DNA of 64,000 bases, taken from the NCBI RefSeq assembly GCF_000422865.1, contig NZ_AUGW01000017.1:1-64000 (forward strand), in the 5' to 3' direction. The translations under genes were made by a program, and so were the position numbers. Under the pieces are notes generated by a model. The model ran no database searches. It saw only the letters and a list, made by a program, of their open reading frames with translations, and was not told the origin of the DNA. This DNA is from Oceanospirillum maris DSM 6286. GTDB lineage: Bacteria > Pseudomonadota > Gammaproteobacteria > Pseudomonadales > Halomonadaceae. Shown piece by piece: positions 1 through 64,000 of the stretch (its first letter is position 1; every line of letters starts with the position of its first letter).

Positions 1-444
1 CCCAACTTTACTAAAACAGAAGACCAGCTAGAAAGCCTACAGGACAAATGGTTCTTCCTTTTTCGCCACCTACACACCCTGCAAAAACAACCGCCGCTAC
101 TGCAAGAACGCATCTTCGGCAGCCTCTTCCGTAAAGCCAACATCGCCCGCTTTAAACCGGAAGAACGCACCGCTTATGAATCCAGCTTAAAATACTACCG
201 CGACCTCAAAAACGTTATCGACACCGCACGGGATGAAGGCCGAGAAGAGGGAAGAGAAGAAGGTAGGGAAGAGGGAAGAGAAGAAGGTAGGGAAGAGGGA
301 AGAGAAGAAGGCAGGGAGGAAGGCATCGTTGAGATGGTACACAATATGTTAAATGCAGGGTTAGCCGATACGCAGATCTTAAGCATCGCATCCATCACCC
401 CGCAACAATTAGACGAAATCAAAGAAAAAAATAGAGAACCGTAG
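1..444 (+). CDS. Rpn/PD-(D/E)XK transposase-like protein, C-terminal part (5' end outside window)
   Basis: The reading frame is open from the first base to a TAG stop at 442-444; the start lies outside the window. The 147 visible residues look like the C-terminal half of the Rpn/PD-(D/E)XK nuclease family of transposase-like proteins (recombination-promoting nucleases). A helical region containing SSLKYYRDLKNVIDTARDEG leads into a charged repeat, and the tail (GLADTQILSITSITPQQLDEI) is typical of these proteins. Seven exact R-E-E-G tetrads are encoded at 241-324, largely as 24-bp units, so the number of units could vary by slippage. The nuclease core cannot be checked because it lies upstream. 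REP-like palindromes follow directly. The family call rests on the repeat plus tail pattern. Confidence 0.6.
   Translation, partial: PNFTKTEDQLESLQDKWFFLFRHLHTLQKQPPLLQERIFGSLFRKANIARFKPEERTAYESSLKYYRDLKNVIDTARDEGREEGREEGREEGREEGREEGREEGREEGIVEMVHNMLNAGLADTQILSIASITPQQLDEIKEKNREP
241..324 (+). repeat. In-frame tandem repeat encoding seven REEG units
   Basis: Seven consecutive 12-bp units each encode Arg-Glu-Glu-Gly. Alternate units share codons, giving a 24-bp higher-order period. The stretch is almost pure purine on the plus strand. Confidence 0.9.
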
Positions 445-590
445 GGTGCGAAAGGGCGAGGCACGAGCAACGTCTCGCACCATTGCCTCAAAGCAAGCAC
501 CTGATGCACGACGCTTTCGACGGGCTAAAGCCCGACCTACGGTTATGCTTACAACCATACCCCGTGAAATGTAGGTCGCCCTTTAGGGCG
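441..590. repeat. REP/BIME-like cluster of palindromes
   Basis: Three palindromic units lie between the transposase-like gene and the TPR gene. GGTGCGA (445-451) pairs with TCGCACC (475-481). CGGGCTAAAGCCCGACCTAC (521-540) is an imperfect palindrome, and GTAGGTCGCCCTTTAGGGCG (571-590) is a related unit in opposite orientation. The last two recur at 27190-27263 in the reverse order. This is the signature of extragenic REP-type repeats. Together with the flanking sequence it accounts for the 190-bp gap; no gene is seen here. Confidence 0.7.
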
Positions 591-637
591 CCAAATGATG
601 ATAATGATGCACCATTGATGATTACGCCGATCTCTAT

Positions 638-2146
638 CTAAAAGCGCCAATCTATACCTAGGTTGACTCGGGTGGCGTTGTAATCGAACAGTTCTATATT
701 GCTTCGCTGGGCGCTGCGCTGAAGACTTAATTCGGCATCTAAACTAGAGGTGATTTGCTGTCGGACTTGCCCGCTAAACTGGGTGTTACTCACTTTTCTG
801 GCGTTATTGTTATCCAATAATGGGCTGTAACCTTTCTGGTCTTGGGTGATGCTGTATCGGGTGTTTAAGCTCCATAGGCGTGTGCCTTCTATATATTGCA
901 TGGAGACTAATAGGTCTGCTAGCTTTCGGTCTCCGCCTACGCGCTGGTTTAAGGCGTTGCTAAAGCCTATGCCGCCTTGGGTATATAGCTGTACGTTGGG
1001 TAACAACCGACATTGAACGCTGGGCTGAAAGCGGTATTCCATGGCTTCTTGGCTGTGATCCTGCGGGTAATACTGTCGGCTAAACTGCAATTCTAAGTCG
1101 GTATAACACTGGTCGTTAATCAGTCTACGGGACTCTAGCTGTAACTCTATAGACTGGTACAGACTGCTACTATTATACCAAAACTGTTTAGCGGCCAATC
1201 CCCAAGCGATGTGCGGGCCTGCACTGCTACTCGCTTTCATTTTAGGGGCGGTAATGACGTTTTTATACAGTAGGTCTAGTTGCTGCTGATCATGTCGTAA
1301 ATCGCTTTTACGCAGCCGGTCTTCAATACCTGTGCGCGTATACAGATTTGCCTGCCAGTAACTGATACTTTTTTTATGCAGCTGGGCGTGTTTTACCCCT
1401 GCGCTTAGGTTAAGCACTTGGCCGCTAATCGGCTTATTGGATTCACCCAAAACTAAGGTGGTGTTTAGGCCGTCGGTTAATGTTAACTGGTTTAAATCTG
1501 CGGCGGTGTTTAAGTTGCTGTCGTAACCTAATGCGGCGGATAGTCTAAAGTCTGTCCGTTTAAACTGTTTTGACCAAGCCTCTTCCCTTTGTTCTAGGTA
1601 GGTTTGTACTTTTTCTGGCAGGTCTCTGCGCTTTAGTAGCTGTTGATTAAGGTCGTAGGCGGCGAGGGGTTGTCCTACGGCATTTAATACTTGGGCATAG
1701 TCTATTAATGCCTGCCCGTGATTAGGATTAAGCATTAAGGTACGTTCTAGGGTGTCTTGAGCATCGGCTAAGCGACCGGTGTACAACTCTGCAGCGCCCA
1801 TAAAAGACAAAAACTCGGCATGATGATAACAGGCCATTTTGTAGGGCTGTAGTAATTGGTAGCGTATTACCCACGGTGAGGCCGAGCTTGTAGATGGAGC
1901 TTGATCACTGGCGTTAATCGCTTGGCGCACTAAATCCCTACACTGTGCTAAGTCTAGGTTTAGAGTCTGTTTCTGTGATGACAACATTAAAGGGGGGAGT
2001 TGAGCATAACTCTTAGAAAAAATGCTTAATCCCAGCAATAAGATAAGGAGGGACATCATTCTTTTAGTCGCTTTCTTAGCAATTCTTTTAATAGATACTT
2101 CTAACAATAGGCTATTGCCTTGATCCTTAAAGCGTAATTGCATCAT
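638..2146 (-). CDS. TPR-containing outer-membrane beta-barrel protein
   Basis: A protein of 502 residues if translation starts at 2146. A hydrophobic segment followed by SKSYA-Q (about residues 31-49) looks like a signal peptide. A later ATG pair at 2054-2059 would start directly on it but loses the basic n-region, so the start is uncertain. Residues about 110-180 resemble TPR repeats (TGRLADAQDTLERTLMLNPN). From about residue 200 the protein is rich in alternating polar/aromatic strands (AALGYDSNLN) and ends in W-R-F, the aromatic C-terminus of Bam-assembled barrels. The architecture recalls Slam-like/DUF560 proteins, but I cannot assign a substrate. It lies 138 bp downstream of the CHASE2 protein on the same strand. 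Such TPR-barrel, CHASE2-cyclase and FecR genes are often neighbours. Confidence 0.65.
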   Translation of the reverse strand: MMQLRFKDQGNSLLLEVSIKRIAKKATKRMMSLLILLLGLSIFSKSYAQLPPLMLSSQKQTLNLDLAQCRDLVRQAINASDQAPSTSSASPWVIRYQLLQPYKMACYHHAEFLSFMGAAELYTGRLADAQDTLERTLMLNPNHGQALIDYAQVLNAVGQPLAAYDLNQQLLKRRDLPEKVQTYLEQREEAWSKQFKRTDFRLSAALGYDSNLNTAADLNQLTLTDGLNTTLVLGESNKPISGQVLNLSAGVKHAQLHKKSISYWQANLYTRTGIEDRLRKSDLRHDQQQLDLLYKNVITAPKMKASSSAGPHIAWGLAAKQFWYNSSSLYQSIELQLESRRLINDQCYTDLELQFSRQYYPQDHSQEAMEYRFQPSVQCRLLPNVQLYTQGGIGFSNALNQRVGGDRKLADLLVSMQYIEGTRLWSLNTRYSITQDQKGYSPLLDNNNARKVSNTQFSGQVRQQITSSLDAELSLQRSAQRSNIELFDYNATRVNLGIDWRF

Positions 2147-2284
2147 TGCGAATTCTTAAATTGAAAGGGTTAGCATTTTATTATTGTAAGCCTTTTATTA
2201 TTGCAAGCCACAAGGAGCGCGATTATGCCCTAAACGCAATAGCCTAACCAGTATCAAAATGTTTTTTTGCGATAGACTCCACAT

Positions 2285-4402
2285 CTATTTTGAGGCTTGA
2301 CGATACGCTTGTAGAGAGGCAACACCATTATCTTGGAGGTGATGAAAATCATCTATATCATCCAGATCACTTAGGTCATTAGGGGGAACTTGCTTTAATA
2401 GCTCCTGCTGACTGGGCGCATATAAGGCTTGCGGTCTACGTACGCCTTCTAGCAGATAAGAGCCGATTGCTTGGTAGCTTTGCTCTGGCAAATACCGAGC
2501 TAATGCTTGACTGCACAGTGTAGGGTAGGCCAAATCTTGCGTCATACTTTGTAGGCTTAATGCTTGCGTTACCGCTTCACCAAGGATCATTTGCGTGCGA
2601 TGACGGGCGGAACCTAGTCGCCCTTGAGTAACGCTACCGGCAGCGATTCCGATACCTAGTCCTAAGGGAGCAATATCGGTGAGGGCTGTTTTCGCTAGCA
2701 AAGGCTGCACGGCTTGATGTATTGCAGATGCGGCAAGCCATGCGTTTTCTGCCTGTTGCTGGTTGCTCTGAGATGCAATACCGTCATCTTCCAAGGGCCA
2801 GACAGCAAGCAGGGCATCGGCTCTTAATTCATAGAGTGTGCCGTGGTGTTTGCTGATATCTTGGCTTGCTAAGGTGAAAAAGCCATGTAATAGATGCACC
2901 GTGGCCTCAGGCGAGCTTTTTTGCTGAAAGGCAGAAAAATTCCTTAAATCTGCGCTTAAAATAATGCAGCGTGATTTCTCAGCATGTAGCTGGCCGGTAG
3001 GCAAGTGAAAGGCTATCTCACTGGCGATATTCTCGGGCAGGTAGCTGCTAAGGTTGTCGTAAAGCCGTTGTTTCTCATGCCGGTTACGCAGGTATTCTAG
3101 CCCGGTCAACGATAGGGCTGTCACCATGCCATACAGCGCCAGCGGCAGCCACCCTAGCCAAAGTTGGTGCTGTACTCCCCAGTAATGTATGCCAATAGCC
3201 ACCAAGGGTAGCACCAAGGGCGCACTAAGGAGGGCACCACGGGCTAGCCGGTTATGATGCACATTAACACGACTGGCCAGCAATAATAGAAGCAGCAGTG
3301 CCGAGCTAACCGAGGCGACCTGATAAAAGGTTTGTACTTTTGGGGTGTAAGGTACGCTCTGGTCTAGCAGGCTGGTAATCATTCGGGCTTGTATTTCAAC
3401 ACCCGGTGTTAAGCCGCTATGGGGGCTAGGCACAAGATCACCCAAACCAAAGGCGGTAGCACCAACGACAACCCAACGGTTTTTTAGGCGGTTAGGGTCG
3501 ATACGTCCGGCGATCACATCCGCTGCGGATATTTGAGTAAAGCTGCTAGGTGCTTTGCTGTAATCAACCCGCATTAAACCTTTATCGTTTACAGGGACTT
3601 GCAGCAAGGGATAGTCTGGAGAGGTGATGACCCAAGGGGCTTGGTTGGCATCCGAGCCGGTTAGCCACTCCAGATCTGTAATATTCAAGTTCTGCAATAA
3701 TGTGGCTAGTGCCAGTGAGGGGTAAACTTGGCCTTTATAGCAAACCAGAGGAGCTTGAAAGCGCACGGCTCCATCGGGATCAATTTCTGGGCTGATATGA
3801 CCGGCGTTAATGCTCAAAGCACTTGAACCACCCGCAATATCGGCTGAATTAACAAGACTGGGGCTGTTGGCTAAATAACCGTGGGCAACGGGCATACTAG
3901 GGTGGCACGCTTGGTTCAGTGCGCTGGTTAGCTCGCCAGTTCGATAGGATTTCTGTTGAGGATCTAACAGGGGTATTTGACCAATAAGGGCGTTATTGGC
4001 TAACAGGGCTTGGTTAAGCTGGCGGTCGCCTTCACGGGCTTCTGGAAAAACAAGGTCATAAATTTGGCTGGTAACGCCGTATTCATTTAGCTTGTCAGAT
4101 AGTTCTGCGAAGGTGGCTCTCGACCAAGGCCAAGCACCTAATTCTTGTAGACTCTCATCATCAATAGCCACAATAACAACCCGCTCTTCTGGCGTGGTGT
4201 CAGGCTTGACCTGCCATACTAGGCTACCTGTGCGCTCTTCTATTAGGCGAGCAGGCTCTTCGAACAACCACTGCAAACCGAAGACCACCACACTGGTCAG
4301 CAGGATAACGCCCAAGCGCGAGCCTAGCGGTGTAACGCTAAGACTATAAGGCAAGGATGCAGGCATCTGCTTTTGTTGTGTGGTGCTTGGCTTATGTTTC
4401 AT
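2285..4402 (-). CDS. CHASE2-domain membrane protein with class III adenylate/guanylate cyclase-like domain
   Basis: 705 residues. One N-terminal membrane segment (about 28-46) is followed by an extracytoplasmic CHASE2 sensor (about 55-340), three clustered membrane helices (about 355-440) and a cytoplasmic class III nucleotidyl cyclase domain (about 475-650). Both metal-binding aspartates appear to be kept (ILSADLRNF and ELRADALLAVW). The usual motif GDAVNxAxRL reads GEAVTQALSL here, so the Asn and Arg that stabilise the transition state are Thr and Ser. Activity is therefore doubtful; it may be a degenerate or regulatory cyclase. The family makes cAMP or cGMP. A Crp-like palindrome lies about 100 bp upstream of the start, and a Crp/Fnr regulator and FecR protein are encoded nearby. 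Confidence 0.85.
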   Translation of the reverse strand: MKHKPSTTQQKQMPASLPYSLSVTPLGSRLGVILLTSVVVFGLQWLFEEPARLIEERTGSLVWQVKPDTTPEERVVIVAIDDESLQELGAWPWSRATFAELSDKLNEYGVTSQIYDLVFPEAREGDRQLNQALLANNALIGQIPLLDPQQKSYRTGELTSALNQACHPSMPVAHGYLANSPSLVNSADIAGGSSALSINAGHISPEIDPDGAVRFQAPLVCYKGQVYPSLALATLLQNLNITDLEWLTGSDANQAPWVITSPDYPLLQVPVNDKGLMRVDYSKAPSSFTQISAADVIAGRIDPNRLKNRWVVVGATAFGLGDLVPSPHSGLTPGVEIQARMITSLLDQSVPYTPKVQTFYQVASVSSALLLLLLLASRVNVHHNRLARGALLSAPLVLPLVAIGIHYWGVQHQLWLGWLPLALYGMVTALSLTGLEYLRNRHEKQRLYDNLSSYLPENIASEIAFHLPTGQLHAEKSRCIILSADLRNFSAFQQKSSPEATVHLLHGFFTLASQDISKHHGTLYELRADALLAVWPLEDDGIASQSNQQQAENAWLAASAIHQAVQPLLAKTALTDIAPLGLGIGIAAGSVTQGRLGSARHRTQMILGEAVTQALSLQSMTQDLAYPTLCSQALARYLPEQSYQAIGSYLLEGVRRPQALYAPSQQELLKQVPPNDLSDLDDIDDFHHLQDNGVASLQAYRQASK

Positions 4403-4497
4403 TATAAAACCTAGTGGGCGGTTTTGTTATTGCGTCATTATTACAGGACGATCATTAGTATATTCAGTCTAGTGTAATAAGTTACGTCTTTTGCTGA

Positions 4498-4513
4498 CGT
4501 GATAGCGATCACA
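4498..4513 (-). promoter_or_regulatory. Crp/Fnr-type palindrome upstream of the CHASE2-cyclase gene
   Basis: CGTGA-N6-TCACA differs at one position from the E. coli Crp core TGTGA-N6-TCACA. It sits in the 165-bp gap before the cyclase-like gene. A TATACT -10-like hexamer on the minus strand (4462-4457) would place the site centre about 55 bp upstream of transcription. A near mirror copy occurs at 10793-10808. Confidence 0.45.
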
Positions 4514-4567
4514 TCAAAACACGCCTTTAGCAAAACCTGCCTATTAAGTACTCTTTTTTTCCTGTTT

Positions 4568-6451
4568 TTAACGGAAATCGGTATCTGCGCCGAGCATCCA
4601 GCAATGGTTTTTAATCTGCGGGGTGAGCGGGGCATCAAGGGTATCAGCCGGTAGGGCCATACGCCCTTGGTCAACCACGCTAGACTCCCCTGAATGATGC
4701 AGGCTTTGTGCATGGCGCTGTAGTTCATCTATCGCTAACCGTGTGCCCCATGCGGTAGTGCATTCTGCGCCTTGTTTGTAGCTGTGGTTAATAATAGCGG
4801 CGATAAGTTTCTGGGCACTGTCAGGGTGATTTCCCGCTAGGGCTAAGTCCATAATTTCTACCCGAGGAGTAGCTGCGCTATCAAACTGGTGCTGAATAAT
4901 GGCGACACCACTTAATCGCCCCCAGCGGTAAAGGCGCAGTATTCGGTAGTCTTTTTTGGGGTGCTGTCGAAACCGCTGCTGCCAATAAGCCCCTGTTTTT
5001 TTTAGCCAAAATACATTATCCGCATCGGCCATAAAGGGCTTGAGTGCATTTACCCACTGCCATGCTTTCTGCTTACGGCATGATGTTGTCGTCACTTGCC
5101 AGCCTAAACCCATTCGATTGGGTGGGCTGCGGTGTTCCCAGTAAGCCAGATCGTCACCTTCTTGATACAAACCAAGCCGTATACCCAGCGTTAGGGCGCG
5201 GGCGGTGGGAAATCCGTAGGCCATTTGGTAAGCACGCTGTGAGCCAAGCTGCTCCTGTAGAAAAAGCCGACTGACAGCGGCAAAAACACCATTCTTTTTG
5301 GTCGCAAAACGATAGGGGCGAGCTACCATCACATCGGCCTGCTGGGCAGCATTTAACGTGCTGCCGTGCCAATGGCCTTGGCGCGCTAATGCACCGTAGT
5401 AGGCGATAACCGCCTGATTTTGATCAACGGCGACGGTTCCAGCCTGCGGCTCGTGGCCGTATTTTTTCAGCCACCAATCGGTCTCTGGGGTGTGTTCAAA
5501 TACATTAATAAATAGGTTGCGTAGCTCCGCGGCATCTTGCTTACAGGCGTAACGCACCTGATACTTTTTTGTGGGAGCTGTAGCTGTGGTAGCTTTGGCT
5601 TTATCCAGGAAAGCACTGGGGGAGCTATCCAGAGTTTGTTCCGTTTTTTGTCCCACAAGCTGAAGATGATAATAAGCTTCGGCATATTCACCCTCTGCGG
5701 CCAAGTGCCCGCTTAACAGGCTTCGATAGGCCGCTAGTGCTTCTGTCGCCCGTAAATAATGACCACAGGATAACGCGGTTTTATGCTGTTGAAGGGCGGC
5801 CATTTTTTTATGCCAAACCGTGCTGATATTCAGAATATGAGTGGCGGGTAGCGGTGTCCACACTTCGTAAAACAGTATACCTTGGGATAAAACCGATTCT
5901 TTATGGGTGGACGCTTTATCGTCCGCTTCGTTATAAACAGTGTCTCTGTATACAGACAGCGCCCTATGACCTGTGGCGGCGTGGTCAGGATGCATATCCT
6001 GTAACCACGGAGCGATGATTACGCTAGGTTGGTAGCGGGTAATACTGGCTTGTATCTTTTCCTTTAGGCTGGGCTCTTGGCTCAAGCTGCCATCGGCAAG
6101 CTGCCAACACTCCCATGTCAGGCCGTCACCAAGCTGTTTGATCGCCTGATCGAGTTCTTGCTGTCGACGTTGGGCGGCACCTTCTGGTAAGCCACCGGCA
6201 CCGGAGCCATCGCTGACAAGAATCAGGTGCGCAGGTATGTTCTGCTCTGCAAGTAGCGCCAATAAGCCTCCGCAGCCAATACTTTCATCATCGGGGTGCG
6301 GTATAAGGACAAGGGCTTTTTTGATCTGCTGAATATCCAGCGGCTCTGGTGGTATCTGCGCTTTAGCGGCTAAAAGCGCTAAGCTGGCAGTTTCTGTTGC
6401 TGTTTCTGTAACAGCCACGCTAAGTTGGTTACTTGATAAGCTGCTGTTCAT
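4568..6451 (-). CDS. PIG-L/LmbE-type deacetylase fused to a GNAT-like acyltransferase domain
   Basis: 627 residues in two parts. Residues about 45-270 form a PIG-L/LmbE zinc-dependent N-deacetylase, with the HPDDE motif near residue 53 and HPDHAATG near 155; this family removes acetyl groups from N-acetyl sugars. Residues about 295-610 resemble a GNAT-superfamily domain (YACKQDAAELRNLF... then a long C-terminal extension). The pairing suggests removal and replacement of an acyl group on an amino sugar, but that is inference. The start overlaps the end of the glycosyltransferase gene by 23 bp, so the two are translationally linked. It is the last gene of the polysaccharide-export operon. The GNAT half is weaker evidence than the PIG-L half. 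Confidence 0.75.
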   Translation of the reverse strand: MNSSLSSNQLSVAVTETATETASLALLAAKAQIPPEPLDIQQIKKALVLIPHPDDESIGCGGLLALLAEQNIPAHLILVSDGSGAGGLPEGAAQRRQQELDQAIKQLGDGLTWECWQLADGSLSQEPSLKEKIQASITRYQPSVIIAPWLQDMHPDHAATGHRALSVYRDTVYNEADDKASTHKESVLSQGILFYEVWTPLPATHILNISTVWHKKMAALQQHKTALSCGHYLRATEALAAYRSLLSGHLAAEGEYAEAYYHLQLVGQKTEQTLDSSPSAFLDKAKATTATAPTKKYQVRYACKQDAAELRNLFINVFEHTPETDWWLKKYGHEPQAGTVAVDQNQAVIAYYGALARQGHWHGSTLNAAQQADVMVARPYRFATKKNGVFAAVSRLFLQEQLGSQRAYQMAYGFPTARALTLGIRLGLYQEGDDLAYWEHRSPPNRMGLGWQVTTTSCRKQKAWQWVNALKPFMADADNVFWLKKTGAYWQQRFRQHPKKDYRILRLYRWGRLSGVAIIQHQFDSAATPRVEIMDLALAGNHPDSAQKLIAAIINHSYKQGAECTTAWGTRLAIDELQRHAQSLHHSGESSVVDQGRMALPADTLDAPLTPQIKNHCWMLGADTDFR

Positions 6452-7628
6452 AGTGATCCGCTATCTGTTCCCACGCCAGCCAAGCCCCACTCTCTTGCTT
6501 AGCTTTGTTGCGCCAGTAGTTGTAGTTGTTTGGTTGGTTAAGTACTTCCGCCATAGCAGCCCCTAGCCTTATAGCTCCTTGGTCGCTGTTATCAACGGGA
6601 ATAAGATAGGCCCCTAAGCCTAATACTTCGCCACTGCCACCTTGGCTGGGTGCAATGACAGGCAGTCCCGCGGCTAAAGCTTCTCGGTTGGCTTGCCCGT
6701 AAGACTCTGCGGCACAGGTGCTAACGTATAAATCCGCAGCGGCTAATGTCCAGCTAATATCGGCCTCAAACTGAATGATCGGTTTATGGCTCAAATTCAG
6801 GCTGGCGGCTAAGTCCTGTAAGGGCTGGGGATCACCACCACCGGCGATAATAATCTGCACCGGCGTATCGTATTTATGCTCAAGCTGGGCACAGGCTTTG
6901 ATCAGCAAAGGGAAATTCTTCACCGGCGCTAATCGACCTACCGCAACAACGGTCAATGTCTGATCGGTGGCTAGCTTGCCAAAGTGTCTCAACCCAGCGG
7001 CTTTGCTGGGCAGTTCAATCTCGGGGCGTCCGTATCCCATAACACTGATGTTATGCTGCGCACGCTCTAGATGTAGGTCTCTTACCAGTGCTGCCTTTGC
7101 GATATGAGACGGTATAAACACATGGTCGGCATGTATTAAAACTCGGCGTTCGGCTTTTAATAGACACTTATACATTTTATCGGAAATATCTAAGCCATCT
7201 TGAGTCACCGCCCATGTAAAACTGCCTAGGCCGTGCTCTGTAACGATCAGCTTAAAAGGTCGTCTTATATATTTTCTTCGCAATAAACCTAGCTTTATCC
7301 CCCAAACCAGCCAAGGATCATGAGCCCAGACATGGGTGGCATGGGTGGCGATTGCACGGGTAGCCGCAGCAATCCCCTGAACGATGCGCTCGGCTATGGC
7401 AGGAGCTAGATTAGTCAATATAGGTCTTAGCCACCGGCTAATTTTAGGGTGCCATTGCTGATGAGTATAAAGACAGCTGTCTTTAGAAAAATAGTCAATG
7501 TGGTGGCCTCGGTTCGCTAACGCTTGCAACAATGGCTGTAGGGTTTTACCTAAGCCGTAGGCTTTGTCTTGTTCGTTTTCTCGGGTAACAATCAAGAGCC
7601 TCATGGGGCTGTAGCTTAATGAACTCAT
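6429..7628 (-). CDS. Glycosyltransferase family 4 (GT-B fold)
   Basis: 399 residues. The N-terminal half resembles a GT4 acceptor domain (RLLIVTRENEQDKAYGLGKTL). The C-terminal half has the nucleotide-sugar domain: VAVGRLAPVKNFPLLIKA, an IIAGGG strand, and the retaining-transferase E-x7-E motif in ESYGQANRE (about 305-313). It would transfer a sugar from an NDP-sugar to a growing polysaccharide or lipid carrier on the inner membrane; the sugar cannot be told. The start ATG overlaps the stop of the upstream Wzt-like gene by 4 bp (ATGA), so it belongs to the export operon. Confidence 0.85.
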   Translation of the reverse strand: MSSLSYSPMRLLIVTRENEQDKAYGLGKTLQPLLQALANRGHHIDYFSKDSCLYTHQQWHPKISRWLRPILTNLAPAIAERIVQGIAAATRAIATHATHVWAHDPWLVWGIKLGLLRRKYIRRPFKLIVTEHGLGSFTWAVTQDGLDISDKMYKCLLKAERRVLIHADHVFIPSHIAKAALVRDLHLERAQHNISVMGYGRPEIELPSKAAGLRHFGKLATDQTLTVVAVGRLAPVKNFPLLIKACAQLEHKYDTPVQIIIAGGGDPQPLQDLAASLNLSHKPIIQFEADISWTLAAADLYVSTCAAESYGQANREALAAGLPVIAPSQGGSGEVLGLGAYLIPVDNSDQGAIRLGAAMAEVLNQPNNYNYWRNKAKQESGAWLAWEQIADHYEQQLIK

Positions 7629-8902
7629 TTTTGTGGCACTTTTTCTGTTTTTTCTTCTATTTTTTCTACGGTTGTCTTAGCTTGTGCTTCACTGTGCCAT
7701 TCTCGCTCTAAATGAAACACGCCCTGCTCTAAGCTAAAATCTGGTGATTGCATTTTAAAACGAGCGGCGGGGATCTGTTGATCGTAAAACAGGATGCCTT
7801 GCTCACATAGCAGGTAAACCTCAACCCAGTATTCACCTTTTAATAGGGGTAGCTTGGGAAAATCCAAGCGTACATCGCCTTTGCCATCATCGCTTTGCTG
7901 CTGTTTATATTCGTCGATATGAGAGCCTGCACTGGCAATTAAGCGCCCGTCAGCCCCATGAACAGTGGCCGCAAGAGAGGGTGCGGGGTGTCCAGCGGCA
8001 CCTTGCCAGCTCACATAGATACTTAAACAACTTTGTCCAGTAATGCCTTCGGGGACTTTTGTTTGAGTTGCGGTCTTACCATCAAGGGTGATGCGTACCT
8101 GTTTAAACTGTGGTCGCCCCGGATCTTGTGGCTTGTCGGGCACGGGAAGCGAGGTATCCCCCTGTTCAACACCATAAAGAAAGCTTTCGTAGCGGTGAAT
8201 CACATCAGCGGGATTACCTTGAGCAACCACTGTTCCTTGGTGTAACCAAAGCGCACGATTACAGATCGCTTCCACTTGATACAGGTTATGAGAACAGAAC
8301 AAGATAGTTTTACCGGATTCTTTTAACTGCATAATGCGGTCAAATGATTTTTTGGCAAAAGCGCCATCACCAACACTAAGAGCTTCGTCGATGACAAGCA
8401 CGTCGGGATCAACACATACCGCTACGGCAAAGGCGAGCCGTACAAACATGCCACTGGAGTAGGTTTTTACCGATTGATCGATGGCATCGCCTATTTCAGA
8501 GAAACGGTGAATCTCATCAAACTTTGCCTCTAATTCACTACGACTTAAGCCTAAAATAGCGCCGTTGAGGAAGACATTCTCACGCCCTGTAAATTCAGGA
8601 TTAAAGCCAGAACCAAGCTCTAATAAAGCCGCTACTCGTCCTTTGATCGAAACACTACCGCTACTGGGCTGTAGGGTGCCACAAATAAGTTGTAATAGCG
8701 TTGATTTCCCCGCGCCATTACGCCCCACTAAACCGATAATATCCCCTTCACCTACGGTTAAGTCCATAGGATTAAGGGCGATAAAAGGCTTGGACTTGGC
8801 TTTTACAAAGGGTAGAGATTCTATTAGCCGATCTGAAGGTTTACGAAACAGACGATAGGTTTTGCTGACGTTTTTTAATGCAATAACAGGATTAGAGGAC
8901 AT
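7625..8902 (-). CDS. wzt: Polysaccharide ABC transporter ATPase, Wzt type with C-terminal substrate-binding domain
   Basis: 425 residues from the ATG at 8902, chosen over a longer frame from 8941 because a CGAGGG ribosome site precedes it. The ATPase domain (about 1-245) shows Walker A GRNGAGKST, a signature region YSSGMFVRLAF and Walker B VLVIDEALSVGD. The remaining 170 residues form a Wzt C-terminal beta-sandwich domain of the kind that recognises the polysaccharide terminus. It energises export of a lipid-linked polysaccharide such as O-antigen with the permease encoded just upstream, whose gene end it overlaps by 11 bp. Confidence 0.9.
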   Translation of the reverse strand: MSSNPVIALKNVSKTYRLFRKPSDRLIESLPFVKAKSKPFIALNPMDLTVGEGDIIGLVGRNGAGKSTLLQLICGTLQPSSGSVSIKGRVAALLELGSGFNPEFTGRENVFLNGAILGLSRSELEAKFDEIHRFSEIGDAIDQSVKTYSSGMFVRLAFAVAVCVDPDVLVIDEALSVGDGAFAKKSFDRIMQLKESGKTILFCSHNLYQVEAICNRALWLHQGTVVAQGNPADVIHRYESFLYGVEQGDTSLPVPDKPQDPGRPQFKQVRITLDGKTATQTKVPEGITGQSCLSIYVSWQGAAGHPAPSLAATVHGADGRLIASAGSHIDEYKQQQSDDGKGDVRLDFPKLPLLKGEYWVEVYLLCEQGILFYDQQIPAARFKMQSPDFSLEQGVFHLEREWHSEAQAKTTVEKIEEKTEKVPQK

Positions 8903-9698
8903 CGGCAAACCCTCGACGTAGTTTGGCAAAAATAAGCGCACCTAATAAGGCAACAAAAACGGAAAATGCGATAAAAATAGCTAAGGATGATGTATCAGGC
9001 CAAGGGTTGCCTAAGAAAATAGAGCGAGACAACTGTATAACCAGTGTTAACGGATTCAGATATATCCATTGTTGCGCCCAATCTGGCAACATAGATACTG
9101 GGTAAAAAATAGGCGATAAGAACATTAAGGGCGCGGTGATCATGGCGACAATATGCTGAGTATCCGTGAAATAGACCCCAAGAGCCGAAAAGGCTAGGGC
9201 CATACCTAAAAGCATCGGGATAAAGATCAACAACAGTAAGGGCAGGTAAATAATATTACTCGGAATACTACCGGCCAAAAAGGTTGCCCCCAGCAGTAGC
9301 ACGCCTAAACTAATAAGCGCTTGAAACCCCGAAGACAAAACAATAATCCAAGGCAGCAACTGCAGTGGAAACACGACTTTTTTCACTAGATTGGGCTGGC
9401 TCAGAATTGCGCTAGCGGCGCGGGTCATAACATCACTAAAAAAGGTAAAGAAGATTAAACCGGCAAATAAATTTAAGGCAAAATGCCCGCCGCTGTTTGT
9501 GCTTTCAGCGACAGCACCAGGCCAACGTGCTTGAAAGACAAATTGAAAAACAAAGGTGTAAACAACCAGCATAATTAAAGGCGTTACAATCGACCAGCCA
9601 ATACCAAGCCATGACCCTTTATAGCGCTGCACGACATCCCGCTGCGTCATCTGAAACAACAGACCAAAATACTCTTTTGGCCAAAAATATGTTCGCAC
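8892..9698 (-). CDS. wzm: Polysaccharide ABC transporter permease, Wzm type (ABC-2)
   Basis: 268 residues. The start is GTG at 9698 with an AAGGGGA ribosome site 7 bp away. An amphipathic N-terminal segment (QMTQRDVVQRYKGSWLGIGW) is followed by about six membrane helices, typical of ABC-2 exporters in the TagG/Wzm family. It forms the inner-membrane channel for the Wzt ATPase. The gene is the first of the polysaccharide part of the operon, 85 bp after the Crp/Fnr regulator gene. Confidence 0.9.
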   Translation of the reverse strand: MRTYFWPKEYFGLLFQMTQRDVVQRYKGSWLGIGWSIVTPLIMLVVYTFVFQFVFQARWPGAVAESTNSGGHFALNLFAGLIFFTFFSDVMTRAASAILSQPNLVKKVVFPLQLLPWIIVLSSGFQALISLGVLLLGATFLAGSIPSNIIYLPLLLLIFIPMLLGMALAFSALGVYFTDTQHIVAMITAPLMFLSPIFYPVSMLPDWAQQWIYLNPLTLVIQLSRSIFLGNPWPDTSSLAIFIAFSVFVALLGALIFAKLRRGFADVL

Positions 9699-9783
9699 TT
9701 TTTGTATCCCCTTTTCTTGCTTTGGTCGTTGTTTTATTAACAGCTATTGCGGTCAATTTTTATACAGGCCTGGTACGCCGACC

Positions 9784-10536
9784 CTACCCGTCGCCAAGGG
9801 CAAGATGATACAGTTTTTCCGGCTGTTTTATAATGAGGCTACTGGTGCCATTTCTTTGCACGATGTCTTCTGCCTGCAAGGATTGAAATACACGCGTGAC
9901 CGTTTCTCGACTGGTATTGAGCATAATGGCCATTTCTTGATGGGTTGGCGGGTTGGCAATATTAATTTCTTGCGTAAGATCAGGAACCTTGGAACGGCCT
10001 CCTGCACCTTGCGAGCTAGCAACTGCTTGAGGGTTATCTATTAAATCCAGCCCGCTTAACTGGGCAAGCTGCCGGTAAATTCTCAAAGGAATACTGGTTA
10101 ATGATAATACAGAGCGCTGTTGAGTCAGTTCAATCACCCAGCGTGCAAGACGCTGGCTTAACACTTTAATCAAGGGATGGATGTCATACATAACGCTCTC
10201 AATCGCACTAAAAGGTAATAGCACCACTTGAGACTTTGCCAAGGCCACGACAAACTCTGGGTTAGGATGATGGCCAAAAAGGCCGACTTCTCCACAGAAG
10301 TCCCCTGGCCTTACAAAGTAAAGGCCAACCTCTCTACCGTCCAAGGTAAAATCGACGCCTTGTAGACTCCCTTCAAAAAGAAAGCATAGGTTTGATTCAG
10401 CCTGACCGGGATCGATCACAATTTCACGACGTGAGAATTTGCGCAAGACAGCGTGGGCAGCTAGCGGCTCTAATGCGGAATCGGTTAATTCATGGAGAAG
10501 GTCAAATCGCCTTAGGACTTCAATAGAGACGGCCAT
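9784..10536 (-). CDS. Crp/Fnr family transcriptional regulator
   Basis: 250 residues from the ATG at 10536, which has a GAGGGAT ribosome site; a longer frame to 10626 adds a hydrophobic stretch and is unlikely. Residues about 15-130 form the cyclic-nucleotide-binding beta-roll (FEGSLQGVDFTLDGREVGLYFVRPGD is in this region). The C-terminal winged helix (about 195-240) has the Crp recognition-helix pattern NTSRETVTRVF. I see no Fnr-type N-terminal cysteine cluster. It lies upstream of the polysaccharide-export genes on the same strand and near a cyclase-like gene. This suggests control of the surface cluster, possibly by a cyclic nucleotide; the ligand is not shown by the sequence. Confidence 0.85.
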   Translation of the reverse strand: MAVSIEVLRRFDLLHELTDSALEPLAAHAVLRKFSRREIVIDPGQAESNLCFLFEGSLQGVDFTLDGREVGLYFVRPGDFCGEVGLFGHHPNPEFVVALAKSQVVLLPFSAIESVMYDIHPLIKVLSQRLARWVIELTQQRSVLSLTSIPLRIYRQLAQLSGLDLIDNPQAVASSQGAGGRSKVPDLTQEINIANPPTHQEMAIMLNTSRETVTRVFQSLQAEDIVQRNGTSSLIIKQPEKLYHLALGDG

Positions 10537-10792
10537 TAATCCCTCAAAACAGCATGATCGAAAAAGCAGAATTAAATAAAAAACTGAATAAAAACAAGTA
10601 AAAAATAAAACAGTCGCCAACCCCATACCGTTACGTTTCAGGGATATTTCCAGTAGCCTTACATTTCAGCATTCAATCTTTAATCCTCTTTAAACCTTGA
10701 TATACCAACCCCTAGCCCTGATATCGCTTTGGGTGGCGCGTCACCTTAGAATTTATGATCGAAACATTTAAGCATAGAATTTACGCATTATG

Positions 10793-10808
10793 TGTGATTG
10801 TCATCACG
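10793..10808. promoter_or_regulatory. Crp/Fnr-type palindrome between the regulator gene and the FecR-domain gene
   Basis: TGTGA-N6-TCACG matches the Crp core at nine of ten positions. A TATACT hexamer (10809-10814) follows directly, so bound protein would overlap a plus-strand promoter. The site lies in the 460-bp divergent gap between the regulator (starts 10536) and the FecR gene (starts 10999). Apart from these signals I see no gene in that gap. Confidence 0.5.
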
Positions 10809-10998
10809 TATACTGCTCCACCGCCTTGCTATGATGATCGAATGGCAGGGATACAAAGTAAGCTTGAATGCCATGCTACAACTTAACGGACGTGTAACCA
10901 GCAGATTATCTATTAACCAGTTGATAGTATTGTCATTATTTATGTTTGCTTACAAGTACATTATGCATTTTTCCAATGCATCAGTAACAGGTGAGATT

Positions 10999-12777
10999 AT
11001 GCAGCAGCAATCAACCAACAGGCACTTTACATCAAGCAAGCTTTGTTCAAAAACACTGCTTTTACCGCTTCGTGCCTTGCTTAAAAAGATGCGCTGGGTG
11101 CCTCTTCTTACCCTATTGGTGATATCTACCGTGGGATCACCTTTAACTTATGCGGCTGATCATAAGGTCGGAAAAATAACCTTAGCCCTAGGCCAAGCAG
11201 TTGTTGAACGTAGTGATGGCAAAAAGCAGGAAGCCAGCTCAGGCATGGAGTTGTACTCCGGTGATACCTTGGTGACATTTACCAGCGGTTATTTGCATCT
11301 ACAGTTTATTGATAATGCGCTTCTGAGTATGCGCCCCGGTAGTCGGCTCTCTATCGAAATGTACGACTACGACCCAGAATCACCAGAGTTTAATGCGGTA
11401 CGTTTTAATCTAGAGGAAGGTCTTGCTCGTTCCGTCTCTGGTAGTGCCGCTAAACAGAATAATCAGAAGTTTCGTTTAAATACGCCCATTGCGGCTATTG
11501 GTGTTCGCGGCACTGATTTTACAGTGCTAGCAGATGCAGACAGAGTTCGTACTTTTGTTAGCGAGGGCGCTATTGTTGTCTCTCCTTTTTCGAGCGAATG
11601 CCATTCGCTAGCGCTTGGCCCCTGCGCCAAAGACGGTATTGAGCTTAAAGGCAATAGCAACCAATTGGTCGAATTCAATTCATTTTCTGTTCGCCCCCAA
11701 CTGCTTCAACTTGCCCTTGAAACAACGCCAACCTCTAACTTGCTATTAAATGATGAGCTTTTGGCGAAACTTACGCCTAGCTCTGGAAGCCTTCCTTTGG
11801 CAAGCTCTCAAATTCGCGTTGCAGCTCAGTCCTCAGAAAAACAAGACGACAGTAACCCGTCACAAAGTCAGACAGACTCTTCAAAAAACACCGCGAAAAA
11901 CAATGTTGCAGATTCGACCGGAAGCGCTCAAACAAATACTGAGAATGGCACAAGTGCCACACAGACTAATGAGCAATCCCAGTCTGGGGATATTATTGTC
12001 GCAAATAGCGCAGGGGCTTCAAATACAGAGGTTTCAAATACAGGGATTTCTAGTACTGGGGCGTCAAGCAATACGGTAGCCTCTGGTGATACAAGTATCA
12101 ATATTACATCCAGTGCGACGGAACCATCCAGCTTAGAGCAATCATCAACGGTGACGATTTTGGCGGACGCTAATGACCAGCACGCCGATCAGTTTGGTGG
12201 AGCGGAAGAAGTTGATGTTAATGAGTTTATGCCTAAAGATATCCCAAAGCAGCAAGATATGCTCTGGTCTTATACACCTTCCGACAAATTTAGCGCACCT
12301 GCGTTTATATACTCAGATCAACTCGTCACCGCAGGTATTAACAACAAGACGATAGACAAAAGCTTGATTGTAGCAACGGACAGGTTCTCACTCTATCGCC
12401 CCAATGAGCTATTCGAGACGATCAATCCAGAGAGAGGCAACATAAGCTTTACTCTGCAGGATGCGGCGGCATTTTATTATGCTGGAGGTAAACAGTTCGA
12501 TCTCAATGTTGACAGTAGTATGTTGCAGATAGATTTTGGCAAAGGCAAGTTTTCTACCGCGCTTCAACTAAGCCATGAAGAAACAGGGCAGATTAGCTTT
12601 AGTACGTCTGGCGAGGTATTGAGTAACGGTCTGTTTAATAGCCAGCAACCCGATCAGATGCTGGAGGGGGCTTCTAGCTTAGATGCAAAAGCTGCCGGTT
12701 ATTACTTTCAACAAAACATCCCTCACTTAGAGAGCACCATTGACGGTATAACGGTCTGGCAGGCTCCAAAGAAATAA
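10999..12777 (+). CDS. Exported FecR-domain protein
   Basis: 592 residues from the ATG at 10999, preceded by AGGTGA. A TTG start at 10798 would add 67 residues with no ribosome site and is rejected. The N-terminus has a basic region, a hydrophobic core (VPLLTLLVISTV) and a cleavage-like TYAA-D. Residues about 60-190 form a FecR domain (GDTLVTFTSGYLHLQF, FRLNTPIAAIGVRGTDFTV). Residues about 285-390 are a Ser/Thr/Asn/Gln-rich linker, followed by a beta-rich C-terminal region with no clear family. There is no N-terminal anti-sigma part, so this is not the iron-signalling FecR. FecR-domain proteins of this kind often sit with CHASE2 cyclases. It lies 62 bp upstream of SapC. Confidence 0.8.
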   Translation: MQQQSTNRHFTSSKLCSKTLLLPLRALLKKMRWVPLLTLLVISTVGSPLTYAADHKVGKITLALGQAVVERSDGKKQEASSGMELYSGDTLVTFTSGYLHLQFIDNALLSMRPGSRLSIEMYDYDPESPEFNAVRFNLEEGLARSVSGSAAKQNNQKFRLNTPIAAIGVRGTDFTVLADADRVRTFVSEGAIVVSPFSSECHSLALGPCAKDGIELKGNSNQLVEFNSFSVRPQLLQLALETTPTSNLLLNDELLAKLTPSSGSLPLASSQIRVAAQSSEKQDDSNPSQSQTDSSKNTAKNNVADSTGSAQTNTENGTSATQTNEQSQSGDIIVANSAGASNTEVSNTGISSTGASSNTVASGDTSINITSSATEPSSLEQSSTVTILADANDQHADQFGGAEEVDVNEFMPKDIPKQQDMLWSYTPSDKFSAPAFIYSDQLVTAGINNKTIDKSLIVATDRFSLYRPNELFETINPERGNISFTLQDAAAFYYAGGKQFDLNVDSSMLQIDFGKGKFSTALQLSHEETGQISFSTSGEVLSNGLFNSQQPDQMLEGASSLDAKAAGYYFQQNIPHLESTIDGITVWQAPKK

Positions 12778-12839
12778 GCGCGGGGATCAAGTCTCAGTAA
12801 TGTTTATATTCATATTAATTAATTTCCATAGAGGGTTTT

Positions 12840-13640
12840 ATGTCAAGCTTTGTTCCACTATCCCACAGCACTCATAAATCGGCCGGTTGGAATCTAATCT
12901 CTAGCTATTCCTTCGCCTCAGGTGATGCTCTGGCTCCTGTTAGCTTCGCTGAAATATCTCAGCTGTTACCACGCTATACGACGGCATTTTATCGAGCCAA
13001 TCCTAGCGATCCACTTCAGCTTGTAGCTATTCAAGGTTTAGTTCCTGGTCAGAATCTCTTTGTAACGTCTCGGGGACAATGGCTAGGGGGTTATGTACCT
13101 GCGGTTTATCGTGGCTACCCGTTTCGCATGCTGCCCGTTCAAGAAAGCGACAAACTAGCACTCTGCATTGATGAGGATAGCCCCAACTTTAAAGCACAGT
13201 TGGATGAGGAAAGCCAAACTCTTTTCAGTGCAGAAGGGGAGCTGTCTGAACTTGCTTCTCGTGTTAAAGATTTCTTGATGGCACAGCACCATGAGCGCGC
13301 CAAAACAGAATCCCTTATCAGCCTGCTTGATGAATATGGTGTTATACAGCCTTGGCACATCAAGATCGACGGCTTGCCAGAGTCTATAGAGCCTCACTCC
13401 GGCCTGTACCATATCAGTGAAACAAAACTTAAAGATTTAACCGCAGAGCAGGTACAAGTACTGAATCTGCGCGGAGCCTTAGGTTTAGCTTATGCCCAGC
13501 TACTGTCTGAACACCGTATGCAGGAGCTATCCAGATTATTTGACCTTCACGCTCGCCATGCGCAAGAAAATGCAGATGCTAGCGACCTTGATTTAGAAAA
13601 GGTCTTTGGCGATGCTGAAGATGACCTTTTTCGTTTCTAA
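12840..13640 (+). CDS. sapC: SapC family protein
   Basis: 266 residues with the SapC family (S-layer associated) pattern: FVPLSHSTHKSAGW near the N-terminus, WLGGYVPAVYRGYPF in the middle and LCIDEDSP after it. There is an AGGG ribosome site before the ATG. In Campylobacter fetus, sapC precedes sapDEF, the type I exporter of the S-layer protein. Here the same order holds, with a type I system following after 348 bp. The molecular role of SapC is not established. No signal peptide is seen, so it probably acts in the cytoplasm. Confidence 0.8.
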   Translation: MSSFVPLSHSTHKSAGWNLISSYSFASGDALAPVSFAEISQLLPRYTTAFYRANPSDPLQLVAIQGLVPGQNLFVTSRGQWLGGYVPAVYRGYPFRMLPVQESDKLALCIDEDSPNFKAQLDEESQTLFSAEGELSELASRVKDFLMAQHHERAKTESLISLLDEYGVIQPWHIKIDGLPESIEPHSGLYHISETKLKDLTAEQVQVLNLRGALGLAYAQLLSEHRMQELSRLFDLHARHAQENADASDLDLEKVFGDAEDDLFRF

Positions 13641-13670
13641 ATCAACTAAAATACCTTAAACCTTGTTCTA

Positions 13671-13701
13671 CCCCTATATATTCCACGTTTATATATAGGG
13701 G
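13671..13701 (+). terminator. Stem-loop after sapC
   Basis: CCCCTATATA (13671-13680) pairs perfectly with TATATAGGGG (13692-13701) across an 11-nt loop. The tail is GTTTCC, a weak T-run, so it may be a partial terminator or an mRNA-stability hairpin between sapC and the secretion genes. Confidence 0.4.
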
Positions 13702-13811
13702 GTTTCCTTGGTGTGGTTTTTTGTTTGTCTGATTTTTTTTGCGTATGTTCTTTTTTGCAGGGTTTAAGAACTCTTTTCTTTATCGTGTACGACTTAAGGA
13801 AGGGCTCTTAA

Positions 13812-13988
13812 ATGGCGCAGAGAGTGCAAAAGACCGAGGTTATTGACCCGACGTTGTTGGCCTCTTGTGTTTTTTATCTCTGCCCCCATTTGAATATTTT
13901 CCGGTTCTTGTTGCTTATGCTGGTGTGCTTAATAAAAAGCAGCCAAAAGCACCATTTCGGTCGTAAACACCATGAAAGAGAGTTGTAG
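13812..13988 (+). CDS. Possible 58-residue small membrane protein or leader peptide
   Basis: An ATG at 13812 is preceded by AAGGAAGGG with a 7-nt spacer, one of the better ribosome sites in this region. The frame encodes 58 residues with a hydrophobic centre (about 14-41, FRFLLLMLVCL) and a basic, His-rich tail (KHHFGRKHHEREL). Its TAG stop ends one base before the ATG of the downstream ABC transporter, so the two would be translationally coupled. I do not recognise the protein. It could be chance or a leader; the ribosome site and exact junction are the only support. Confidence 0.35.
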   Translation: MAQRVQKTEVIDPTLLASCVFYLCPHLNIFRFLLLMLVCLIKSSQKHHFGRKHHEREL

Positions 13989-15683
13989 ATGAGTGTCGAA
14001 AGTATAGCCAGTGACCTAAAAGACGCACTGCGAGCCAGTAAAAAAGGCTTTATTGCAGCGGGCTTTTTTAGCTTTTTTATCAATATCTTAATGCTGACTG
14101 CTCCTCTATATATGCTGCAAGTATATGATAGGGTTGTAGCGGCTCGTAGCTTCGATACCTTGGTTTATTTGACCATCATTATGATAGGCATGTTTACCAT
14201 TATGGGTCTACTGGAGTGGGTTCGCTCTAGGGTTCTTGTAAGGGTTGGTAATCAGCTAGATAACGCTTTAAGTCCACGCATTTATACGGCGATGTTTGAG
14301 CAAGGTATACGTCAGCCGGCAAAAAGAAACGCGCAGCCTTTGGCAGATTTAGCCACGGTTCGCCAGTTTATGACAGGGAATGGTTTATTCGCCTTTTTTG
14401 ACGCACCTTGGATGCCTATTTATATCGGCCTTCTTTTTGTTTTTCACCCTGCTTTTGGTTGGTTTGCAGTGGGTGCGGGCATTGTTTTATTTATTGTTGC
14501 TGTCATTAACGAAAAAATGACTCGTAAGCCAATTACGGAAGCAGGCAGTGAAAATATTCAGGCCCAGAACCTTGCTAATAGCAATATCAGCAATACCGAA
14601 GTGCTTCATGCTATGGGTATGCTACCCAATATTCTGAGTCGCTGGAATGCAAAACACCAAGAAGTGTTATCAAAGCAAACCATAGCGAGCGATAAAGCTG
14701 GTGTCTTTGCCAATCTTAGTAAGATACTGCGCATGGTCTTCCAGTCTTCGATTTTGGGTCTAGGTGCTTTCTTCGTCATTCAAAATGAAATGAGCCCTGG
14801 CATGATGATTGCAGGTTCTATTTTGATGGGCCGAGCGTTAGCACCTCTGGATTTACTGATTGGTACATGGGCAGGCTTTAATGGAGCTAGAACAGCCTAT
14901 GGCCGCCTTAATAAGCTTCTGCTCGACATACCCAGCAATCAGCGCAAAATGTCGCTGCCAAGCCCTGAAGGTACGTTGTCGATCGAAAATGTCCATGCTA
15001 TTCCTCCTGGTGCAAAAGCTGCAGCACTTAAAGGGGTTAATTTCTCCGTAGAGCCTGGTAGCCATGTCGGTATTGTTGGCCCTAGTGCGGCAGGAAAATC
15101 GACGCTGTCTCGTATTATTCTAGGCCTGTGGCCTGTGGCTAGCGGTGTGATTAGGCTCGATAATGCTGATATCAACCATTATAACCGTGATGAATTAGGG
15201 CCGCACTTAGGCTACTTACCTCAGGATATTGAGTTATTCGACGGATCCATAAGTGAGAATATTGCCCGCTTTGGCGAATTGGATGCCGTGAAGGTTGTTG
15301 ATGCCGCTAAAAAAGCAGGGGTGCATGAACTTATTCTTGAGCTTCCTGAAGGCTACGACACCTTAATTGGTAGTAATGCTGGGGCGTTATCTGGCGGGCA
15401 AAGACAGCGTGTCGGCTTGGCTCGGGCTTTATATGGTAACCCTAGATTAATTGTTCTTGATGAGCCAAATTCCAATTTGGATGATCAAGGTGAAATGGCT
15501 TTGGTTAATACCATGCAGATACTCAAACGTGAAGGTGTCACGGTTATTGTTGTTAGTCACCGCCCTTCTATTCTGAAAAATATTGATCAGCTACTGGTGC
15601 TTAAAGATGGAGTTATGCAGATGTTTGGTAGTCGAGATGATGTGATGCAGGCATTAGCCAAGCAGAAACAACAATCAGCATAA
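13989..15683 (+). CDS. sapD: Type I secretion ABC transporter/permease (PrtD/SapD type)
   Basis: 564 residues. The membrane domain (about 1-330) begins with the PrtD-type segment LTAPLYMLQVYDRVVAARS. The ATPase domain has Walker A GPSAAGKST (about 359-367), signature LSGGQRQRVGLARAL (about 465) and Walker B LIVLDEPNSNLD (about 485). No peptidase C39 domain is present. It drives export of an unfolded protein straight through both membranes with the adaptor and channel encoded next. The likely substrate class is an S-layer or RTX-like protein, but none is encoded in this window. Confidence 0.9.
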   Translation: MSVESIASDLKDALRASKKGFIAAGFFSFFINILMLTAPLYMLQVYDRVVAARSFDTLVYLTIIMIGMFTIMGLLEWVRSRVLVRVGNQLDNALSPRIYTAMFEQGIRQPAKRNAQPLADLATVRQFMTGNGLFAFFDAPWMPIYIGLLFVFHPAFGWFAVGAGIVLFIVAVINEKMTRKPITEAGSENIQAQNLANSNISNTEVLHAMGMLPNILSRWNAKHQEVLSKQTIASDKAGVFANLSKILRMVFQSSILGLGAFFVIQNEMSPGMMIAGSILMGRALAPLDLLIGTWAGFNGARTAYGRLNKLLLDIPSNQRKMSLPSPEGTLSIENVHAIPPGAKAAALKGVNFSVEPGSHVGIVGPSAAGKSTLSRIILGLWPVASGVIRLDNADINHYNRDELGPHLGYLPQDIELFDGSISENIARFGELDAVKVVDAAKKAGVHELILELPEGYDTLIGSNAGALSGGQRQRVGLARALYGNPRLIVLDEPNSNLDDQGEMALVNTMQILKREGVTVIVVSHRPSILKNIDQLLVLKDGVMQMFGSRDDVMQALAKQKQQSA

Positions 15684-15713
15684 ACGAATCCATTTTGATA
15701 CCCGAGAGTTACC

Positions 15714-17228
15714 ATGAAAAAGACACCCTTAAGTGAATCTAAGCTACAAGGGGCTTCGAAGAAGCCTCTTAGCGAGGATCAAAAAAAGATGCAAACAACT
15801 GAACCTGCCGCCAGCCAATCTACGTCGAGCCAATCTACAAAGCCTTCTGGTAAACTTGCAACGCTTGCTAATAAGCCAACAAGCAAGCCCGCGGCTAAGC
15901 CTGCGAGTCAATCGGCGGCGCAAGCTCAATCAGCAGTACCAACTAATGACCAGAAATATATCACTATTGGTCTTGCGATTTTAATCCTTAGCCTAGGAAC
16001 CTTTAGCCTCTGGGCAACCTTTGCACCGTTAAGTAGTGCCGTCATCTCCCAAGGTGAGGTGATGGTTGACTCCTACCGCAAGTCTATTCAGCACTTAGAA
16101 GGCGGACTGGTTAAAGATATATTCGTCAGTAATGGCGATCTTGTTCAAGCAGGAGACCCTTTAGTTCAGCTTGATACTACTGCTTGGAGTGGCGAGACAG
16201 AAAGTAATCGCAAGCGGATGTTTAGTACCCTTGTGCAGTTAGAGCGCCTACGCAGCGAGCAGATGCTTCTTGATGATGTAATCTTCAGTCAAGAAGTGCT
16301 TTCAGCGGCCAAAGAAGACAATGATTTAGCCGGTGTATTAGAGCAAAACAGACAGCTTTATAAAGCCCGAGTTGCAGCCCATAAACAAGAGCAGGAAGCT
16401 TTGCTATCTCGTGCAGCACAGGCACGAGAGCAGGTTGAAGGTCTTCAAGATCAACAAGCGATCGTTAATGAGCAGATCAGTCTTTTAGAAAAAGAGTATG
16501 ACGCTTACAGGACGCTTTTAGATGAAAAATTGGGCGATGGTCAACGGTCTAGGGAGCTGAGCCGTCAAATTCTTTCATCCAAGAATGAGTCTGCCCGTTT
16601 ACTGTCTGATATTGCGAGAACAAAGCTGGTAACAACAGAGTATCAAGTTCAGCTAGTGAATAACCGCCAGAATTATCTTAAAGATATTGGCGAGCGTATT
16701 CAGGCGGCTCAGGCCGAGTACTTTGATACACAAGAACGCTATAGAGTATCTCTGAATCGTTTAAATCGAGGTACGATACGTGCGCCAGAGTCTGGCTATA
16801 TTGTAGGGCTTAAAGTTCATACGGTAGGTAGTGTTATTCGCCCAGGCGATACGTTAATGGACTTGGTGCCAGAAAAAGATAAGTTTGTTATTGAGACTCA
16901 AGTGGCAACCACCGATATTAACAGTCTGTATCGTGGCCAAAAGGCGGATATTCGCTTCTCTGCATTCAACCAAAGAACCACGAAGGTTATCGAGGGTGAG
17001 GTGATGAGCATCTCTGCCGATCGTCTTATCAATGAAAAAACGGGGCAAGCTTATTACTTAACACGTATTAAAGTGACCGATGCAGGCCTTAAAGATATGG
17101 ACGAAGATATGAATCTTATCCCAGGTATGCCTGCGGAGGTTATGATTCGTCGCGCTGATCGTACTTTGCTTAGCTATATGATAAAACCCATTGCCGATAG
17201 CTTTGCCCGTAGTTTTAGAGAGAAGTAA
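15714..17228 (+). CDS. sapE: Type I secretion membrane-fusion adaptor (HlyD family)
   Basis: 504 residues. An unusually long, Ser/Ala/Lys/Gln-rich cytoplasmic N-terminus (about 1-82) precedes one membrane helix (about 84-105). Then come a biotinyl-lipoyl-like half motif (VISQGEVMVDSYRKSIQHLEGG), long coiled-coil helices (about 165-330) and the returning beta-barrel part (RAPESGYIVGLKVHTVGSVI). It bridges the ABC transporter and the outer-membrane channel. It starts 30 bp after the ABC gene. The low-complexity N-terminus is longer than usual for the family and its role is unknown. Confidence 0.9.
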   Translation: MKKTPLSESKLQGASKKPLSEDQKKMQTTEPAASQSTSSQSTKPSGKLATLANKPTSKPAAKPASQSAAQAQSAVPTNDQKYITIGLAILILSLGTFSLWATFAPLSSAVISQGEVMVDSYRKSIQHLEGGLVKDIFVSNGDLVQAGDPLVQLDTTAWSGETESNRKRMFSTLVQLERLRSEQMLLDDVIFSQEVLSAAKEDNDLAGVLEQNRQLYKARVAAHKQEQEALLSRAAQAREQVEGLQDQQAIVNEQISLLEKEYDAYRTLLDEKLGDGQRSRELSRQILSSKNESARLLSDIARTKLVTTEYQVQLVNNRQNYLKDIGERIQAAQAEYFDTQERYRVSLNRLNRGTIRAPESGYIVGLKVHTVGSVIRPGDTLMDLVPEKDKFVIETQVATTDINSLYRGQKADIRFSAFNQRTTKVIEGEVMSISADRLINEKTGQAYYLTRIKVTDAGLKDMDEDMNLIPGMPAEVMIRRADRTLLSYMIKPIADSFARSFREK

Positions 17229-17238
17229 TATTCTGCAA

Positions 17239-17275
17239 GAGAAGCCTTTAGCGCAAGCGTGCTAAAGCTTCTCTA
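17239..17275 (+). other. Intercistronic stem-loop between adaptor and channel genes
   Basis: AGAGAAG-C-CTTTAGC (17239-17253) pairs with GCTAAAGCTTCTCT (17262-17275), a 14-bp stem with one bulged C and an 8-nt loop. There is no T-run, so it is more likely an RNA-processing or stability element than a terminator; it could lower channel expression relative to the adaptor. Confidence 0.5.
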
Positions 17276-17298
17276 AAGCAAATAGGAGCAGCAATTTA

Positions 17299-18699
17299 AT
17301 GATATCGTTTTTTTCTCTTGGTCGATGCAATGTGCGCAAGAAGTATGCACATCTGTCGATATCACCAATAGTTATAGCTTTGCTACTCAGCCCGAAGCTG
17401 GCATCAGGCAATGAATTAACGTTTTACGATGCTGTAGAATCAGCGATGACCCACGATGCCGAGTACAGAGCTGCAAAAAGCACTTTCGAGGCTAACAAAG
17501 AGGATATTGCTATTGCCCGCAGTGCACTTTTACCACAAGTAACACTGTCTGCCAGCTACTCTTATGAAGACTCTACAAATATTTATACTGATCAAGATAG
17601 CAGCTACTATGACCCTAATCAGCCGAGATCTTCCGGCGAGCTTAACGATACATTTTGGCAACTTGCACTTAGTCAACCGTTAGTCGATTTTAGTGGCCGC
17701 AGAAGACTTAAAGCGAGCTATGCTGGGGTTGATGCTGCTCGCTACCGCTTTTTGAAAGCGGAACAAGATCTTGTCTATAGAACAACCGAGCATTATCTAA
17801 ATGTGCTCTACAAAGCCCAACTTGTTTATTTGAATAAAAATATTCATGATGCTTTAACGCTTAAGTATGAACAGGCGAAACGAAAAACTGCTCTGGGTGT
17901 GGGTGACGAATTAGAATCCCTTGAAGTAGAAGCAAGGCGAGATTTAGCTCAAACGGATTACTTGAAAGCAAAAAGTGATCTCGAAGATGAGCAAACAAAA
18001 CTGAATATTATTACTGGCCTGCAGTTTACTCCACCTGTTAAGTGGATTAAAAATGCACACCATATTACTCCGCCGATGGTGAATGAGCCTGAAGACGAAG
18101 TACTGATAAAAGCTTTAGACAACAATGACTATCAAGAGAGTGTTGCAAGGGTTCAGCAAGCAGATCTGACGCAATCTGCGAATAATGCTTTGCATTACCC
18201 AACACTGTCTTTGGGTGTACGATACAGCGAAAGAGAGTCTGATGATCCTTTTAGGGACAGTGAAAACTTAGTTGCATCGGTGAACTTCAACCTTGATCTT
18301 TATGGTGGTGGTAAAACAAGCGCCTATATCAGACAGTCCCTTGCCCAGCATCAAGCACAAAAGGCTAATGCTGAGAGTATCCTCTCTGATACAAAACAAA
18401 AAATTAGCTTGGCTCATGCTCGAAAACGCAATATTAGCGAACGCCTACAAGCTTTAAAGCGTTCTGCGCAATCAAGTCAGCGTTATTTAGATGCCGCTGA
18501 ACGTGGCTTAGATTTGAACTTAAGAAGCCAAGTTGATGTTCTCGATGCTAGAACACAGATGCTGGATGTTCAGTTGCGCTTAGCAGAGGCGTTGAATCAG
18601 TATCTGCTAGCAGACTTACAGCTTCAGTATCAGATCGGAAAATTATCCGCTGACTACATCAATTTTTATGATGAGCTATTTAAGCAGGCAACCCTGTAA
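17299..18699 (+). CDS. sapF: TolC-family outer-membrane channel of type I secretion
   Basis: 466 residues with a signal peptide (hydrophobic segment IVIALLLSPKLASG). The body shows the duplicated TolC pattern of long helices and short strands: LTFYDAVESAMTHDAEYRAA, LPQVTLSASYSYEDS and SLAQHQAQKANAESILSDTKQKI. The ATG has a TAGGAGC site 9 bp upstream. It completes the tripartite type I exporter. The next gene, rfbB, begins 27 bp after its stop, so secretion and sugar genes appear to share a transcript. Confidence 0.9.
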   Translation: MISFFSLGRCNVRKKYAHLSISPIVIALLLSPKLASGNELTFYDAVESAMTHDAEYRAAKSTFEANKEDIAIARSALLPQVTLSASYSYEDSTNIYTDQDSSYYDPNQPRSSGELNDTFWQLALSQPLVDFSGRRRLKASYAGVDAARYRFLKAEQDLVYRTTEHYLNVLYKAQLVYLNKNIHDALTLKYEQAKRKTALGVGDELESLEVEARRDLAQTDYLKAKSDLEDEQTKLNIITGLQFTPPVKWIKNAHHITPPMVNEPEDEVLIKALDNNDYQESVARVQQADLTQSANNALHYPTLSLGVRYSERESDDPFRDSENLVASVNFNLDLYGGGKTSAYIRQSLAQHQAQKANAESILSDTKQKISLAHARKRNISERLQALKRSAQSSQRYLDAAERGLDLNLRSQVDVLDARTQMLDVQLRLAEALNQYLLADLQLQYQIGKLSADYINFYDELFKQATL

Positions 18700-18725
18700 T
18701 CAAATAACTGATATTGGAATTAAAC

Positions 18726-19802
18726 ATGCGCTTTTTAGTGACAGGTGGTGCAGGATTTATTGGTAGTGCTGTGGTTCGTTTTTTGATTCAACACACGGAT
18801 CATGATGTTGTTGTTGTTGATAAACTAACCTATGCAGGGAATCTTAACTCATTAGATTCTGTTAGTAACAACCCTAGATTTTCCTTCTCTCAGGTTGATA
18901 TTACAGATGGAGAAGCATTAGCCGCAGTATTTGAGCAATTCTCTCCTGATAAAATAATGCACCTTGCAGCGGAAAGCCATGTTGACCGCTCTATAGATGG
19001 GCCTGCAGATTTTATACATACCAATATTGTTGGTACGTATACGCTACTAGAAGCGGCTAGACATTATTGGCATTCCTTGCCTGATAAACGGAAGAGTACC
19101 TTTATTTTTCATCATATCTCCACGGATGAGGTTTATGGTGACCTTGAGTTTGATGACTCGTTGTTCACAGAAACGACACCTTATGCGCCAAGTTCACCGT
19201 ATTCCGCCTCTAAAGCAAGTTCTGATCACTTGGTTCGTGCTTGGGGACGAACGTTTGAACTACCATTTGTTATCACCAATTGCTCAAACAATTATGGGCC
19301 TTACCATTTCCCTGAAAAACTCATCCCCCATATAATCTTAAACGCGCTGCATGGCAAACCACTGCCTGTTTATGGCGATGGAAACCAAGTTCGCGATTGG
19401 CTTTATGTTGACGACCATGCCAGAGCGCTTGTCAGCTGCGCGACAAAAGGTAAGCAGGGAGAAACCTATAATATTGGTGGCCATAATGAGAAGGCTAATA
19501 TTGAAGTAGTAAGATCCATTTGCTCTTTACTGGAAAAACATTACCCCATTGCTAAAAATCCAAATAATCTCTCTGTTGATACCTATGAGTCTCTTATCAC
19601 TTTTGTCAAAGATCGCCCAGGTCATGATAAACGCTATGCCATTGATGCAAGTAAAATAGAGAATGATTTAGGGTGGACGCCTGAAGAAACCTTTGAGAGT
19701 GGGTTAGAAAAAACGGTTATTTGGTATCTTTCAAATGAGGTTTGGTGGAAGAATGTTCTTTCAGGCGAGTATTTAATGCAGAGAGCCGGTCATTCTATTT
19801 AA
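18726..19802 (+). CDS. rfbB: dTDP-glucose 4,6-dehydratase
   Basis: 358 residues from the ATG at 18726; an in-frame TTG at 18714 is less likely. The extended short-chain dehydrogenase fold shows the NAD site TGGAGFIGS, the catalytic segment ISTDEVYG and the Y-x3-K pair in [10 protein letters not shown]. It converts dTDP-glucose to dTDP-4-keto-6-deoxyglucose, the second step toward dTDP-rhamnose and other deoxysugars. It follows the type I secretion genes and precedes rfbA and rfbC. Confidence 0.95.
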
Positions 19803-19850
19803 TATAGTATTCATATAATTAATTAAAAATAATATAGTAAAGGCTTAAAA

Positions 19851-20735
19851 ATGAAAGGAATTATTCTTGCAGGTGGTTCAGGAACACGGTTGCACCCCGT
19901 TACATTAGGTGTTTCTAAACAGTTGTTGCCAATTTATGATAAGCCGATGATTTACTATCCGTTATCTGTACTGATGTTGGCGGGTATTCAGGAAATACTG
20001 ATCATCACGCCCCCCCATGACCAAGCAAGCTTCCAAGCCCTACTTGGCGATGGCTCAGACTTTGGGGTTGATATCACTTATGCGAAACAAGAAGAGCCTA
20101 ATGGTTTGGCTGAAGCATTTATTATCGGCGAAACTTTTATTGGAGATGACTCTGTTTGTTTAGTTCTGGGCGATAATATTTTTTATGGTCAAGGTTTTAG
20201 TGATCAACTGAAAAAAGCAGTAAAAACCAATGAGGGTGCTACTGTTTTTGGTTACTTAGTTAACGACCCTGAGCGCTTCGGCGTTGTTGAATTTAATAAT
20301 GAAGGGCGTGCCATCTCGATCGAAGAGAAGCCCAAAAAACCGAAATCTCATTATGCTGTCACTGGGCTTTATTTTTATGACAACCGAGTGGTTGAGATTG
20401 CCAAGACAGTAACGCCTTCTGAACGAGGTGAGCTAGAGATTACCAGCATCAACCAAGCCTACCTAGACGCCGGTGAACTCAACGTACAGTTATTAGGTCG
20501 TGGCTTTGCCTGGCTAGATACTGGCACTCACCATAGCCTGTTGGAAGCGAGTATGTTTGTGGAAACGGTAGAAAATCGCCAAGGGTTAAAGATTGCCTGT
20601 TTGGAAGAGATTGCCTTTAACAATGGCTGGCTGAATGTTCAGCAGTTGCACAAAAAAGGCACCGCTATGGCTAAAACAGATTATGGGCAATATCTTTTAA
20701 ATATTGCAGAGGACGCCAATAATGAAAGTCACTGA
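19851..20735 (+). CDS. rfbA: Glucose-1-phosphate thymidylyltransferase
   Basis: 294 residues, full length for RfbA/RmlA. The nucleotidyltransferase signature [13 protein letters not shown] is at the N-terminus, followed by [17 protein letters not shown] and LGDNIFYG. It makes dTDP-glucose from dTTP and glucose-1-phosphate, the first step of the pathway. The end overlaps the start of rfbC by 14 bp. Confidence 0.95.
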
Positions 20736-21252
20736 CACTCTGCTAGATGGCGTAAAAATTATAGAGCCTGATGTCTATGGCGATAGCCGAGGTTTTTTTA
20801 AAGAAAGCTTCAATGCTGAGCGATACCAAAAAGAAGCCGGTATTGATCTGGCATTTGTGCAGGATAACTACTCTCGCTCTAGCTATGGCGTGTTAAGAGG
20901 TCTGCACTATCAGCAAAACTTCCCCCAGGGTAAGCTCGTTAGTGTCCTTCGGGGTTCTGTTTTTGATGTTGCCGTGGATATTAATCCAAATTCACCAACA
21001 TTTGGGCGCTATGTTGGCGTCGAACTATCGGATGAGAACCATAAGCAGCTTTGGATTCCACCCGGTTATGCCCATGGCTTCTGTGTACTATCAGAAAGTG
21101 CTGATTTTTTCTATAAGTGTACGGAATACTACCACCCTGAAGATGAGGCTGGTGTGGCTTGGGATTGTGGTTTAATCAATATTCCTTGGCCTATAACTGA
21201 GCCAATACTTTCAGAAAAAGACCAGAAATATAAGGGTCTGAGCAGAGACTGA
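20722..21252 (+). CDS. rfbC: dTDP-4-dehydrorhamnose 3,5-epimerase
   Basis: 176 residues from the ATG at 20722, which has GAGG upstream inside rfbA. The cupin-fold epimerase motifs are present: GVLRGLHYQ with the catalytic His, and [15 protein letters not shown]. It epimerises dTDP-4-keto-6-deoxyglucose at C3 and C5. The final reductase rfbD is not in this window; a terminator and an IS110 remnant follow instead. Confidence 0.95.
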
Positions 21253-21258
21253 TAAATC

Positions 21259-21294
21259 AAAAGCCTGTATGTTTTTACGCAGGCTTTTAGCTCG
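21259..21294 (+). terminator. Rho-independent terminator after rfbC
   Basis: AAAAGCCTG (21259-21267) pairs with CAGGCTTTT (21280-21288) across a 12-nt loop, just after the rfbC stop. It probably ends the sapC-rfbC transcript. Confidence 0.75.
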
Positions 21295-21296
21295 TT

Positions 21297-21629
21297 TTGA
21301 GGGTATTCATAGTTCTGTGTCACCCATTACGAAACCGTAGCCGTCTAAGTAAACAAGGGCCCGCTAATATCAGAGCAAAGCTGTATATGGCGGCGGTTGT
21401 TTGCTTGAGATATAACCCGGATATCCAGGCACAATGCCAGCGTCTTATGGAAAACGGTAAAAGCAAAATTCAGGCTTTAGGAGCTGGAATGCGCAAGCTG
21501 GTACAGATTTGTTTTGGTGTTGTAAAACATCAAAGCGAATACCACCCGCAAGTCGTTTTACATAACCCTTTACGGATGGTTCGGAGAGATGATATCTACA
21601 TTTTGCATGATGTTATAGGAGTCGGGGTC

Positions 21630-21638
<9 letters not shown>
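21297..21638 (+). pseudogene. IS110-family transposase remnant, C-terminal part
   Basis: An open frame whose residues about 14-82 (SRLSKQGPANIRAKLYMAAV... then RYNPDIQAQCQRL... and MRKLVQI) match the C-terminal Transposase_20 domain of IS110 transposases, which carries the serine-containing half of the active site. The N-terminal DEDD domain is missing. The sequence beyond 21545 no longer looks like transposase. A fragment of an IS110 N-terminus lies at 27445, also on the plus strand, but in the wrong order to be one split copy. Confidence 0.7.
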
Positions 21639-22847
<1,209 letters not shown>

Positions 22848-22850
22848 CAA

Positions 22851-23289
22851 CTCCTATCCATGCTAACGTGCTGTATTTATTAATTATTTTAATGTGTTTA
22901 TCAACCCCATAAAACCTTTTATTCGTTAGTGAGCTTTTTGGCTCTGTTTTAAGCTGGTTTTCGGCGTTCTGTTGCCTTGTGATAAACGAAGAGGCTGGAT
23001 ATGCTCAGCATACCAGGTTGACATTGTCTCAGATTTTGCTGAGCGAAGCAGAAAAGATTTAGCTCATTCGCAGCGATTGACGCAATGCAGAGCCAACAAA
23101 AATACTGCATACGCGCATCACTTTTTAATCTCAGGCCGTTTTGCTACAATCCGGATGTGCTGGTTTGGCTACTCTTGTCCGCATTCCTTTTTGGTGTCTA
23201 CGGCTTATTTTTTGTAAGGACGGCTCCTGTCTGTTAGCTGCCTGGTTTATGTGTTGACTTAAATTTTGCTATGCAGGTTTTTTAAAAAA
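22851..23289. other. Divergent intergenic region between two GT2 genes, no convincing gene
   Basis: About 440 bp. A frame at 22972-23217 has no ATG, no ribosome site and no recognisable family. The region probably holds the divergent promoters of the two glycosyltransferase genes, but I could not find a clear -35/-10 pair. Confidence 0.4.
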
Positions 23290-24249
23290 ATGTCTGAGAA
23301 CATCGCCAAAAAAGACCAGAGTGCTTCCTGCCCTAAAGTAGCTATTTTACTGTGTACCTATAATGGTCAGCACTTTCTTAACGCACAGCTTGACTCTTTT
23401 TCAGCGCAAACCCACTCCAGTTGGCAGGTCTATGCATCAGACGATGGTTCAACGGACACCACCTTACAAATTCTGAAAGAACGTCAGCAAAAGTGGCCCG
23501 ATCAGGCGCTGGAAATCCTTTCCGGCCCAGCCAGGGGTTTTGCTGCCAACTTTCTTTCTTTAACCTGTAATACTGACATCGTCGCGGATTACTATGCTTA
23601 CTCTGATCAGGACGATATCTGGGATGCAGACAAACTGGAACGTGCACTCGGTTTTCTTCAATCAGTACCTGCTGATATACCTGCTTTGTATTGCTCCCGC
23701 TCTCGCTTAGTTAATACTGAAAATAATGAAATAGGTCTGTCTCCTTTATTTAACAAAAAGCCCGGCTTTGCTAATGCATTGATGCAAAATATTGGTAGCG
23801 GTAATACGATGGTGTTTAATAATGCAGCGCGTGCACTATTAGTTGAAGCGGGTGAAAATTTACCGATTACTATCCATGACTGGTGGGCTTATATTTTAAT
23901 TACTGGCTGTGGAGGTTTGGTGCATTATGATAGCCATCCTTCTATACGTTATCGCCAGCATCAGCATAACTTAATTGGTATGAACTCTTCTTTTGCTGCT
24001 CGTTTTAAACGTATATTGATGCTCTGGCAAGGTCACTTTAAAACCTGGAATGATCAGCATATTAGTGCTCTGCGTGTCCTTGATCACAGACTCACACCTG
24101 AAAACCGGCAAATAATAGATAACCTTATTGAAGCACGACAGAAAAAAATGATTTCGCGTTTGGTTTTAATAAAACGTTGCGGCTTTTACCGTCAGACTTT
24201 CCTGGGTAATCTGGGATTAATTTTTTCTGCTATTTTTAATAAAGTATAA
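23290..24249 (+). CDS. Glycosyltransferase family 2 (rhamnosyltransferase-like)
   Basis: 319 residues from the ATG at 23290; a TTG at 23266 is possible but less likely, and no strong ribosome site is seen for either. The GT-A domain shows VAILLCTYNGQHFLNAQLDS at the start and YSDQDDIWDADKLERAL, the DxD-type metal site pattern shared with RfbF/WbbL-like rhamnosyltransferases. A C-terminal helical part follows. With rfbBAC 2 kb upstream, rhamnose transfer is a reasonable guess but not proven. The next gene, RgpF-like, starts 57 bp downstream on the same strand. Confidence 0.85.
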   Translation: MSENIAKKDQSASCPKVAILLCTYNGQHFLNAQLDSFSAQTHSSWQVYASDDGSTDTTLQILKERQQKWPDQALEILSGPARGFAANFLSLTCNTDIVADYYAYSDQDDIWDADKLERALGFLQSVPADIPALYCSRSRLVNTENNEIGLSPLFNKKPGFANALMQNIGSGNTMVFNNAARALLVEAGENLPITIHDWWAYILITGCGGLVHYDSHPSIRYRQHQHNLIGMNSSFAARFKRILMLWQGHFKTWNDQHISALRVLDHRLTPENRQIIDNLIEARQKKMISRLVLIKRCGFYRQTFLGNLGLIFSAIFNKV

Positions 24250-24306
24250 TAATTTATAATTTATTATATTAAACCTAATTAAATTTTACGGAAACTACTC
24301 CACGTT

Positions 24307-27186
24307 ATGAACACCCTGATTCAATCAGCTAAAAATAAAGTATTACGGTTGCGCGAGCTTTTTTTATCGTTGGCTAAGCGTGTTTACTGGAAGCTACCAG
24401 TAAAGATAAGAAACCCATTGGTGAACTTTATTTATCGGGCTTTTCCTTGGGTTTTTTATGGAACCCCACACTTTAATATGTGGAAAAACAGCAAAATTAT
24501 GACGCCTGCTATAGATCAGTGTGGCGACTTGGTTTTAATTGAAGACTTACCAGCAGCAAAAAAGTCACTGGGGCGCATAGCCATTCATCTGCACATGTAT
24601 TACACAGATTTGTCTGATGAGTTTGTTGGCTATTTAAAAAACATGCCGTTTAACTATGATTTATATATTTCTGTAACGGATGAACAAAGCCAGGCCGTCT
24701 GTCAGAAGAAATTCAGCAATCTACCTCTACTTGGGCAACTTAAAGTAGACATAGTTGCTAACCGTGGGCGTGATATTGCTCCCATGTTTTGTGCATTTGG
24801 TCAACAGCTGGCTCAATATGATTACGTTGCTCATTTACACAGCAAGAAGTCTTTGTACAACAAAGGTGCTACCGAGGGTTGGCGTCAATACCTAGGCAGT
24901 AGCCTGCTGGGTAGCCCGGAGCAGATTCGCAGAATTTTTACTTTGCTACAGGGCAATCATGCCCGAGGCCTTGTTTACCCGCAGAATTTTTATCTGATAC
25001 CTTATTTTGCCAACCATTGGCTTGCTAATAAGGCTTTGGGTGCTCAATGGTGTGCACGTCTGGGTATTAGCCACTGCCCTAATGTTTATTTTGATTTCCC
25101 TGCCGGTACTATGTTTTGGGCACGTACAGCAGCTCTAAAGCCACTGTTTGATGCCGGAATTACCCTAAACGACTTTGCTGAAGAAGCTGGACAAACCGAC
25201 GGCACTTTTGCTCACTGCCTAGAACGCCTGCTAGGCTTGGTTGGCCCTAGCCAAGGCTATCCGATTGGGATTATTAAAGACAGGCAAACACCCAGCTGGT
25301 CAGCCTGGCGTTTTAATACCGTGTTAGAGCGTAGTTTTGAAACAATCCATAATGAGCTTAATGCTGCAAAAGTTAAGCTGATCGGTTTTGATATTTTTGA
25401 CACCCTGCTCAGTCGCCCTATGCTCGACCCTGAAGCAGTTAAAGAAATTGTTGCGCTTCGGGCAGGCAATTCCGTAGGTAACCAAAATTTAGGCAAAATC
25501 TATCTGGAATACCGTGCACAGGCTGAATCAAGTGCCCGACAACAAGCCGGTCGAGATATTAATCTACACGTTATTTATCAACATTTTCAAAAGATGACCG
25601 GCCTACCGCAAGAACAAGTCAGTCAGTTGCAGGCATTGGAAGAGCAGGTTGAATACGCCAGCGTTAAACCGCGCAAAGGCGGTTTAGAGCTGTATCACAA
25701 GGCACTGGCCACCGGCAAACCTGTTGTGCTTATCTCGGATATGTTTCTCCCCATAGAACACATAAAAAACACTTTGCAACAACATGGTATTGAAGGCTGG
25801 CAATCACTGTATCTTTCCAGTGATATTGGTCTGCGTAAAGACACTGGCGAGCTATATAAGTACCTGCTCGACAAATACGCTCTGCAGCCCCAGGAATTTC
25901 TTATGGTGGGTGATAACGAGCGTTCAGATTTACAGATTCCACTCGATTTAGGCGCAAATGCACTGCATACCTTACGTGCCACCGATATTGCACGTTCACT
26001 ACCTCGCTGGCGTCGACTGCTGGAAAGCATTGAGCAACAGGGCACTTTAAATGACCAGCTAACCTTGGGCTTAGTGTTACAAAAAAACTTTGCTGCAGTT
26101 TCTTACCCGCAGCTCAATCCCTACAACTTAATTAAACCAACAGCATTTAATGTAGGTTATAGCCTGGTTGGGCCTTTGTTAACGGGTTTTGCACACTGGC
26201 TGTCAGAGCAAGCGCGGGACAATAATATTGAGCGATTGTATTTTCTTGCCCGGGAAGGCGAGCTTATTAAACAGGTATTTGACCGCTGGACGGCTAACCT
26301 TGAAGTGCCTGCCAGCAGTCACTATCTGGTTGTCTCGCGCCGCGCCGTTAGTGTGCCATCGCTGAAAAACTTGGATGATATTCTGAAAATTGCACGGAGC
26401 AATTATTACGCTAACAACCTAGCTAGCTTTTTGAAAGAACGCTTCGGCCTTAGTTTAAGTACAGAGCAATGGCAAACCATCTCTGAGAAAACAAACTGGC
26501 AGGCAGATAAACAAGTTGAAGTACGCGATGGAAACACTGAGCACCTGCTCGAACTATTCAAGCTGCTGGAAGCTGATATTCTTGCTGCTGCAGCGGTAGA
26601 AAAAGCCGCATTACTGAAGTATTTAGCCAGTCAGGGAATGGAAGCTGGTGGCAAACAAACGGTCGTTGATGTGGGTTATGGCGCCACCATTCAGGGATAC
26701 CTTAATGAGCTGCTAACCCAATCAACCCAGGGCCATTACCTGCTGACCGATGACCGTTCGGAGGCTGTAGCACAACGCCATAATGTTGATATTACAGGCT
26801 GTTACTATGGGCAGGTTCACCCTGCTGTTGGCGCACCCTTAATGTATCGCTACAATTTTGAGTTAGAAAAACTCTTAAGCTCTGACTCTGCACAAGTTGT
26901 AAAATACACCGAGACTGAGCAGCAAATAGCTGGTGTTTTCCGTGATTTGTCTTTACAGGAAACCGCTTGCCAACCGCTGCGGGAAGAACTACAACAAGGT
27001 GTATTGGCTTATGTCGACGATGCCATCAATATACGCGAGCAGCTACTGCCAGAGTTTGCACCCTCAACTCAAGTGGCTTGCCGACTCTATGAAACCTTTG
27101 TAAGCCAACTATCAGACGAAGAAATAACATTTCTGAAAAAAATAACTTTAGATGATTACTACTGCGGTCGCGGCCTTGTAAGCTAA
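24307..27186 (+). CDS. Large RgpF (rhamnan synthesis F)/HAD-domain fusion protein
   Basis: 959 residues in at least three parts. Residues about 80-340 resemble the rhamnan-synthesis protein F family (IAIHLHMYYTDLSDEFVGYL, RGRDIAPM, YVAHLHSKKS). Residues about 355-570 form a HAD-like domain with FDIFDTLLSRP (D362), ISDMFLP and the GDNERSD motif. In motif I the usual second Asp is Phe, as often in this HAD subgroup, so phosphatase activity is uncertain. Residues about 600-950 are a conserved-looking extension (FLAREGELIKQVFDRW, VDVGYGATIQGYL) that I cannot name. It probably helps assemble a surface polysaccharide together with the GT2 upstream. No membrane segment is evident. Confidence 0.75.
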   Translation: MNTLIQSAKNKVLRLRELFLSLAKRVYWKLPVKIRNPLVNFIYRAFPWVFYGTPHFNMWKNSKIMTPAIDQCGDLVLIEDLPAAKKSLGRIAIHLHMYYTDLSDEFVGYLKNMPFNYDLYISVTDEQSQAVCQKKFSNLPLLGQLKVDIVANRGRDIAPMFCAFGQQLAQYDYVAHLHSKKSLYNKGATEGWRQYLGSSLLGSPEQIRRIFTLLQGNHARGLVYPQNFYLIPYFANHWLANKALGAQWCARLGISHCPNVYFDFPAGTMFWARTAALKPLFDAGITLNDFAEEAGQTDGTFAHCLERLLGLVGPSQGYPIGIIKDRQTPSWSAWRFNTVLERSFETIHNELNAAKVKLIGFDIFDTLLSRPMLDPEAVKEIVALRAGNSVGNQNLGKIYLEYRAQAESSARQQAGRDINLHVIYQHFQKMTGLPQEQVSQLQALEEQVEYASVKPRKGGLELYHKALATGKPVVLISDMFLPIEHIKNTLQQHGIEGWQSLYLSSDIGLRKDTGELYKYLLDKYALQPQEFLMVGDNERSDLQIPLDLGANALHTLRATDIARSLPRWRRLLESIEQQGTLNDQLTLGLVLQKNFAAVSYPQLNPYNLIKPTAFNVGYSLVGPLLTGFAHWLSEQARDNNIERLYFLAREGELIKQVFDRWTANLEVPASSHYLVVSRRAVSVPSLKNLDDILKIARSNYYANNLASFLKERFGLSLSTEQWQTISEKTNWQADKQVEVRDGNTEHLLELFKLLEADILAAAAVEKAALLKYLASQGMEAGGKQTVVDVGYGATIQGYLNELLTQSTQGHYLLTDDRSEAVAQRHNVDITGCYYGQVHPAVGAPLMYRYNFELEKLLSSDSAQVVKYTETEQQIAGVFRDLSLQETACQPLREELQQGVLAYVDDAINIREQLLPEFAPSTQVACRLYETFVSQLSDEEITFLKKITLDDYYCGRGLVS

Positions 27187-27189
27187 AAT

Positions 27190-27263
27190 GTAGGTCGCCC
27201 TTTAGGGCGTCAACGTGGGGCTTGGCATTTATTGATGGATTCTCGACGGGCTAAAGCCCTACC
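27190..27263. repeat. Second REP-like palindrome pair
   Basis: GTAGGTCGCCCTTTAGGGCG (27190-27209) and CGACGGGCTAAAGCCC (27244-27259) repeat units found at 571-590 and 518-533, here in the opposite order. They lie directly after the RgpF/HAD stop codon. Confidence 0.75.
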
Positions 27264-27444
27264 TTGTATCTCCCCTGGAACTGAGGTTAGCTACCTCTGT
27301 TCCGATGAGTTTGGTGACGCTGCGGCCGACCTTATCACTTGATGCTGTTATGTAGATCAGCGCCCAGACTCTTTTTTTCTCATGCATTGAATGGTATCCA
27401 AACACCTATTTTCAGTGATGCTGTATGTACAAGGGTAGTGAGAG

Positions 27445-27505
27445 ATGCATTATATCGGTATTGATGTCGGTAAAGCGAAGCTCTGTTGCTGGCTACGTGA
27501 TGTAG
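27445..27505 (+). pseudogene. IS110-family transposase remnant, N-terminal part
   Basis: An ATG at 27445 begins MHYIGIDVGKAKLCCWLRD, the start of an IS110 DEDD transposase including the first catalytic Asp (IGIDV). Similarity stops after about 20 codons and the frame ends at a TAG (27541-27543). The element is cut and joined to an unrelated reading-frame fragment. Confidence 0.65.
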
Positions 27506-27811
27506 AAAAAACAAGGTCAAAACAAAGAAATTGTCATTGTTAGCGAATCTAGCAATATAAGTTTAATACAAAGAAATGCTAATAGCTCGGTAAAGAAAAT
27601 ACAACATGACGTTATTAGTAAAAACAGAGTCATAGACGAAATTTCTAGAGCGATATCCTTTTACAAAGCCAAAGTAAATAAGGGTAACCTCAGTACTTTG
27701 CTATTTTTTGTTTACTTTGATGAGTTTGACTACAGCATTGATTTAGAAATAGGTGGCATCCAAAACAATGAGGCTGCCAAAGCATTGGTATACATAAATG
27801 CAAATAGATAA
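27506..27811 (+). pseudogene. Truncated orphan coding fragment (C-terminal part of an unknown gene)
   Basis: A frame open from 27506 to a TAA at 27809-27811 encodes about 101 residues of protein-like composition (NKEIVIVSESSNISLIQ..., LLFFVYFDEFDYSIDLEIGG) with no start codon or ribosome site at its beginning. It begins exactly where the IS110 N-terminal similarity ends, so it is probably the 3' end of a gene cut by rearrangement. I do not recognise the family. It is more A-rich than its neighbours. Confidence 0.4.
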
Positions 27812-27878
27812 CTAGAAAGACTTCGCCTTCTCTTCCCTAGCATCAAGGGAAGAAGAGGCGTTCTCTTGGCCTCTAAAA

Positions 27879-28499
27879 TCAACGACTATAAGACGCTAAT
27901 GCTGTTCCCGCCGCCATAAACATTCCACCAAATATTCGGTTCTGAGATTTTTGATGTTTAGGATCTTTAAACCAACGGCTCAGTTTAGATGCCAAAGAGG
28001 CATATCCGATCATCACCATAATATCAACGATGATTAAGGTGCTTCCCATAATTAAAAACTGAGGAAGTTGCGGGGCATCAGCCACAATAAACTGCGGAAA
28101 TAGAGCAACCAGAAAGACTGTTGCCTTAGGGTTAACCAGATTAACGAAAGCAGCCTGCCAAAAACGTTTCTTTGCACTTACCGTTAGCTGCTGTTGACCC
28201 TCTTCGATAGCCAGTGGCTTTTCTCGCCACTTTTGGTACCCCAGCCAGATTAAATAACCTGCACCTAACCATTTCACCAACGAGAAAGCCAACTCTGAAG
28301 AGGCAAGTAAAGCACCAAGGCCAACTCCCACAATCACAACCTGTGCGCCGTACCCAACCTGCAATCCAAAGATAGCGGGCATACTTTGACGCACGCCATA
28401 GCGCAACCCGTTACTCATCGTATTAACCGCTCCAGCCCCCGGCGAAATACTGATTAATACGGATGCCAACAAAAAGGCTAAAAAAAGCTCTAAACTCAC
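27879..28499 (-). CDS. LysE/RhtB-family amino-acid exporter
   Basis: 206 residues from a GTG at 28499, chosen because a perfect AGGAGG lies 6 nt upstream; an ATG at 28547 has no such site. The LysE signature SPGAGAVNTMSNGLRYG is near the N-terminus, with about six membrane helices. The family exports small amino acids or homoserine-like compounds across the inner membrane; the substrate cannot be told. It stands alone, 82 bp from the DUF523 gene on the same strand. Confidence 0.85.
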   Translation of the reverse strand: MSLELFLAFLLASVLISISPGAGAVNTMSNGLRYGVRQSMPAIFGLQVGYGAQVVIVGVGLGALLASSELAFSLVKWLGAGYLIWLGYQKWREKPLAIEEGQQQLTVSAKKRFWQAAFVNLVNPKATVFLVALFPQFIVADAPQLPQFLIMGSTLIIVDIMVMIGYASLASKLSRWFKDPKHQKSQNRIFGGMFMAAGTALASYSR

Positions 28500-28580
28500 G
28501 AAAAACCTCCTACGACAGAAAAAAACAGCTGTGGATAAAACATTCATTAATCTCCCTTGTGATATGACGTATAGGAAATG

Positions 28581-29111
28581 CTACTCACAGGACATGTTAT
28601 TCACAGGGGCTTTTTGCTCTAAAGTCGATAAATAAGCTTGGGCTTGGTCAAGCTGATGCTCATTAAATACCTTAATACCCGCCTCTGTAAGAGCTGCGGC
28701 AGTAACACCTTGACCATTACGAAGCGCCTTACTAAATTCACCGCTATAGATCTGCTCGTTGCCACAGGATGGGCTATTAGCTTTCAGTATCGCTATGGCA
28801 ATATCCGCCTGCTTTGAAAGCTCAAGTGTCTTGCGGGCTCCACGAACAAAATACTGACTTACATTGTGGCCCTGTCGAGTGACGACCTTACCTGCTTCGT
28901 GGAAAATATCCTGCCCATCAAAATCTGGCTGAATCTCAGCAGCAAGACGAGGGACAAGCAGCCCTCCCAGCATTTCAGGACAGACAGAGACAAGTCGCTC
29001 TTCTTTTTTCCATTGCTCTAGAACAGGGTGAGATACAGGACGCGAGGAGCCGTCATAACGCACGCGCTCACCCAGTAGACAGGCACTAACAAGTACTTTA
29101 TTGCGGTTCAT
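28581..29111 (-). CDS. DUF523 family protein (YbbK-like)
   Basis: 176 residues. The N-terminal VSACLLGERVRYDGSS motif with its cysteine, then CPEMLGGL and KANSPSCG, are the conserved blocks of DUF523. The cysteines suggest a metal or Fe-S site, but the function is unknown. It ends 82 bp before the LysE-type gene, and both may be transcribed together. Confidence 0.85.
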   Translation of the reverse strand: MNRNKVLVSACLLGERVRYDGSSRPVSHPVLEQWKKEERLVSVCPEMLGGLLVPRLAAEIQPDFDGQDIFHEAGKVVTRQGHNVSQYFVRGARKTLELSKQADIAIAILKANSPSCGNEQIYSGEFSKALRNGQGVTAAALTEAGIKVFNEHQLDQAQAYLSTLEQKAPVNNMSCE

Positions 29112-29262
29112 TATTTCTTCCAGATACTTAAAAAAGTAGTCTATCAGGCTTTAATCAACGGGGGAACTCCTGCTGCTGCAGGTGCTAATAGGGGAGGGCA
29201 ATCTTGTTAGCATATTAGAATGCTCATTACCGTAAATATATTGTATAAAACGCAGACAAAAA

Positions 29263-29290
29263 AAAGCCGTAGTTCAAAAACTACGGCTTT
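29263..29290 (-). terminator. Terminator downstream of the tRNA cluster
   Basis: AAAGCCGTAG (29263-29272) pairs with CTACGGCTTT (29281-29290) over an 8-nt loop. Read on the minus strand it ends in a T-run (plus-strand A-run 29258-29265), so it would stop transcription leaving the tRNA-Arg gene. Confidence 0.85.
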
Positions 29291-29297
29291 TAAAAGA

Positions 29298-29374
29298 TGG
29301 CCCGCTCGGGAGGATTCGAACCTCCGACCGCCTGGTTCGTAGCCAGGTACTCTATCCAGCTGAGCTACGAGCGG
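29298..29374 (-). tRNA. tRNA-Arg (anticodon ACG), copy 2
   Basis: On the minus strand the cloverleaf is complete. The acceptor stem is CCGCTCG/CGAGCGG, and the anticodon stem CCTGG/CCAGG holds loop CTACGAA, so the anticodon is ACG. The T-loop is TTCGAAT, the discriminator base is G, and CCA is encoded. The sequence is identical to the copy 280 bp away. Confidence 0.97.
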
Positions 29375-29577
29375 GTGAAACCTTTTACAAAGTAACTACT
29401 TTTTATCGATAATCTAAATAGTACTTACTTTAATAATCTTTGAAACATTAAAGCTGTTTCTAGCATGGTACTGAAATTATACGGCACTATTAATTAGTAT
29501 GTTAGTTACTAATAGTAATACCTAATGTCGCGCTAAACCTAAATACTTATTTCAAGTAATTAGTCGACAATAAAAAT

Positions 29578-29654
29578 TGGCCCGCTCGGGAGGATTCGAA
29601 CCTCCGACCGCCTGGTTCGTAGCCAGGTACTCTATCCAGCTGAGCTACGAGCGG
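29578..29654 (-). tRNA. tRNA-Arg (anticodon ACG), copy 1
   Basis: The sequence is identical to the tRNA at 29298-29374, including the encoded CCA. It lies between that copy and tRNA-Ser, all on the minus strand; the 200 bp between the two Arg genes contains nothing I recognise. Confidence 0.97.
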
Positions 29655-29687
29655 GTCACTGATCATCTAAACGATCAACTAAAATCG

Positions 29688-29780
29688 TGGCGGAGAAGGA
29701 GGGATTCGAACCCTCGATAGAGCTATAAACTCTATACTCCCTTAGCAGGGGAGCGCCTTCAGCCTCTCGGCCACCTCTCC
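29688..29780 (-). tRNA. tRNA-Ser (anticodon GCT)
   Basis: This is a 93-nt class II tRNA with encoded CCA. Anticodon stem CTCCC/GGGAG holds loop CTGCTAA, giving anticodon GCT. It has the long variable arm of serine tRNAs and the T-loop TTCGAAT. csrA, tRNA-Ser, tRNA-Arg is the common gammaproteobacterial order. Confidence 0.97.
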
Positions 29781-29857
29781 AAACACGCGGCAAATAATAC
29801 CACACTTTATTTTCTTGTCTACCCTTTTTATCAAAAAAATTTATTTAATTTCGATAG

Positions 29858-30046
29858 TTACGTATTTCCGTGAGAATCTTCTTTCTCTCTTTGGATACGC
29901 TGGTAGATTTCTTCACGGTGAACCGCGACTTCTTTAGGTGCGTTCACACCAATGCGAACCTGATTACCTTTAACGCCAAGCACTGTTACAGTCACTTCAT
30001 CGCCAATCATCAGGGTTTCGCCAACACGACGGGTTAAAATTAACAT
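29858..30046 (-). CDS. csrA: Carbon storage regulator CsrA
   Basis: 62 residues, full length, starting [16 protein letters not shown] and containing [19 protein letters not shown], which carries the RNA-binding arginine of the last strand. AAGGAG precedes the ATG. CsrA is a dimeric RNA-binding protein that blocks or stabilises target mRNAs at GGA motifs. The leader has several GGA triplets close to the ribosome site, fitting autoregulation. Confidence 0.97.
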
Positions 30047-30416
30047 GGTTGAATCTCCTTATTTCCTCGGGGGTACCATCTGCTATCTCGGTTAGCATCC
30101 GGCTCTATAAATAAGGTGGATGTAGAGGCCACCTTGTAAAAAAGAGCGCACATTATGCGGCAAATTTTCCTCAGCTCAACACTTTCCTGATATAACTTAG
30201 TGCAAGTTGTCGTTTAGCTGTAAAAAATCCACCACAAATACATCTTTAATATTCATTACTTATTACGTTAGCAGAATAAGAACAGATTGTCGGCAAAAGA
30301 TCATTAAGAACAACATTCCAAGATATTGCATATTCAGTATATGAAATATTCACTTTTCCGTACATTCAAGATGCCAAATGGGCACAAAACGATAATAAGG
30401 GCCAAAAATGGCCCTC
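30047..30416 (-). promoter_or_regulatory. csrA leader and promoter region
   Basis: There is no gene in this stretch. On the minus strand TTGAGC (30179-30174) and CATAAT (30157-30152), 16 bp apart, are a possible promoter. The leader then has a stem AAGGTGG (30113-30119)/CCACCTT (30129-30135) and GGA motifs, including the ribosome site. The remaining sequence is AT-rich without clear features. Confidence 0.4.
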
Positions 30417-30450
30417 AAAAAAATAAAGCCCGCTAAATGATCAGCGAGCT
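30417..30450 (-). terminator. Rho-independent terminator after lysC
   Basis: On the minus strand AGCTCGCT (30450-30443) pairs with AGCGGGCT (30434-30427), including one G-U pair, and is followed by TTATTTTTTT. It lies 57 bp after the lysC stop. Confidence 0.75.
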
Positions 30451-30506
30451 CTAAATAAGCGTAGACGGTAATTCAGTGATTAACCGCTGAATCGATAAAG
30501 AAACAT

Positions 30507-31739
30507 TTAATCTTCTTCTTTATCTAGACCGAATGCCGTGTGCAAGGCACGTACCGCAAGCTCCATAAATTTCTCATCGATAACCACAGAGATTTTGATC
30601 TCTGAAGTGGATACCATGCGAATATTAATGCCTTCGTCCGATAGAACTTGGAACATTTTAGACGCAACACCGGCATGAGAACGCATACCTACGCCAACAA
30701 GTGATACTTTAGCGATGGCATTATCACCGGAGATCTCTCCTGCGCCTAATTCGGCCACAACGCCTTCTAATACGCCCTGAGCCTTTTTATAATCGCCACG
30801 GCTTACGGTGAAGGTGAAATCGGTGGTTTTACCATCGGGTGCAACGTTCTGAACGATCATATCGACTTCAATATTCGCAGCACCCACAGGGCCAAGGATC
30901 TTAGAGGCAACACCGGGTACGTCTGGTGCGTTAAGAACAGTCAGTTTGGCTTCATTCGCAGTAAATGCGATACCTGAGATTAATGGATCTTCCATCGCGT
31001 CAACTTCCTCAGCAACAATCAGAGTACCGGGGCCTTTGTCGTCAAAGCTTGACAGGACCCGCAGGGGAACATTGTATTTACCCGCAAACTCGACAGAACG
31101 AATCTGCAGCACTTTAGAACCTAAACTTGCCAGCTCTAGCATCTCTTCAACCGTAATGGTTTCTAGGCGCTTAGCTTTTGAGCAAACCCGAGGATCTGTG
31201 GTGTAAACACCGTCAACATCGGTAAAAATTTGGCACTCGTCTGCTTTTAATGCCGCAGCCAGAGCTACACCAGTGGTGTCAGAACCACCACGACCCAGCG
31301 TGGTAATATTGCCGTTCCCATCAACCCCCTGAAAACCTGCAACAACCACAACACGACCTTCATTCAGATTCTGGCGAATCTTTTGATCATCGATTTGCTT
31401 AATGCGAGCCTTTGTATGGGAGCTGTCGGTCGTAATACTGACCTGAGGGCCAGTATAAGACACCGCTGGGCAACCTATCGTATTGAGCGTCATCGACAGT
31501 AGAGCGATCGTAACCTGCTCTCCGGTGGATATCAGCATATCCATTTCCCGGGGATTCGGTTCTTCATTAATTTCATGAGCCAGTGCGATCAAGCGATTGG
31601 TTTCACCACTCATTGCTGAAACCACGACAACAACGTCATGGCCTTCAGCACGGTAACCTTTCACTTTTTCAGCTACGGCCTTGATACGCTCGATAGAACC
31701 CACGGAGGTTCCACCAAATTTTTGAACGTAAAGAGCCAT
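30507..31739 (-). CDS. lysC: Aspartate kinase
   Basis: 410 residues from the ATG at 31739 (MALYVQKFGGTSVG, the usual start of this family); an upstream ATG at 31748 is possible. The kinase domain (about 1-245) has KFGGTSVG and TLGRGGSDTT. Two ACT domains follow (about 265-405), as in the monofunctional Pseudomonas-type enzyme. It phosphorylates aspartate, the first step to lysine, threonine and methionine. The ACT domains provide feedback control. The alaS-lysC-csrA order is conserved in many gammaproteobacteria. Confidence 0.95.
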   Translation of the reverse strand: MALYVQKFGGTSVGSIERIKAVAEKVKGYRAEGHDVVVVVSAMSGETNRLIALAHEINEEPNPREMDMLISTGEQVTIALLSMTLNTIGCPAVSYTGPQVSITTDSSHTKARIKQIDDQKIRQNLNEGRVVVVAGFQGVDGNGNITTLGRGGSDTTGVALAAALKADECQIFTDVDGVYTTDPRVCSKAKRLETITVEEMLELASLGSKVLQIRSVEFAGKYNVPLRVLSSFDDKGPGTLIVAEEVDAMEDPLISGIAFTANEAKLTVLNAPDVPGVASKILGPVGAANIEVDMIVQNVAPDGKTTDFTFTVSRGDYKKAQGVLEGVVAELGAGEISGDNAIAKVSLVGVGMRSHAGVASKMFQVLSDEGINIRMVSTSEIKISVVIDEKFMELAVRALHTAFGLDKEED

Positions 31740-31823
31740 TATAAGCATTCCGTTAGGGTTTGTTGTTCACCCGGCAATACCGGGCTTGTTTTGGGTACGG
31801 CTTGTTTTAGGTAGTAGCAGAGC

Positions 31824-34499
31824 CTATGCCAGCTTTGCTTCCACCCACGCCTGTACCGATTCCAGGGCTGCAGGTAATGCTTTAGGATCACTACCGCCCG
31901 CTTGAGCCATATCAGGACGACCACCACCTTTACCACCCACTTGGGTCGCAACGTGGTTAACCAGTTCACCGGCTTTAACTTGGCCCGTTAGCTCTTTGCT
32001 AACACCTGCAATCAGTGACACTTTTTCGCCTTGAACCGCTGCCAATACTAAGATGCAACGACCCAGTTTGTTTTTCAGCTGATCCATTAGATCACGTAGA
32101 GATTTGCCATCTGCGCCTTCAACATGGTGAGCCAGCAATTTCACATCACCCAATTCAATCGCCTGACCCGCTAAATCAGAACCTTTAGCATTGGCCAGCT
32201 TAGCCTTAAGTTGCTCCAGCTCTTTTTCCAGCAGTTTACTGCGATCCATCGAAGCGGCTAAACGTTCAACCAGTTGCTCAGGCTTCGTTTTTAGCTGAGC
32301 AGCGGCTTGGCTTAACTGTGCCTCACGGGCTTGGGTATAAGCCAGAGCTTCTGCCCCAGCAACCGCTTCTACACGACGTACGCCAGAGGCAATACCACCT
32401 TCAGAGGTAATACGGATAAAGCCGATATCACCCGTGCGCTTGGCGTGAATACCACCGCACAGCTCAATAGAGAAGCTATCACGGCCTTCAGAACCTGCGC
32501 CCATGCTTAATACACGAACTTCACCGGTGTATTTCTCACCAAACAGCGCCATTGCGCCTTTAGCTTTCGCCGCATCCAGATCCATGATTTCGGTTTGAAC
32601 GACAGTATTAGCCTGAATTTGGGCATTAACAATGGCTTCAGCTTCGGCCAATTGCTCAGCGGTAACCGGTTCAAAATGACTAAAGTCAAAACGGAAACGC
32701 TGACTGTCTACGAGTGAGCCTTTCTGTTGAACATGCTCACCTAAGACCTGACGTAAAGCCGCGTGCAATAAGTGCGTTGCCGAGTGATTACGAGCCGTGC
32801 GCTCACGCAGATCCGCTTCCACTTGAGCGGTGACGGTTTCACCTTTTTTCAGGCAACCTTCAGCAACAATACCGTGATGCACATGGGCACCGGAGGCTTT
32901 TTGAGTATCGCGCACATCAAAGCGATTTGCGCCTGCCGCCTTAGCCCCTGATATCTCAGTCCCTGATATCAAAGTACCGCAGTCACCAACCTGACCACCG
33001 GATTCAGCGTAGAATGGTGTCTGATCCAGTACGATCACGCCTTCTTCACCGGTGCTCAGCAGATCAACTTCCTGACCTTCACGGAACAGGGCAATAATCT
33101 TACCCTCTCCCTGGGTGGCTTCGTAACCGGTAAAACGGGTGTCCTGATCCACTTTAATTAGGCTGTTGTAGTCCAAGCCAAAGCTACTACCGGCACGGGC
33201 ACGCTCACGCTGGGCTTCCATCGCCGCTTCAAAACCGGCCTCATCAACGTCCAGTTCACGCTCACGGGCGATATCCGCCGTAAGATCCATCGGGAAACCA
33301 TAGGTATCGTACAGCTTGAAGACCACATCACCAGGAATAACCTTACCGTCCAGCTCCGCAAGATCTTGCTCCAGAATACGCAGCCCCTGTTCTAGGGTTT
33401 TAGCAAACTGCTCTTCTTCTGATGTCAGCAAGCGAACGATAGTGTCACGCTGGGTTTTCAGCTCAATGAAAGCCTCGCCCATTTCAGCCACTAAAGCATC
33501 GACAATCTTGTTAAAAAACAAGCCTTTCGCGCCCAGCTTGTTACCGTGACGGCAAGCACGGCGAATAATACGACGCAGCACATAACCACGGCCTTCGTTA
33601 GAAGGAATAACGCCATCGGCAATTAAGAAACTACAAGAACGGATATGATCAGCGATCACTTTCAACGACGGATTATCATCGTTAGCGCAACCCACCGCAT
33701 CAGCAACCGCTTTTAGCAGGTTCTGAAATAGGTCGATCTCATAATTAGAGTGAACGTGCTGCATAACCGCACTGATACGCTCCAGACCCATACCGGTATC
33801 GACCGACGGTGCAGGCAGCGGGTGCATAACACCATCAGAGGTACGGTTGAACTGCATAAAGACCACGTTCCAAATTTCGATGAAACGATCGCCATCTTCT
33901 TCCGGTGTACCTGGCAAGCCGCCTTCAATATCGGCACCATGGTCGTAGAAAATTTCAGTGCAGGGACCACAGGGGCCGGTATCACCCATCGCCCAGAAAT
34001 TATCTGAAGCGTACGGCGCGCCTTTATTATCACCAATGCGGATCATGTGCGCTTCTGGCACACCCACTTGCTTGGTCCAAATATCAAAGGCTTCATCATC
34101 CGTTGCATAAACGGTGACGTAGAGCTTTTCTTTTGGGATGCCCATATAAGCCGAAGAGGTTAAAAACTCCCAGGCAAAGTTGATTGCATCTTGTTTGAAA
34201 TAGTCACCAAAGCTGAAGTTACCCAGCATTTCAAAGAATGTGTGGTGACGGGCGGTGTAACCGACGTTTTCAAGATCATTGTGCTTACCACCGGCGCGCA
34301 CACACTTTTGAGAGGTGGTGGCACGGGTATAAGGACGTTTCTCTAAGCCGAGAAAGCAATCTTTGAACTGGTTCATCCCTGCGTTAGTAAATAACAGGGT
34401 TGGATCATCGGCGGGCACCAGTGAGCTACTGGATTCAATCTGATGGCCTTTTGACTTGAAGAAGTTCAAAAAAGCCTGGCGAATTTCTGCGCTTTTCAT
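31824..34499 (-). CDS. alaS: Alanine-tRNA ligase
   Basis: 891 residues from the ATG at 34499 ([19 protein letters not shown], the standard start); an in-frame ATG at 34580 adds 27 residues not found in the family. It contains the class II catalytic core ([32 protein letters not shown]), the editing domain ([30 protein letters not shown]) and a C-Ala domain. It charges tRNA-Ala and edits mis-serylated tRNA. Confidence 0.97.
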
Positions 34500-34570
34500 A
34501 CAACTGGGTCCGTTGGCTAATACATGGTCTAAGGGCCTGTTCCTAGCAAGGAAGCGGGCAAGGAGGGAGA

Positions 34571-34610
34571 AATTATCCACCGACTATTATAATTATCCAC
34601 CGACTATTAT
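34571..34610. repeat. Exact 20-bp tandem duplication upstream of alaS
   Basis: AATTATCCACCGACTATTAT occurs twice head-to-tail (34571-34590 and 34591-34610). A further 100 bp away, CTGGATA occurs at 34724, 34739 and 34751. The 266-bp gap between recX and alaS has no gene. Confidence 0.9.
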
Positions 34611-34765
34611 AAGAGTATAAATGTGGCTTATCTTTATCCCAAACAAAAGGCAAACATTATAAGACCTAACCACAGGAAAGGTAGTATTACTTTTTTGGGC
34701 GAAGCCAAACGGATAGATAACGACTGGATAATCACTGGACTGGATAACGGCTGGATAGAAAACCC

Positions 34766-35248
34766 TCACCCATCCGTTTCATGAAACCGCGCCTGCGCCC
34801 AACGAATATGATCACCGGAAAACCCCCGCTGATAAAGATGCCGTTGCTGTTTTTGTCGTACTTTGATCTCTTTGCTTGGCTGACGGAATTTTTTCTCTAA
34901 TTGATTTAATGCCCGCTGATTCCATTCTGAGTCTTTTGGATCAAGATACGCTTCAACCAATAGGCTATCGATTTGGTATTGCTGAAGATATTGGCGAATA
35001 TATTGAGGGCCGTAACCGCGCTCGGTTCTAGCTCGCACCAACATTTCAACATAGCGCTCATCACTTTGATAACCCAATGCCTGCAACCGTTGAATAACGC
35101 TATCCAACCATGCACTAGCCTGCTCATTCTCTCTATCCAGCTTTTGACTGAGCTTCTGACGCAGCTCCTTTTCGGCATAGTCTCGGCGGGAAAGGTATTC
35201 AATGGCCGAGTGAAAAAGCTCAGATTCTGTATCTACTATTTTTGCCAT
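34766..35248 (-). CDS. recX: Recombination regulator RecX
   Basis: 160 residues made of three-helix repeats typical of RecX (YLSRRDYAEKELRQKL, DERYVEMLVRARTERGYGPQYIRQYL). RecX binds and caps RecA filaments. It lies 150 bp downstream of recA on the same strand; a strong terminator between them would limit read-through, which usually keeps RecX low. Confidence 0.95.
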   Translation of the reverse strand: MAKIVDTESELFHSAIEYLSRRDYAEKELRQKLSQKLDRENEQASAWLDSVIQRLQALGYQSDERYVEMLVRARTERGYGPQYIRQYLQQYQIDSLLVEAYLDPKDSEWNQRALNQLEKKFRQPSKEIKVRQKQQRHLYQRGFSGDHIRWAQARFHETDG

Positions 35249-35326
35249 GCTTAAAGCCTTTACTCTTAAATTTTATATCGCTCTTTACACCTATCTCTAT
35301 CTCGGCACCAGCCTCTGCACAGCAAT

Positions 35327-35361
35327 AAAAAAGCCAGCTCCTTTTGGGAGCTGGCTTTTTC
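35327..35361 (-). terminator. Terminator between recA and recX
   Basis: AAAAAGCCAGCTCC pairs with GGGAGCTGGCTTTTT around a TTTT loop (about 35328-35360). It has T-runs in both directions, so it can stop recA transcription on the minus strand. Confidence 0.9.
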
Positions 35362-35398
35362 AATGATACAAGAATTCAGCACTTGAACACGTCAGTGT

Positions 35399-36490
35399 TT
35401 ATTCTGCATCTTTTTCCGCTGCGGTATCTTTAGCAGCGTCTTTGCCTGCCTTAGACGATTTCTCGGAAGCTTTTTCCTTTGCGTCCGCTACTGGTGCTGG
35501 ACTTAGTAACATCTCACGCAGTTTCGTATCAATTTCTTTCAGAATTTCAGGATTATCCAATAGGAATTGAGCGGCATTGGCTTTACCTTGACCAATTTTA
35601 GTACCGTTATAGCTGTACCAAGCACCGGCTTTATCCACCAGTTTATGCTGCACGCCCAAGTCGATAACTTCACCGGAGTGGAAGATGCCCTTGCCATACA
35701 TAATCTGGAATTCTGCTTGCTTGAACGGCGGTGATACTTTGTTCTTAACAACCTTAACGCGAGTTTCGTTACCGATAATTTCATCACCCTGTTTCACAGA
35801 GCCAATACGGCGAATATCCAAACGTACAGAGGCGTAGAATTTTAGTGCGTTACCACCGGTTGTGGTTTCTGGATTACCAAACATAACGCCAATTTTCATA
35901 CGAATCTGGTTAATAAAGATCACCAGACAGTTAGCGTTTTTGATATTGCCGGTAATCTTACGCAGGGCTTGGGACATCAAACGAGCTTGTAGACCCATAT
36001 GGGAATCGCCCATTTCACCTTCAATTTCTGCCCGAGGAGTCAAAGCAGCAACAGAGTCAATAATGACCACATCTACGGCGTTAGAGCGTACCAACATATC
36101 GGTGATTTCGAGTGCTTGCTCACCAGTATCAGGCTGAGAAACCAACATATCATCAATATTGACGCCTAATTTCTCTGCATAGACGGGATCCAGTGCATGT
36201 TCAGCATCGACAAAAGCACAGGTTTTACCTTGCTTTTGTGCCTCGGCAATCACTTGCAGTGTCAGTGTGGTTTTACCTGAAGATTCAGGGCCGTAAATTT
36301 CAACAATACGGCCATAGGGTAAACCGCCAATACCTAAAGCAACATCTAGCCCCAGAGAACCGGTAGAAACAGCAGGCATTGCTTCACGGGGCTGCTCACC
36401 CATGCGCATTACCGCGCCTTTACCAAACTGACGTTCAATCTGGCCTAATGCAGCGGATAAAGCTTTCTGGCGATTTTCTTGATCAGACAT
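35399..36490 (-). CDS. recA: RecA recombinase
   Basis: 363 residues from the ATG at 36490 (AAGGTG site). Walker A is GPESSGKTT, followed by VDAEHALDP, the L1/L2 DNA-binding loops ([19 protein letters not shown]) and an unusually Lys/Ala/Asp/Glu-rich C-terminal tail. It forms filaments on single-stranded DNA for recombination and triggers LexA self-cleavage. A consensus LexA box lies 36 bp upstream. Confidence 0.98.
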
Positions 36491-36523
36491 GACACACCTT
36501 TTGATTGTGATCCTTAACTGCAA

Positions 36524-36560
36524 GATACTGTATATGAAAACAGTATAGGTGTACAGTATC
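36524..36560 (-). promoter_or_regulatory. LexA (SOS) box of recA within a larger inverted repeat
   Basis: TACTGTATATGAAAACAGTA (36526-36545) is a full match to the gammaproteobacterial LexA operator. GATACTGTA (36524-36532) is also inverted as TACAGTATC (36552-36560), giving a second half-site 14 bp further upstream of recA. Confidence 0.92.
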
Positions 36561-36668
36561 CGCAGAATCTATCTAGAGCCTAAAAAGAGAGAGCCTGAAA
36601 AGAGTAAAAATCTCGTCAAGGCTATGCTAGAAATTATCAAGAATAAATCATAACGGTCTAATACGTCG

Positions 36669-38633
36669 ATGAAACTTTATATTGCGGAAAAACCTAGTTT
36701 AGGTCGAGCCATCGCCGCTGTTTTACCTAAGCCCCACAAAAAGCATGAGGGTTATATCGAAGCCGCTAACGGTGATTGCGTTAGCTGGTGTATCGGCCAT
36801 TTGCTAGAGCAAGCCGACCCTGAAACCTATGATGCCGCCTTAAAGAAGTGGCAGCTTAACACCTTGCCGATTATCCCTGACCAGTGGCAACTTAAACCTA
36901 AGCCTCAAACCCGCAAACAATTAACGGTATTGCGCCAACTGGTAAAAAAAGCGACGCAACTGGTTAATGCTGGAGACCCAGACCGTGAAGGTCAATTACT
37001 GGTCGATGAAGTTATCAGCTATCTGAAGCCCCCGATAAATAAAATCAAAAATGCTCAACGGGTACTGATCAGCGACTTAACACCGACAGCGGTTAGCAAA
37101 GCCTTAGCAGCCCCTAGAGCGAATCGAGAATTTATTCCTCTTGCAACATCGGCCCTAGCTCGCAGCCGTGCAGATTGGCTCTACGGTATTAATTTAACCC
37201 GAGCATTTACAGTTAAAGGTCAGCAGTCGGGTTATCAAGGCGTGTTATCCGTTGGCCGAGTACAAACTCCGGTACTAGGCTTAGTAGTGCGCCGAGATGA
37301 AGAGATCAGCCATTTTAAACCAAAGGATTTTTTCGAGGTCATCGCCCATATTCAACCTTCGCCTAATACCAGCGCGAATATTGACCCCAGCACGAATATT
37401 AACCCTAGCCCTGAAAACCAAGCACTGTTTACCTTCACCGCCAAGTGGCAACCTAGCGAAGCCTGCCAACCCCATCAAGATGAAGAAGGGCGCGTGCTCA
37501 ACAGAAAGCTAGCGGAGCATGTTGTTCAGCGTATCCATCAACAGCCTGCAACCGTAACCTCGTTGGAAGAAAAGCAAAAAAGCGAAGCACCGCCCCTGCC
37601 GTTTAATCTATCCCAACTGCAGATCACCGCTAACAAAGCTTTTGGCTTATCAGCACAGCAGGTCTTAGACAACTGTCAAAGCCTATATGAGAAGCACAAT
37701 CTGATCACCTACCCTCGGTCAGACAGCCGTCATCTACCTGCAGAACAATGGGGCGACCGGCATCAAGTGCTTGATGCGATGAAAAACAACCTTGGTAACG
37801 AACACCCTGCCACCTTTATCCCCCAAGCCAATACTGATCTAAAAAGCAAAGCATGGAACAGCGGTAAAGTCGATGCCCATCACGCCATCATTCCCACGGG
37901 GAAAAAGTCTGCTATAGGCCGCTTATCCTCGTCGGAACAGAAACTCTATCAGTTGATAGCTCAATATTATTTGGCGCAGTTTTTTCCGAGCTATCGCTAT
38001 AAAGCTCAAACCGCAAAATTTGATATTAATGGTGGTTTATTTATTGCCAAGGCACGACAGAATCAGGAGCTAGGCTGGAAACCACTATTGAAGCAGCGAC
38101 CAGAAGAACAGCATCTACCACCGATAAAACAGGGCGACACTTTTTATTGCCATCACGGTGAATTGCTCAGCAAACAAACCCAACCACCTAAGCATTTTAA
38201 TGATGCGACTTTATTAGCGGCCATGACCGGTATTAGTCGCTATGTAAAAGACACTCGTATCCGAAAGATTCTCAAAGAAACCGATGGCCTAGGTACAGAA
38301 GCAACCCGAGCGGGCATCCTTGAATTACTGATTAAACGAGGCTTTATCAACCGTCAGGGCAAGCTTATTCTATCCACCGATTCCGGTCGCGCCCTGATAA
38401 AAAATCTACCAGAATCGACCACCCTACCGGATCGTACCGCCCAGCGGGAAAGTCAGCTAGACGCCATTAGCCAGAAAGCCCAGTGCTATTCTGATTTTAT
38501 GCAGCCCATGGTAGAAGAACTGAAGCAGTTGGTTGAACAAGCAAAGCAGAGTCAAATGAGCGGACTTGCAGGACTAAAAGGCCAAGGCGGCTTTAAATCA
38601 CGGAGCAAAAGAAGTCGGCGACAAAAAGCCTAA
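36669..38633 (+). CDS. topB: DNA topoisomerase III
   Basis: 654 residues. The TOPRIM domain starts MKLYIAEKPSLGRAIAAVLP and contains DPDREGQLL. The type IA core has the active-site tyrosine in LITYPRSDSRHLP. A short C-terminal basic tail (SRSKRSRRQKA) replaces zinc fingers, as in TopB. It relaxes and decatenates DNA through a single-strand break. It is divergent from recA, and its 3' end overlaps the convergent pncC gene by 36 bp. A short in-frame duplication is present near residue 240. Confidence 0.95.
   Translation: MKLYIAEKPSLGRAIAAVLPKPHKKHEGYIEAANGDCVSWCIGHLLEQADPETYDAALKKWQLNTLPIIPDQWQLKPKPQTRKQLTVLRQLVKKATQLVNAGDPDREGQLLVDEVISYLKPPINKIKNAQRVLISDLTPTAVSKALAAPRANREFIPLATSALARSRADWLYGINLTRAFTVKGQQSGYQGVLSVGRVQTPVLGLVVRRDEEISHFKPKDFFEVIAHIQPSPNTSANIDPSTNINPSPENQALFTFTAKWQPSEACQPHQDEEGRVLNRKLAEHVVQRIHQQPATVTSLEEKQKSEAPPLPFNLSQLQITANKAFGLSAQQVLDNCQSLYEKHNLITYPRSDSRHLPAEQWGDRHQVLDAMKNNLGNEHPATFIPQANTDLKSKAWNSGKVDAHHAIIPTGKKSAIGRLSSSEQKLYQLIAQYYLAQFFPSYRYKAQTAKFDINGGLFIAKARQNQELGWKPLLKQRPEEQHLPPIKQGDTFYCHHGELLSKQTQPPKHFNDATLLAAMTGISRYVKDTRIRKILKETDGLGTEATRAGILELLIKRGFINRQGKLILSTDSGRALIKNLPESTTLPDRTAQRESQLDAISQKAQCYSDFMQPMVEELKQLVEQAKQSQMSGLAGLKGQGGFKSRSKRSRRQKA
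37370..37405 (+). repeat. In-frame 18-bp tandem duplication within topB
   Basis: CCAGCGCGAATATTGACC (37370-37387) is followed by CCAGCACGAATATTAACC, differing at two bases. It adds a six-residue repeat (ANIDPS/TNINPS type) in a variable loop of TopB. Confidence 0.75.
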
Positions 38634-39107
38634 TAAACCTTGCAAGGCGGCATCAATGGTCTGCTCTCGCACCGCGTCTCGGTCACCTTCAAACTGAAAC
38701 CGCACAGCGTCCACCTGATCACCGGAGCCCCAAGCAACCCAAACCGTACCGACCGGCTTTTCAACGCTACCGCCACCGGGGCCTGCAACACCGCTAACAG
38801 CCACAGCATAAGAAGCCTCGCTATGGGCAATTGCTCCCTGAACCATCGTCTTAACCACGGGTTCACTAACGGCACCATGGCCCGCAATAACCACCTCAGG
38901 CACACCGAGCATACGATGCTTGGCCTGATTGGAATAGGTGACAAAGCCACTATCAAACCATAAGGAACTACCTGCTACCGCTGTAAGTGCCTGGGCGATT
39001 CCTCCGCCAGTGCAGGATTCAGCCGTTGCCATAACCGATTTCTTTTGCAGTAATTGTTCTGACAGCAGTTGAATGATCTGTGCGCGGTTCCCATTATCCA
39101 TAACCAT
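38598..39107 (-). CDS. pncC: Nicotinamide-nucleotide amidohydrolase (CinA C-terminal family)
   Basis: 169 residues equal to the stand-alone CinA C-terminal domain: MATAESCTGGGIAQALT, FVTYSNQAKHRMLGV and AVSGVAGPGGGS are the family blocks. It deamidates nicotinamide mononucleotide to nicotinate mononucleotide in NAD recycling. It usually sits directly upstream of recA; here topB is inserted between them. Confidence 0.93.
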   Translation of the reverse strand: MVMDNGNRAQIIQLLSEQLLQKKSVMATAESCTGGGIAQALTAVAGSSLWFDSGFVTYSNQAKHRMLGVPEVVIAGHGAVSEPVVKTMVQGAIAHSEASYAVAVSGVAGPGGGSVEKPVGTVWVAWGSGDQVDAVRFQFEGDRDAVREQTIDAALQGLLGFLSPTSFAP

Positions 39108-39151
39108 CTTAGCCTCTTAATTAACCCATCAATAGCATAGCAACGAGGTTA

Positions 39152-40654
39152 TCAGGTTCGATAACCACTGATCAAAGTGTCTACCTGACAAATTTTCTCG
39201 TCAAGCAGCTCAGACATAGTGCGTGCTTTTTGCGCACCTTCAATCAGCCCTTGCCCTGCGTGAGCAACTGCTTGAACATTATTATGAATCTCAGAAGAGG
39301 CCGATGACTGCTCTTCACTGGCCGCGGCAATTTGCATATTCATCTGTTTCACATCAGTGATCGCCGCTTCGATATGCTTAATCTCTTCTCCTGCCGATTT
39401 GATCACATTCAATGTCTCTTGAGATCGAGCTTGCCCTTGCTCAATAGCATTTAAAACAAGGCCACTAATTTCAGTTAGTTGATCCGCAGTATTACGAATA
39501 TCCAAAGTAAACTCTTGGGTACGTCTCGATAAAGTTCTTACCTCATCTGCAACTACAGCAAAGCCTCTACCGTGTTCACCAGCCCGAGCAGACTCAATAG
39601 CTGCATTCAACGCCAATAAATTGGTTTGATCTGAAATAGCACTAATGGAACCCGTGATATCTGAAATAGAAGTTACCTTAACGACCAGGTCGTTAACTTG
39701 AGCAATAGCACTTTGCAATGCTTGATCCGTTGTCTCTGTTTTACTAATAGATAAACGCACACTGGCGGAACCTTTAGCTGCCGCCTCAACGGCTTGGTTG
39801 GCAGAAACTGAAGCATGCTGGGCATTTTCAGCCACTTCATGGGTGCTTGCCGCCATCTGTTGAGTCGCATTAGCAGCAGAATCCATTTGTATTTGTTGCT
39901 CTGCAGAAATACGACGGGTGTACTCACTGACCTCTATTAACTCTTGAGAATTAGTATGCAAATGTCCCGATAAAGCCCGAACTTGCCCAACAAGCTCCGA
40001 GAACTGCTCCATCAGATGGTTAAAAGAAGCACCAGCAGCATTCCCCCCAGTAACACGACCTGAAATATCTTTTTCATTGCGGAACTGATCAACCAGTTCA
40101 ATAACCTGAAATGCCTGATCCCGCTCCGCGCCCATCTGTTTGGCAAATACCACTAAGATACTAGATTCAAACACCACAAAAGCAGCATGTAAGAAGGTTA
40201 CACTCCAACTGCAGCCATAGTTAAAGATCATTACCGGTGTATCGCCTAACTCGACACCAGAAAGCTGCAGTGCGGTCAGTAGTAAATGATGGGCCGCAAT
40301 GACTCCGGCAGCGACAAGAACAGGTAACCAGTCACGATAAACAATCAATAACGCAAGCGCGCCAAAGATATGAAAGTGCATTTCAATACGCCCCATTTGA
40401 GCTTGAATCATGATCGCCGAGAAAAGCATGATACAGGCGGCAAATAATACCGAGCAGGCCCGAGTTCCTTTCAAAGAGGTATAACCAAGATAGGCTATAC
40501 CACCGACTAAAAGCGACGCCACTAAAGCAAACCCCGTTGTGCCATAGCCGTAGGGGATCAAAAAACCCACTACAGGAATATGCAGCATCAACAACAGTAA
40601 CATCTGCTTATCGACGGCCAGAAGCTGCTGTTTAGAATAGGAGTGTTGCGTCAT
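39152..40654 (-). CDS. Methyl-accepting chemotaxis protein with membrane-embedded sensor
   Basis: 500 residues from the ATG at 40654 (AAGGA site). Residues about 20-185 form about six membrane helices without a large periplasmic domain and carry the histidine-rich motif [12 protein letters not shown]...YRDW, with a further HH pair. A linker then leads to the cytoplasmic signalling domain, with the hairpin tip [37 protein letters not shown]. It would signal to CheA/CheW; the conserved histidines suggest a metal or haem ligand, by inference. The start overlaps the end of the SCO gene by a few bases. Confidence 0.85.
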
Positions 40655-40655
40655 T

Positions 40656-41249
40656 TCATTGATCCTTTCTATCAATATTATCGATTAAATGCGCAAGATC
40701 CTGCTCTACTCGGTCAAGATCTAGTGCTGGGGAGGTATAAATTAATTCAAGCTTTTTGTTGCCAGTAACAACATATAAAAAGCCACTATGATCAATTTCA
40801 TAACCACCTTCTACAGGCCTCATGGCCGCCCCATCCGAAAAAATTTGCGCTAAATCTTGAGCTTTCTGACGGGTGTCTGGGCGCAAAGCAATAAAATTCT
40901 GCCCAAAACTAGCCATTGCTTTATTTAGTTTCTCTTTATCATCACGTTCTGGATCAAGAGTAATAAAAATAAAACGAACCGGTTCGCCTTCGAGACGATC
41001 GTGAAGTCTTTTTAAATTCATAAACTGCAGGGGGCAAACGGTACCGCATTGTAAGTAGCCAAAAAATACGATGGCTATTGCTGATTCATCTAAACGCAGC
41101 TCAGAAAACTTGGTTACATCTAGCTCTCTTTTTAAGCCGTAATACAGAGAGTTATTTAATAGCGACTGTAAAAATGGTAGTAAAGAAAAGAGTACTGCCA
41201 CTAAAAAAAAGACAACAAACTTGCGCTTTAAAGCATTTAAAATAAACAA
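40656..41249 (-). CDS. SCO1/SenC family protein
   Basis: 197 residues. One N-terminal membrane anchor (about 10-30) is followed by a thioredoxin-like domain with the copper-binding C-x3-C motif (QCGTVCP) and the later histidine ([10 protein letters not shown]). The family helps insert copper into cytochrome oxidase or acts in redox sensing. It is upstream of, and overlaps, the chemoreceptor gene, so the two are co-transcribed; this pairing suggests a redox or oxygen link to the receptor. Confidence 0.85.
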
Positions 41250-41747
41250 AAGAGGTCAAATCTCTAGAGGAAATATTAGTAGTAAATATCAGGGAGGCGA
41301 AATATATACAATCCGTAAAGACAAAACAATATTACAGTTATTTATTTTGCAACAAGACCGTTACTTATAAAAAGCCTCATAGCAAAAACACTTAAACTAA
41401 GATAAAAAATAAACGCACAAAAACACATACATACTACTGACCATATACCACCAACAAAAAGCACTCATACAAAATCCATATAAAATAAATGGATATAAAT
41501 CATGCAATATTATTAACAACAAATAACTGGTAATATTTATTTAAAGCCACAAACAACCACTTTAAATCCATTTAAAATCAAACACATAGTAAGCAAATAA
41601 AACAATGAGATAATCAAAAGCAGCAAATCCCCCTTTTGTTGGCGGTATATTTTTTATGTTTTTCACCTGTATCCCTAGACCACATTTCAGTAAAATGGCC
41701 GGTTCGAATTCAGCAACCTTATGCCAACCAGGCAGATAGGAAATGCC
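41250..41747. other. AT-rich divergent region between SCO and mutS genes
   Basis: About 500 bp, clearly richer in A/T than the flanking genes, with many A-runs. It must hold the divergent promoters, but no single one stands out. No gene is seen. Confidence 0.5.
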
Positions 41748-44312
41748 GTGTCCAGCGAGAAGCATACCCCCATGATGGTGCAGTACTTTAGCATCAAAAA
41801 AGATCACCCCAATGAGCTTGTCTTTTACCGTATGGGGGATTTTTACGAGCTATTTTTCGAGGATGCAAAAAAAGCGGCCAACTTGCTGGATATTACGTTA
41901 ACCGCCCGTGGAAAAACCGGCGGGCAGCCGATTCCAATGGCAGGTATTCCTTACCATGCAGCGGAAAACTATCTCGCACGGTTGGTACGTAACGGGCACT
42001 CTGTCGCCATCTGTGAGCAGGTGGGTGATCCTGCAACCAGTAAAGGGCCGGTTGAGCGTAAAGTAGTACGGGTTCTAACGCCGGGAACCGTGAGCGATGA
42101 AGCCCTTCTGGATGAACGCAAAGATAACCTTTTAGTGGCGCTAACCCGCCGCGGTGAACGGTTTGGCCTCTCAACACTGGATGTTTCTAGCGGTCGCTTT
42201 ACCGTACAGGAGCTGACTAACGATGCGGCGCTATTGGCTGAAATTCAGCGCCTAAGCCCCGCTGAGCTACTGATTGATGAAGGGGAATTATTTGACTCAG
42301 CTATTAGCCAGCGCAAAGGCGTTCGACAGATATCACCCTGGCAATTTGACACCGAAAGCGCGACCACCCAGCTGTGTCGTCAATTTGAAACCCGTGATTT
42401 AGCAGGCTTTGGTTGCCAACAACTGGAAGTGGCGATTGGGGCAGCCGGTGCTTTGCTGGAGTACGTACGCGATACTCAACGTACTGGTTTACCCCATGTA
42501 CGGGCGCTGCAAACAGAATCCAGCGATGAGTGTATTCAGATTGATGCGGCCAGCCGTCGTAATCTTGAAATTGATATCAATATCAGTGGAGGCACGGAAA
42601 ACACTCTCGCATCGGTTATGGATAACACCGCTACAGCGATGGGTAGCCGTCAGCTTCGCCGCTGGTTAAACCGTCCTATTCGTTGTCGAGATCAGCTACA
42701 TCTGCGTCAATCTTGTGTGCAGGCGATCCAGAACAGCTTTCAATGGCAGGGCATTTACGACCATCTCAAGGCGATTGGTGATATTGAGCGCATTCTAGCC
42801 CGAGTCGCCCTAAGAAGTGCCCGCCCCCGAGATCTGGCTCGCCTACGTGATGCCCTACAAGAACTGCCGGAATTTACAAATCTGCTGGCGGATATTAAAG
42901 AATCCGCACTGGATCACCTTCGCACAACGATTATTAACTTCCCGACCGAAGCCGACTTACTCCGCCGTGCCATCATTGATAACCCACCCGTTGTCATACG
43001 TGATGGCGGTGTCATAGCTGATGGTTTTGATGAAGAACTGGATGAGCTACGTCAGCTGAGTGAACATGCCGGTGATTTTCTGATCAAGCTAGAAGAACAG
43101 GAACGCGCCACAACCGGCTTATCAACCTTAAAAGTCGGTTACAACCGAGTTCATGGCTACTATATAGAAATCAGCCGAGCTCAGTCTGATCAAGCGCCAG
43201 CACACTATATTCGTCGTCAAACCTTGAAGAATGCAGAGCGCTTTATCACACCAGAACTCAAAGAGTTTGAAGATAAAGTTCTCAGCAGTAAGTCCCGTGC
43301 GTTAACCCGAGAAAAAGCATTATATGAACAGGTCATTGAGCAACTGAACGACAACCTAATGGGACTGCAGAATTTGGCAATATCTCTATCGGAACTGGAT
43401 GCGCTTAACACCTTTGCGGAACGGGCTGAAACACTCGACTTCTCCCGCCCAACACTTATTCGAGATAGCGGCATTTTTATCGAAGGTGGCCGCCATCCTG
43501 TGGTCGAGCAAGTTTCTGATCAGCCTTTTGTGCCTAATGATTTAATCTTTTCTAACGACAGCCGGATGGCAGTTATTACCGGCCCGAATATGGGGGGTAA
43601 ATCGACCTATATGCGGCAAATCGCCTTAATCGTACTGCTGGCTCATACCGGAAGCTATGTTCCTGCTAAGTCCGCCAAAATCGGCCCTATTGATCATATT
43701 TTCACCCGTATTGGTTCTTCAGATGACCTTGCCAGTGGCCGCTCGACCTTTATGGTTGAAATGACGGAAACAGCCAATATTCTGAATAATGCAACACCTT
43801 GCTCATTGGTTTTAATGGATGAAATTGGCCGAGGCACCAGCACCTTTGATGGCTTATCTCTCGCTTGGGCCTGCGCTGCACATTTGGCAAGACAGCTTAA
43901 AGCTTACACCCTATTTGCGACCCACTACTTTGAACTTACCGCGCTACCGGAGCAGTTTGACGGTGTTGTGAACCTGCACCTAAATGCGACCGAGCATAAC
44001 GACAATATTATCTTTATGCACAAAGTACAGGAAGGCCCTGCCAGTCAAAGTTATGGTTTACAGGTCGCAAAATTAGCAGGGATTCCACCGAATGTGGTGG
44101 GTGAAGCAAAAGAAAAATTACTGCAACTGGAACAGCAAGACAGCCATTCACCGATATCACCTCAACGAGCTTACTCCCCCGTGCAGAACGATCTATTCTC
44201 TGTCGCGGAGCCAGACCCAGCCCTTGAAAGGCTAGAAGGAATTAGCCCTGATGATTTAACGCCTAAACAAGCCCTTGAACTGCTCTATGAACTAAAAGCT
44301 TTGATTAAATAG
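41748..44312 (+). CDS. mutS: DNA mismatch repair protein MutS
   Basis: 854 residues from a GTG at 41748, which has an AGGA site and puts [12 protein letters not shown] at the usual position; an ATG at 41721 adds nine residues. The mismatch-binding motif [11 protein letters not shown] is present (Phe and Glu that contact the mispair). The ATPase has [24 protein letters not shown] and [14 protein letters not shown]. It recognises mismatches and recruits MutL. It ends in an 8-bp convergent overlap with the soluble chemoreceptor gene. Confidence 0.97.
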
Positions 44313-46203
44313 GGCGCTTATCCCTTAGGCTATCGACTATTTTAGGCGTGATTTTAAACTGAGCACAATGTTGGTCATAACGGACTTTAAGTTCAGGTTC
44401 TCCGATAAGGTTACCAAGTTCATCTTGGTAGCCCGCTTTTCCTTGTACTGGTTGCCCCTGCCAACGTTGTTCAACTTTATTACGTTCAGGCTGAGTGTTA
44501 AACCAGCGTATAAAGCGATTGGCCTGAGCCAATAATCGGTACCCTGAAGCAGAGCCTGATACCGCCATCGTGTAATAGAAAGGTTGCAGCTCAACATGTC
44601 CTGGGAGAATTTCTATCTTGTCATACCAAGGGCTACTGGAGCTTTTACACGCCCAATAATAGATCGGTAAATCAACACCAAAAGCATCAACCACCCCATC
44701 GGCTAAACAGTTATGAATTCGAGATTGATCTGAGTATGCAATCAAGTTACCCAACATAACCTTGCCGCCAAGTTTATTAGCATTAGCACTCCAGCGCAAG
44801 CCATTATCCTCCAATACCTGTAGGGCGGCAGGGTCATTAATAACACCTAATACTTTGCCTTCCAGATCCTGAATCGTTTTAATCCGATTATCACCTTTAC
44901 GTCTTGCCAGCACCCAGTGTAAATAGATGTAAGCATCGGAATACGCCACATTGCCGTATTCCTCCGAAGGCGGCAAAGCGCTGATTACAATATCCGCAGG
45001 CGGAGCCCCAAAAGTTTTACCTGCGACCAACAGCTCCGTGCACATATCCCAAGGAGCTTCGATAAATTCACAGGTTACGCCAAGATAACGGGCGAAAGCT
45101 TGGGCATAATCAACATCTAAACCTTTTAAAGGTTCACCTAACCGTTCTCGAAAGGATAGGCCGACAAAGTTAGGCTCCAGCGCTACTCTTAAAGTCCCTC
45201 GCTGTAAAATATCATCTAACTGATCATGGCTAGGATCTGGTACTAAGTGTAGCTTTTGGCTTATTCGATCAAAGGCCGTCACGGCTTGATCAATCTGACC
45301 ACTGATCAGATCAATTTTTTTGAGTCCCTCACTCATATCCTTAGCGACACTGCTAATATGTTGGCTTTTATTGTTGATTCGGTTCATCGCGCCGGAGCTT
45401 AGTTTTAACGTTTCAAAAATAACGCCGGTGTTATCCATGATAGCGCTGAGCTGCTGCTCTATAGACTGGAATAAAGTTGTTAACTGCCCCGTAGAACTTT
45501 GTATCGTATTCACAAGTTCGGAAAGCCTATCCATGTTACTGGTTCGGACATTGCTAAGCTCGGTATTTACGGCAGAAAAATCAAGCTGATCAGCGGCCTG
45601 TTGAGCTTGCTCCATAGTCACCGCTGCTAAACGACGGACTTCATCCGCAACAACCGCAAAACCACGCCCATGTTCTCCTGCTCTGGCGGCTTCTATTGAA
45701 GCATTCAAGGCTAGTAAATTAATTCCCTTGCCAATATCCTGAATACCATTGAGTACGGTTGTGACATTTTTAGACTTCTCATCCAAAGCGGTAGAGATCT
45801 GGCCTAGCGCCCCATTCAACGTATCATTGACCTGATTCACCTCTCGGTCCATCAGCTCCTGCATTGAGCCAACCGTTGTGTTGGAACTGTTAAGGTATTC
45901 TTTAGCATGATTTAGCTCATCATCCAGCTTATTAGCTCGATGACTCACCTCTGACAGAAAATTATCCTGGGCCTCCAAAGCCCTAAACATCTGCAAAGAT
46001 AGTAAAGAGGTATGCTCACTAACCAACTGCACCGCTCGGTAAAAGCGTTTATTTTTTGGAGAGCTGAGCGCTTCATTAGTGCTAAGGTCGCCTTCTCGCA
46101 GGGCGCTTGATGCCGTATCTAAAGAAGAAGAGGAGGTCGTACTAGATATGGAAGTATCCTCTCGCGAGAAAGATTTAAATACAGATCCGAGCCTACTTTT
46201 CAT
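44305..46203 (-). CDS. Soluble chemoreceptor with C-terminal family 3 solute-binding domain
   Basis: 632 residues with no signal peptide and no membrane helix. A Ser-rich N-terminus leads to a methyl-accepting signalling hairpin (about 80-320) with tip [20 protein letters not shown]...[10 protein letters not shown]. The C-terminal part (about 335-600) is a family 3 periplasmic solute-binding fold ([45 protein letters not shown]). A binding domain of this kind is normally outside the cytoplasm; here it would be inside and behind the signalling tip. It probably senses a cytoplasmic small molecule such as an amino acid. The adjacent methylamine genes hint at an N-methyl or amino-acid ligand, but this is inference. 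Confidence 0.85.
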
Positions 46204-46593
46204 TTTTATATCCTATAAACAGCATTCCAATCCCTGTCAGCAAGTAACAAGGGCTATTACTTAGGACAACGCAATAGCTATGCCAGACTTATCCTCTGTC
46301 TTAATAATGTGGCTAAAATAACAAAGTCACAGCCTAAAACGTCAAGCTCAAATATCCATGCCAAAAAAGCGCATACAAATATGTCACTCGATGCACTAAA
46401 AATGAGCACAACCTAAGCCATTCTTGTATTTCTAATCTGAGGTAAAAATAGGAATAACAGTGGGGAAATATAGAAATAGCAGAGGGAAATAATAGCTTGA
46501 GTTAACAGAATGAAGCGGCTCGCCTTTACATCGAGCCGCCTTATTATCAGTACTGTCGTTATCGATACTGTTGATGAGATAACTTAAACAAGA
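46204..46593. other. Intergenic region with stem-loop after the mgd operon
   Basis: 390 bp without a gene. GCGGCTCG (46515-46522) pairs with CGAGCCGC (46532-46539); it may end the mgd transcript, though the T-run on the minus strand is poor. The rest should contain the promoter of the soluble chemoreceptor. Confidence 0.45.
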
Positions 46594-47292
46594 TCAGATC
46601 AGACATGCCGTACCACATAGCCCACCTTGATACTCGGTGAGCGCATCCAGCAATATTCCAAGCATGTATTCGCCAGCAGTAGCATCACTTAGCAGCATAA
46701 AACACGGCACACCCTCTACCTGGTGACGAACAACAATACAGCTTGTTCTGGCTACCGACGTTTGAGCAATATGGCCCACAGGAAAAGCGTCTTCACGCAA
46801 GTTTACAGCACACAGTTTAGCCATAACGTTTGCGATATGTTCTCCGGTCAAGACAAAGCAGGCGTGGCTGTCTTCACAGAAAAGGGGATAACAGCTCGCT
46901 GGCGTTTGCGTATGCTGACGCGGTAATTCCATTACCGAGCGACCAAGGTCTTTTAAGCTACCCAGCACCCAAAATTCGGTAAGGCTCAAGCGTAGCACAA
47001 GCTCACCGTCTGGGCTTATAGCAGCTCGATTCGGCTTATTAGGCACGGCAATACCTTGAGAGGAAAGAAATGATTCAACCCCTTTCCCTCGGTAGCCAAC
47101 TCGCGGCAATAAACTTAGATCAATTAATCCGGCGGATTTGACTCGCGAATCATCGTTAGCATCAACCACCTGAATCATACGTCCACCCATTGCTGAATGG
47201 GTGAAATCTAAGCCAGAAACCGTGCGGTAGTGGCAGCTCCGTACTGGTTCTAAATCGGATGAAACGTATTGTGACTGTCTTAGTGATTCCAT
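46594..47292 (-). CDS. mgdD: N-methylglutamate dehydrogenase delta subunit / sarcosine oxidase gamma-like
   Basis: 232 residues from the ATG at 47292, which has a perfect AGGAGG 6 nt upstream overlapping the end of the previous gene. It resembles SoxG, a small GcvT-like subunit (DLSLLPRVGYRGKGVESFL, SLTEFWVLGS). It is the last gene of the operon. It would form a heterotetramer with the three upstream products. SoxG and MgdD cannot be told apart by sequence alone; the context favours MgdD. Confidence 0.7.
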   Translation of the reverse strand: MESLRQSQYVSSDLEPVRSCHYRTVSGLDFTHSAMGGRMIQVVDANDDSRVKSAGLIDLSLLPRVGYRGKGVESFLSSQGIAVPNKPNRAAISPDGELVLRLSLTEFWVLGSLKDLGRSVMELPRQHTQTPASCYPLFCEDSHACFVLTGEHIANVMAKLCAVNLREDAFPVGHIAQTSVARTSCIVVRHQVEGVPCFMLLSDATAGEYMLGILLDALTEYQGGLCGTACLI

Positions 47293-47293
47293 A

Positions 47294-50200
47294 CTAAGCC
47301 TCCTGCCGTGTTTGTTCTTTGTCATAAAATGGCAAACTTACAACGCTAGCCATCACCACCGAACCACCATCAACGCGAATAGGAAACTGGCCGCCTTCTT
47401 CAGATTGTTCGATACCCACGTAGGCCATACCAATAATGGCATTAGCAGTGGGAGAGTATTCGCAGGATGTCACATTCCCTGTAATGGATGAATCAGACCC
47501 TGTATCTGACAACACAATATGGCCCTCTTCTGGTTTCTGATTTTGGACAAGATATTCAGCGGATAAACGAAAGCCCACAAGCTTACGGGTCTGGGGCCGC
47601 TTCATCACAATATCCACCGCCCGACACCCGTTGAAATAAGGTTTTTTCTTGCTTACAGCCCAGCCAAGAGAGACTTCACTAGGATGGCTCATACCATCGG
47701 TATCTTGGCCTATAATGATATGACCTTTTTCCAAACGAAGAAGACGCTGGGTTTCAACACCGAAGGGTTTGATATCAAATGGCTGACCTGCGGCCATCAG
47801 AATATCCCAAAGTACCTCGCCATAGCGGGATGGTACATGAAGCTCATAGCCTAGCTCTCCAACAAAACCAACTCGTAAGAATCGAGCAGGGATCTTGTGT
47901 TCACAACCCGGCACATTCAGAAAACCTTCTCGGCAAGCTAGATAAGGAAAGCCTTCTCGACTTAAATCCAAATCCGTTAGTCCTTCCAGAACCTTGCGAC
48001 TATCAGGCCCCGCCAGATTCACGGCGGCATAAGCTGAACTGACGTTAGTAATATCCACATCCAGTTGCCACTGAGTATTCCAGAAGGTCATCAATCGATA
48101 GACATTATCCACACCGGTTGTTGTCGCTGTCACATAGAAGTGATCTTCGTCAAACCGGCAGGCCACGCCATCATCAATCACAACACCTTGTTCATTGGTT
48201 AGAACCGCATAACGTGTTTTTCCCACCGGCTGTTTGAGAAAGCCAAAGGTATAAATACGATTCATAAGCTCTGCGGCATCCGGCCCCCGTAGTTCAATGC
48301 CCCCTAGCGTAGAGACATCAATCAACCCTACCTTAGTACGCACATGCAAGGACTCATTCTCGATACAAGCATTTCGAATGTTTCGGGCTTGAAGTAACAA
48401 AGGGCTGGCAGCACTTCCCGTAAGCCGTTGTCCTTCCTTTGGATAAAAAGCAGGCCGCATCCAAAGTCCAGCGGGAATCATTTTCGCACCAAGCTCTAGA
48501 TGGCGATAATGCATGGATGTTAACCGGTAAGGATCAAACCCACGGCCAGCCATATAAGCTAGTTTTTCGGGCGTTAATGGTGGTCTTGCAGTGGTAACAC
48601 CGGTTTCAGAAACGGTTCTCTGAGTCGCTTTAGCAACAAGCCGTGCCGTTGGCAATGCCGAATGCCGACCCTGCGACGGCCCCATTCCAACAGTAGAAAA
48701 GCGCTTCACAAGCTGTATATCGCGATAGCCCATTCGGGTAGCATTGACAATATCTTTGACCTGAAGATCTTCATCAAAATCGACAAAGTCTTTACCTTTT
48801 GGATGCTTAAAGATAGGCCAGTGGAAATTGACTTTTTGATCACAGAAAACATCTGGAACCGCTTCATCGCTAAGCTCAAGCGCGTTTAATGCCTCAATAG
48901 CAGCCCGTTCACCATCCTTCATCACCGCAGACAAACGATGAATACCGTTTACCGAGCCTGCAATATAAAGATTATCCGGCAGGTTTCTAAGTGAAAAAGC
49001 GGCTCTTTGATCATCATAAGAAAGTTGGCCACCCGCTTGGCATATCAATTGGTAAGCGGGCATATAGCCAGCGGACATACACAGCAGATCACAGGGAATA
49101 GTCTCTAACGAGGCAGAAACTTCACCGGGAGAAGTAATCGCCCTCACCTCAATGAACTCTAAGCGCTGCGAACCTTTTGCTTCATAAACCGTTTGCCCAA
49201 AACGTACCTGAACACCTTTTTGATGAAGCTGATCAACCAGATTTTTCTCCGTATGAGATAGCTCCGACGCCTGTCGCATATCAATAACCGCACACAGTTG
49301 AATCCCTTGACGGTTGAGCATCAACGCCGTCAGATAACCATCTTCATTGCCGGTCAGTACAGCGGCCCGTTCTCCTGGTTTAACCGCATACAGTTTCATC
49401 AAACGCATCACAGCACTGGAGAAGATAACGCCCGGAATATCATTACCCCGAAAAACCACATGCTGCTCATAGGCACCTGTGACCATAATGCACTGCTTGG
49501 CTCTTACTTTATAAAGGCGCTTTCCTTGTAGTACTGGTAACCAGTTATCGGTAAACCATGCATTACAAACCGCCTCGGTCATTACAGTAATATTGGCGTG
49601 CTGGCGAACCTTGGCCATCAATTCCTGACGTAGCTGTTCAGGGTTATTACAATCACTAAACTCAGAATAAGCTAAGGAGCCACCTAAAAGAGTATGCTCT
49701 TCCAATAGCAAGACATCTGCACCGGCATCCGCTGCTTTGAGAGCAGCCATCATACCCGCAGGGCCAGAACCGACCACCACAAGATCGTGATGCAAAAAAG
49801 CTTTATCGTAATATTCAGGCTTAAATTTAAGATCAGCAATGCCAAGCCCTGCTTTCACTCGTATCTGCTTCTCCCACCAGTCCCAGACACCTTTTGGCTT
49901 ATAAAAAGCGCGATAATAAAAGCCAACAGGCATAAATCGCCCAAAGTGGTTTAAGACAGCATCTTTGTCTTTTTTTACACTGCCGTTTACATTCTGACCG
50001 GTCACGTCTAGGCCATCAATTGCAGGTACACGATCAGCTAAAGCATTAGGTTCATTCGGTAGCTGTACAAGACTGTTAGCATCATGCCCTGCCAAGGTTA
50101 GAGGCCCTCGAGGACGATGATACTTAAAAGAGCGAGACCAAACCCATTGTTGATTAGCCAATAAAGCACTACCTAGCGTATCCCCTTTAATTCCAGTGAT

Positions 50201-50302
50201 GCGCTCGCCTTCAAATATAAACTCAACGGTTTTCTGACGCTCTAGCATCAGCCCCATAGGTTCTGGTAGACGATCCCTAAAAACAGGTGCAGGGTTATTC
50301 AC
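47294..50302 (-). CDS. mgdC: N-methylglutamate dehydrogenase large subunit / sarcosine oxidase alpha-like
   Basis: 1002 residues. The N-terminal part (about 25-110) is a ferredoxin-like domain without an obvious Fe-S cysteine set (GDTLGSALLANQQ). A dinucleotide-binding disulfide-reductase-like domain has DLVVVGSGPAGMMAALKAADAG at about 173. The C-terminal half is GcvT-like (GLIDVSTLGGIELRGPDA, LGYELHVPS), the folate-binding part that receives the methyl carbon. It oxidises the N-methyl group and passes the C1 unit to tetrahydrofolate. It overlaps mgdB by 4 bp. Confidence 0.78.
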   Translation of the reverse strand: MNNPAPVFRDRLPEPMGLMLERQKTVEFIFEGERITGIKGDTLGSALLANQQWVWSRSFKYHRPRGPLTLAGHDANSLVQLPNEPNALADRVPAIDGLDVTGQNVNGSVKKDKDAVLNHFGRFMPVGFYYRAFYKPKGVWDWWEKQIRVKAGLGIADLKFKPEYYDKAFLHHDLVVVGSGPAGMMAALKAADAGADVLLLEEHTLLGGSLAYSEFSDCNNPEQLRQELMAKVRQHANITVMTEAVCNAWFTDNWLPVLQGKRLYKVRAKQCIMVTGAYEQHVVFRGNDIPGVIFSSAVMRLMKLYAVKPGERAAVLTGNEDGYLTALMLNRQGIQLCAVIDMRQASELSHTEKNLVDQLHQKGVQVRFGQTVYEAKGSQRLEFIEVRAITSPGEVSASLETIPCDLLCMSAGYMPAYQLICQAGGQLSYDDQRAAFSLRNLPDNLYIAGSVNGIHRLSAVMKDGERAAIEALNALELSDEAVPDVFCDQKVNFHWPIFKHPKGKDFVDFDEDLQVKDIVNATRMGYRDIQLVKRFSTVGMGPSQGRHSALPTARLVAKATQRTVSETGVTTARPPLTPEKLAYMAGRGFDPYRLTSMHYRHLELGAKMIPAGLWMRPAFYPKEGQRLTGSAASPLLLQARNIRNACIENESLHVRTKVGLIDVSTLGGIELRGPDAAELMNRIYTFGFLKQPVGKTRYAVLTNEQGVVIDDGVACRFDEDHFYVTATTTGVDNVYRLMTFWNTQWQLDVDITNVSSAYAAVNLAGPDSRKVLEGLTDLDLSREGFPYLACREGFLNVPGCEHKIPARFLRVGFVGELGYELHVPSRYGEVLWDILMAAGQPFDIKPFGVETQRLLRLEKGHIIIGQDTDGMSHPSEVSLGWAVSKKKPYFNGCRAVDIVMKRPQTRKLVGFRLSAEYLVQNQKPEEGHIVLSDTGSDSSITGNVTSCEYSPTANAIIGMAYVGIEQSEEGGQFPIRVDGGSVVMASVVSLPFYDKEQTRQEA

Positions 50303-50631
50303 GGTGCAACCTCCTCTGTTTTACGCTCAACACCAAACATTTTACGATCAACATCAAGCATGGCCGTTCGGATGTCCGCTGCTAATTCACTTGGATCATA
50401 GGTCTTGATAATCTGATCTGTTGTGCGATCACGCTCTGCCACAAACCAGTAACCTGATGCACTGTGGAACCACCACTCACGCACAACACCCGTACCGTTG
50501 TAGCTATAAAATGTATGCTCTGCCCACGCCTGATCCGGTGCTTGTAAATCCGGCAACGGCGTAACTTCGCCACCAAAAACAAATTCATTAATATTTCTTG
50601 GCCCATTTAGAGGGCAAGTCATAACCTTCAT
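50299..50631 (-). CDS. mgdB: N-methylglutamate dehydrogenase small subunit / sarcosine oxidase delta-like
   Basis: 110 residues with the SoxD pattern: TCPLNGPRNINEFVFGGE, then FYSYNGTGVVREWWFHSASGYWFVAERD. SoxD-type subunits bind zinc near the N-terminus. GGGGA precedes the ATG. It overlaps mgdC by 4 bp. Confidence 0.78.
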   Translation of the reverse strand: MKVMTCPLNGPRNINEFVFGGEVTPLPDLQAPDQAWAEHTFYSYNGTGVVREWWFHSASGYWFVAERDRTTDQIIKTYDPSELAADIRTAMLDVDRKMFGVERKTEEVAP

Positions 50632-50692
50632 AATTCATCCCCGATATCGAGTATCATTAGCCCACGCTTAGCAACGGGGCAGTTCCTTTCAA

Positions 50693-51949
50693 TCAGTGTG
50701 AGGCCGCGGTAGCACCCATTTCATTGACTTGCCTAAAATCGTTAAATCGTTCGGCACCAAAGGGTTTTATCAACGAAGGTGTTTTACCTGTCGCCACCAG
50801 TTCCGCCATCGTCTTTCCACAGATCGGTGTCGCTTTAAAGCCCCACGTTCCCCAGCCCGCATCAAGGTAATAGTTCTGAACAGGGCTCTCGCCCATAATC
50901 GGGCTGTAGTCTGAGGTCATATCTGTCAATCCTGTCCATTGACGCATCAATTTCAAATTAGCCATAAATGGAAATAACTCAACGGCATGGGCTAATAACT
51001 CTTCTTTTAGCTCAAGGGTTGATCGGCTGTTATAAAGCGGATACGGATCAGAACCGCCACCAAAAACCAGCTCACCTCGCCCTGTTTGCTGAACATAGCA
51101 ATGGAAAGCAGGGGAGCTAACTAAAGGATCAAGAAAAGGTTTAACAGGTTGCGTCACCATGGCTTGTAATGGGTAGGTTGTAATGGGCAGGCGAAAACCG
51201 GCTTTCTCGGCTAATAATGAGCTATGCCCTGCCACCGCTTGCACGACAACACCGCATTCGATGATGTGATCGACACTACCTTGCTTCGCTTTTACTGCGG
51301 TTACTTTGCCATTCTCGACGACAACATCAGTCACTTCAGTAAGCTGATGTAGCTCAACGCCGCGCTGAGTGGCACCTTTTGCATATCCCCAAGCTACGGC
51401 ATCATGTCGCGCTGTCGCACCATCCATATGCCATAAACCCGCAAGCACAGGTTGATGGCCGGGATTCATATTCAGCGTAGGCACCAGCTCTTTAATTTCT
51501 TTAGGCCCGATTAACTCGGTCTTACCACCAAAATGTTTATTCACTTCTGTACGCTGGCGAAAGCCTCGAATAGCCGCATCCGTATGCGCCAACGTCAATT
51601 GCCCCCGCTTGGAATACATAATATTGAAGTCAAATTCATTCGACAGATTTTGGAACAGCTTCACCGACTCGCTGTAAAACTTCACCCCATCAGATGTCAG
51701 GTAGTTTGAACGAATCACGGCTGTGTTGCGGGCTGTATTGCCACCACCCAAATAACCTTTTTCCAATACAGCAACATTGGTAATACCGTGGTATTTTGCT
51801 AAATAATAAGCCGTGGCCACCCCGTGCCCTCCACCGCCAATAATCACGACGTCATAGCGTTTCTTTAGGGAGACTGGTGGGGGTAAGTCAGCGTCTTTCT
51901 CAAAGGGAAAGTCACCGTTAAGACCGTATTTAAGAAGTGCAAAGGGCAT
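50693..51949 (-). CDS. mgdA: N-methylglutamate dehydrogenase beta-type subunit / sarcosine oxidase beta-like
   Basis: 418 residues of the DAO/SoxB type. The FAD-binding motif is VVIIGGGGHGVATAYYL (about 34-50), followed by YLGGGNTARNTAVIRSNYL, the segment that holds the covalent FMN histidine in SoxB. Here Asn/Arg occupy that place and I see no clear His. It oxidises the secondary amine. First of the four dehydrogenase genes, 103 bp after folD. Confidence 0.78.
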   Translation of the reverse strand: MPFALLKYGLNGDFPFEKDADLPPPVSLKKRYDVVIIGGGGHGVATAYYLAKYHGITNVAVLEKGYLGGGNTARNTAVIRSNYLTSDGVKFYSESVKLFQNLSNEFDFNIMYSKRGQLTLAHTDAAIRGFRQRTEVNKHFGGKTELIGPKEIKELVPTLNMNPGHQPVLAGLWHMDGATARHDAVAWGYAKGATQRGVELHQLTEVTDVVVENGKVTAVKAKQGSVDHIIECGVVVQAVAGHSSLLAEKAGFRLPITTYPLQAMVTQPVKPFLDPLVSSPAFHCYVQQTGRGELVFGGGSDPYPLYNSRSTLELKEELLAHAVELFPFMANLKLMRQWTGLTDMTSDYSPIMGESPVQNYYLDAGWGTWGFKATPICGKTMAELVATGKTPSLIKPFGAERFNDFRQVNEMGATAASH

Positions 51950-52051
51950 AAACCTTCTCCTGTATCATCAGGTCTACTGATGCAGTATGTTTCATCTGGC
52001 AGCTGACGGGCCGCCAATCTCTGAGTTTTTCTGTCTGGCTAGGATGCTTCC

Positions 52052-52909
52052 CTAGTGCTGCTGCCGAGCAGCGATCAGCGTATTTCTCATCAGACAGGCA
52101 ATCGTCATTGGCCCAACACCACCAGGTACAGGCGTAATAGCGTTAACCAGAGGCTCAACTTCCGCATAATTCACATCACCTACCAACTTACGCTTACCTT
52201 CACGCTCAATCACATTGATACCAACATCAATAACCGTGCAGCCGGGTTTAACCCAATCTTTACCGATCATTTCTGGGGAGCCTACAGCCGCAACAAGAAT
52301 ATCGGCCTGCTGACTGAGTTGTTTGGGATTGGTCGTACGAGAGTGAATAACCGTAACAGTGCAGTTTGCCTTGAGTAGCAGGGATGCCATTGGCTTACCA
52401 ACAATATTAGAGCGACCCACAACAACCGCATGTTTGCCCGAAAGATCACCAAGCGTCTTTTCCAGCATAATCATGCAGCCTTGAGGTGTGCAGGGAACTA
52501 ATGACTTTTTACCAAGACTTAGAGCACCGACATTGACTGGATGAAAACCATCCACATCTTTCTCTGGAGCAATAGCGGCAATCAGTTTCTCTTCGTCCAG
52601 ATGATCAGGTAGAGGAAGCTGTACCAAAATGCCGTGAACATCCGGTGCATTATTTAGCTTTTCAATTAGAAGATTGAGTGTTTGCTCAGAGGTATCTTCA
52701 GGGAGGCGATACTCAATAGAATTCAGTCCAGACTCCGTGGCTCGGGCGGTCTTATTGCGCACATAAACCTGACTTGCGGGATCCTCGCCAACCAGTACAA
52801 CGGCCAATCCTGGCTTAATACCAAACTGCTGATAAAATTCAGCAGCATCTTTTTTGACCTCTTCAAGCACCTGAGAGGAGATCACTTTCCCATCAATTCG
52901 CGTGGACAT
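52052..52909 (-). CDS. folD: Methylene-THF dehydrogenase / methenyl-THF cyclohydrolase
   Basis: 285 residues, full length for FolD. It contains [24 protein letters not shown] with the catalytic lysine, [11 protein letters not shown] and the NADP-site segment [16 protein letters not shown]. It turns methylene-tetrahydrofolate into 10-formyl-tetrahydrofolate. Its place between purU and the mgd genes indicates that it processes the C1 unit released from N-methylglutamate. AGGAGA precedes the ATG. Confidence 0.95.
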
Positions 52910-52917
52910 GCTCTCTC

Positions 52918-53784
52918 CTATTTAAAGATAACGGTTTTATTTCCATCAACAAAAACACGGTGTTCAGAATGTAGTTTTGCCGCTCGAGCTAGCGCAACGG
53001 TCTCAGTATCACGGCCCGCTATTGTTAGTTTTTCTGGCCCCATAGTGTGGTCAACACTCTGAACAGACTGTTCAATAATAGGCCCTTCATCTAGATCAGC
53101 GGTTACATAATGAGCAGTAGCACCAATTAGCTTTACGCCTCGGTCATAGGCTTGATAGTAAGGTCGAGCACCTTTAAAGCCTGGAAGGAATGAGTGGTGA
53201 ATATTAATTGCCCGCCCTGCCAGTTGAGCGCAAAGCGCATCGGATAAAATCTGCATATAGCGGGCAAGAATAACCAACTCCGTTTCAGTTTCATTCACAA
53301 TATCCAGCAAGGCTTTTTCCTGCTGAGATTTGTTTTCTTTATTAACCGGAAGATGTACAAAACGAATACCTTCTCGCTCTGCCATGTGTCGCAAATCTTG
53401 ATGGTTAGATACAACGGCAGTAATCTCAATATTCAGATCCCCCTTGTTCTTGCGATACAGTAAATCGCTTAAACAATGATCAGCCTTGGAAACCATAATG
53501 ATGGTTTTTATCGGTGCGCAGGCATTATGAAAACTCCACTGCATATCAAAACGCTGTGCGACCTCTGCAAAGCCTTCTCGAATATGGTCGGCTTTATCTT
53601 CACCCTGAAAGTGGAAACGAGTACGCATAAAGAATTTGCCACTATCTTCATCATCAAACTGAGCTTGCTCACTAAGATAGCAACCCTGCTTTGTCAGATA
53701 GCCAGCAACATCCGCGACAATGCCGCTTCCGGCTGGACACATGGTTTGAAGAATATATTCGGTTCTGTTCGTTGCATGAGGCAT
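52918..53784 (-). CDS. purU: Formyltetrahydrofolate deformylase
   Basis: 288 residues from the ATG at 53784 (AGGA site); a longer frame to 53832 is unlikely. An N-terminal ACT domain (about 5-85, [17 protein letters not shown]) is followed by the formyltransferase-like fold with the conserved [16 protein letters not shown]. It hydrolyses 10-formyl-THF to formate and THF, recycling folate during methylamine use. It is 8 bp from folD. Confidence 0.95.
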
Positions 53785-53957
53785 TTTCAAAATCCTGTCA
53801 CTTTTTTCAGGGTGCAAAAAACCGCAAAGCATTACGCTTTGAATTAAAATCTACGTTGGGATATTAGACTCGAATAGGAGCTATCCAATCAGCTCCTATC
53901 CTTTTGCTATTTTTCCATTAGCTATCTGCTTGATATTGATATCTAAGGCCTGTCAGA

Positions 53958-55292
53958 TTAATACGACTGACTCGGAATCCAGCTGGTTCCTGCAAGGGGG
54001 ACACGTGCCATTGCTGCAGCCTCTACATTCAGTGCCACCAGATCTTCCGGCTCTAAATTACGCAGATCATTCTTACCACAGGCCCGCGCTAACGTTTGCG
54101 CCTCCATGGTGAGTACACGCAGATAATTAGCTAAACGATGGCCCGCTTCAACGGGATCAAGACGTTTACTCAACTCAGGGTCTTGGGTCGAGATACCAGC
54201 AGGGTCTTTACCTTCATGATAGTCATCGTAATAACCGGCAGCGGAACCGATTTTCTTAAACTCTTCATCCCATTTTGGATGGTTACAACCCAGAGCGATC
54301 AATGCCGCCGTACCAATAGCAACCGCATCGGCACCTAGCGCCATCGCTTTCGCTACATCAGCACCGTTACGAATACCGCCGGAAACAATTAACTGAACCT
54401 TACGATGCATCCCCATTTCTTGCAGGGCTTGAACCGCCTGTGGAATAGCCGCCATGGTAGGAATGCCAACGTGTTCAATAAACACTTCTTGAGTCGCTGC
54501 GGTACCGCCTTGCATACCATCAACTACAATCACATCCGCCCCAGCTTTAACGGCCAGTTTAACGTCGTAGTAGGTACGGGTTGCCCCTACTTTGATGTAG
54601 ATAGGCACCTGCCAGTCGGTAATTTCACGCAGTTCTTGGATTTTAATCGCTAGGTCATCAGGGCCAGTCCAGTCAGGATGACGACAGGCGGAACGCTGAT
54701 CTACACCCATCGGTAGGGTTCTCATTTTAGCGACACGATCTGTGATTTTCTGCCCCAGCAACATACCGCCGCCGCCCGGTTTGGCACCTTGGCCAAGTAC
54801 CACTTCAATCGCATCCGCTTTGCGCAGATCATCAGGGTTCATACCGTAACGGGACGGCAGGTACTGATAAACAAGTTTGGTCGACTGCCCACGTTCTTCT
54901 GGTGTCATACCACCATCACCAGTGGTAGTCGATGTACCCACTGCAGAAGCACCGCGGCCTAACGCTTCTTTTGCGTTAGCAGACAATGCACCAAAGCTCA
55001 TGCCGGCAATAGTTACGGGAGTTTCAATAACAATCGGCTTCTTCGCAAAGCGAGTACCTAAGGTGACTTGGGTGTTGCACTTTTCACGATAACCTTCCAG
55101 CGGGTAGCGCGACATGGATGCCCCAAGGAATAACAGATCATCAAAGTGAGGCACTTTACGCTTGGCACCAAATCCGCGAATGTCGTAGATACCGGTTTCG
55201 GCAGCTCGGCGGATTTCAGTCATGGTGGCTGCATCAAATGTCGCAGACTCACGCAGGCCCGTTTTTACATTCAGATCGTTTGAATCACTCAT
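53958..55292 (-). CDS. mgsC: N-methylglutamate synthase subunit C (FMN glutamate-synthase-like)
   Basis: 444 residues equal to the FMN-binding, glutamate-synthase core (GltB central domain): MSFGALSANAKEALGRGASA, KPGGGGMLLG, IYIKVGATRTYYDVKLAVKAGAD and LIVSGGIRNGADVAKAMALGAD. The three-cysteine 3Fe-4S loop of GltB is absent; one Cys remains (ALGCNHPKWDEE), as in MgsC/GlxD proteins. With MgsA and MgsB it transfers the methylamino group of gamma-glutamylmethylamide to 2-oxoglutarate, giving N-methylglutamate and glutamate. Confidence 0.85.
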   Translation of the reverse strand: MSDSNDLNVKTGLRESATFDAATMTEIRRAAETGIYDIRGFGAKRKVPHFDDLLFLGASMSRYPLEGYREKCNTQVTLGTRFAKKPIVIETPVTIAGMSFGALSANAKEALGRGASAVGTSTTTGDGGMTPEERGQSTKLVYQYLPSRYGMNPDDLRKADAIEVVLGQGAKPGGGGMLLGQKITDRVAKMRTLPMGVDQRSACRHPDWTGPDDLAIKIQELREITDWQVPIYIKVGATRTYYDVKLAVKAGADVIVVDGMQGGTAATQEVFIEHVGIPTMAAIPQAVQALQEMGMHRKVQLIVSGGIRNGADVAKAMALGADAVAIGTAALIALGCNHPKWDEEFKKIGSAAGYYDDYHEGKDPAGISTQDPELSKRLDPVEAGHRLANYLRVLTMEAQTLARACGKNDLRNLEPEDLVALNVEAAAMARVPLAGTSWIPSQSY

Positions 55293-55319
55293 CTCAATAT
55301 CTCCAAACTGCGTGATTAA

Positions 55320-56003
55320 TTAGTAAGCGGAAGCATTATCAACTTTAAAATTGTATAGCTGACGAGCAGAACCATAGCGCTTAAAGTCCTTTGGATCTTC
55401 GTCAACGCCTGCACGGTTAAGCAGATCCGTTAAATATTCCAGATGTTCTTGTCGCATCTCTTTTTCGATACAGTCGGCACCTAAAGAAGACACGCTACCT
55501 TTAACAAAAATTTGGGTCTCATAAAGAGAATCCCCTAAAGCATCACCAGCATCACCGCACACAACCAATGCACCTGCCTGCCCCATAAAGCAACTCATGT
55601 GGCCAACATTGCCACCAACCACAATTTCAACACCCTTCATGGAGATACCACAGCGAGCGCCAGCATCACCTTCAATAACCAGTAAACCACCGTGAGCTGT
55701 AGCCCCCGCAGACTGAGACGCTTGCCCTTTTACCCGCACGGTGCCGGACATCATATTTTCCGCTACACCTTGACCAGCATTACCATGTACGACGACATGG
55801 GCTTTCTTATTCATACCAGCACAGTAGTAGCCCGCATGACCTTCAATATCGACACTCAGTGACTGGTCTAAGCCGCAGGCAATATTATGGTTGCCTTTGG
55901 CACCCGTAATTTTCCATTCACGCTCTGTGCATTCGCTACTTTGTTCATGCAACGCCTGATTGATGTCGCGTAGCGAGGTAGTAGTCAGATCAAATGTTTT
56001 CAT
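55320..56003 (-). CDS. mgsB: N-methylglutamate synthase subunit B (GXGXG domain)
   Basis: 227 residues dominated by the right-handed beta-helix GXGXG repeats of the glutamate synthase C-terminal domain (GHAGYYCAGMNKKAHVVVHG, GNAGQGVAENM, GHMSCFMGQAGALVVCGDAG). It is a stand-alone structural subunit, as in MgsB/GlxC. It lies 27 bp upstream of mgsC. Confidence 0.85.
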   Translation of the reverse strand: MKTFDLTTTSLRDINQALHEQSSECTEREWKITGAKGNHNIACGLDQSLSVDIEGHAGYYCAGMNKKAHVVVHGNAGQGVAENMMSGTVRVKGQASQSAGATAHGGLLVIEGDAGARCGISMKGVEIVVGGNVGHMSCFMGQAGALVVCGDAGDALGDSLYETQIFVKGSVSSLGADCIEKEMRQEHLEYLTDLLNRAGVDEDPKDFKRYGSARQLYNFKVDNASAY

Positions 56004-56036
56004 AAAGATGATTCCTCGTCGTTAATTCGCCTGCGC

Positions 56037-56933
56037 TCAGGTGCGTTCCCAAACATAAATTTTAGCCGCTTCTGGCTCCCATACTCGGGCATTTTCAATA
56101 CCGGGTAATGTCGTCAGCGCCTGATACTCTGAGGCCATTGCCACATAGTCATCTGTCTCTGCCAACACCGCAGGTTTACAAGCGATAGGGTCACGTACAA
56201 CGGCAAAACCATCACGGGTACCAATAGTAAACGTGAAGAAGCCATCTAGGTCTTTCAGGGCATTTTCTAGGGCTTGCTTTAAGGTGTCGCCTTCTTGCAG
56301 GCGATGCATCAGATAACCGGCTGCTACTTCGGAGTCATTGTCGGTTTCAAAGTGAATGCCTTGACGCTTCAACTCCAAGCGTAAGCGGTTGTGGTTAGAT
56401 AGCGAACCGTTATGGACTAAGCAAAGATCTTCACCGGTAGAAAATGGGTGTGAACCGGCCATGGTGACAGCTGATTCCGTCGCCATTCGTGTGTGACCTA
56501 TGATGTGTGTGCCCTTCATACCTTTAAGGTTAAAGTTATTGGCAATAATTTCAGGCAGACCTACTTCTTTTAGAATTTCGATGGAATGACCGGCACTTAA
56601 GATCAAAACATCCGATGCATGAGCTTCAATAAAGGCGGTAGCCCTTGGCGCATCACAGTGCATTTTGAAAACGGCTACGGTGGCATTCTGGAACCAGACC
56701 ACTTCGGCATTCAACTCTGCTCTGGCTAATTCAGCCAATGCTTCCCAGTTATAATTTTCATCTTCATGGCGCAAAGTCAGCTTAGTGCCGTCAACTACTT
56801 CATCACCGTAGATTGCAAAGCCTGCGCTGTCAGGGCCTCGATCCGTCATGGCAATCAACATGGGTTCAAACAAGGCACCCAATTCGCTCTCAAGAGCAGG
56901 GTTTTTCAGGTAGAGACCTACGATTCCACACAT
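56037..56933 (-). CDS. mgsA: N-methylglutamate synthase subunit A (class II amidotransferase)
   Basis: 298 residues. The catalytic Cys2 directly follows Met (MCGIVGLYLK), followed by DRGPDSAGFAIY, HTRMATESAV and LVHNGSLSNHNRLR, the Ntn-hydrolase glutaminase pattern. In this pathway it would cleave gamma-glutamylmethylamide and channel methylamine. It lies 33 bp upstream of mgsB and 140 bp after gmaS. Confidence 0.87.
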   Translation of the reverse strand: MCGIVGLYLKNPALESELGALFEPMLIAMTDRGPDSAGFAIYGDEVVDGTKLTLRHEDENYNWEALAELARAELNAEVVWFQNATVAVFKMHCDAPRATAFIEAHASDVLILSAGHSIEILKEVGLPEIIANNFNLKGMKGTHIIGHTRMATESAVTMAGSHPFSTGEDLCLVHNGSLSNHNRLRLELKRQGIHFETDNDSEVAAGYLMHRLQEGDTLKQALENALKDLDGFFTFTIGTRDGFAVVRDPIACKPAVLAETDDYVAMASEYQALTTLPGIENARVWEPEAAKIYVWERT

Positions 56934-57073
56934 CGCATCATCCTCATTATCAAAACAGATAGTTAGACAAAACAGGTTTAGAGAAATGACAGAGTTAAAT
57001 AAACGGTTCGCTAGGCTTAGGCTGCGCCATTTATAAAAAGTACTCTAAACATGTTTTAAAAAGTAAAATCGGA

Positions 57074-58405
57074 TTAGAAAAATTCGCCGTAACGGGCCAC
57101 TTCCCAGTCACTCACATGTCGGCAGTAATCAATCCATTCATCGCGTTTAAGCTTGATAAACTCCGCCATCAACCCTTCGCCAATAGCGTCAGTCAGTACG
57201 GTATCCGCTTCTAATGCATCCACCGCTTCGCCCAAAGTCTGTGGCAAAATCTCGATACCTTTAGCCGCTCGATCTTCTGCACTCATGGTGTAAAGGTTTG
57301 CGTTGACTGGATCACCGGCTTCCAACTCACGCTCAATGCCATCCATACCAGCGGCAATCAAGGCAGCGTGAACAAGATATGGATTACAAGCCGAATCAGG
57401 CAAACGGAATTCCAACCGCCCATATGGCACACGTACCATGGCGGAGCGGTTGTTATCGCCGTAACAAATATAGGCCGGTGCCCACGTTGCGCCAGACGCT
57501 GAGCCACCAACCACTAATCGTTTGTAAGAGTTCACCGTTGGCGCAGAGATAGCGCATAACGCTTTAGCGTGATGTAGCAAACCTGCAGTGAAGTGATAGG
57601 CCATCTTCGACAGCCCCATACCATGTTTGTCGCTGTCATCACCAAATAGGTTTTTGCCACTTTCATCGCAAATAGATAGATGAAAGTGCATACCGTTACC
57701 GGTGCGATCTGATGCAGGCTTAGGCATAAAGGAGCACACAAAGCCAAGATCATTAGCGATCTCACCAGCGGCCATACGGACAAAGGTAAAGCGGTCAGCA
57801 GAGGTTAAAGCATCACTATAGGTGTAATTGATTTCAAACTGGCCGTTAGCATCTTCATGATCAATTTGGTAAACATCCATGCCAACTTGTTGCAAGCTAT
57901 CGACCAACGTTTCTAGAAACTCACGGGATCGGGATAATCCTTTGTAGTCATAGCAAGGTTTTGTCAGCGTATCCGTGTCATCGGCAGGGTCTAGAGAGCC
58001 ATCACTGTTTCGTTTAAACAGTGAAAACTCAGGTTCAAGCCCTGTATTTAACGTCCAGCCTCGGCTGCTTAAACGTTTTAGCTGTTCCTTCAGCGCAACA
58101 CGACTGTCATAAGCGTACGGTTTACCATCAACATAACCGTCACACACAATCCGCGCATAACCAGGCTGCCACGGCACAATGCTTACACTGCTGAGATCAC
58201 CTCTGGCAAGAAAATCTGGCCCGTGCGGTTCCATACCTAAACCCCACACGGCGAAACCAGCAAAGCCTGCGCCTTTTTCAACAACATCCATCAAGCAATG
58301 AGCAGGCACAGATTTAGTTTTGGCAACACCATGAATATCTACAAATTGTGCGAGCACATATTTGATGTCATTTTCGTCACAGAAACGCGTTACATCTAAA
58401 GGCAT
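57074..58405 (-). CDS. gmaS: Gamma-glutamylmethylamide synthetase (glutamine synthetase family)
   Basis: 443 residues of the glutamine synthetase fold. It has EPEFSLF and [13 protein letters not shown] (metal-binding Glu), GNGMHFHLS, and [14 protein letters not shown] with the ATP/glutamate segment, then GRLEFRLPD. It would join methylamine and glutamate using ATP. The alternative is a GlnT-type glutamine synthetase; context with mgsABC and mgdABCD on one strand favours GmaS. It is the first gene of the operon and has a consensus sigma-54 promoter 85 bp upstream. Confidence 0.82.
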
Positions 58406-58456
58406 CAGCTAACTCCTAAATAGTTTAGGTCACTTACTTTTCCCACTAGGCTTTAA

Positions 58457-58595
58457 TTTCCCACAAGGAATATTTATTTATCTATAAGAAAGCAACCGCC
58501 GTGCCACTATTTTTCCTTACAGGAATATTTTATTCCTAATATTCTTAACTTATTGATTTGAAAGGGTAAGAAAATATATTTCTTGCGAGGAATAT
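58457..58595. promoter_or_regulatory. Three copies of a 17-bp operator-like motif TTTCY-N4-AGGAATAT
   Basis: TTTCCCACAAGGAATAT (58457-58473), TTTCCTTACAGGAATAT (58512-58528) and TTTCTTGCGAGGAATAT (58579-58595) share identical spacing and orientation. The core TTCC...GGAA is palindromic. They lie between gmaS and the divergent XRE-cupin gene, on both sides of the gmaS sigma-54 promoter. A fourth copy lies before glnK. They are candidate binding sites for the XRE-cupin protein or another local regulator. Confidence 0.65.
58491..58506 (-). promoter_or_regulatory. Sigma-54 promoter of gmaS operon
   Basis: On the minus strand TGGCACGGCGGTTGCT fits the sigma-54 consensus TGGCAC-R-N4-TTGCW at every fixed position. 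It is 85 bp upstream of the gmaS ATG, so transcription should begin near 58480. It implies control by an NtrC-type activator and nitrogen status. Confidence 0.85.
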
Positions 58596-58672
58596 AGATT
58601 CGAAGAAGTAAGGCGTATAATTTGCCCTCCGTTACCACCAGAAAAACCGACATCATGTACGGACGGGGTATA

Positions 58673-58711
58673 AATACAGTGCAGGTATAGTACGAATACA
58701 GTGCAGATATA
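58673..58711 (+). repeat. Direct repeat AATACAGTGCAGRTATA upstream of the regulator gene
   Basis: Two copies at 58673-58689 and 58695-58711 differ at one base and start 22 bp apart, about two helical turns. They lie just upstream of the XRE-cupin start and could be an autoregulatory site. Confidence 0.65.
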
Positions 58712-58751
58712 CATCGATATAGCCTGCCACGCTTTAAAATGGAGCATGCAA

Positions 58752-59342
58752 ATGGATCAGAACCACACAGAAAAATTCAGCTTAGACCAATACATTGGCA
58801 TGGTGGTCAAGAAAGCCAGAGTTGACCAAGGGCTAAAGATTACTGATGTCGCCCGTATTTCAAATATCAGTCAAGGCATGATCAGTAAAATCGAGAATGC
58901 ACAAGTTTCAACGAGCCTAGAAACACTGAATAAACTCTGCAATGCCATTGGCTTATCCATTTCTACACTCTTTACTGATTACGACCGGCCTGAAGGTAGT
59001 GCACAATTCACTAAAGCAGGCGGAGGCCTTGAAGTTGTTCGCCGGGGAACTGACAAAGGCCATAATTATCAGCTACTGACCTATCAGCGCGGGGGTAAAA
59101 AGAACTTTGAGGCATTTCTCATCACGATGGATGATCTGGCAGAGGTTTTTCCAACCTTCTCCCACCCAGGTCAAGAATTTGTCTATCTATTATCGGGCCA
59201 CCTTCTTTATCGCCACGGCAACCATCTATATGAGATGAAAGCGGGTGACAGCTTGACCTTTGATGCCGAGGTTCCCCATGGCCCAGAGCAGCTTTATGAT
59301 GTGCCGTTACAGCTATTGTCTATTATTAACTACTCTGAATAA
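58752..59342 (+). CDS. XRE-family regulator with C-terminal cupin domain
   Basis: 196 residues from the ATG at 58752 (GGAG at 7 nt). The N-terminal HTH_3 domain (about 8-75) has KITDVARISNISQGMISKIENA. The C-terminal cupin_2 domain (about 110-190) has FSHPGQEFVYLLSGHLLYRHG and AGDSLTFDAEVPHGPE, with His and Glu ligand candidates. The class usually binds amine or amino-acid-derived ligands. Divergent transcription from gmaS indicates control of the methylamine operon. Confidence 0.88.
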   Translation: MDQNHTEKFSLDQYIGMVVKKARVDQGLKITDVARISNISQGMISKIENAQVSTSLETLNKLCNAIGLSISTLFTDYDRPEGSAQFTKAGGGLEVVRRGTDKGHNYQLLTYQRGGKKNFEAFLITMDDLAEVFPTFSHPGQEFVYLLSGHLLYRHGNHLYEMKAGDSLTFDAEVPHGPEQLYDVPLQLLSIINYSE

Positions 59343-59373
59343 AAAAAGCGCTTACCTAGGAACCGGTAAGCGC
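59341..59373 (-). terminator. Terminator after amtB
   Basis: On the minus strand GCGCTTACC (59373-59365) pairs with GGTAAGCGC (59356-59348) and ends in a seven-T run. It abuts the stop codon of the convergent regulator gene. Confidence 0.85.
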
Positions 59374-59461
59374 AATGGGGGTAAAGGCTGTATAGAGGGT
59401 AAAGCTCGATAAAAAGTAGATAGAAAGATAAAAAGTAAAATAAATCGTTTAAGACAAATGA

Positions 59462-60715
59462 TTATTTGTCATTAGTGAACTCCGGATAAGCAGTCATGCC
59501 ACATTCATGCACATCCATACCTTCCATCTCTTCTTCTTCACTTGCACGTAAACCAACAACGGCTTTAATAATCGACAAAACAACAAAGGTTGCGCCGAAC
59601 ATCCATGCAAAGACCACAACAGTGCCTATCAACTGATTCATAAAGGTTGCATCAGGATTACTGATCAAGACTGCAAAGATCCCCCAAATACCAGCTGAAC
59701 CATGTACCGAAATAGCGCCAACAGGGTCATCCAGCTTCAGTTTGTCCAGCAGCAATACAGACCCCACAACAATCAGGCCACCAACAGCACCAATTAAAGT
59801 TGCCATCGCAGGAGACGGCATTAACGGTTCTGCTGTAATCGCAACCAAACCGGCCAAAGCACCATTAATGGTCATGGTGAGATCCGTCTTACCAAATAAG
59901 AAGCGAGCGAGTAATGCTGCTGCAACCATACCCGCAGCGGCAGCGGCGTTAGTGTTAACAAAAACTTTAGCGACAGCATTAGCTTCATCAATATTCGCGA
60001 TTTTTAGTTCAGAGCCACCATTAAAGCCAAACCAGCCCATCCATAGGATAAACATACCCAGTGTAGCCATCGGTAAATTAGCACCAGGAATCGCTATTGG
60101 CTTACCATTTTTCCCATAGCGGCCTTTACGTGGACCTACCAAAATAACGGCAGCCAGTGCAGCTGAAGCACCCGCCATATGAACAACAACAGAACCTGCA
60201 AAATCTTGAAAGCCCATTTGGTCTAAGAAACCACCGCCCCATTTCCAATAACCTTCTACTGGGTAGATAACCGACACCATTACAATGGCGAAAATTAAGA
60301 AAGGCCATAGGCGCATCCGCTCAGCAACAGCACCCGATACAATCGACATTGTTGCTGCAGCAAATACCGCTTGGAAAATGAAGTCCGACATTGTCGAGTA
60401 GTAAGGTGCGCCCTCTTCTCCAGAAAGCACATCCGCAGCGGTATTGTCTGCACCCAAGAAGAAATCGATTCCTGGAATAACTGACGACATAGGGTTAGCA
60501 GGGTACATCACGTTGTAACCAACAATTAGATAAACAATGCAGGCGATACCATATAACAAAGCATTCTTGTTGAGGATCTCAACCGTGTTCTTACTTCTTA
60601 CTAAACCCGCTTCAAGCATGGCAAAACCAGCCGCCATCCACATCACTAAAGCTGCGCTTATTAAGAAATAAAACGTATCGAGGGCATAACCTACTTCAAT
60701 GACTAAATTATCCAT
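59462..60715 (-). CDS. amtB: Ammonium/methylammonium transporter
   Basis: 417 residues with about eleven membrane helices. Amt hallmarks are the pore-lining twin histidines in VVHMAGASAALAA and SVHGSAGIWGIFA, and the motif GFAMLEAGLVRSKN. It conducts ammonium, and proteins of this family also carry methylammonium, which fits the neighbouring pathway. It follows glnK by 14 bp; GlnK binds and closes the channel. Confidence 0.95.
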   Translation of the reverse strand: MDNLVIEVGYALDTFYFLISAALVMWMAAGFAMLEAGLVRSKNTVEILNKNALLYGIACIVYLIVGYNVMYPANPMSSVIPGIDFFLGADNTAADVLSGEEGAPYYSTMSDFIFQAVFAAATMSIVSGAVAERMRLWPFLIFAIVMVSVIYPVEGYWKWGGGFLDQMGFQDFAGSVVVHMAGASAALAAVILVGPRKGRYGKNGKPIAIPGANLPMATLGMFILWMGWFGFNGGSELKIANIDEANAVAKVFVNTNAAAAAGMVAAALLARFLFGKTDLTMTINGALAGLVAITAEPLMPSPAMATLIGAVGGLIVVGSVLLLDKLKLDDPVGAISVHGSAGIWGIFAVLISNPDATFMNQLIGTVVVFAWMFGATFVVLSIIKAVVGLRASEEEEMEGMDVHECGMTAYPEFTNDK

Positions 60716-60729
60716 ATCTTGCTCCTATC

Positions 60730-61068
60730 CTAAAGGGCCTGCTCGCCGGTTTCACCAGTGCGAATCCGAACGGCTTTATCTATATCTAGAACGAAGATTT
60801 TTCCATCGCCTATTTTTCCTGTTCCGCAGGTTTGAGAAATAGCTTCTAGGATTGGATCAACAAAATCATCCTTTACCGCAATTTCTATTTTCACCTTGGA
60901 CTGAAATTCGACGCTGTACTCTGCCCCCCTATATAGCTCCGTATGCCCTTTTTGTCGGCCATACCCATGAACCTCTGTTGTGGTAAGGCCTGTAATACCT
61001 AATTCTTGCAATGCCTCACGCGTATCATTTAACGCGTGGGGCCTGATAATGGCACTAATTAGCTTCAT
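60730..61068 (-). CDS. glnK: Nitrogen regulatory protein P-II
   Basis: 112 residues from the ATG at 61068 (AAGGGG site); a longer frame to 61278 is not P-II-like. It has GYGRQKGHTELYRGAEYSVEF with the uridylylated Tyr51 and the B-loop TGKIGDGKIFV. It senses 2-oxoglutarate and ATP/ADP, and gates AmtB. Confidence 0.97.
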   Translation of the reverse strand: MKLISAIIRPHALNDTREALQELGITGLTTTEVHGYGRQKGHTELYRGAEYSVEFQSKVKIEIAVKDDFVDPILEAISQTCGTGKIGDGKIFVLDIDKAVRIRTGETGEQAL

Positions 61069-61097
61069 AAAAACCCCTTTCTCTATAAGAAAAATTA

Positions 61098-61129
61098 TTT
61101 CTCTTTGGGAATATTGAAGAACCGTGCCA
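61098..61129 (-). promoter_or_regulatory. glnK-amtB control region: fourth operator motif and possible sigma-54 -24 box
   Basis: TTTCTCTTTGGGAATAT (61098-61114) fits the TTTCY-N4-RGGAATAT motif of the gmaS region. Next to it, minus-strand TGGCACG (61129-61123) matches a sigma-54 -24 element, but the -12 box reads TTCAA instead of TTGCW, so the promoter call is weak. glnK-amtB operons are usually nitrogen controlled. Confidence 0.45.
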
Positions 61130-61425
61130 TGTTTGTTAAAACATATGAAATTCAGCAAGTTAAAAGAAAAGTAAGGGCTATAACATAATAAAGTCTTGAG
61201 ATAGGGCGCACCGAATGTGATCAATGGCTCTATTATGTGCACCACGGTTATGGTTCCTACTCTTTTATCCCATAGCATTGGGTTTTATAAGATAGTCATC
61301 AAAGCTTTTTATTAAGAGGGAGGTGTTTTTTTCAGAAAGGACTTATTAGCGTATTATTCAAACACGCTCAATTTGTGATTCAGTCATAAAATAATGCACA
61401 CTGCCGAATAAATAGGAGAATCGCT

Positions 61426-61761
61426 ATGGCTTTTGTTGTGACCGATAACTGCATTCAGTGCAAATACACCGATTGCGTTGACGTTTGTCCTGTGGATTGT
61501 TTCTACGAAGGGCCTAATTTCTTGGTGATTCACCCCGATGAGTGCATCGACTGCGCATTGTGTGAGCCTGAATGCCCCGCAGCAGCGATTTACTCAGAAG
61601 ATGAGCTACCTGATGAACTACAAGATTTTATCGAGTTGAATACACTTTTAGCAGAACACTGGCCTAATATTACCGAGCGCAAAGACCCTCTGCCAGAGGC
61701 TGAAAAATGGGATGGCATTGAAAATAAGTTGAATAAGCTAGAAGGTATGCCAAACGATTAA
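61426..61761 (+). CDS. fdxA: 7Fe ferredoxin FdxA
   Basis: 111 residues. The N-terminal cysteine pattern ([18 protein letters not shown], then [12 protein letters not shown]) matches one 3Fe-4S and one 4Fe-4S cluster. The acidic C-terminal extension is typical of the Azotobacter/Pseudomonas type. AGGAG precedes the ATG. It carries electrons for unspecified redox partners. In related genomes fdxA commonly adjoins mutS; here 17 kb separate them. Confidence 0.97.
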
Positions 61762-61770
61762 TCGAGGCTA

Positions 61771-61905
61771 TAAAAAAGAAAATTAGATAAAAAAGAAGAA
61801 GATAAATAAAACAGAAATAGAAGAATAAAAAGGGTAGAAAAAACAGAAAGGATAAAAAAAGAAAGAGAAAAAGAGAAAAAGAGAAGGGCGGCCTTGCCGC
61901 CCTTT
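61771..61905 (+). terminator. Purine-rich tract followed by fdxA terminator
   Basis: From 61771 to 61888 the plus strand is A/G with only about a dozen pyrimidines. It runs into GGGCGGC (61886-61892)/GCCGCCC (61896-61902) with a 3-nt loop and TTT. The hairpin is a good terminator for fdxA; the long purine tract is unexplained. Confidence 0.7.
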
Positions 61906-62296
61906 GTTCCCTTACCATCTAATCCATGATAGCTGACTCATCCTAAGTCTTCCGTGTGGTGTCCTTGAACTAATGCTCCTGCATCCCTGTTCGCCACAAA
62001 ATCCAATCCTGTATGCCCTTATATCGAAACCCTTTTCGATGTGCTGCCACTCCTTGACTGCCCGTTAACTTTATCAAATCCCTGCATTAAAAAAACACTC
62101 TATTTTACATTGGCTATCGTTACTGATTCACTATAAAAACATAACCTACTGATAGTATTATATTTTTTTGTAAAACCACTCCGAAACAGGCTAATAACAA
62201 GGGTTCAAACTGACAATATCGTCATGTTTTGTAAGATATGTCTTACAACGGTATAAGACATATTGGCGCGCTGCCTTTGTTATCGTTCCATTTCAG
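61906..62296. other. Convergent intergenic region with nested palindromes
   Basis: 390 bp without a supported gene. GTAAGATATGTCTTAC (62231-62246) is a near-perfect palindrome (central TATG). It overlaps a wider one, ATATGTCTTA (62236-62245)/TAAGACATAT (62254-62263). No T-run follows, so it looks more like a protein-binding site than a terminator. Confidence 0.5.
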
Positions 62297-64000
62297 TTAG
62301 TCTGTCTCTTTGACCATGATTTGATCAACTTTTTGAAATCCCCGTGGCAGCTTATTTCCACGACGACCACGCTCTCCAAGATAATGCTCTAGGTCTGCAG
62401 GTTTCAGCATCAGATGGCGCTTACCCGCATAAATAGCGAGGGTCTCATCGCCATTGAAAACGATATAGTCTCGAATATATTCTTCTCGTCCAGAGGATTT
62501 AGCCGCTGCAATATCGATCATCTTATTGCCTTTACCTTTGCCTAGCGTCGGCAGTTGTTCCAACAGGAACACCAATAAGCGCCCCTCCGTTGTAATCACC
62601 GCAACACGCAGATCATCCCCCACTGGAATAATCTTAGGAGGTAAAACCTCACAACCTTTTGGCACGGTGAGCAAGGCTTTCCCTGCTTTCTTCGTCGCAA
62701 GAAGATCAGACGATTCGACAACAAAGCCATAACCAGCATCGCTGGCCATCAGAAAACGCCCCTTCTCTTCCGCCATGACCAAACCTTGAAAGGCTGCACC
62801 AGAAGGCGGATTAATACGTCCTGTTAACGGCTCACCTTGCCCTCTAGCAGAAGGTAATGTGTGGGCAGGTAAAGAGTAACTACGGCCACTACTATCAATA
62901 AAGACCGCCTGCTGATTAGATTTACCGTAACAGGCAAGATGAAAGCCATCCCCTGATTTATAGCTCAAACCTTCTGGATCAATATCATGGCCTTTAGCAG
63001 CTCTAATCCAGCCCTGTTTTGAGAGCACAATGGTAATAGGGTCTGCACTAACGAGAGCGGTCTCGTCGAGAGCTTTAGCGTCTTCTCGTCGTACTAATGG
63101 TGAACGTCGTGGATCACCAAACTGTTTAGCATCCGCGCTAAGCTCATCTTCAATCAATTGATTTAACGCGCTAGCGGAGCCTAATAAATACTCAAGCTTT
63201 TGACGTTCATCTTCTAGCTCAGCTTGCTCACCACGAATTTTAACTTCTTCGAGCTTGGCAAGCTGACGCAAGCGCAGCTCTAAAATAGCTTCAGCCTGAT
63301 GCTCACTAAGGGCAAAGCGGTTAATCAACTCTTGCTTGGGTTCATCTTTACTGCGAATAATATCGATCACTTCATCGATATTAAGAAAAGCGACCAGCAA
63401 ACCTTCTAACAGATGCAGCCGATCGGTTACCTTCTGCAACCGGTACTCTAAGCGCCGTCTTACGGTTGCTTGACGGAAGCGCAGCCACTCAGCCAAGATT
63501 TGCACCAAGCCTTTAACCTGCGGTCGACCATCCGTGCCAATCATATTGAGGTTAACGCGATAACTTTTCTCAAGGTCTGTGGTAGCAAACAGGTGCGCCA
63601 TGATAGCGTCGACATCGACTCGATTGGAACGAGGTACAATCACAAGTCGAGTAGGATTTTCATGGTCAGACTCATCCCGAAGATCAACCACCATAGGGAG
63701 TTTTTTAGCCTGCATTTGTGCGGCAATTTGCTCTAGAATTTTAGCACCCGACACCTGATGTGGCAGTGCGGTAACAACCACATCACCCTCTTCCACCTGA
63801 TAGATCGCCCGCATACGAAGGCTACCTTTGCCTGTCTCGTATAGCTTACGAATATCACTCTCTGGGGTGATGATCTCAGCATCCGTTGGATAGTCTGGCG
63901 CTTTAACAAACCGCATAAGATCGGTAATACCTGAAGCCGGATGATTCAATAGATGAATCGCCGCTTGGGCTACCTCATTAAGATTATGGGGCGGAATATC
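62297..64000 (-). CDS. parC: DNA topoisomerase IV subunit A, 3' part (start outside window)
   Basis: The frame is open to the window edge. 567 residues are visible, beginning within [18 protein letters not shown] and ending [11 protein letters not shown]. They include the breakage-reunion domain after the active site, the coiled-coil ([24 protein letters not shown]) and the C-terminal beta-pinwheel blades ([21 protein letters not shown]). It decatenates daughter chromosomes with ParE. The quinolone-resistance region lies outside the window. Confidence 0.95.

Follow-up and report, generated by a model that had tools for sequence, protein, structure and literature searches.

The window, the whole 64,000-nucleotide stretch of Oceanospirillum maris DSM 6286 DNA that was analysed, encodes a chemoreceptor that carries a family 3 solute-binding domain behind its signalling hairpin. 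The receptor is one of a conserved family with constant domain order in Gamma- and Alphaproteobacteria. On balance we lean towards the view that it is a cytoplasmic chemoreceptor which informs CheA about an amine belonging to the methylated-amine pathway. The parts of the protein and the surrounding genes are listed in Table 1.

Table 1. Features of the chemoreceptor and of the island in which its gene lies.
Feature	Position	Strand	Content and basis
Chemoreceptor, predicted cytoplasmic, 632 aa	44305..46203	-	MCP hairpin, then C-terminal SBP_bac_3-like domain; window ORF reading, Pfam, model
MCP signalling hairpin, residues 49-295	45319..46059	-	Pfam PF00015, model helices
Conserved hairpin tip, residues 151-195	45619-45753	-	Tip identity to relatives
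Solute-binding fold, residues 328-620	44344..45222	-	Pfam PF00497, model, fold matches, residue mapping
Island of ~17.1 kb between mutS and fdxA	44313..61425	.	Receptor, methylamine genes, amtB-like and glnK-like genes
Sarcosine oxidase-like / N-methylglutamate dehydrogenase-type genes	46594..51949 (46594-47325, 47294-50302, 50693-51949)	-	ORFs
folD-like	52052-52909	-	ORF; name from reading the translation
purU-like	52918-53832	-	ORF; name from reading the translation
mgsC, mgsB, mgsA-like (N-methylglutamate synthase type)	53958..56933	-	ORFs
gmaS-like gamma-glutamylmethylamide synthetase	57074..58405	-	TIGR03105, 674 bits, cut-off 469.6
HTH-cupin regulator of the island	58701..59342	+	Pfam HTH_3, Cupin_2
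amtB-like	59462-60715		Name from reading
glnK-like	60730-61278		Name from reading

The protein matched the Pfam families MCPsignal (PF00015; 92 bits over residues 126-286, cut-off 34.6) and SBP_bac_3 (PF00497; 46 bits over residues 338-583, cut-off 26.4). It has the signalling hairpin with conserved tip that characterizes an MCP, and both the profile match and the fold of an SBP_bac_3 domain. An N-terminus that is not hydrophobic and the fusion behind an MCP part set it apart from the periplasmic binding proteins of ABC transporters. A methylation-site pattern had no match in the receptor. The highest 19-residue Kyte-Doolittle mean was 1.16, compared to 2.2 for the membrane MCP encoded at 39152-40675, and within residues 1-60 the peak was 0.12. 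The 18 relatives in alignment A1 had maxima of 0.99-1.40, with L024, L025 and L031 entered without their first residues. Neither a membrane helix nor an export signal was found by hydropathy and inspection of the upstream reading frame, and on these grounds the receptor is predicted to be cytoplasmic. A periplasmic location due to an overlooked export signal was rejected in view of the low hydropathy and of an in-frame stop only 3 codons 5' of the ATG. The sequence-only reading had described a methyl-accepting hairpin and a C-terminal family 3 fold in one protein that lacks a signal peptide and membrane helix; Pfam, model and hydropathy agree with this. Its further proposal, that a normally periplasmic sensor is placed inside the cell behind the signalling domain, is borne out as far as the sequence can tell. 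Several members (the window protein, L029, L034, L037 and L049-L054) have a short hydrophobic-basic stretch at the N-terminus, the start codons of the relatives having been picked mechanically; such a stretch could serve to anchor the receptor at the membrane or at a pole.

A structure prediction, also proposed in that reading, was performed with AlphaFold2 using 19 sequences (mean pLDDT 73.7, pTM 0.63) and gave the hairpin followed by a C-terminal domain with the fold of amino-acid-binding proteins. The N-terminus was unreliable up to residue 47. Helices at 49-295 formed a long hairpin of moderate confidence (block pLDDT 60-78) and the alpha/beta domain, from residue ~328/331 to 620, was better predicted (block pLDDT 73-94). 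When the Foldseek matches were re-examined with VIA, the best solved match of this domain was 5eyf_A, a solute-binding protein with glutamate (Z 24.0, rmsd 2.6, 234 aligned); 3vv5, 5t0w and 3vvd were within 1 Z of it and are regarded as tied. The sensor domain matched 3mpk with a Z of 21.5 (rmsd 2.8, 230 aligned), and ancestral cyclohexadienyl dehydratases were among the top sequence and fold matches. In the model the descending hairpin helix is broken at residues 207-209, 30-odd residues past the tip (45574-45588, residues 206-210). The break coincides with an LDFS-like motif of which Asp208 is invariant in alignment A1.

A survey for the same architecture yielded 36 copies in 34 distinct genomes, since G182 and G1249 hold two copies each. 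The copies of G1249 are in tandem (L085 7762-11562) and those of G182 are L053 and L054; the presence of two receptors per genome suggests ligand diversification. In the genome of the window there were 54 MCP matches, one of which is the above-mentioned membrane MCP ~3.6 kb from the receptor, versus 1 match to the solute-binding half of the receptor at E ≤ 1e-10. An order-wide search with this half gave 13 hits in 12 of 390 genomes, all in open frames of 585-670 residues, and the class-wide search found 1 of 369 genomes, the genome of the window itself. The receptor was present in 2 of 119 Methylobacteriaceae genomes and, by a profile search, in 7 of 398 genomes of the phylum; it was absent from five congeners at the thresholds used. 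Scanning the contigs of named genomes, which reaches close relatives only, gave 25 loci, including 20 receptors in Methylophaga, Neptuniibacter, Amphritea, Nitrincola and Methylorubrum zatmanii. The other five (L044-L048) were plain SBPs without the MCP part and were left out. Two of the 20 named receptor genomes were G344 and G394 again and were counted once, and G825 (Methylobacteriaceae), G941, G1146 and G1249 were added from the wider searches, G956 sitting at the coordinates of G825. Alignment A1 consists of the window protein and 18 named receptor loci, L028 and L033 of the 20 having been left out, and in the copies compared the match to the window protein spans both hairpin and binding domain. 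Carriage on plasmids was rejected: tblastn against plasmids gave 182 records, of which 2 covered at least 80% of the query, and the best 20 of the 182 had 25.6-30.6% identity, the annotated ones being transporter binding proteins. PADLOC gave no match.

Conservation is distributed unevenly over the protein. The mean identity of 16 relatives to the window protein was 71% in the hairpin tip, 56% in the solute-binding core and 26-29% in the coiled coil. Among the 17 members, 20 of 45 tip positions and 50 of 266 core positions were invariant, the latter including the pocket Trp and Asp. With conservation in its core well above that of the coiled coil, the solute-binding domain is neither degenerate nor decaying.

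The island is bordered by mutS, which ends at 44312, and fdxA (61426-61761). In all five congeners fdxA directly follows mutS, which means that the site is empty there; the simplest reading is that the block was inserted as a whole in the lineage of the window. The ORFs starting at 47294 and 50693 matched the soxA and soxB subfamily models of NCBIfam below the cut-off, and no NCBIfam model matched the ORF at 46594; we take the three to be mgd genes. The NCBIfam label of the gmaS-like gene is type III glutamate-ammonia ligase, and its reading as gamma-glutamylmethylamide synthetase was taken from the context. Elsewhere in the window, an ORF at 21630-22850 that reads as glycosyltransferase-like contains a long glutamine run.

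Across genomes the receptor was found together with the methylamine pathway. In the 390 genomes of the order, all 12 receptor carriers were among the 24 genomes with gmaS (E ≤ 1e-150), with a Fisher p of 1.2e-16 that ignores shared ancestry, related genomes not being independent. At the genus level the 8 receptor genera were all among the 15 gmaS genera, out of 143 (Fisher p 1.8e-9, again ignoring ancestry), and carriers come from five different families within the order as well as from Methylophaga and Methylobacteriaceae. All 30 receptor genomes searched, a set without G941, G1146 and G1249, had a gmaS match at E ≤ 1e-100; in G798 and G807 it was matched as pieces, and in Methylorubrum the match had 45% identity with mgsABC adjoining it. 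The mgsC gene was matched at E ≤ 1e-230 in each of the 31 receptor genomes searched for it. At the thresholds used, none of the five congeners had gmaS or mgsC. A receptor without the pathway was never seen among the genomes tested for pathway genes. The receptor is not needed for the pathway, since it is missing from 12 of the 24 genomes of the order with gmaS; mgsC was found in 11 of these 12, and at least one MCP match in every one of them. In the Methylobacteriaceae, where 22 of the 119 genomes were included in the gmaS test, weak matches (42-45%, E ≤ 1e-80) occurred in both carriers and in 4 of 20 receptor-less genomes. Chance adjacency to the methylamine operon was rejected on the basis of the co-distribution and the empty site in congeners, and the methylamine link drawn by the sequence-only reading from gene location is thus much stronger than adjacency. 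The receptor of the window shares 63-66% identity with those of Methylophaga and 63% with Neptuniibacter, whereas its gmaS shares 65-66% with most Methylophaga (78% with M. muralis) and 81-82% with Neptuniibacter. Since the two kinships differ, strict co-inheritance as one unit is not claimed. Methylated amines occur throughout the sea, and gmaS serves as a marker for monomethylamine-consuming bacteria (PMC5520151, PMC7948447).

Gene neighborhoods in other genomes varied. In two Nitrincola loci the receptor lies between tmm-tdm (trimethylamine monooxygenase, TMAO demethylase) and an SMR-like gene with dmm (dimethylamine monooxygenase) genes. In G245 the receptor is flanked by dmm genes and, in the opposite direction, by tdm-tmm, each within 4 kb, and gmaS-mgsABC are located 15-20 kb away. 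The SMR-like gene (L041 8873-9199, L055 6092-6466), named from reading as a small transporter, adjoins the receptor in Nitrincola and is near it in G245; its product may move an amine. Methylamine genes were not found next to the receptor in Methylophaga, Amphritea, Neptuniibacter, Methylorubrum and the other loci read, and in 8 of 10 Methylophaga loci a glnK-like match occurs ~7 kb from it. In G112 the receptor directly precedes, on the same strand, cheA, cheW, an MCP gene, cheR, cheD, cheB and a response regulator gene, and these adjoining che genes support a role in chemotaxis. In L051 and L052 (genus g50) the receptor is directly 3' of putative genes that we presume to concern N-acetylglucosamine-6-phosphate.

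To compare the ligand pocket (E343, F346, W385, P411 and D511 by residue mapping), the 36 copies were aligned with E. coli ArgT and HisJ and two plain SBPs. In LAO the carboxyl of the ligand is bound by Arg77 and its amine by Ser72 and Asp161 (PMC4192606, PMC5740067). The position of Arg77 is a gap in all 36 copies, which also have Pro at that of Ser72 and no Thr at that of T121 (Ser in two); the Ser70 position is Ala in 35 copies and Thr in one. Asp161 and Asp30 are retained in every copy, the position of Asp11 is always Asp or Glu, and that of Phe52 always Trp. The placement of the gap varies, as a pairwise alignment to AncQR puts Tyr416 opposite the Arg, and by inspection, when the distance to Arg77 is counted off from either loop end, none of the 36 copies has Arg or Lys there. 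Seven of these, the window protein not among them, have a Lys or Arg elsewhere in the loop, which might stand in for the lost Arg. Because the Arg that holds the carboxylate is lost and the Asp that holds the amine is kept, the likeliest ligand would have an ammonium group and no carboxylate. The amino-acid-like ligand, such as N-methylglutamate, that the sequence-only reading had considered possible does not fit these replacements. That reading had also named loss of the ligand-binding residues as evidence against itself; such a loss was found with respect to amino acids, but the domain as a whole is not degenerate and its core is well conserved.

That the receptor would instead recognize a carboxylate-bearing intermediate (glutamate, N-methylglutamate or gamma-glutamylmethylamide), and act as a true metabolic-flux sensor, is unlikely. 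Any metabolite of the pathway would agree with the co-occurrence with gmaS and mgsC, and amino-acid-binding proteins have this fold, but the equivalents of R77, S72, S70 and T121 are lost throughout the family. It is only rather unlikely that the ligand is another cation or amine (ammonium, putrescine, choline or guanidinium) whose use merely goes along with methylamine use: the acidic D511 and E343 together with W385 suit many cations, and both the SMR-like gene of Nitrincola and G245 and the amtB- and glnK-like genes within the island agree with such a ligand, against which stands the presence of mgsC, a specific pathway marker, in every carrier tested. We regard it as very unlikely that the domain no longer binds a ligand and has become a protein-interaction or structural module or a cyclohexadienyl dehydratase-like enzyme. 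The loss of canonical ligand residues and the matches to ancestral cyclohexadienyl dehydratases point in that direction, and the invariant core positions, with the pocket Trp and Asp among them, argue against it.

The preferred reading, a chemoreceptor that reports a pathway amine to CheA, has difficulties of its own: the gmaS genomes that lack the receptor, the loci at which it does not adjoin methylamine genes, the weak gmaS matches in receptor-less Methylobacteriaceae, the Lys or Arg in the loop of seven copies, and OccJ and NocT, which have the same Glu/Trp pocket as the receptor yet bind opines (PMC5740067). Under the preferred reading an amine without a carboxylate would bind between the two lobes of the solute-binding domain, most likely mono-, di- or trimethylamine that enters by diffusion or through the Amt-like transporter of the island. 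Closure of the lobes would shift the hairpin and thereby change CheA activity, and cells would gather where the amine is taken in and consumed.

Cytoplasmic MCPs, SBP-type sensor domains and dCache amine chemoreceptors are already known. BvgS-type sensor kinases, whose family 3 (VFT) domains are periplasmic, also use an SBP fold as a fused sensor, the comparison to which the 3mpk match belongs; they differ from the receptor in being membrane kinases with the sensor in the periplasm. The periplasmic amino-acid-binding proteins of family 3 (LAO/ArgT, HisJ, OccJ, NocT) share the fold, Asp161, Asp30 and the acidic Asp11 position with the receptor, which unlike them has no export signal, is fused to an MCP and has lost the carboxylate anchor. 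Signalling proteins of both the cytosol and the membrane are known to have SBP-type Pfam domains in their sensor domains (PMC9602780). Cytoplasmic chemoreceptors such as Helicobacter TlpD (PMC13001251) are soluble MCPs without membrane helices like the receptor, which differs in sensing through a solute-binding fold and in the tie of its gene to a catabolic pathway. In the dCache_1AM receptors, some of them chemoreceptors, the sensor derives from an amino-acid sensor and some bind methyl-, dimethyl- or trimethylamine, according to a preprint (PMC10104139). The receptor would resemble these in having a sensor domain from an amino-acid-sensing ancestor and in its proposed binding of an amine. 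Theirs is a dCache fold that is mostly transmembrane, whereas the sensor described here is a predicted cytoplasmic SBP_bac_3 fold behind the hairpin, and none of the 18 families that Pfam matched at E ≤ 1 is a Cache family.

A cytoplasmic MCP with an SBP sensor tied to the methylamine pathway was not found in the open-access literature searched, which covers only a part of what has been published, and no chemoreceptor linked to the gmaS/N-methylglutamate pathway was among the matches listed there. We tentatively propose, with somewhat less assurance than for the amine reading itself, that this is a family of cytoplasmic chemoreceptors not described before, in which loss of the carboxylate anchor would have made a periplasmic amino-acid-binding fold into an internal sensor of methylated amines, and which could be gained in one block with methylamine pathway genes, food pathway and compass together. 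The family provides a concrete candidate chemoreceptor for the gmaS/N-methylglutamate pathway. It would show that a solute-binding fold can act as the internal sensor of a chemoreceptor, and 'metabolic' taxis toward a defined nutrient would become a testable binding problem.
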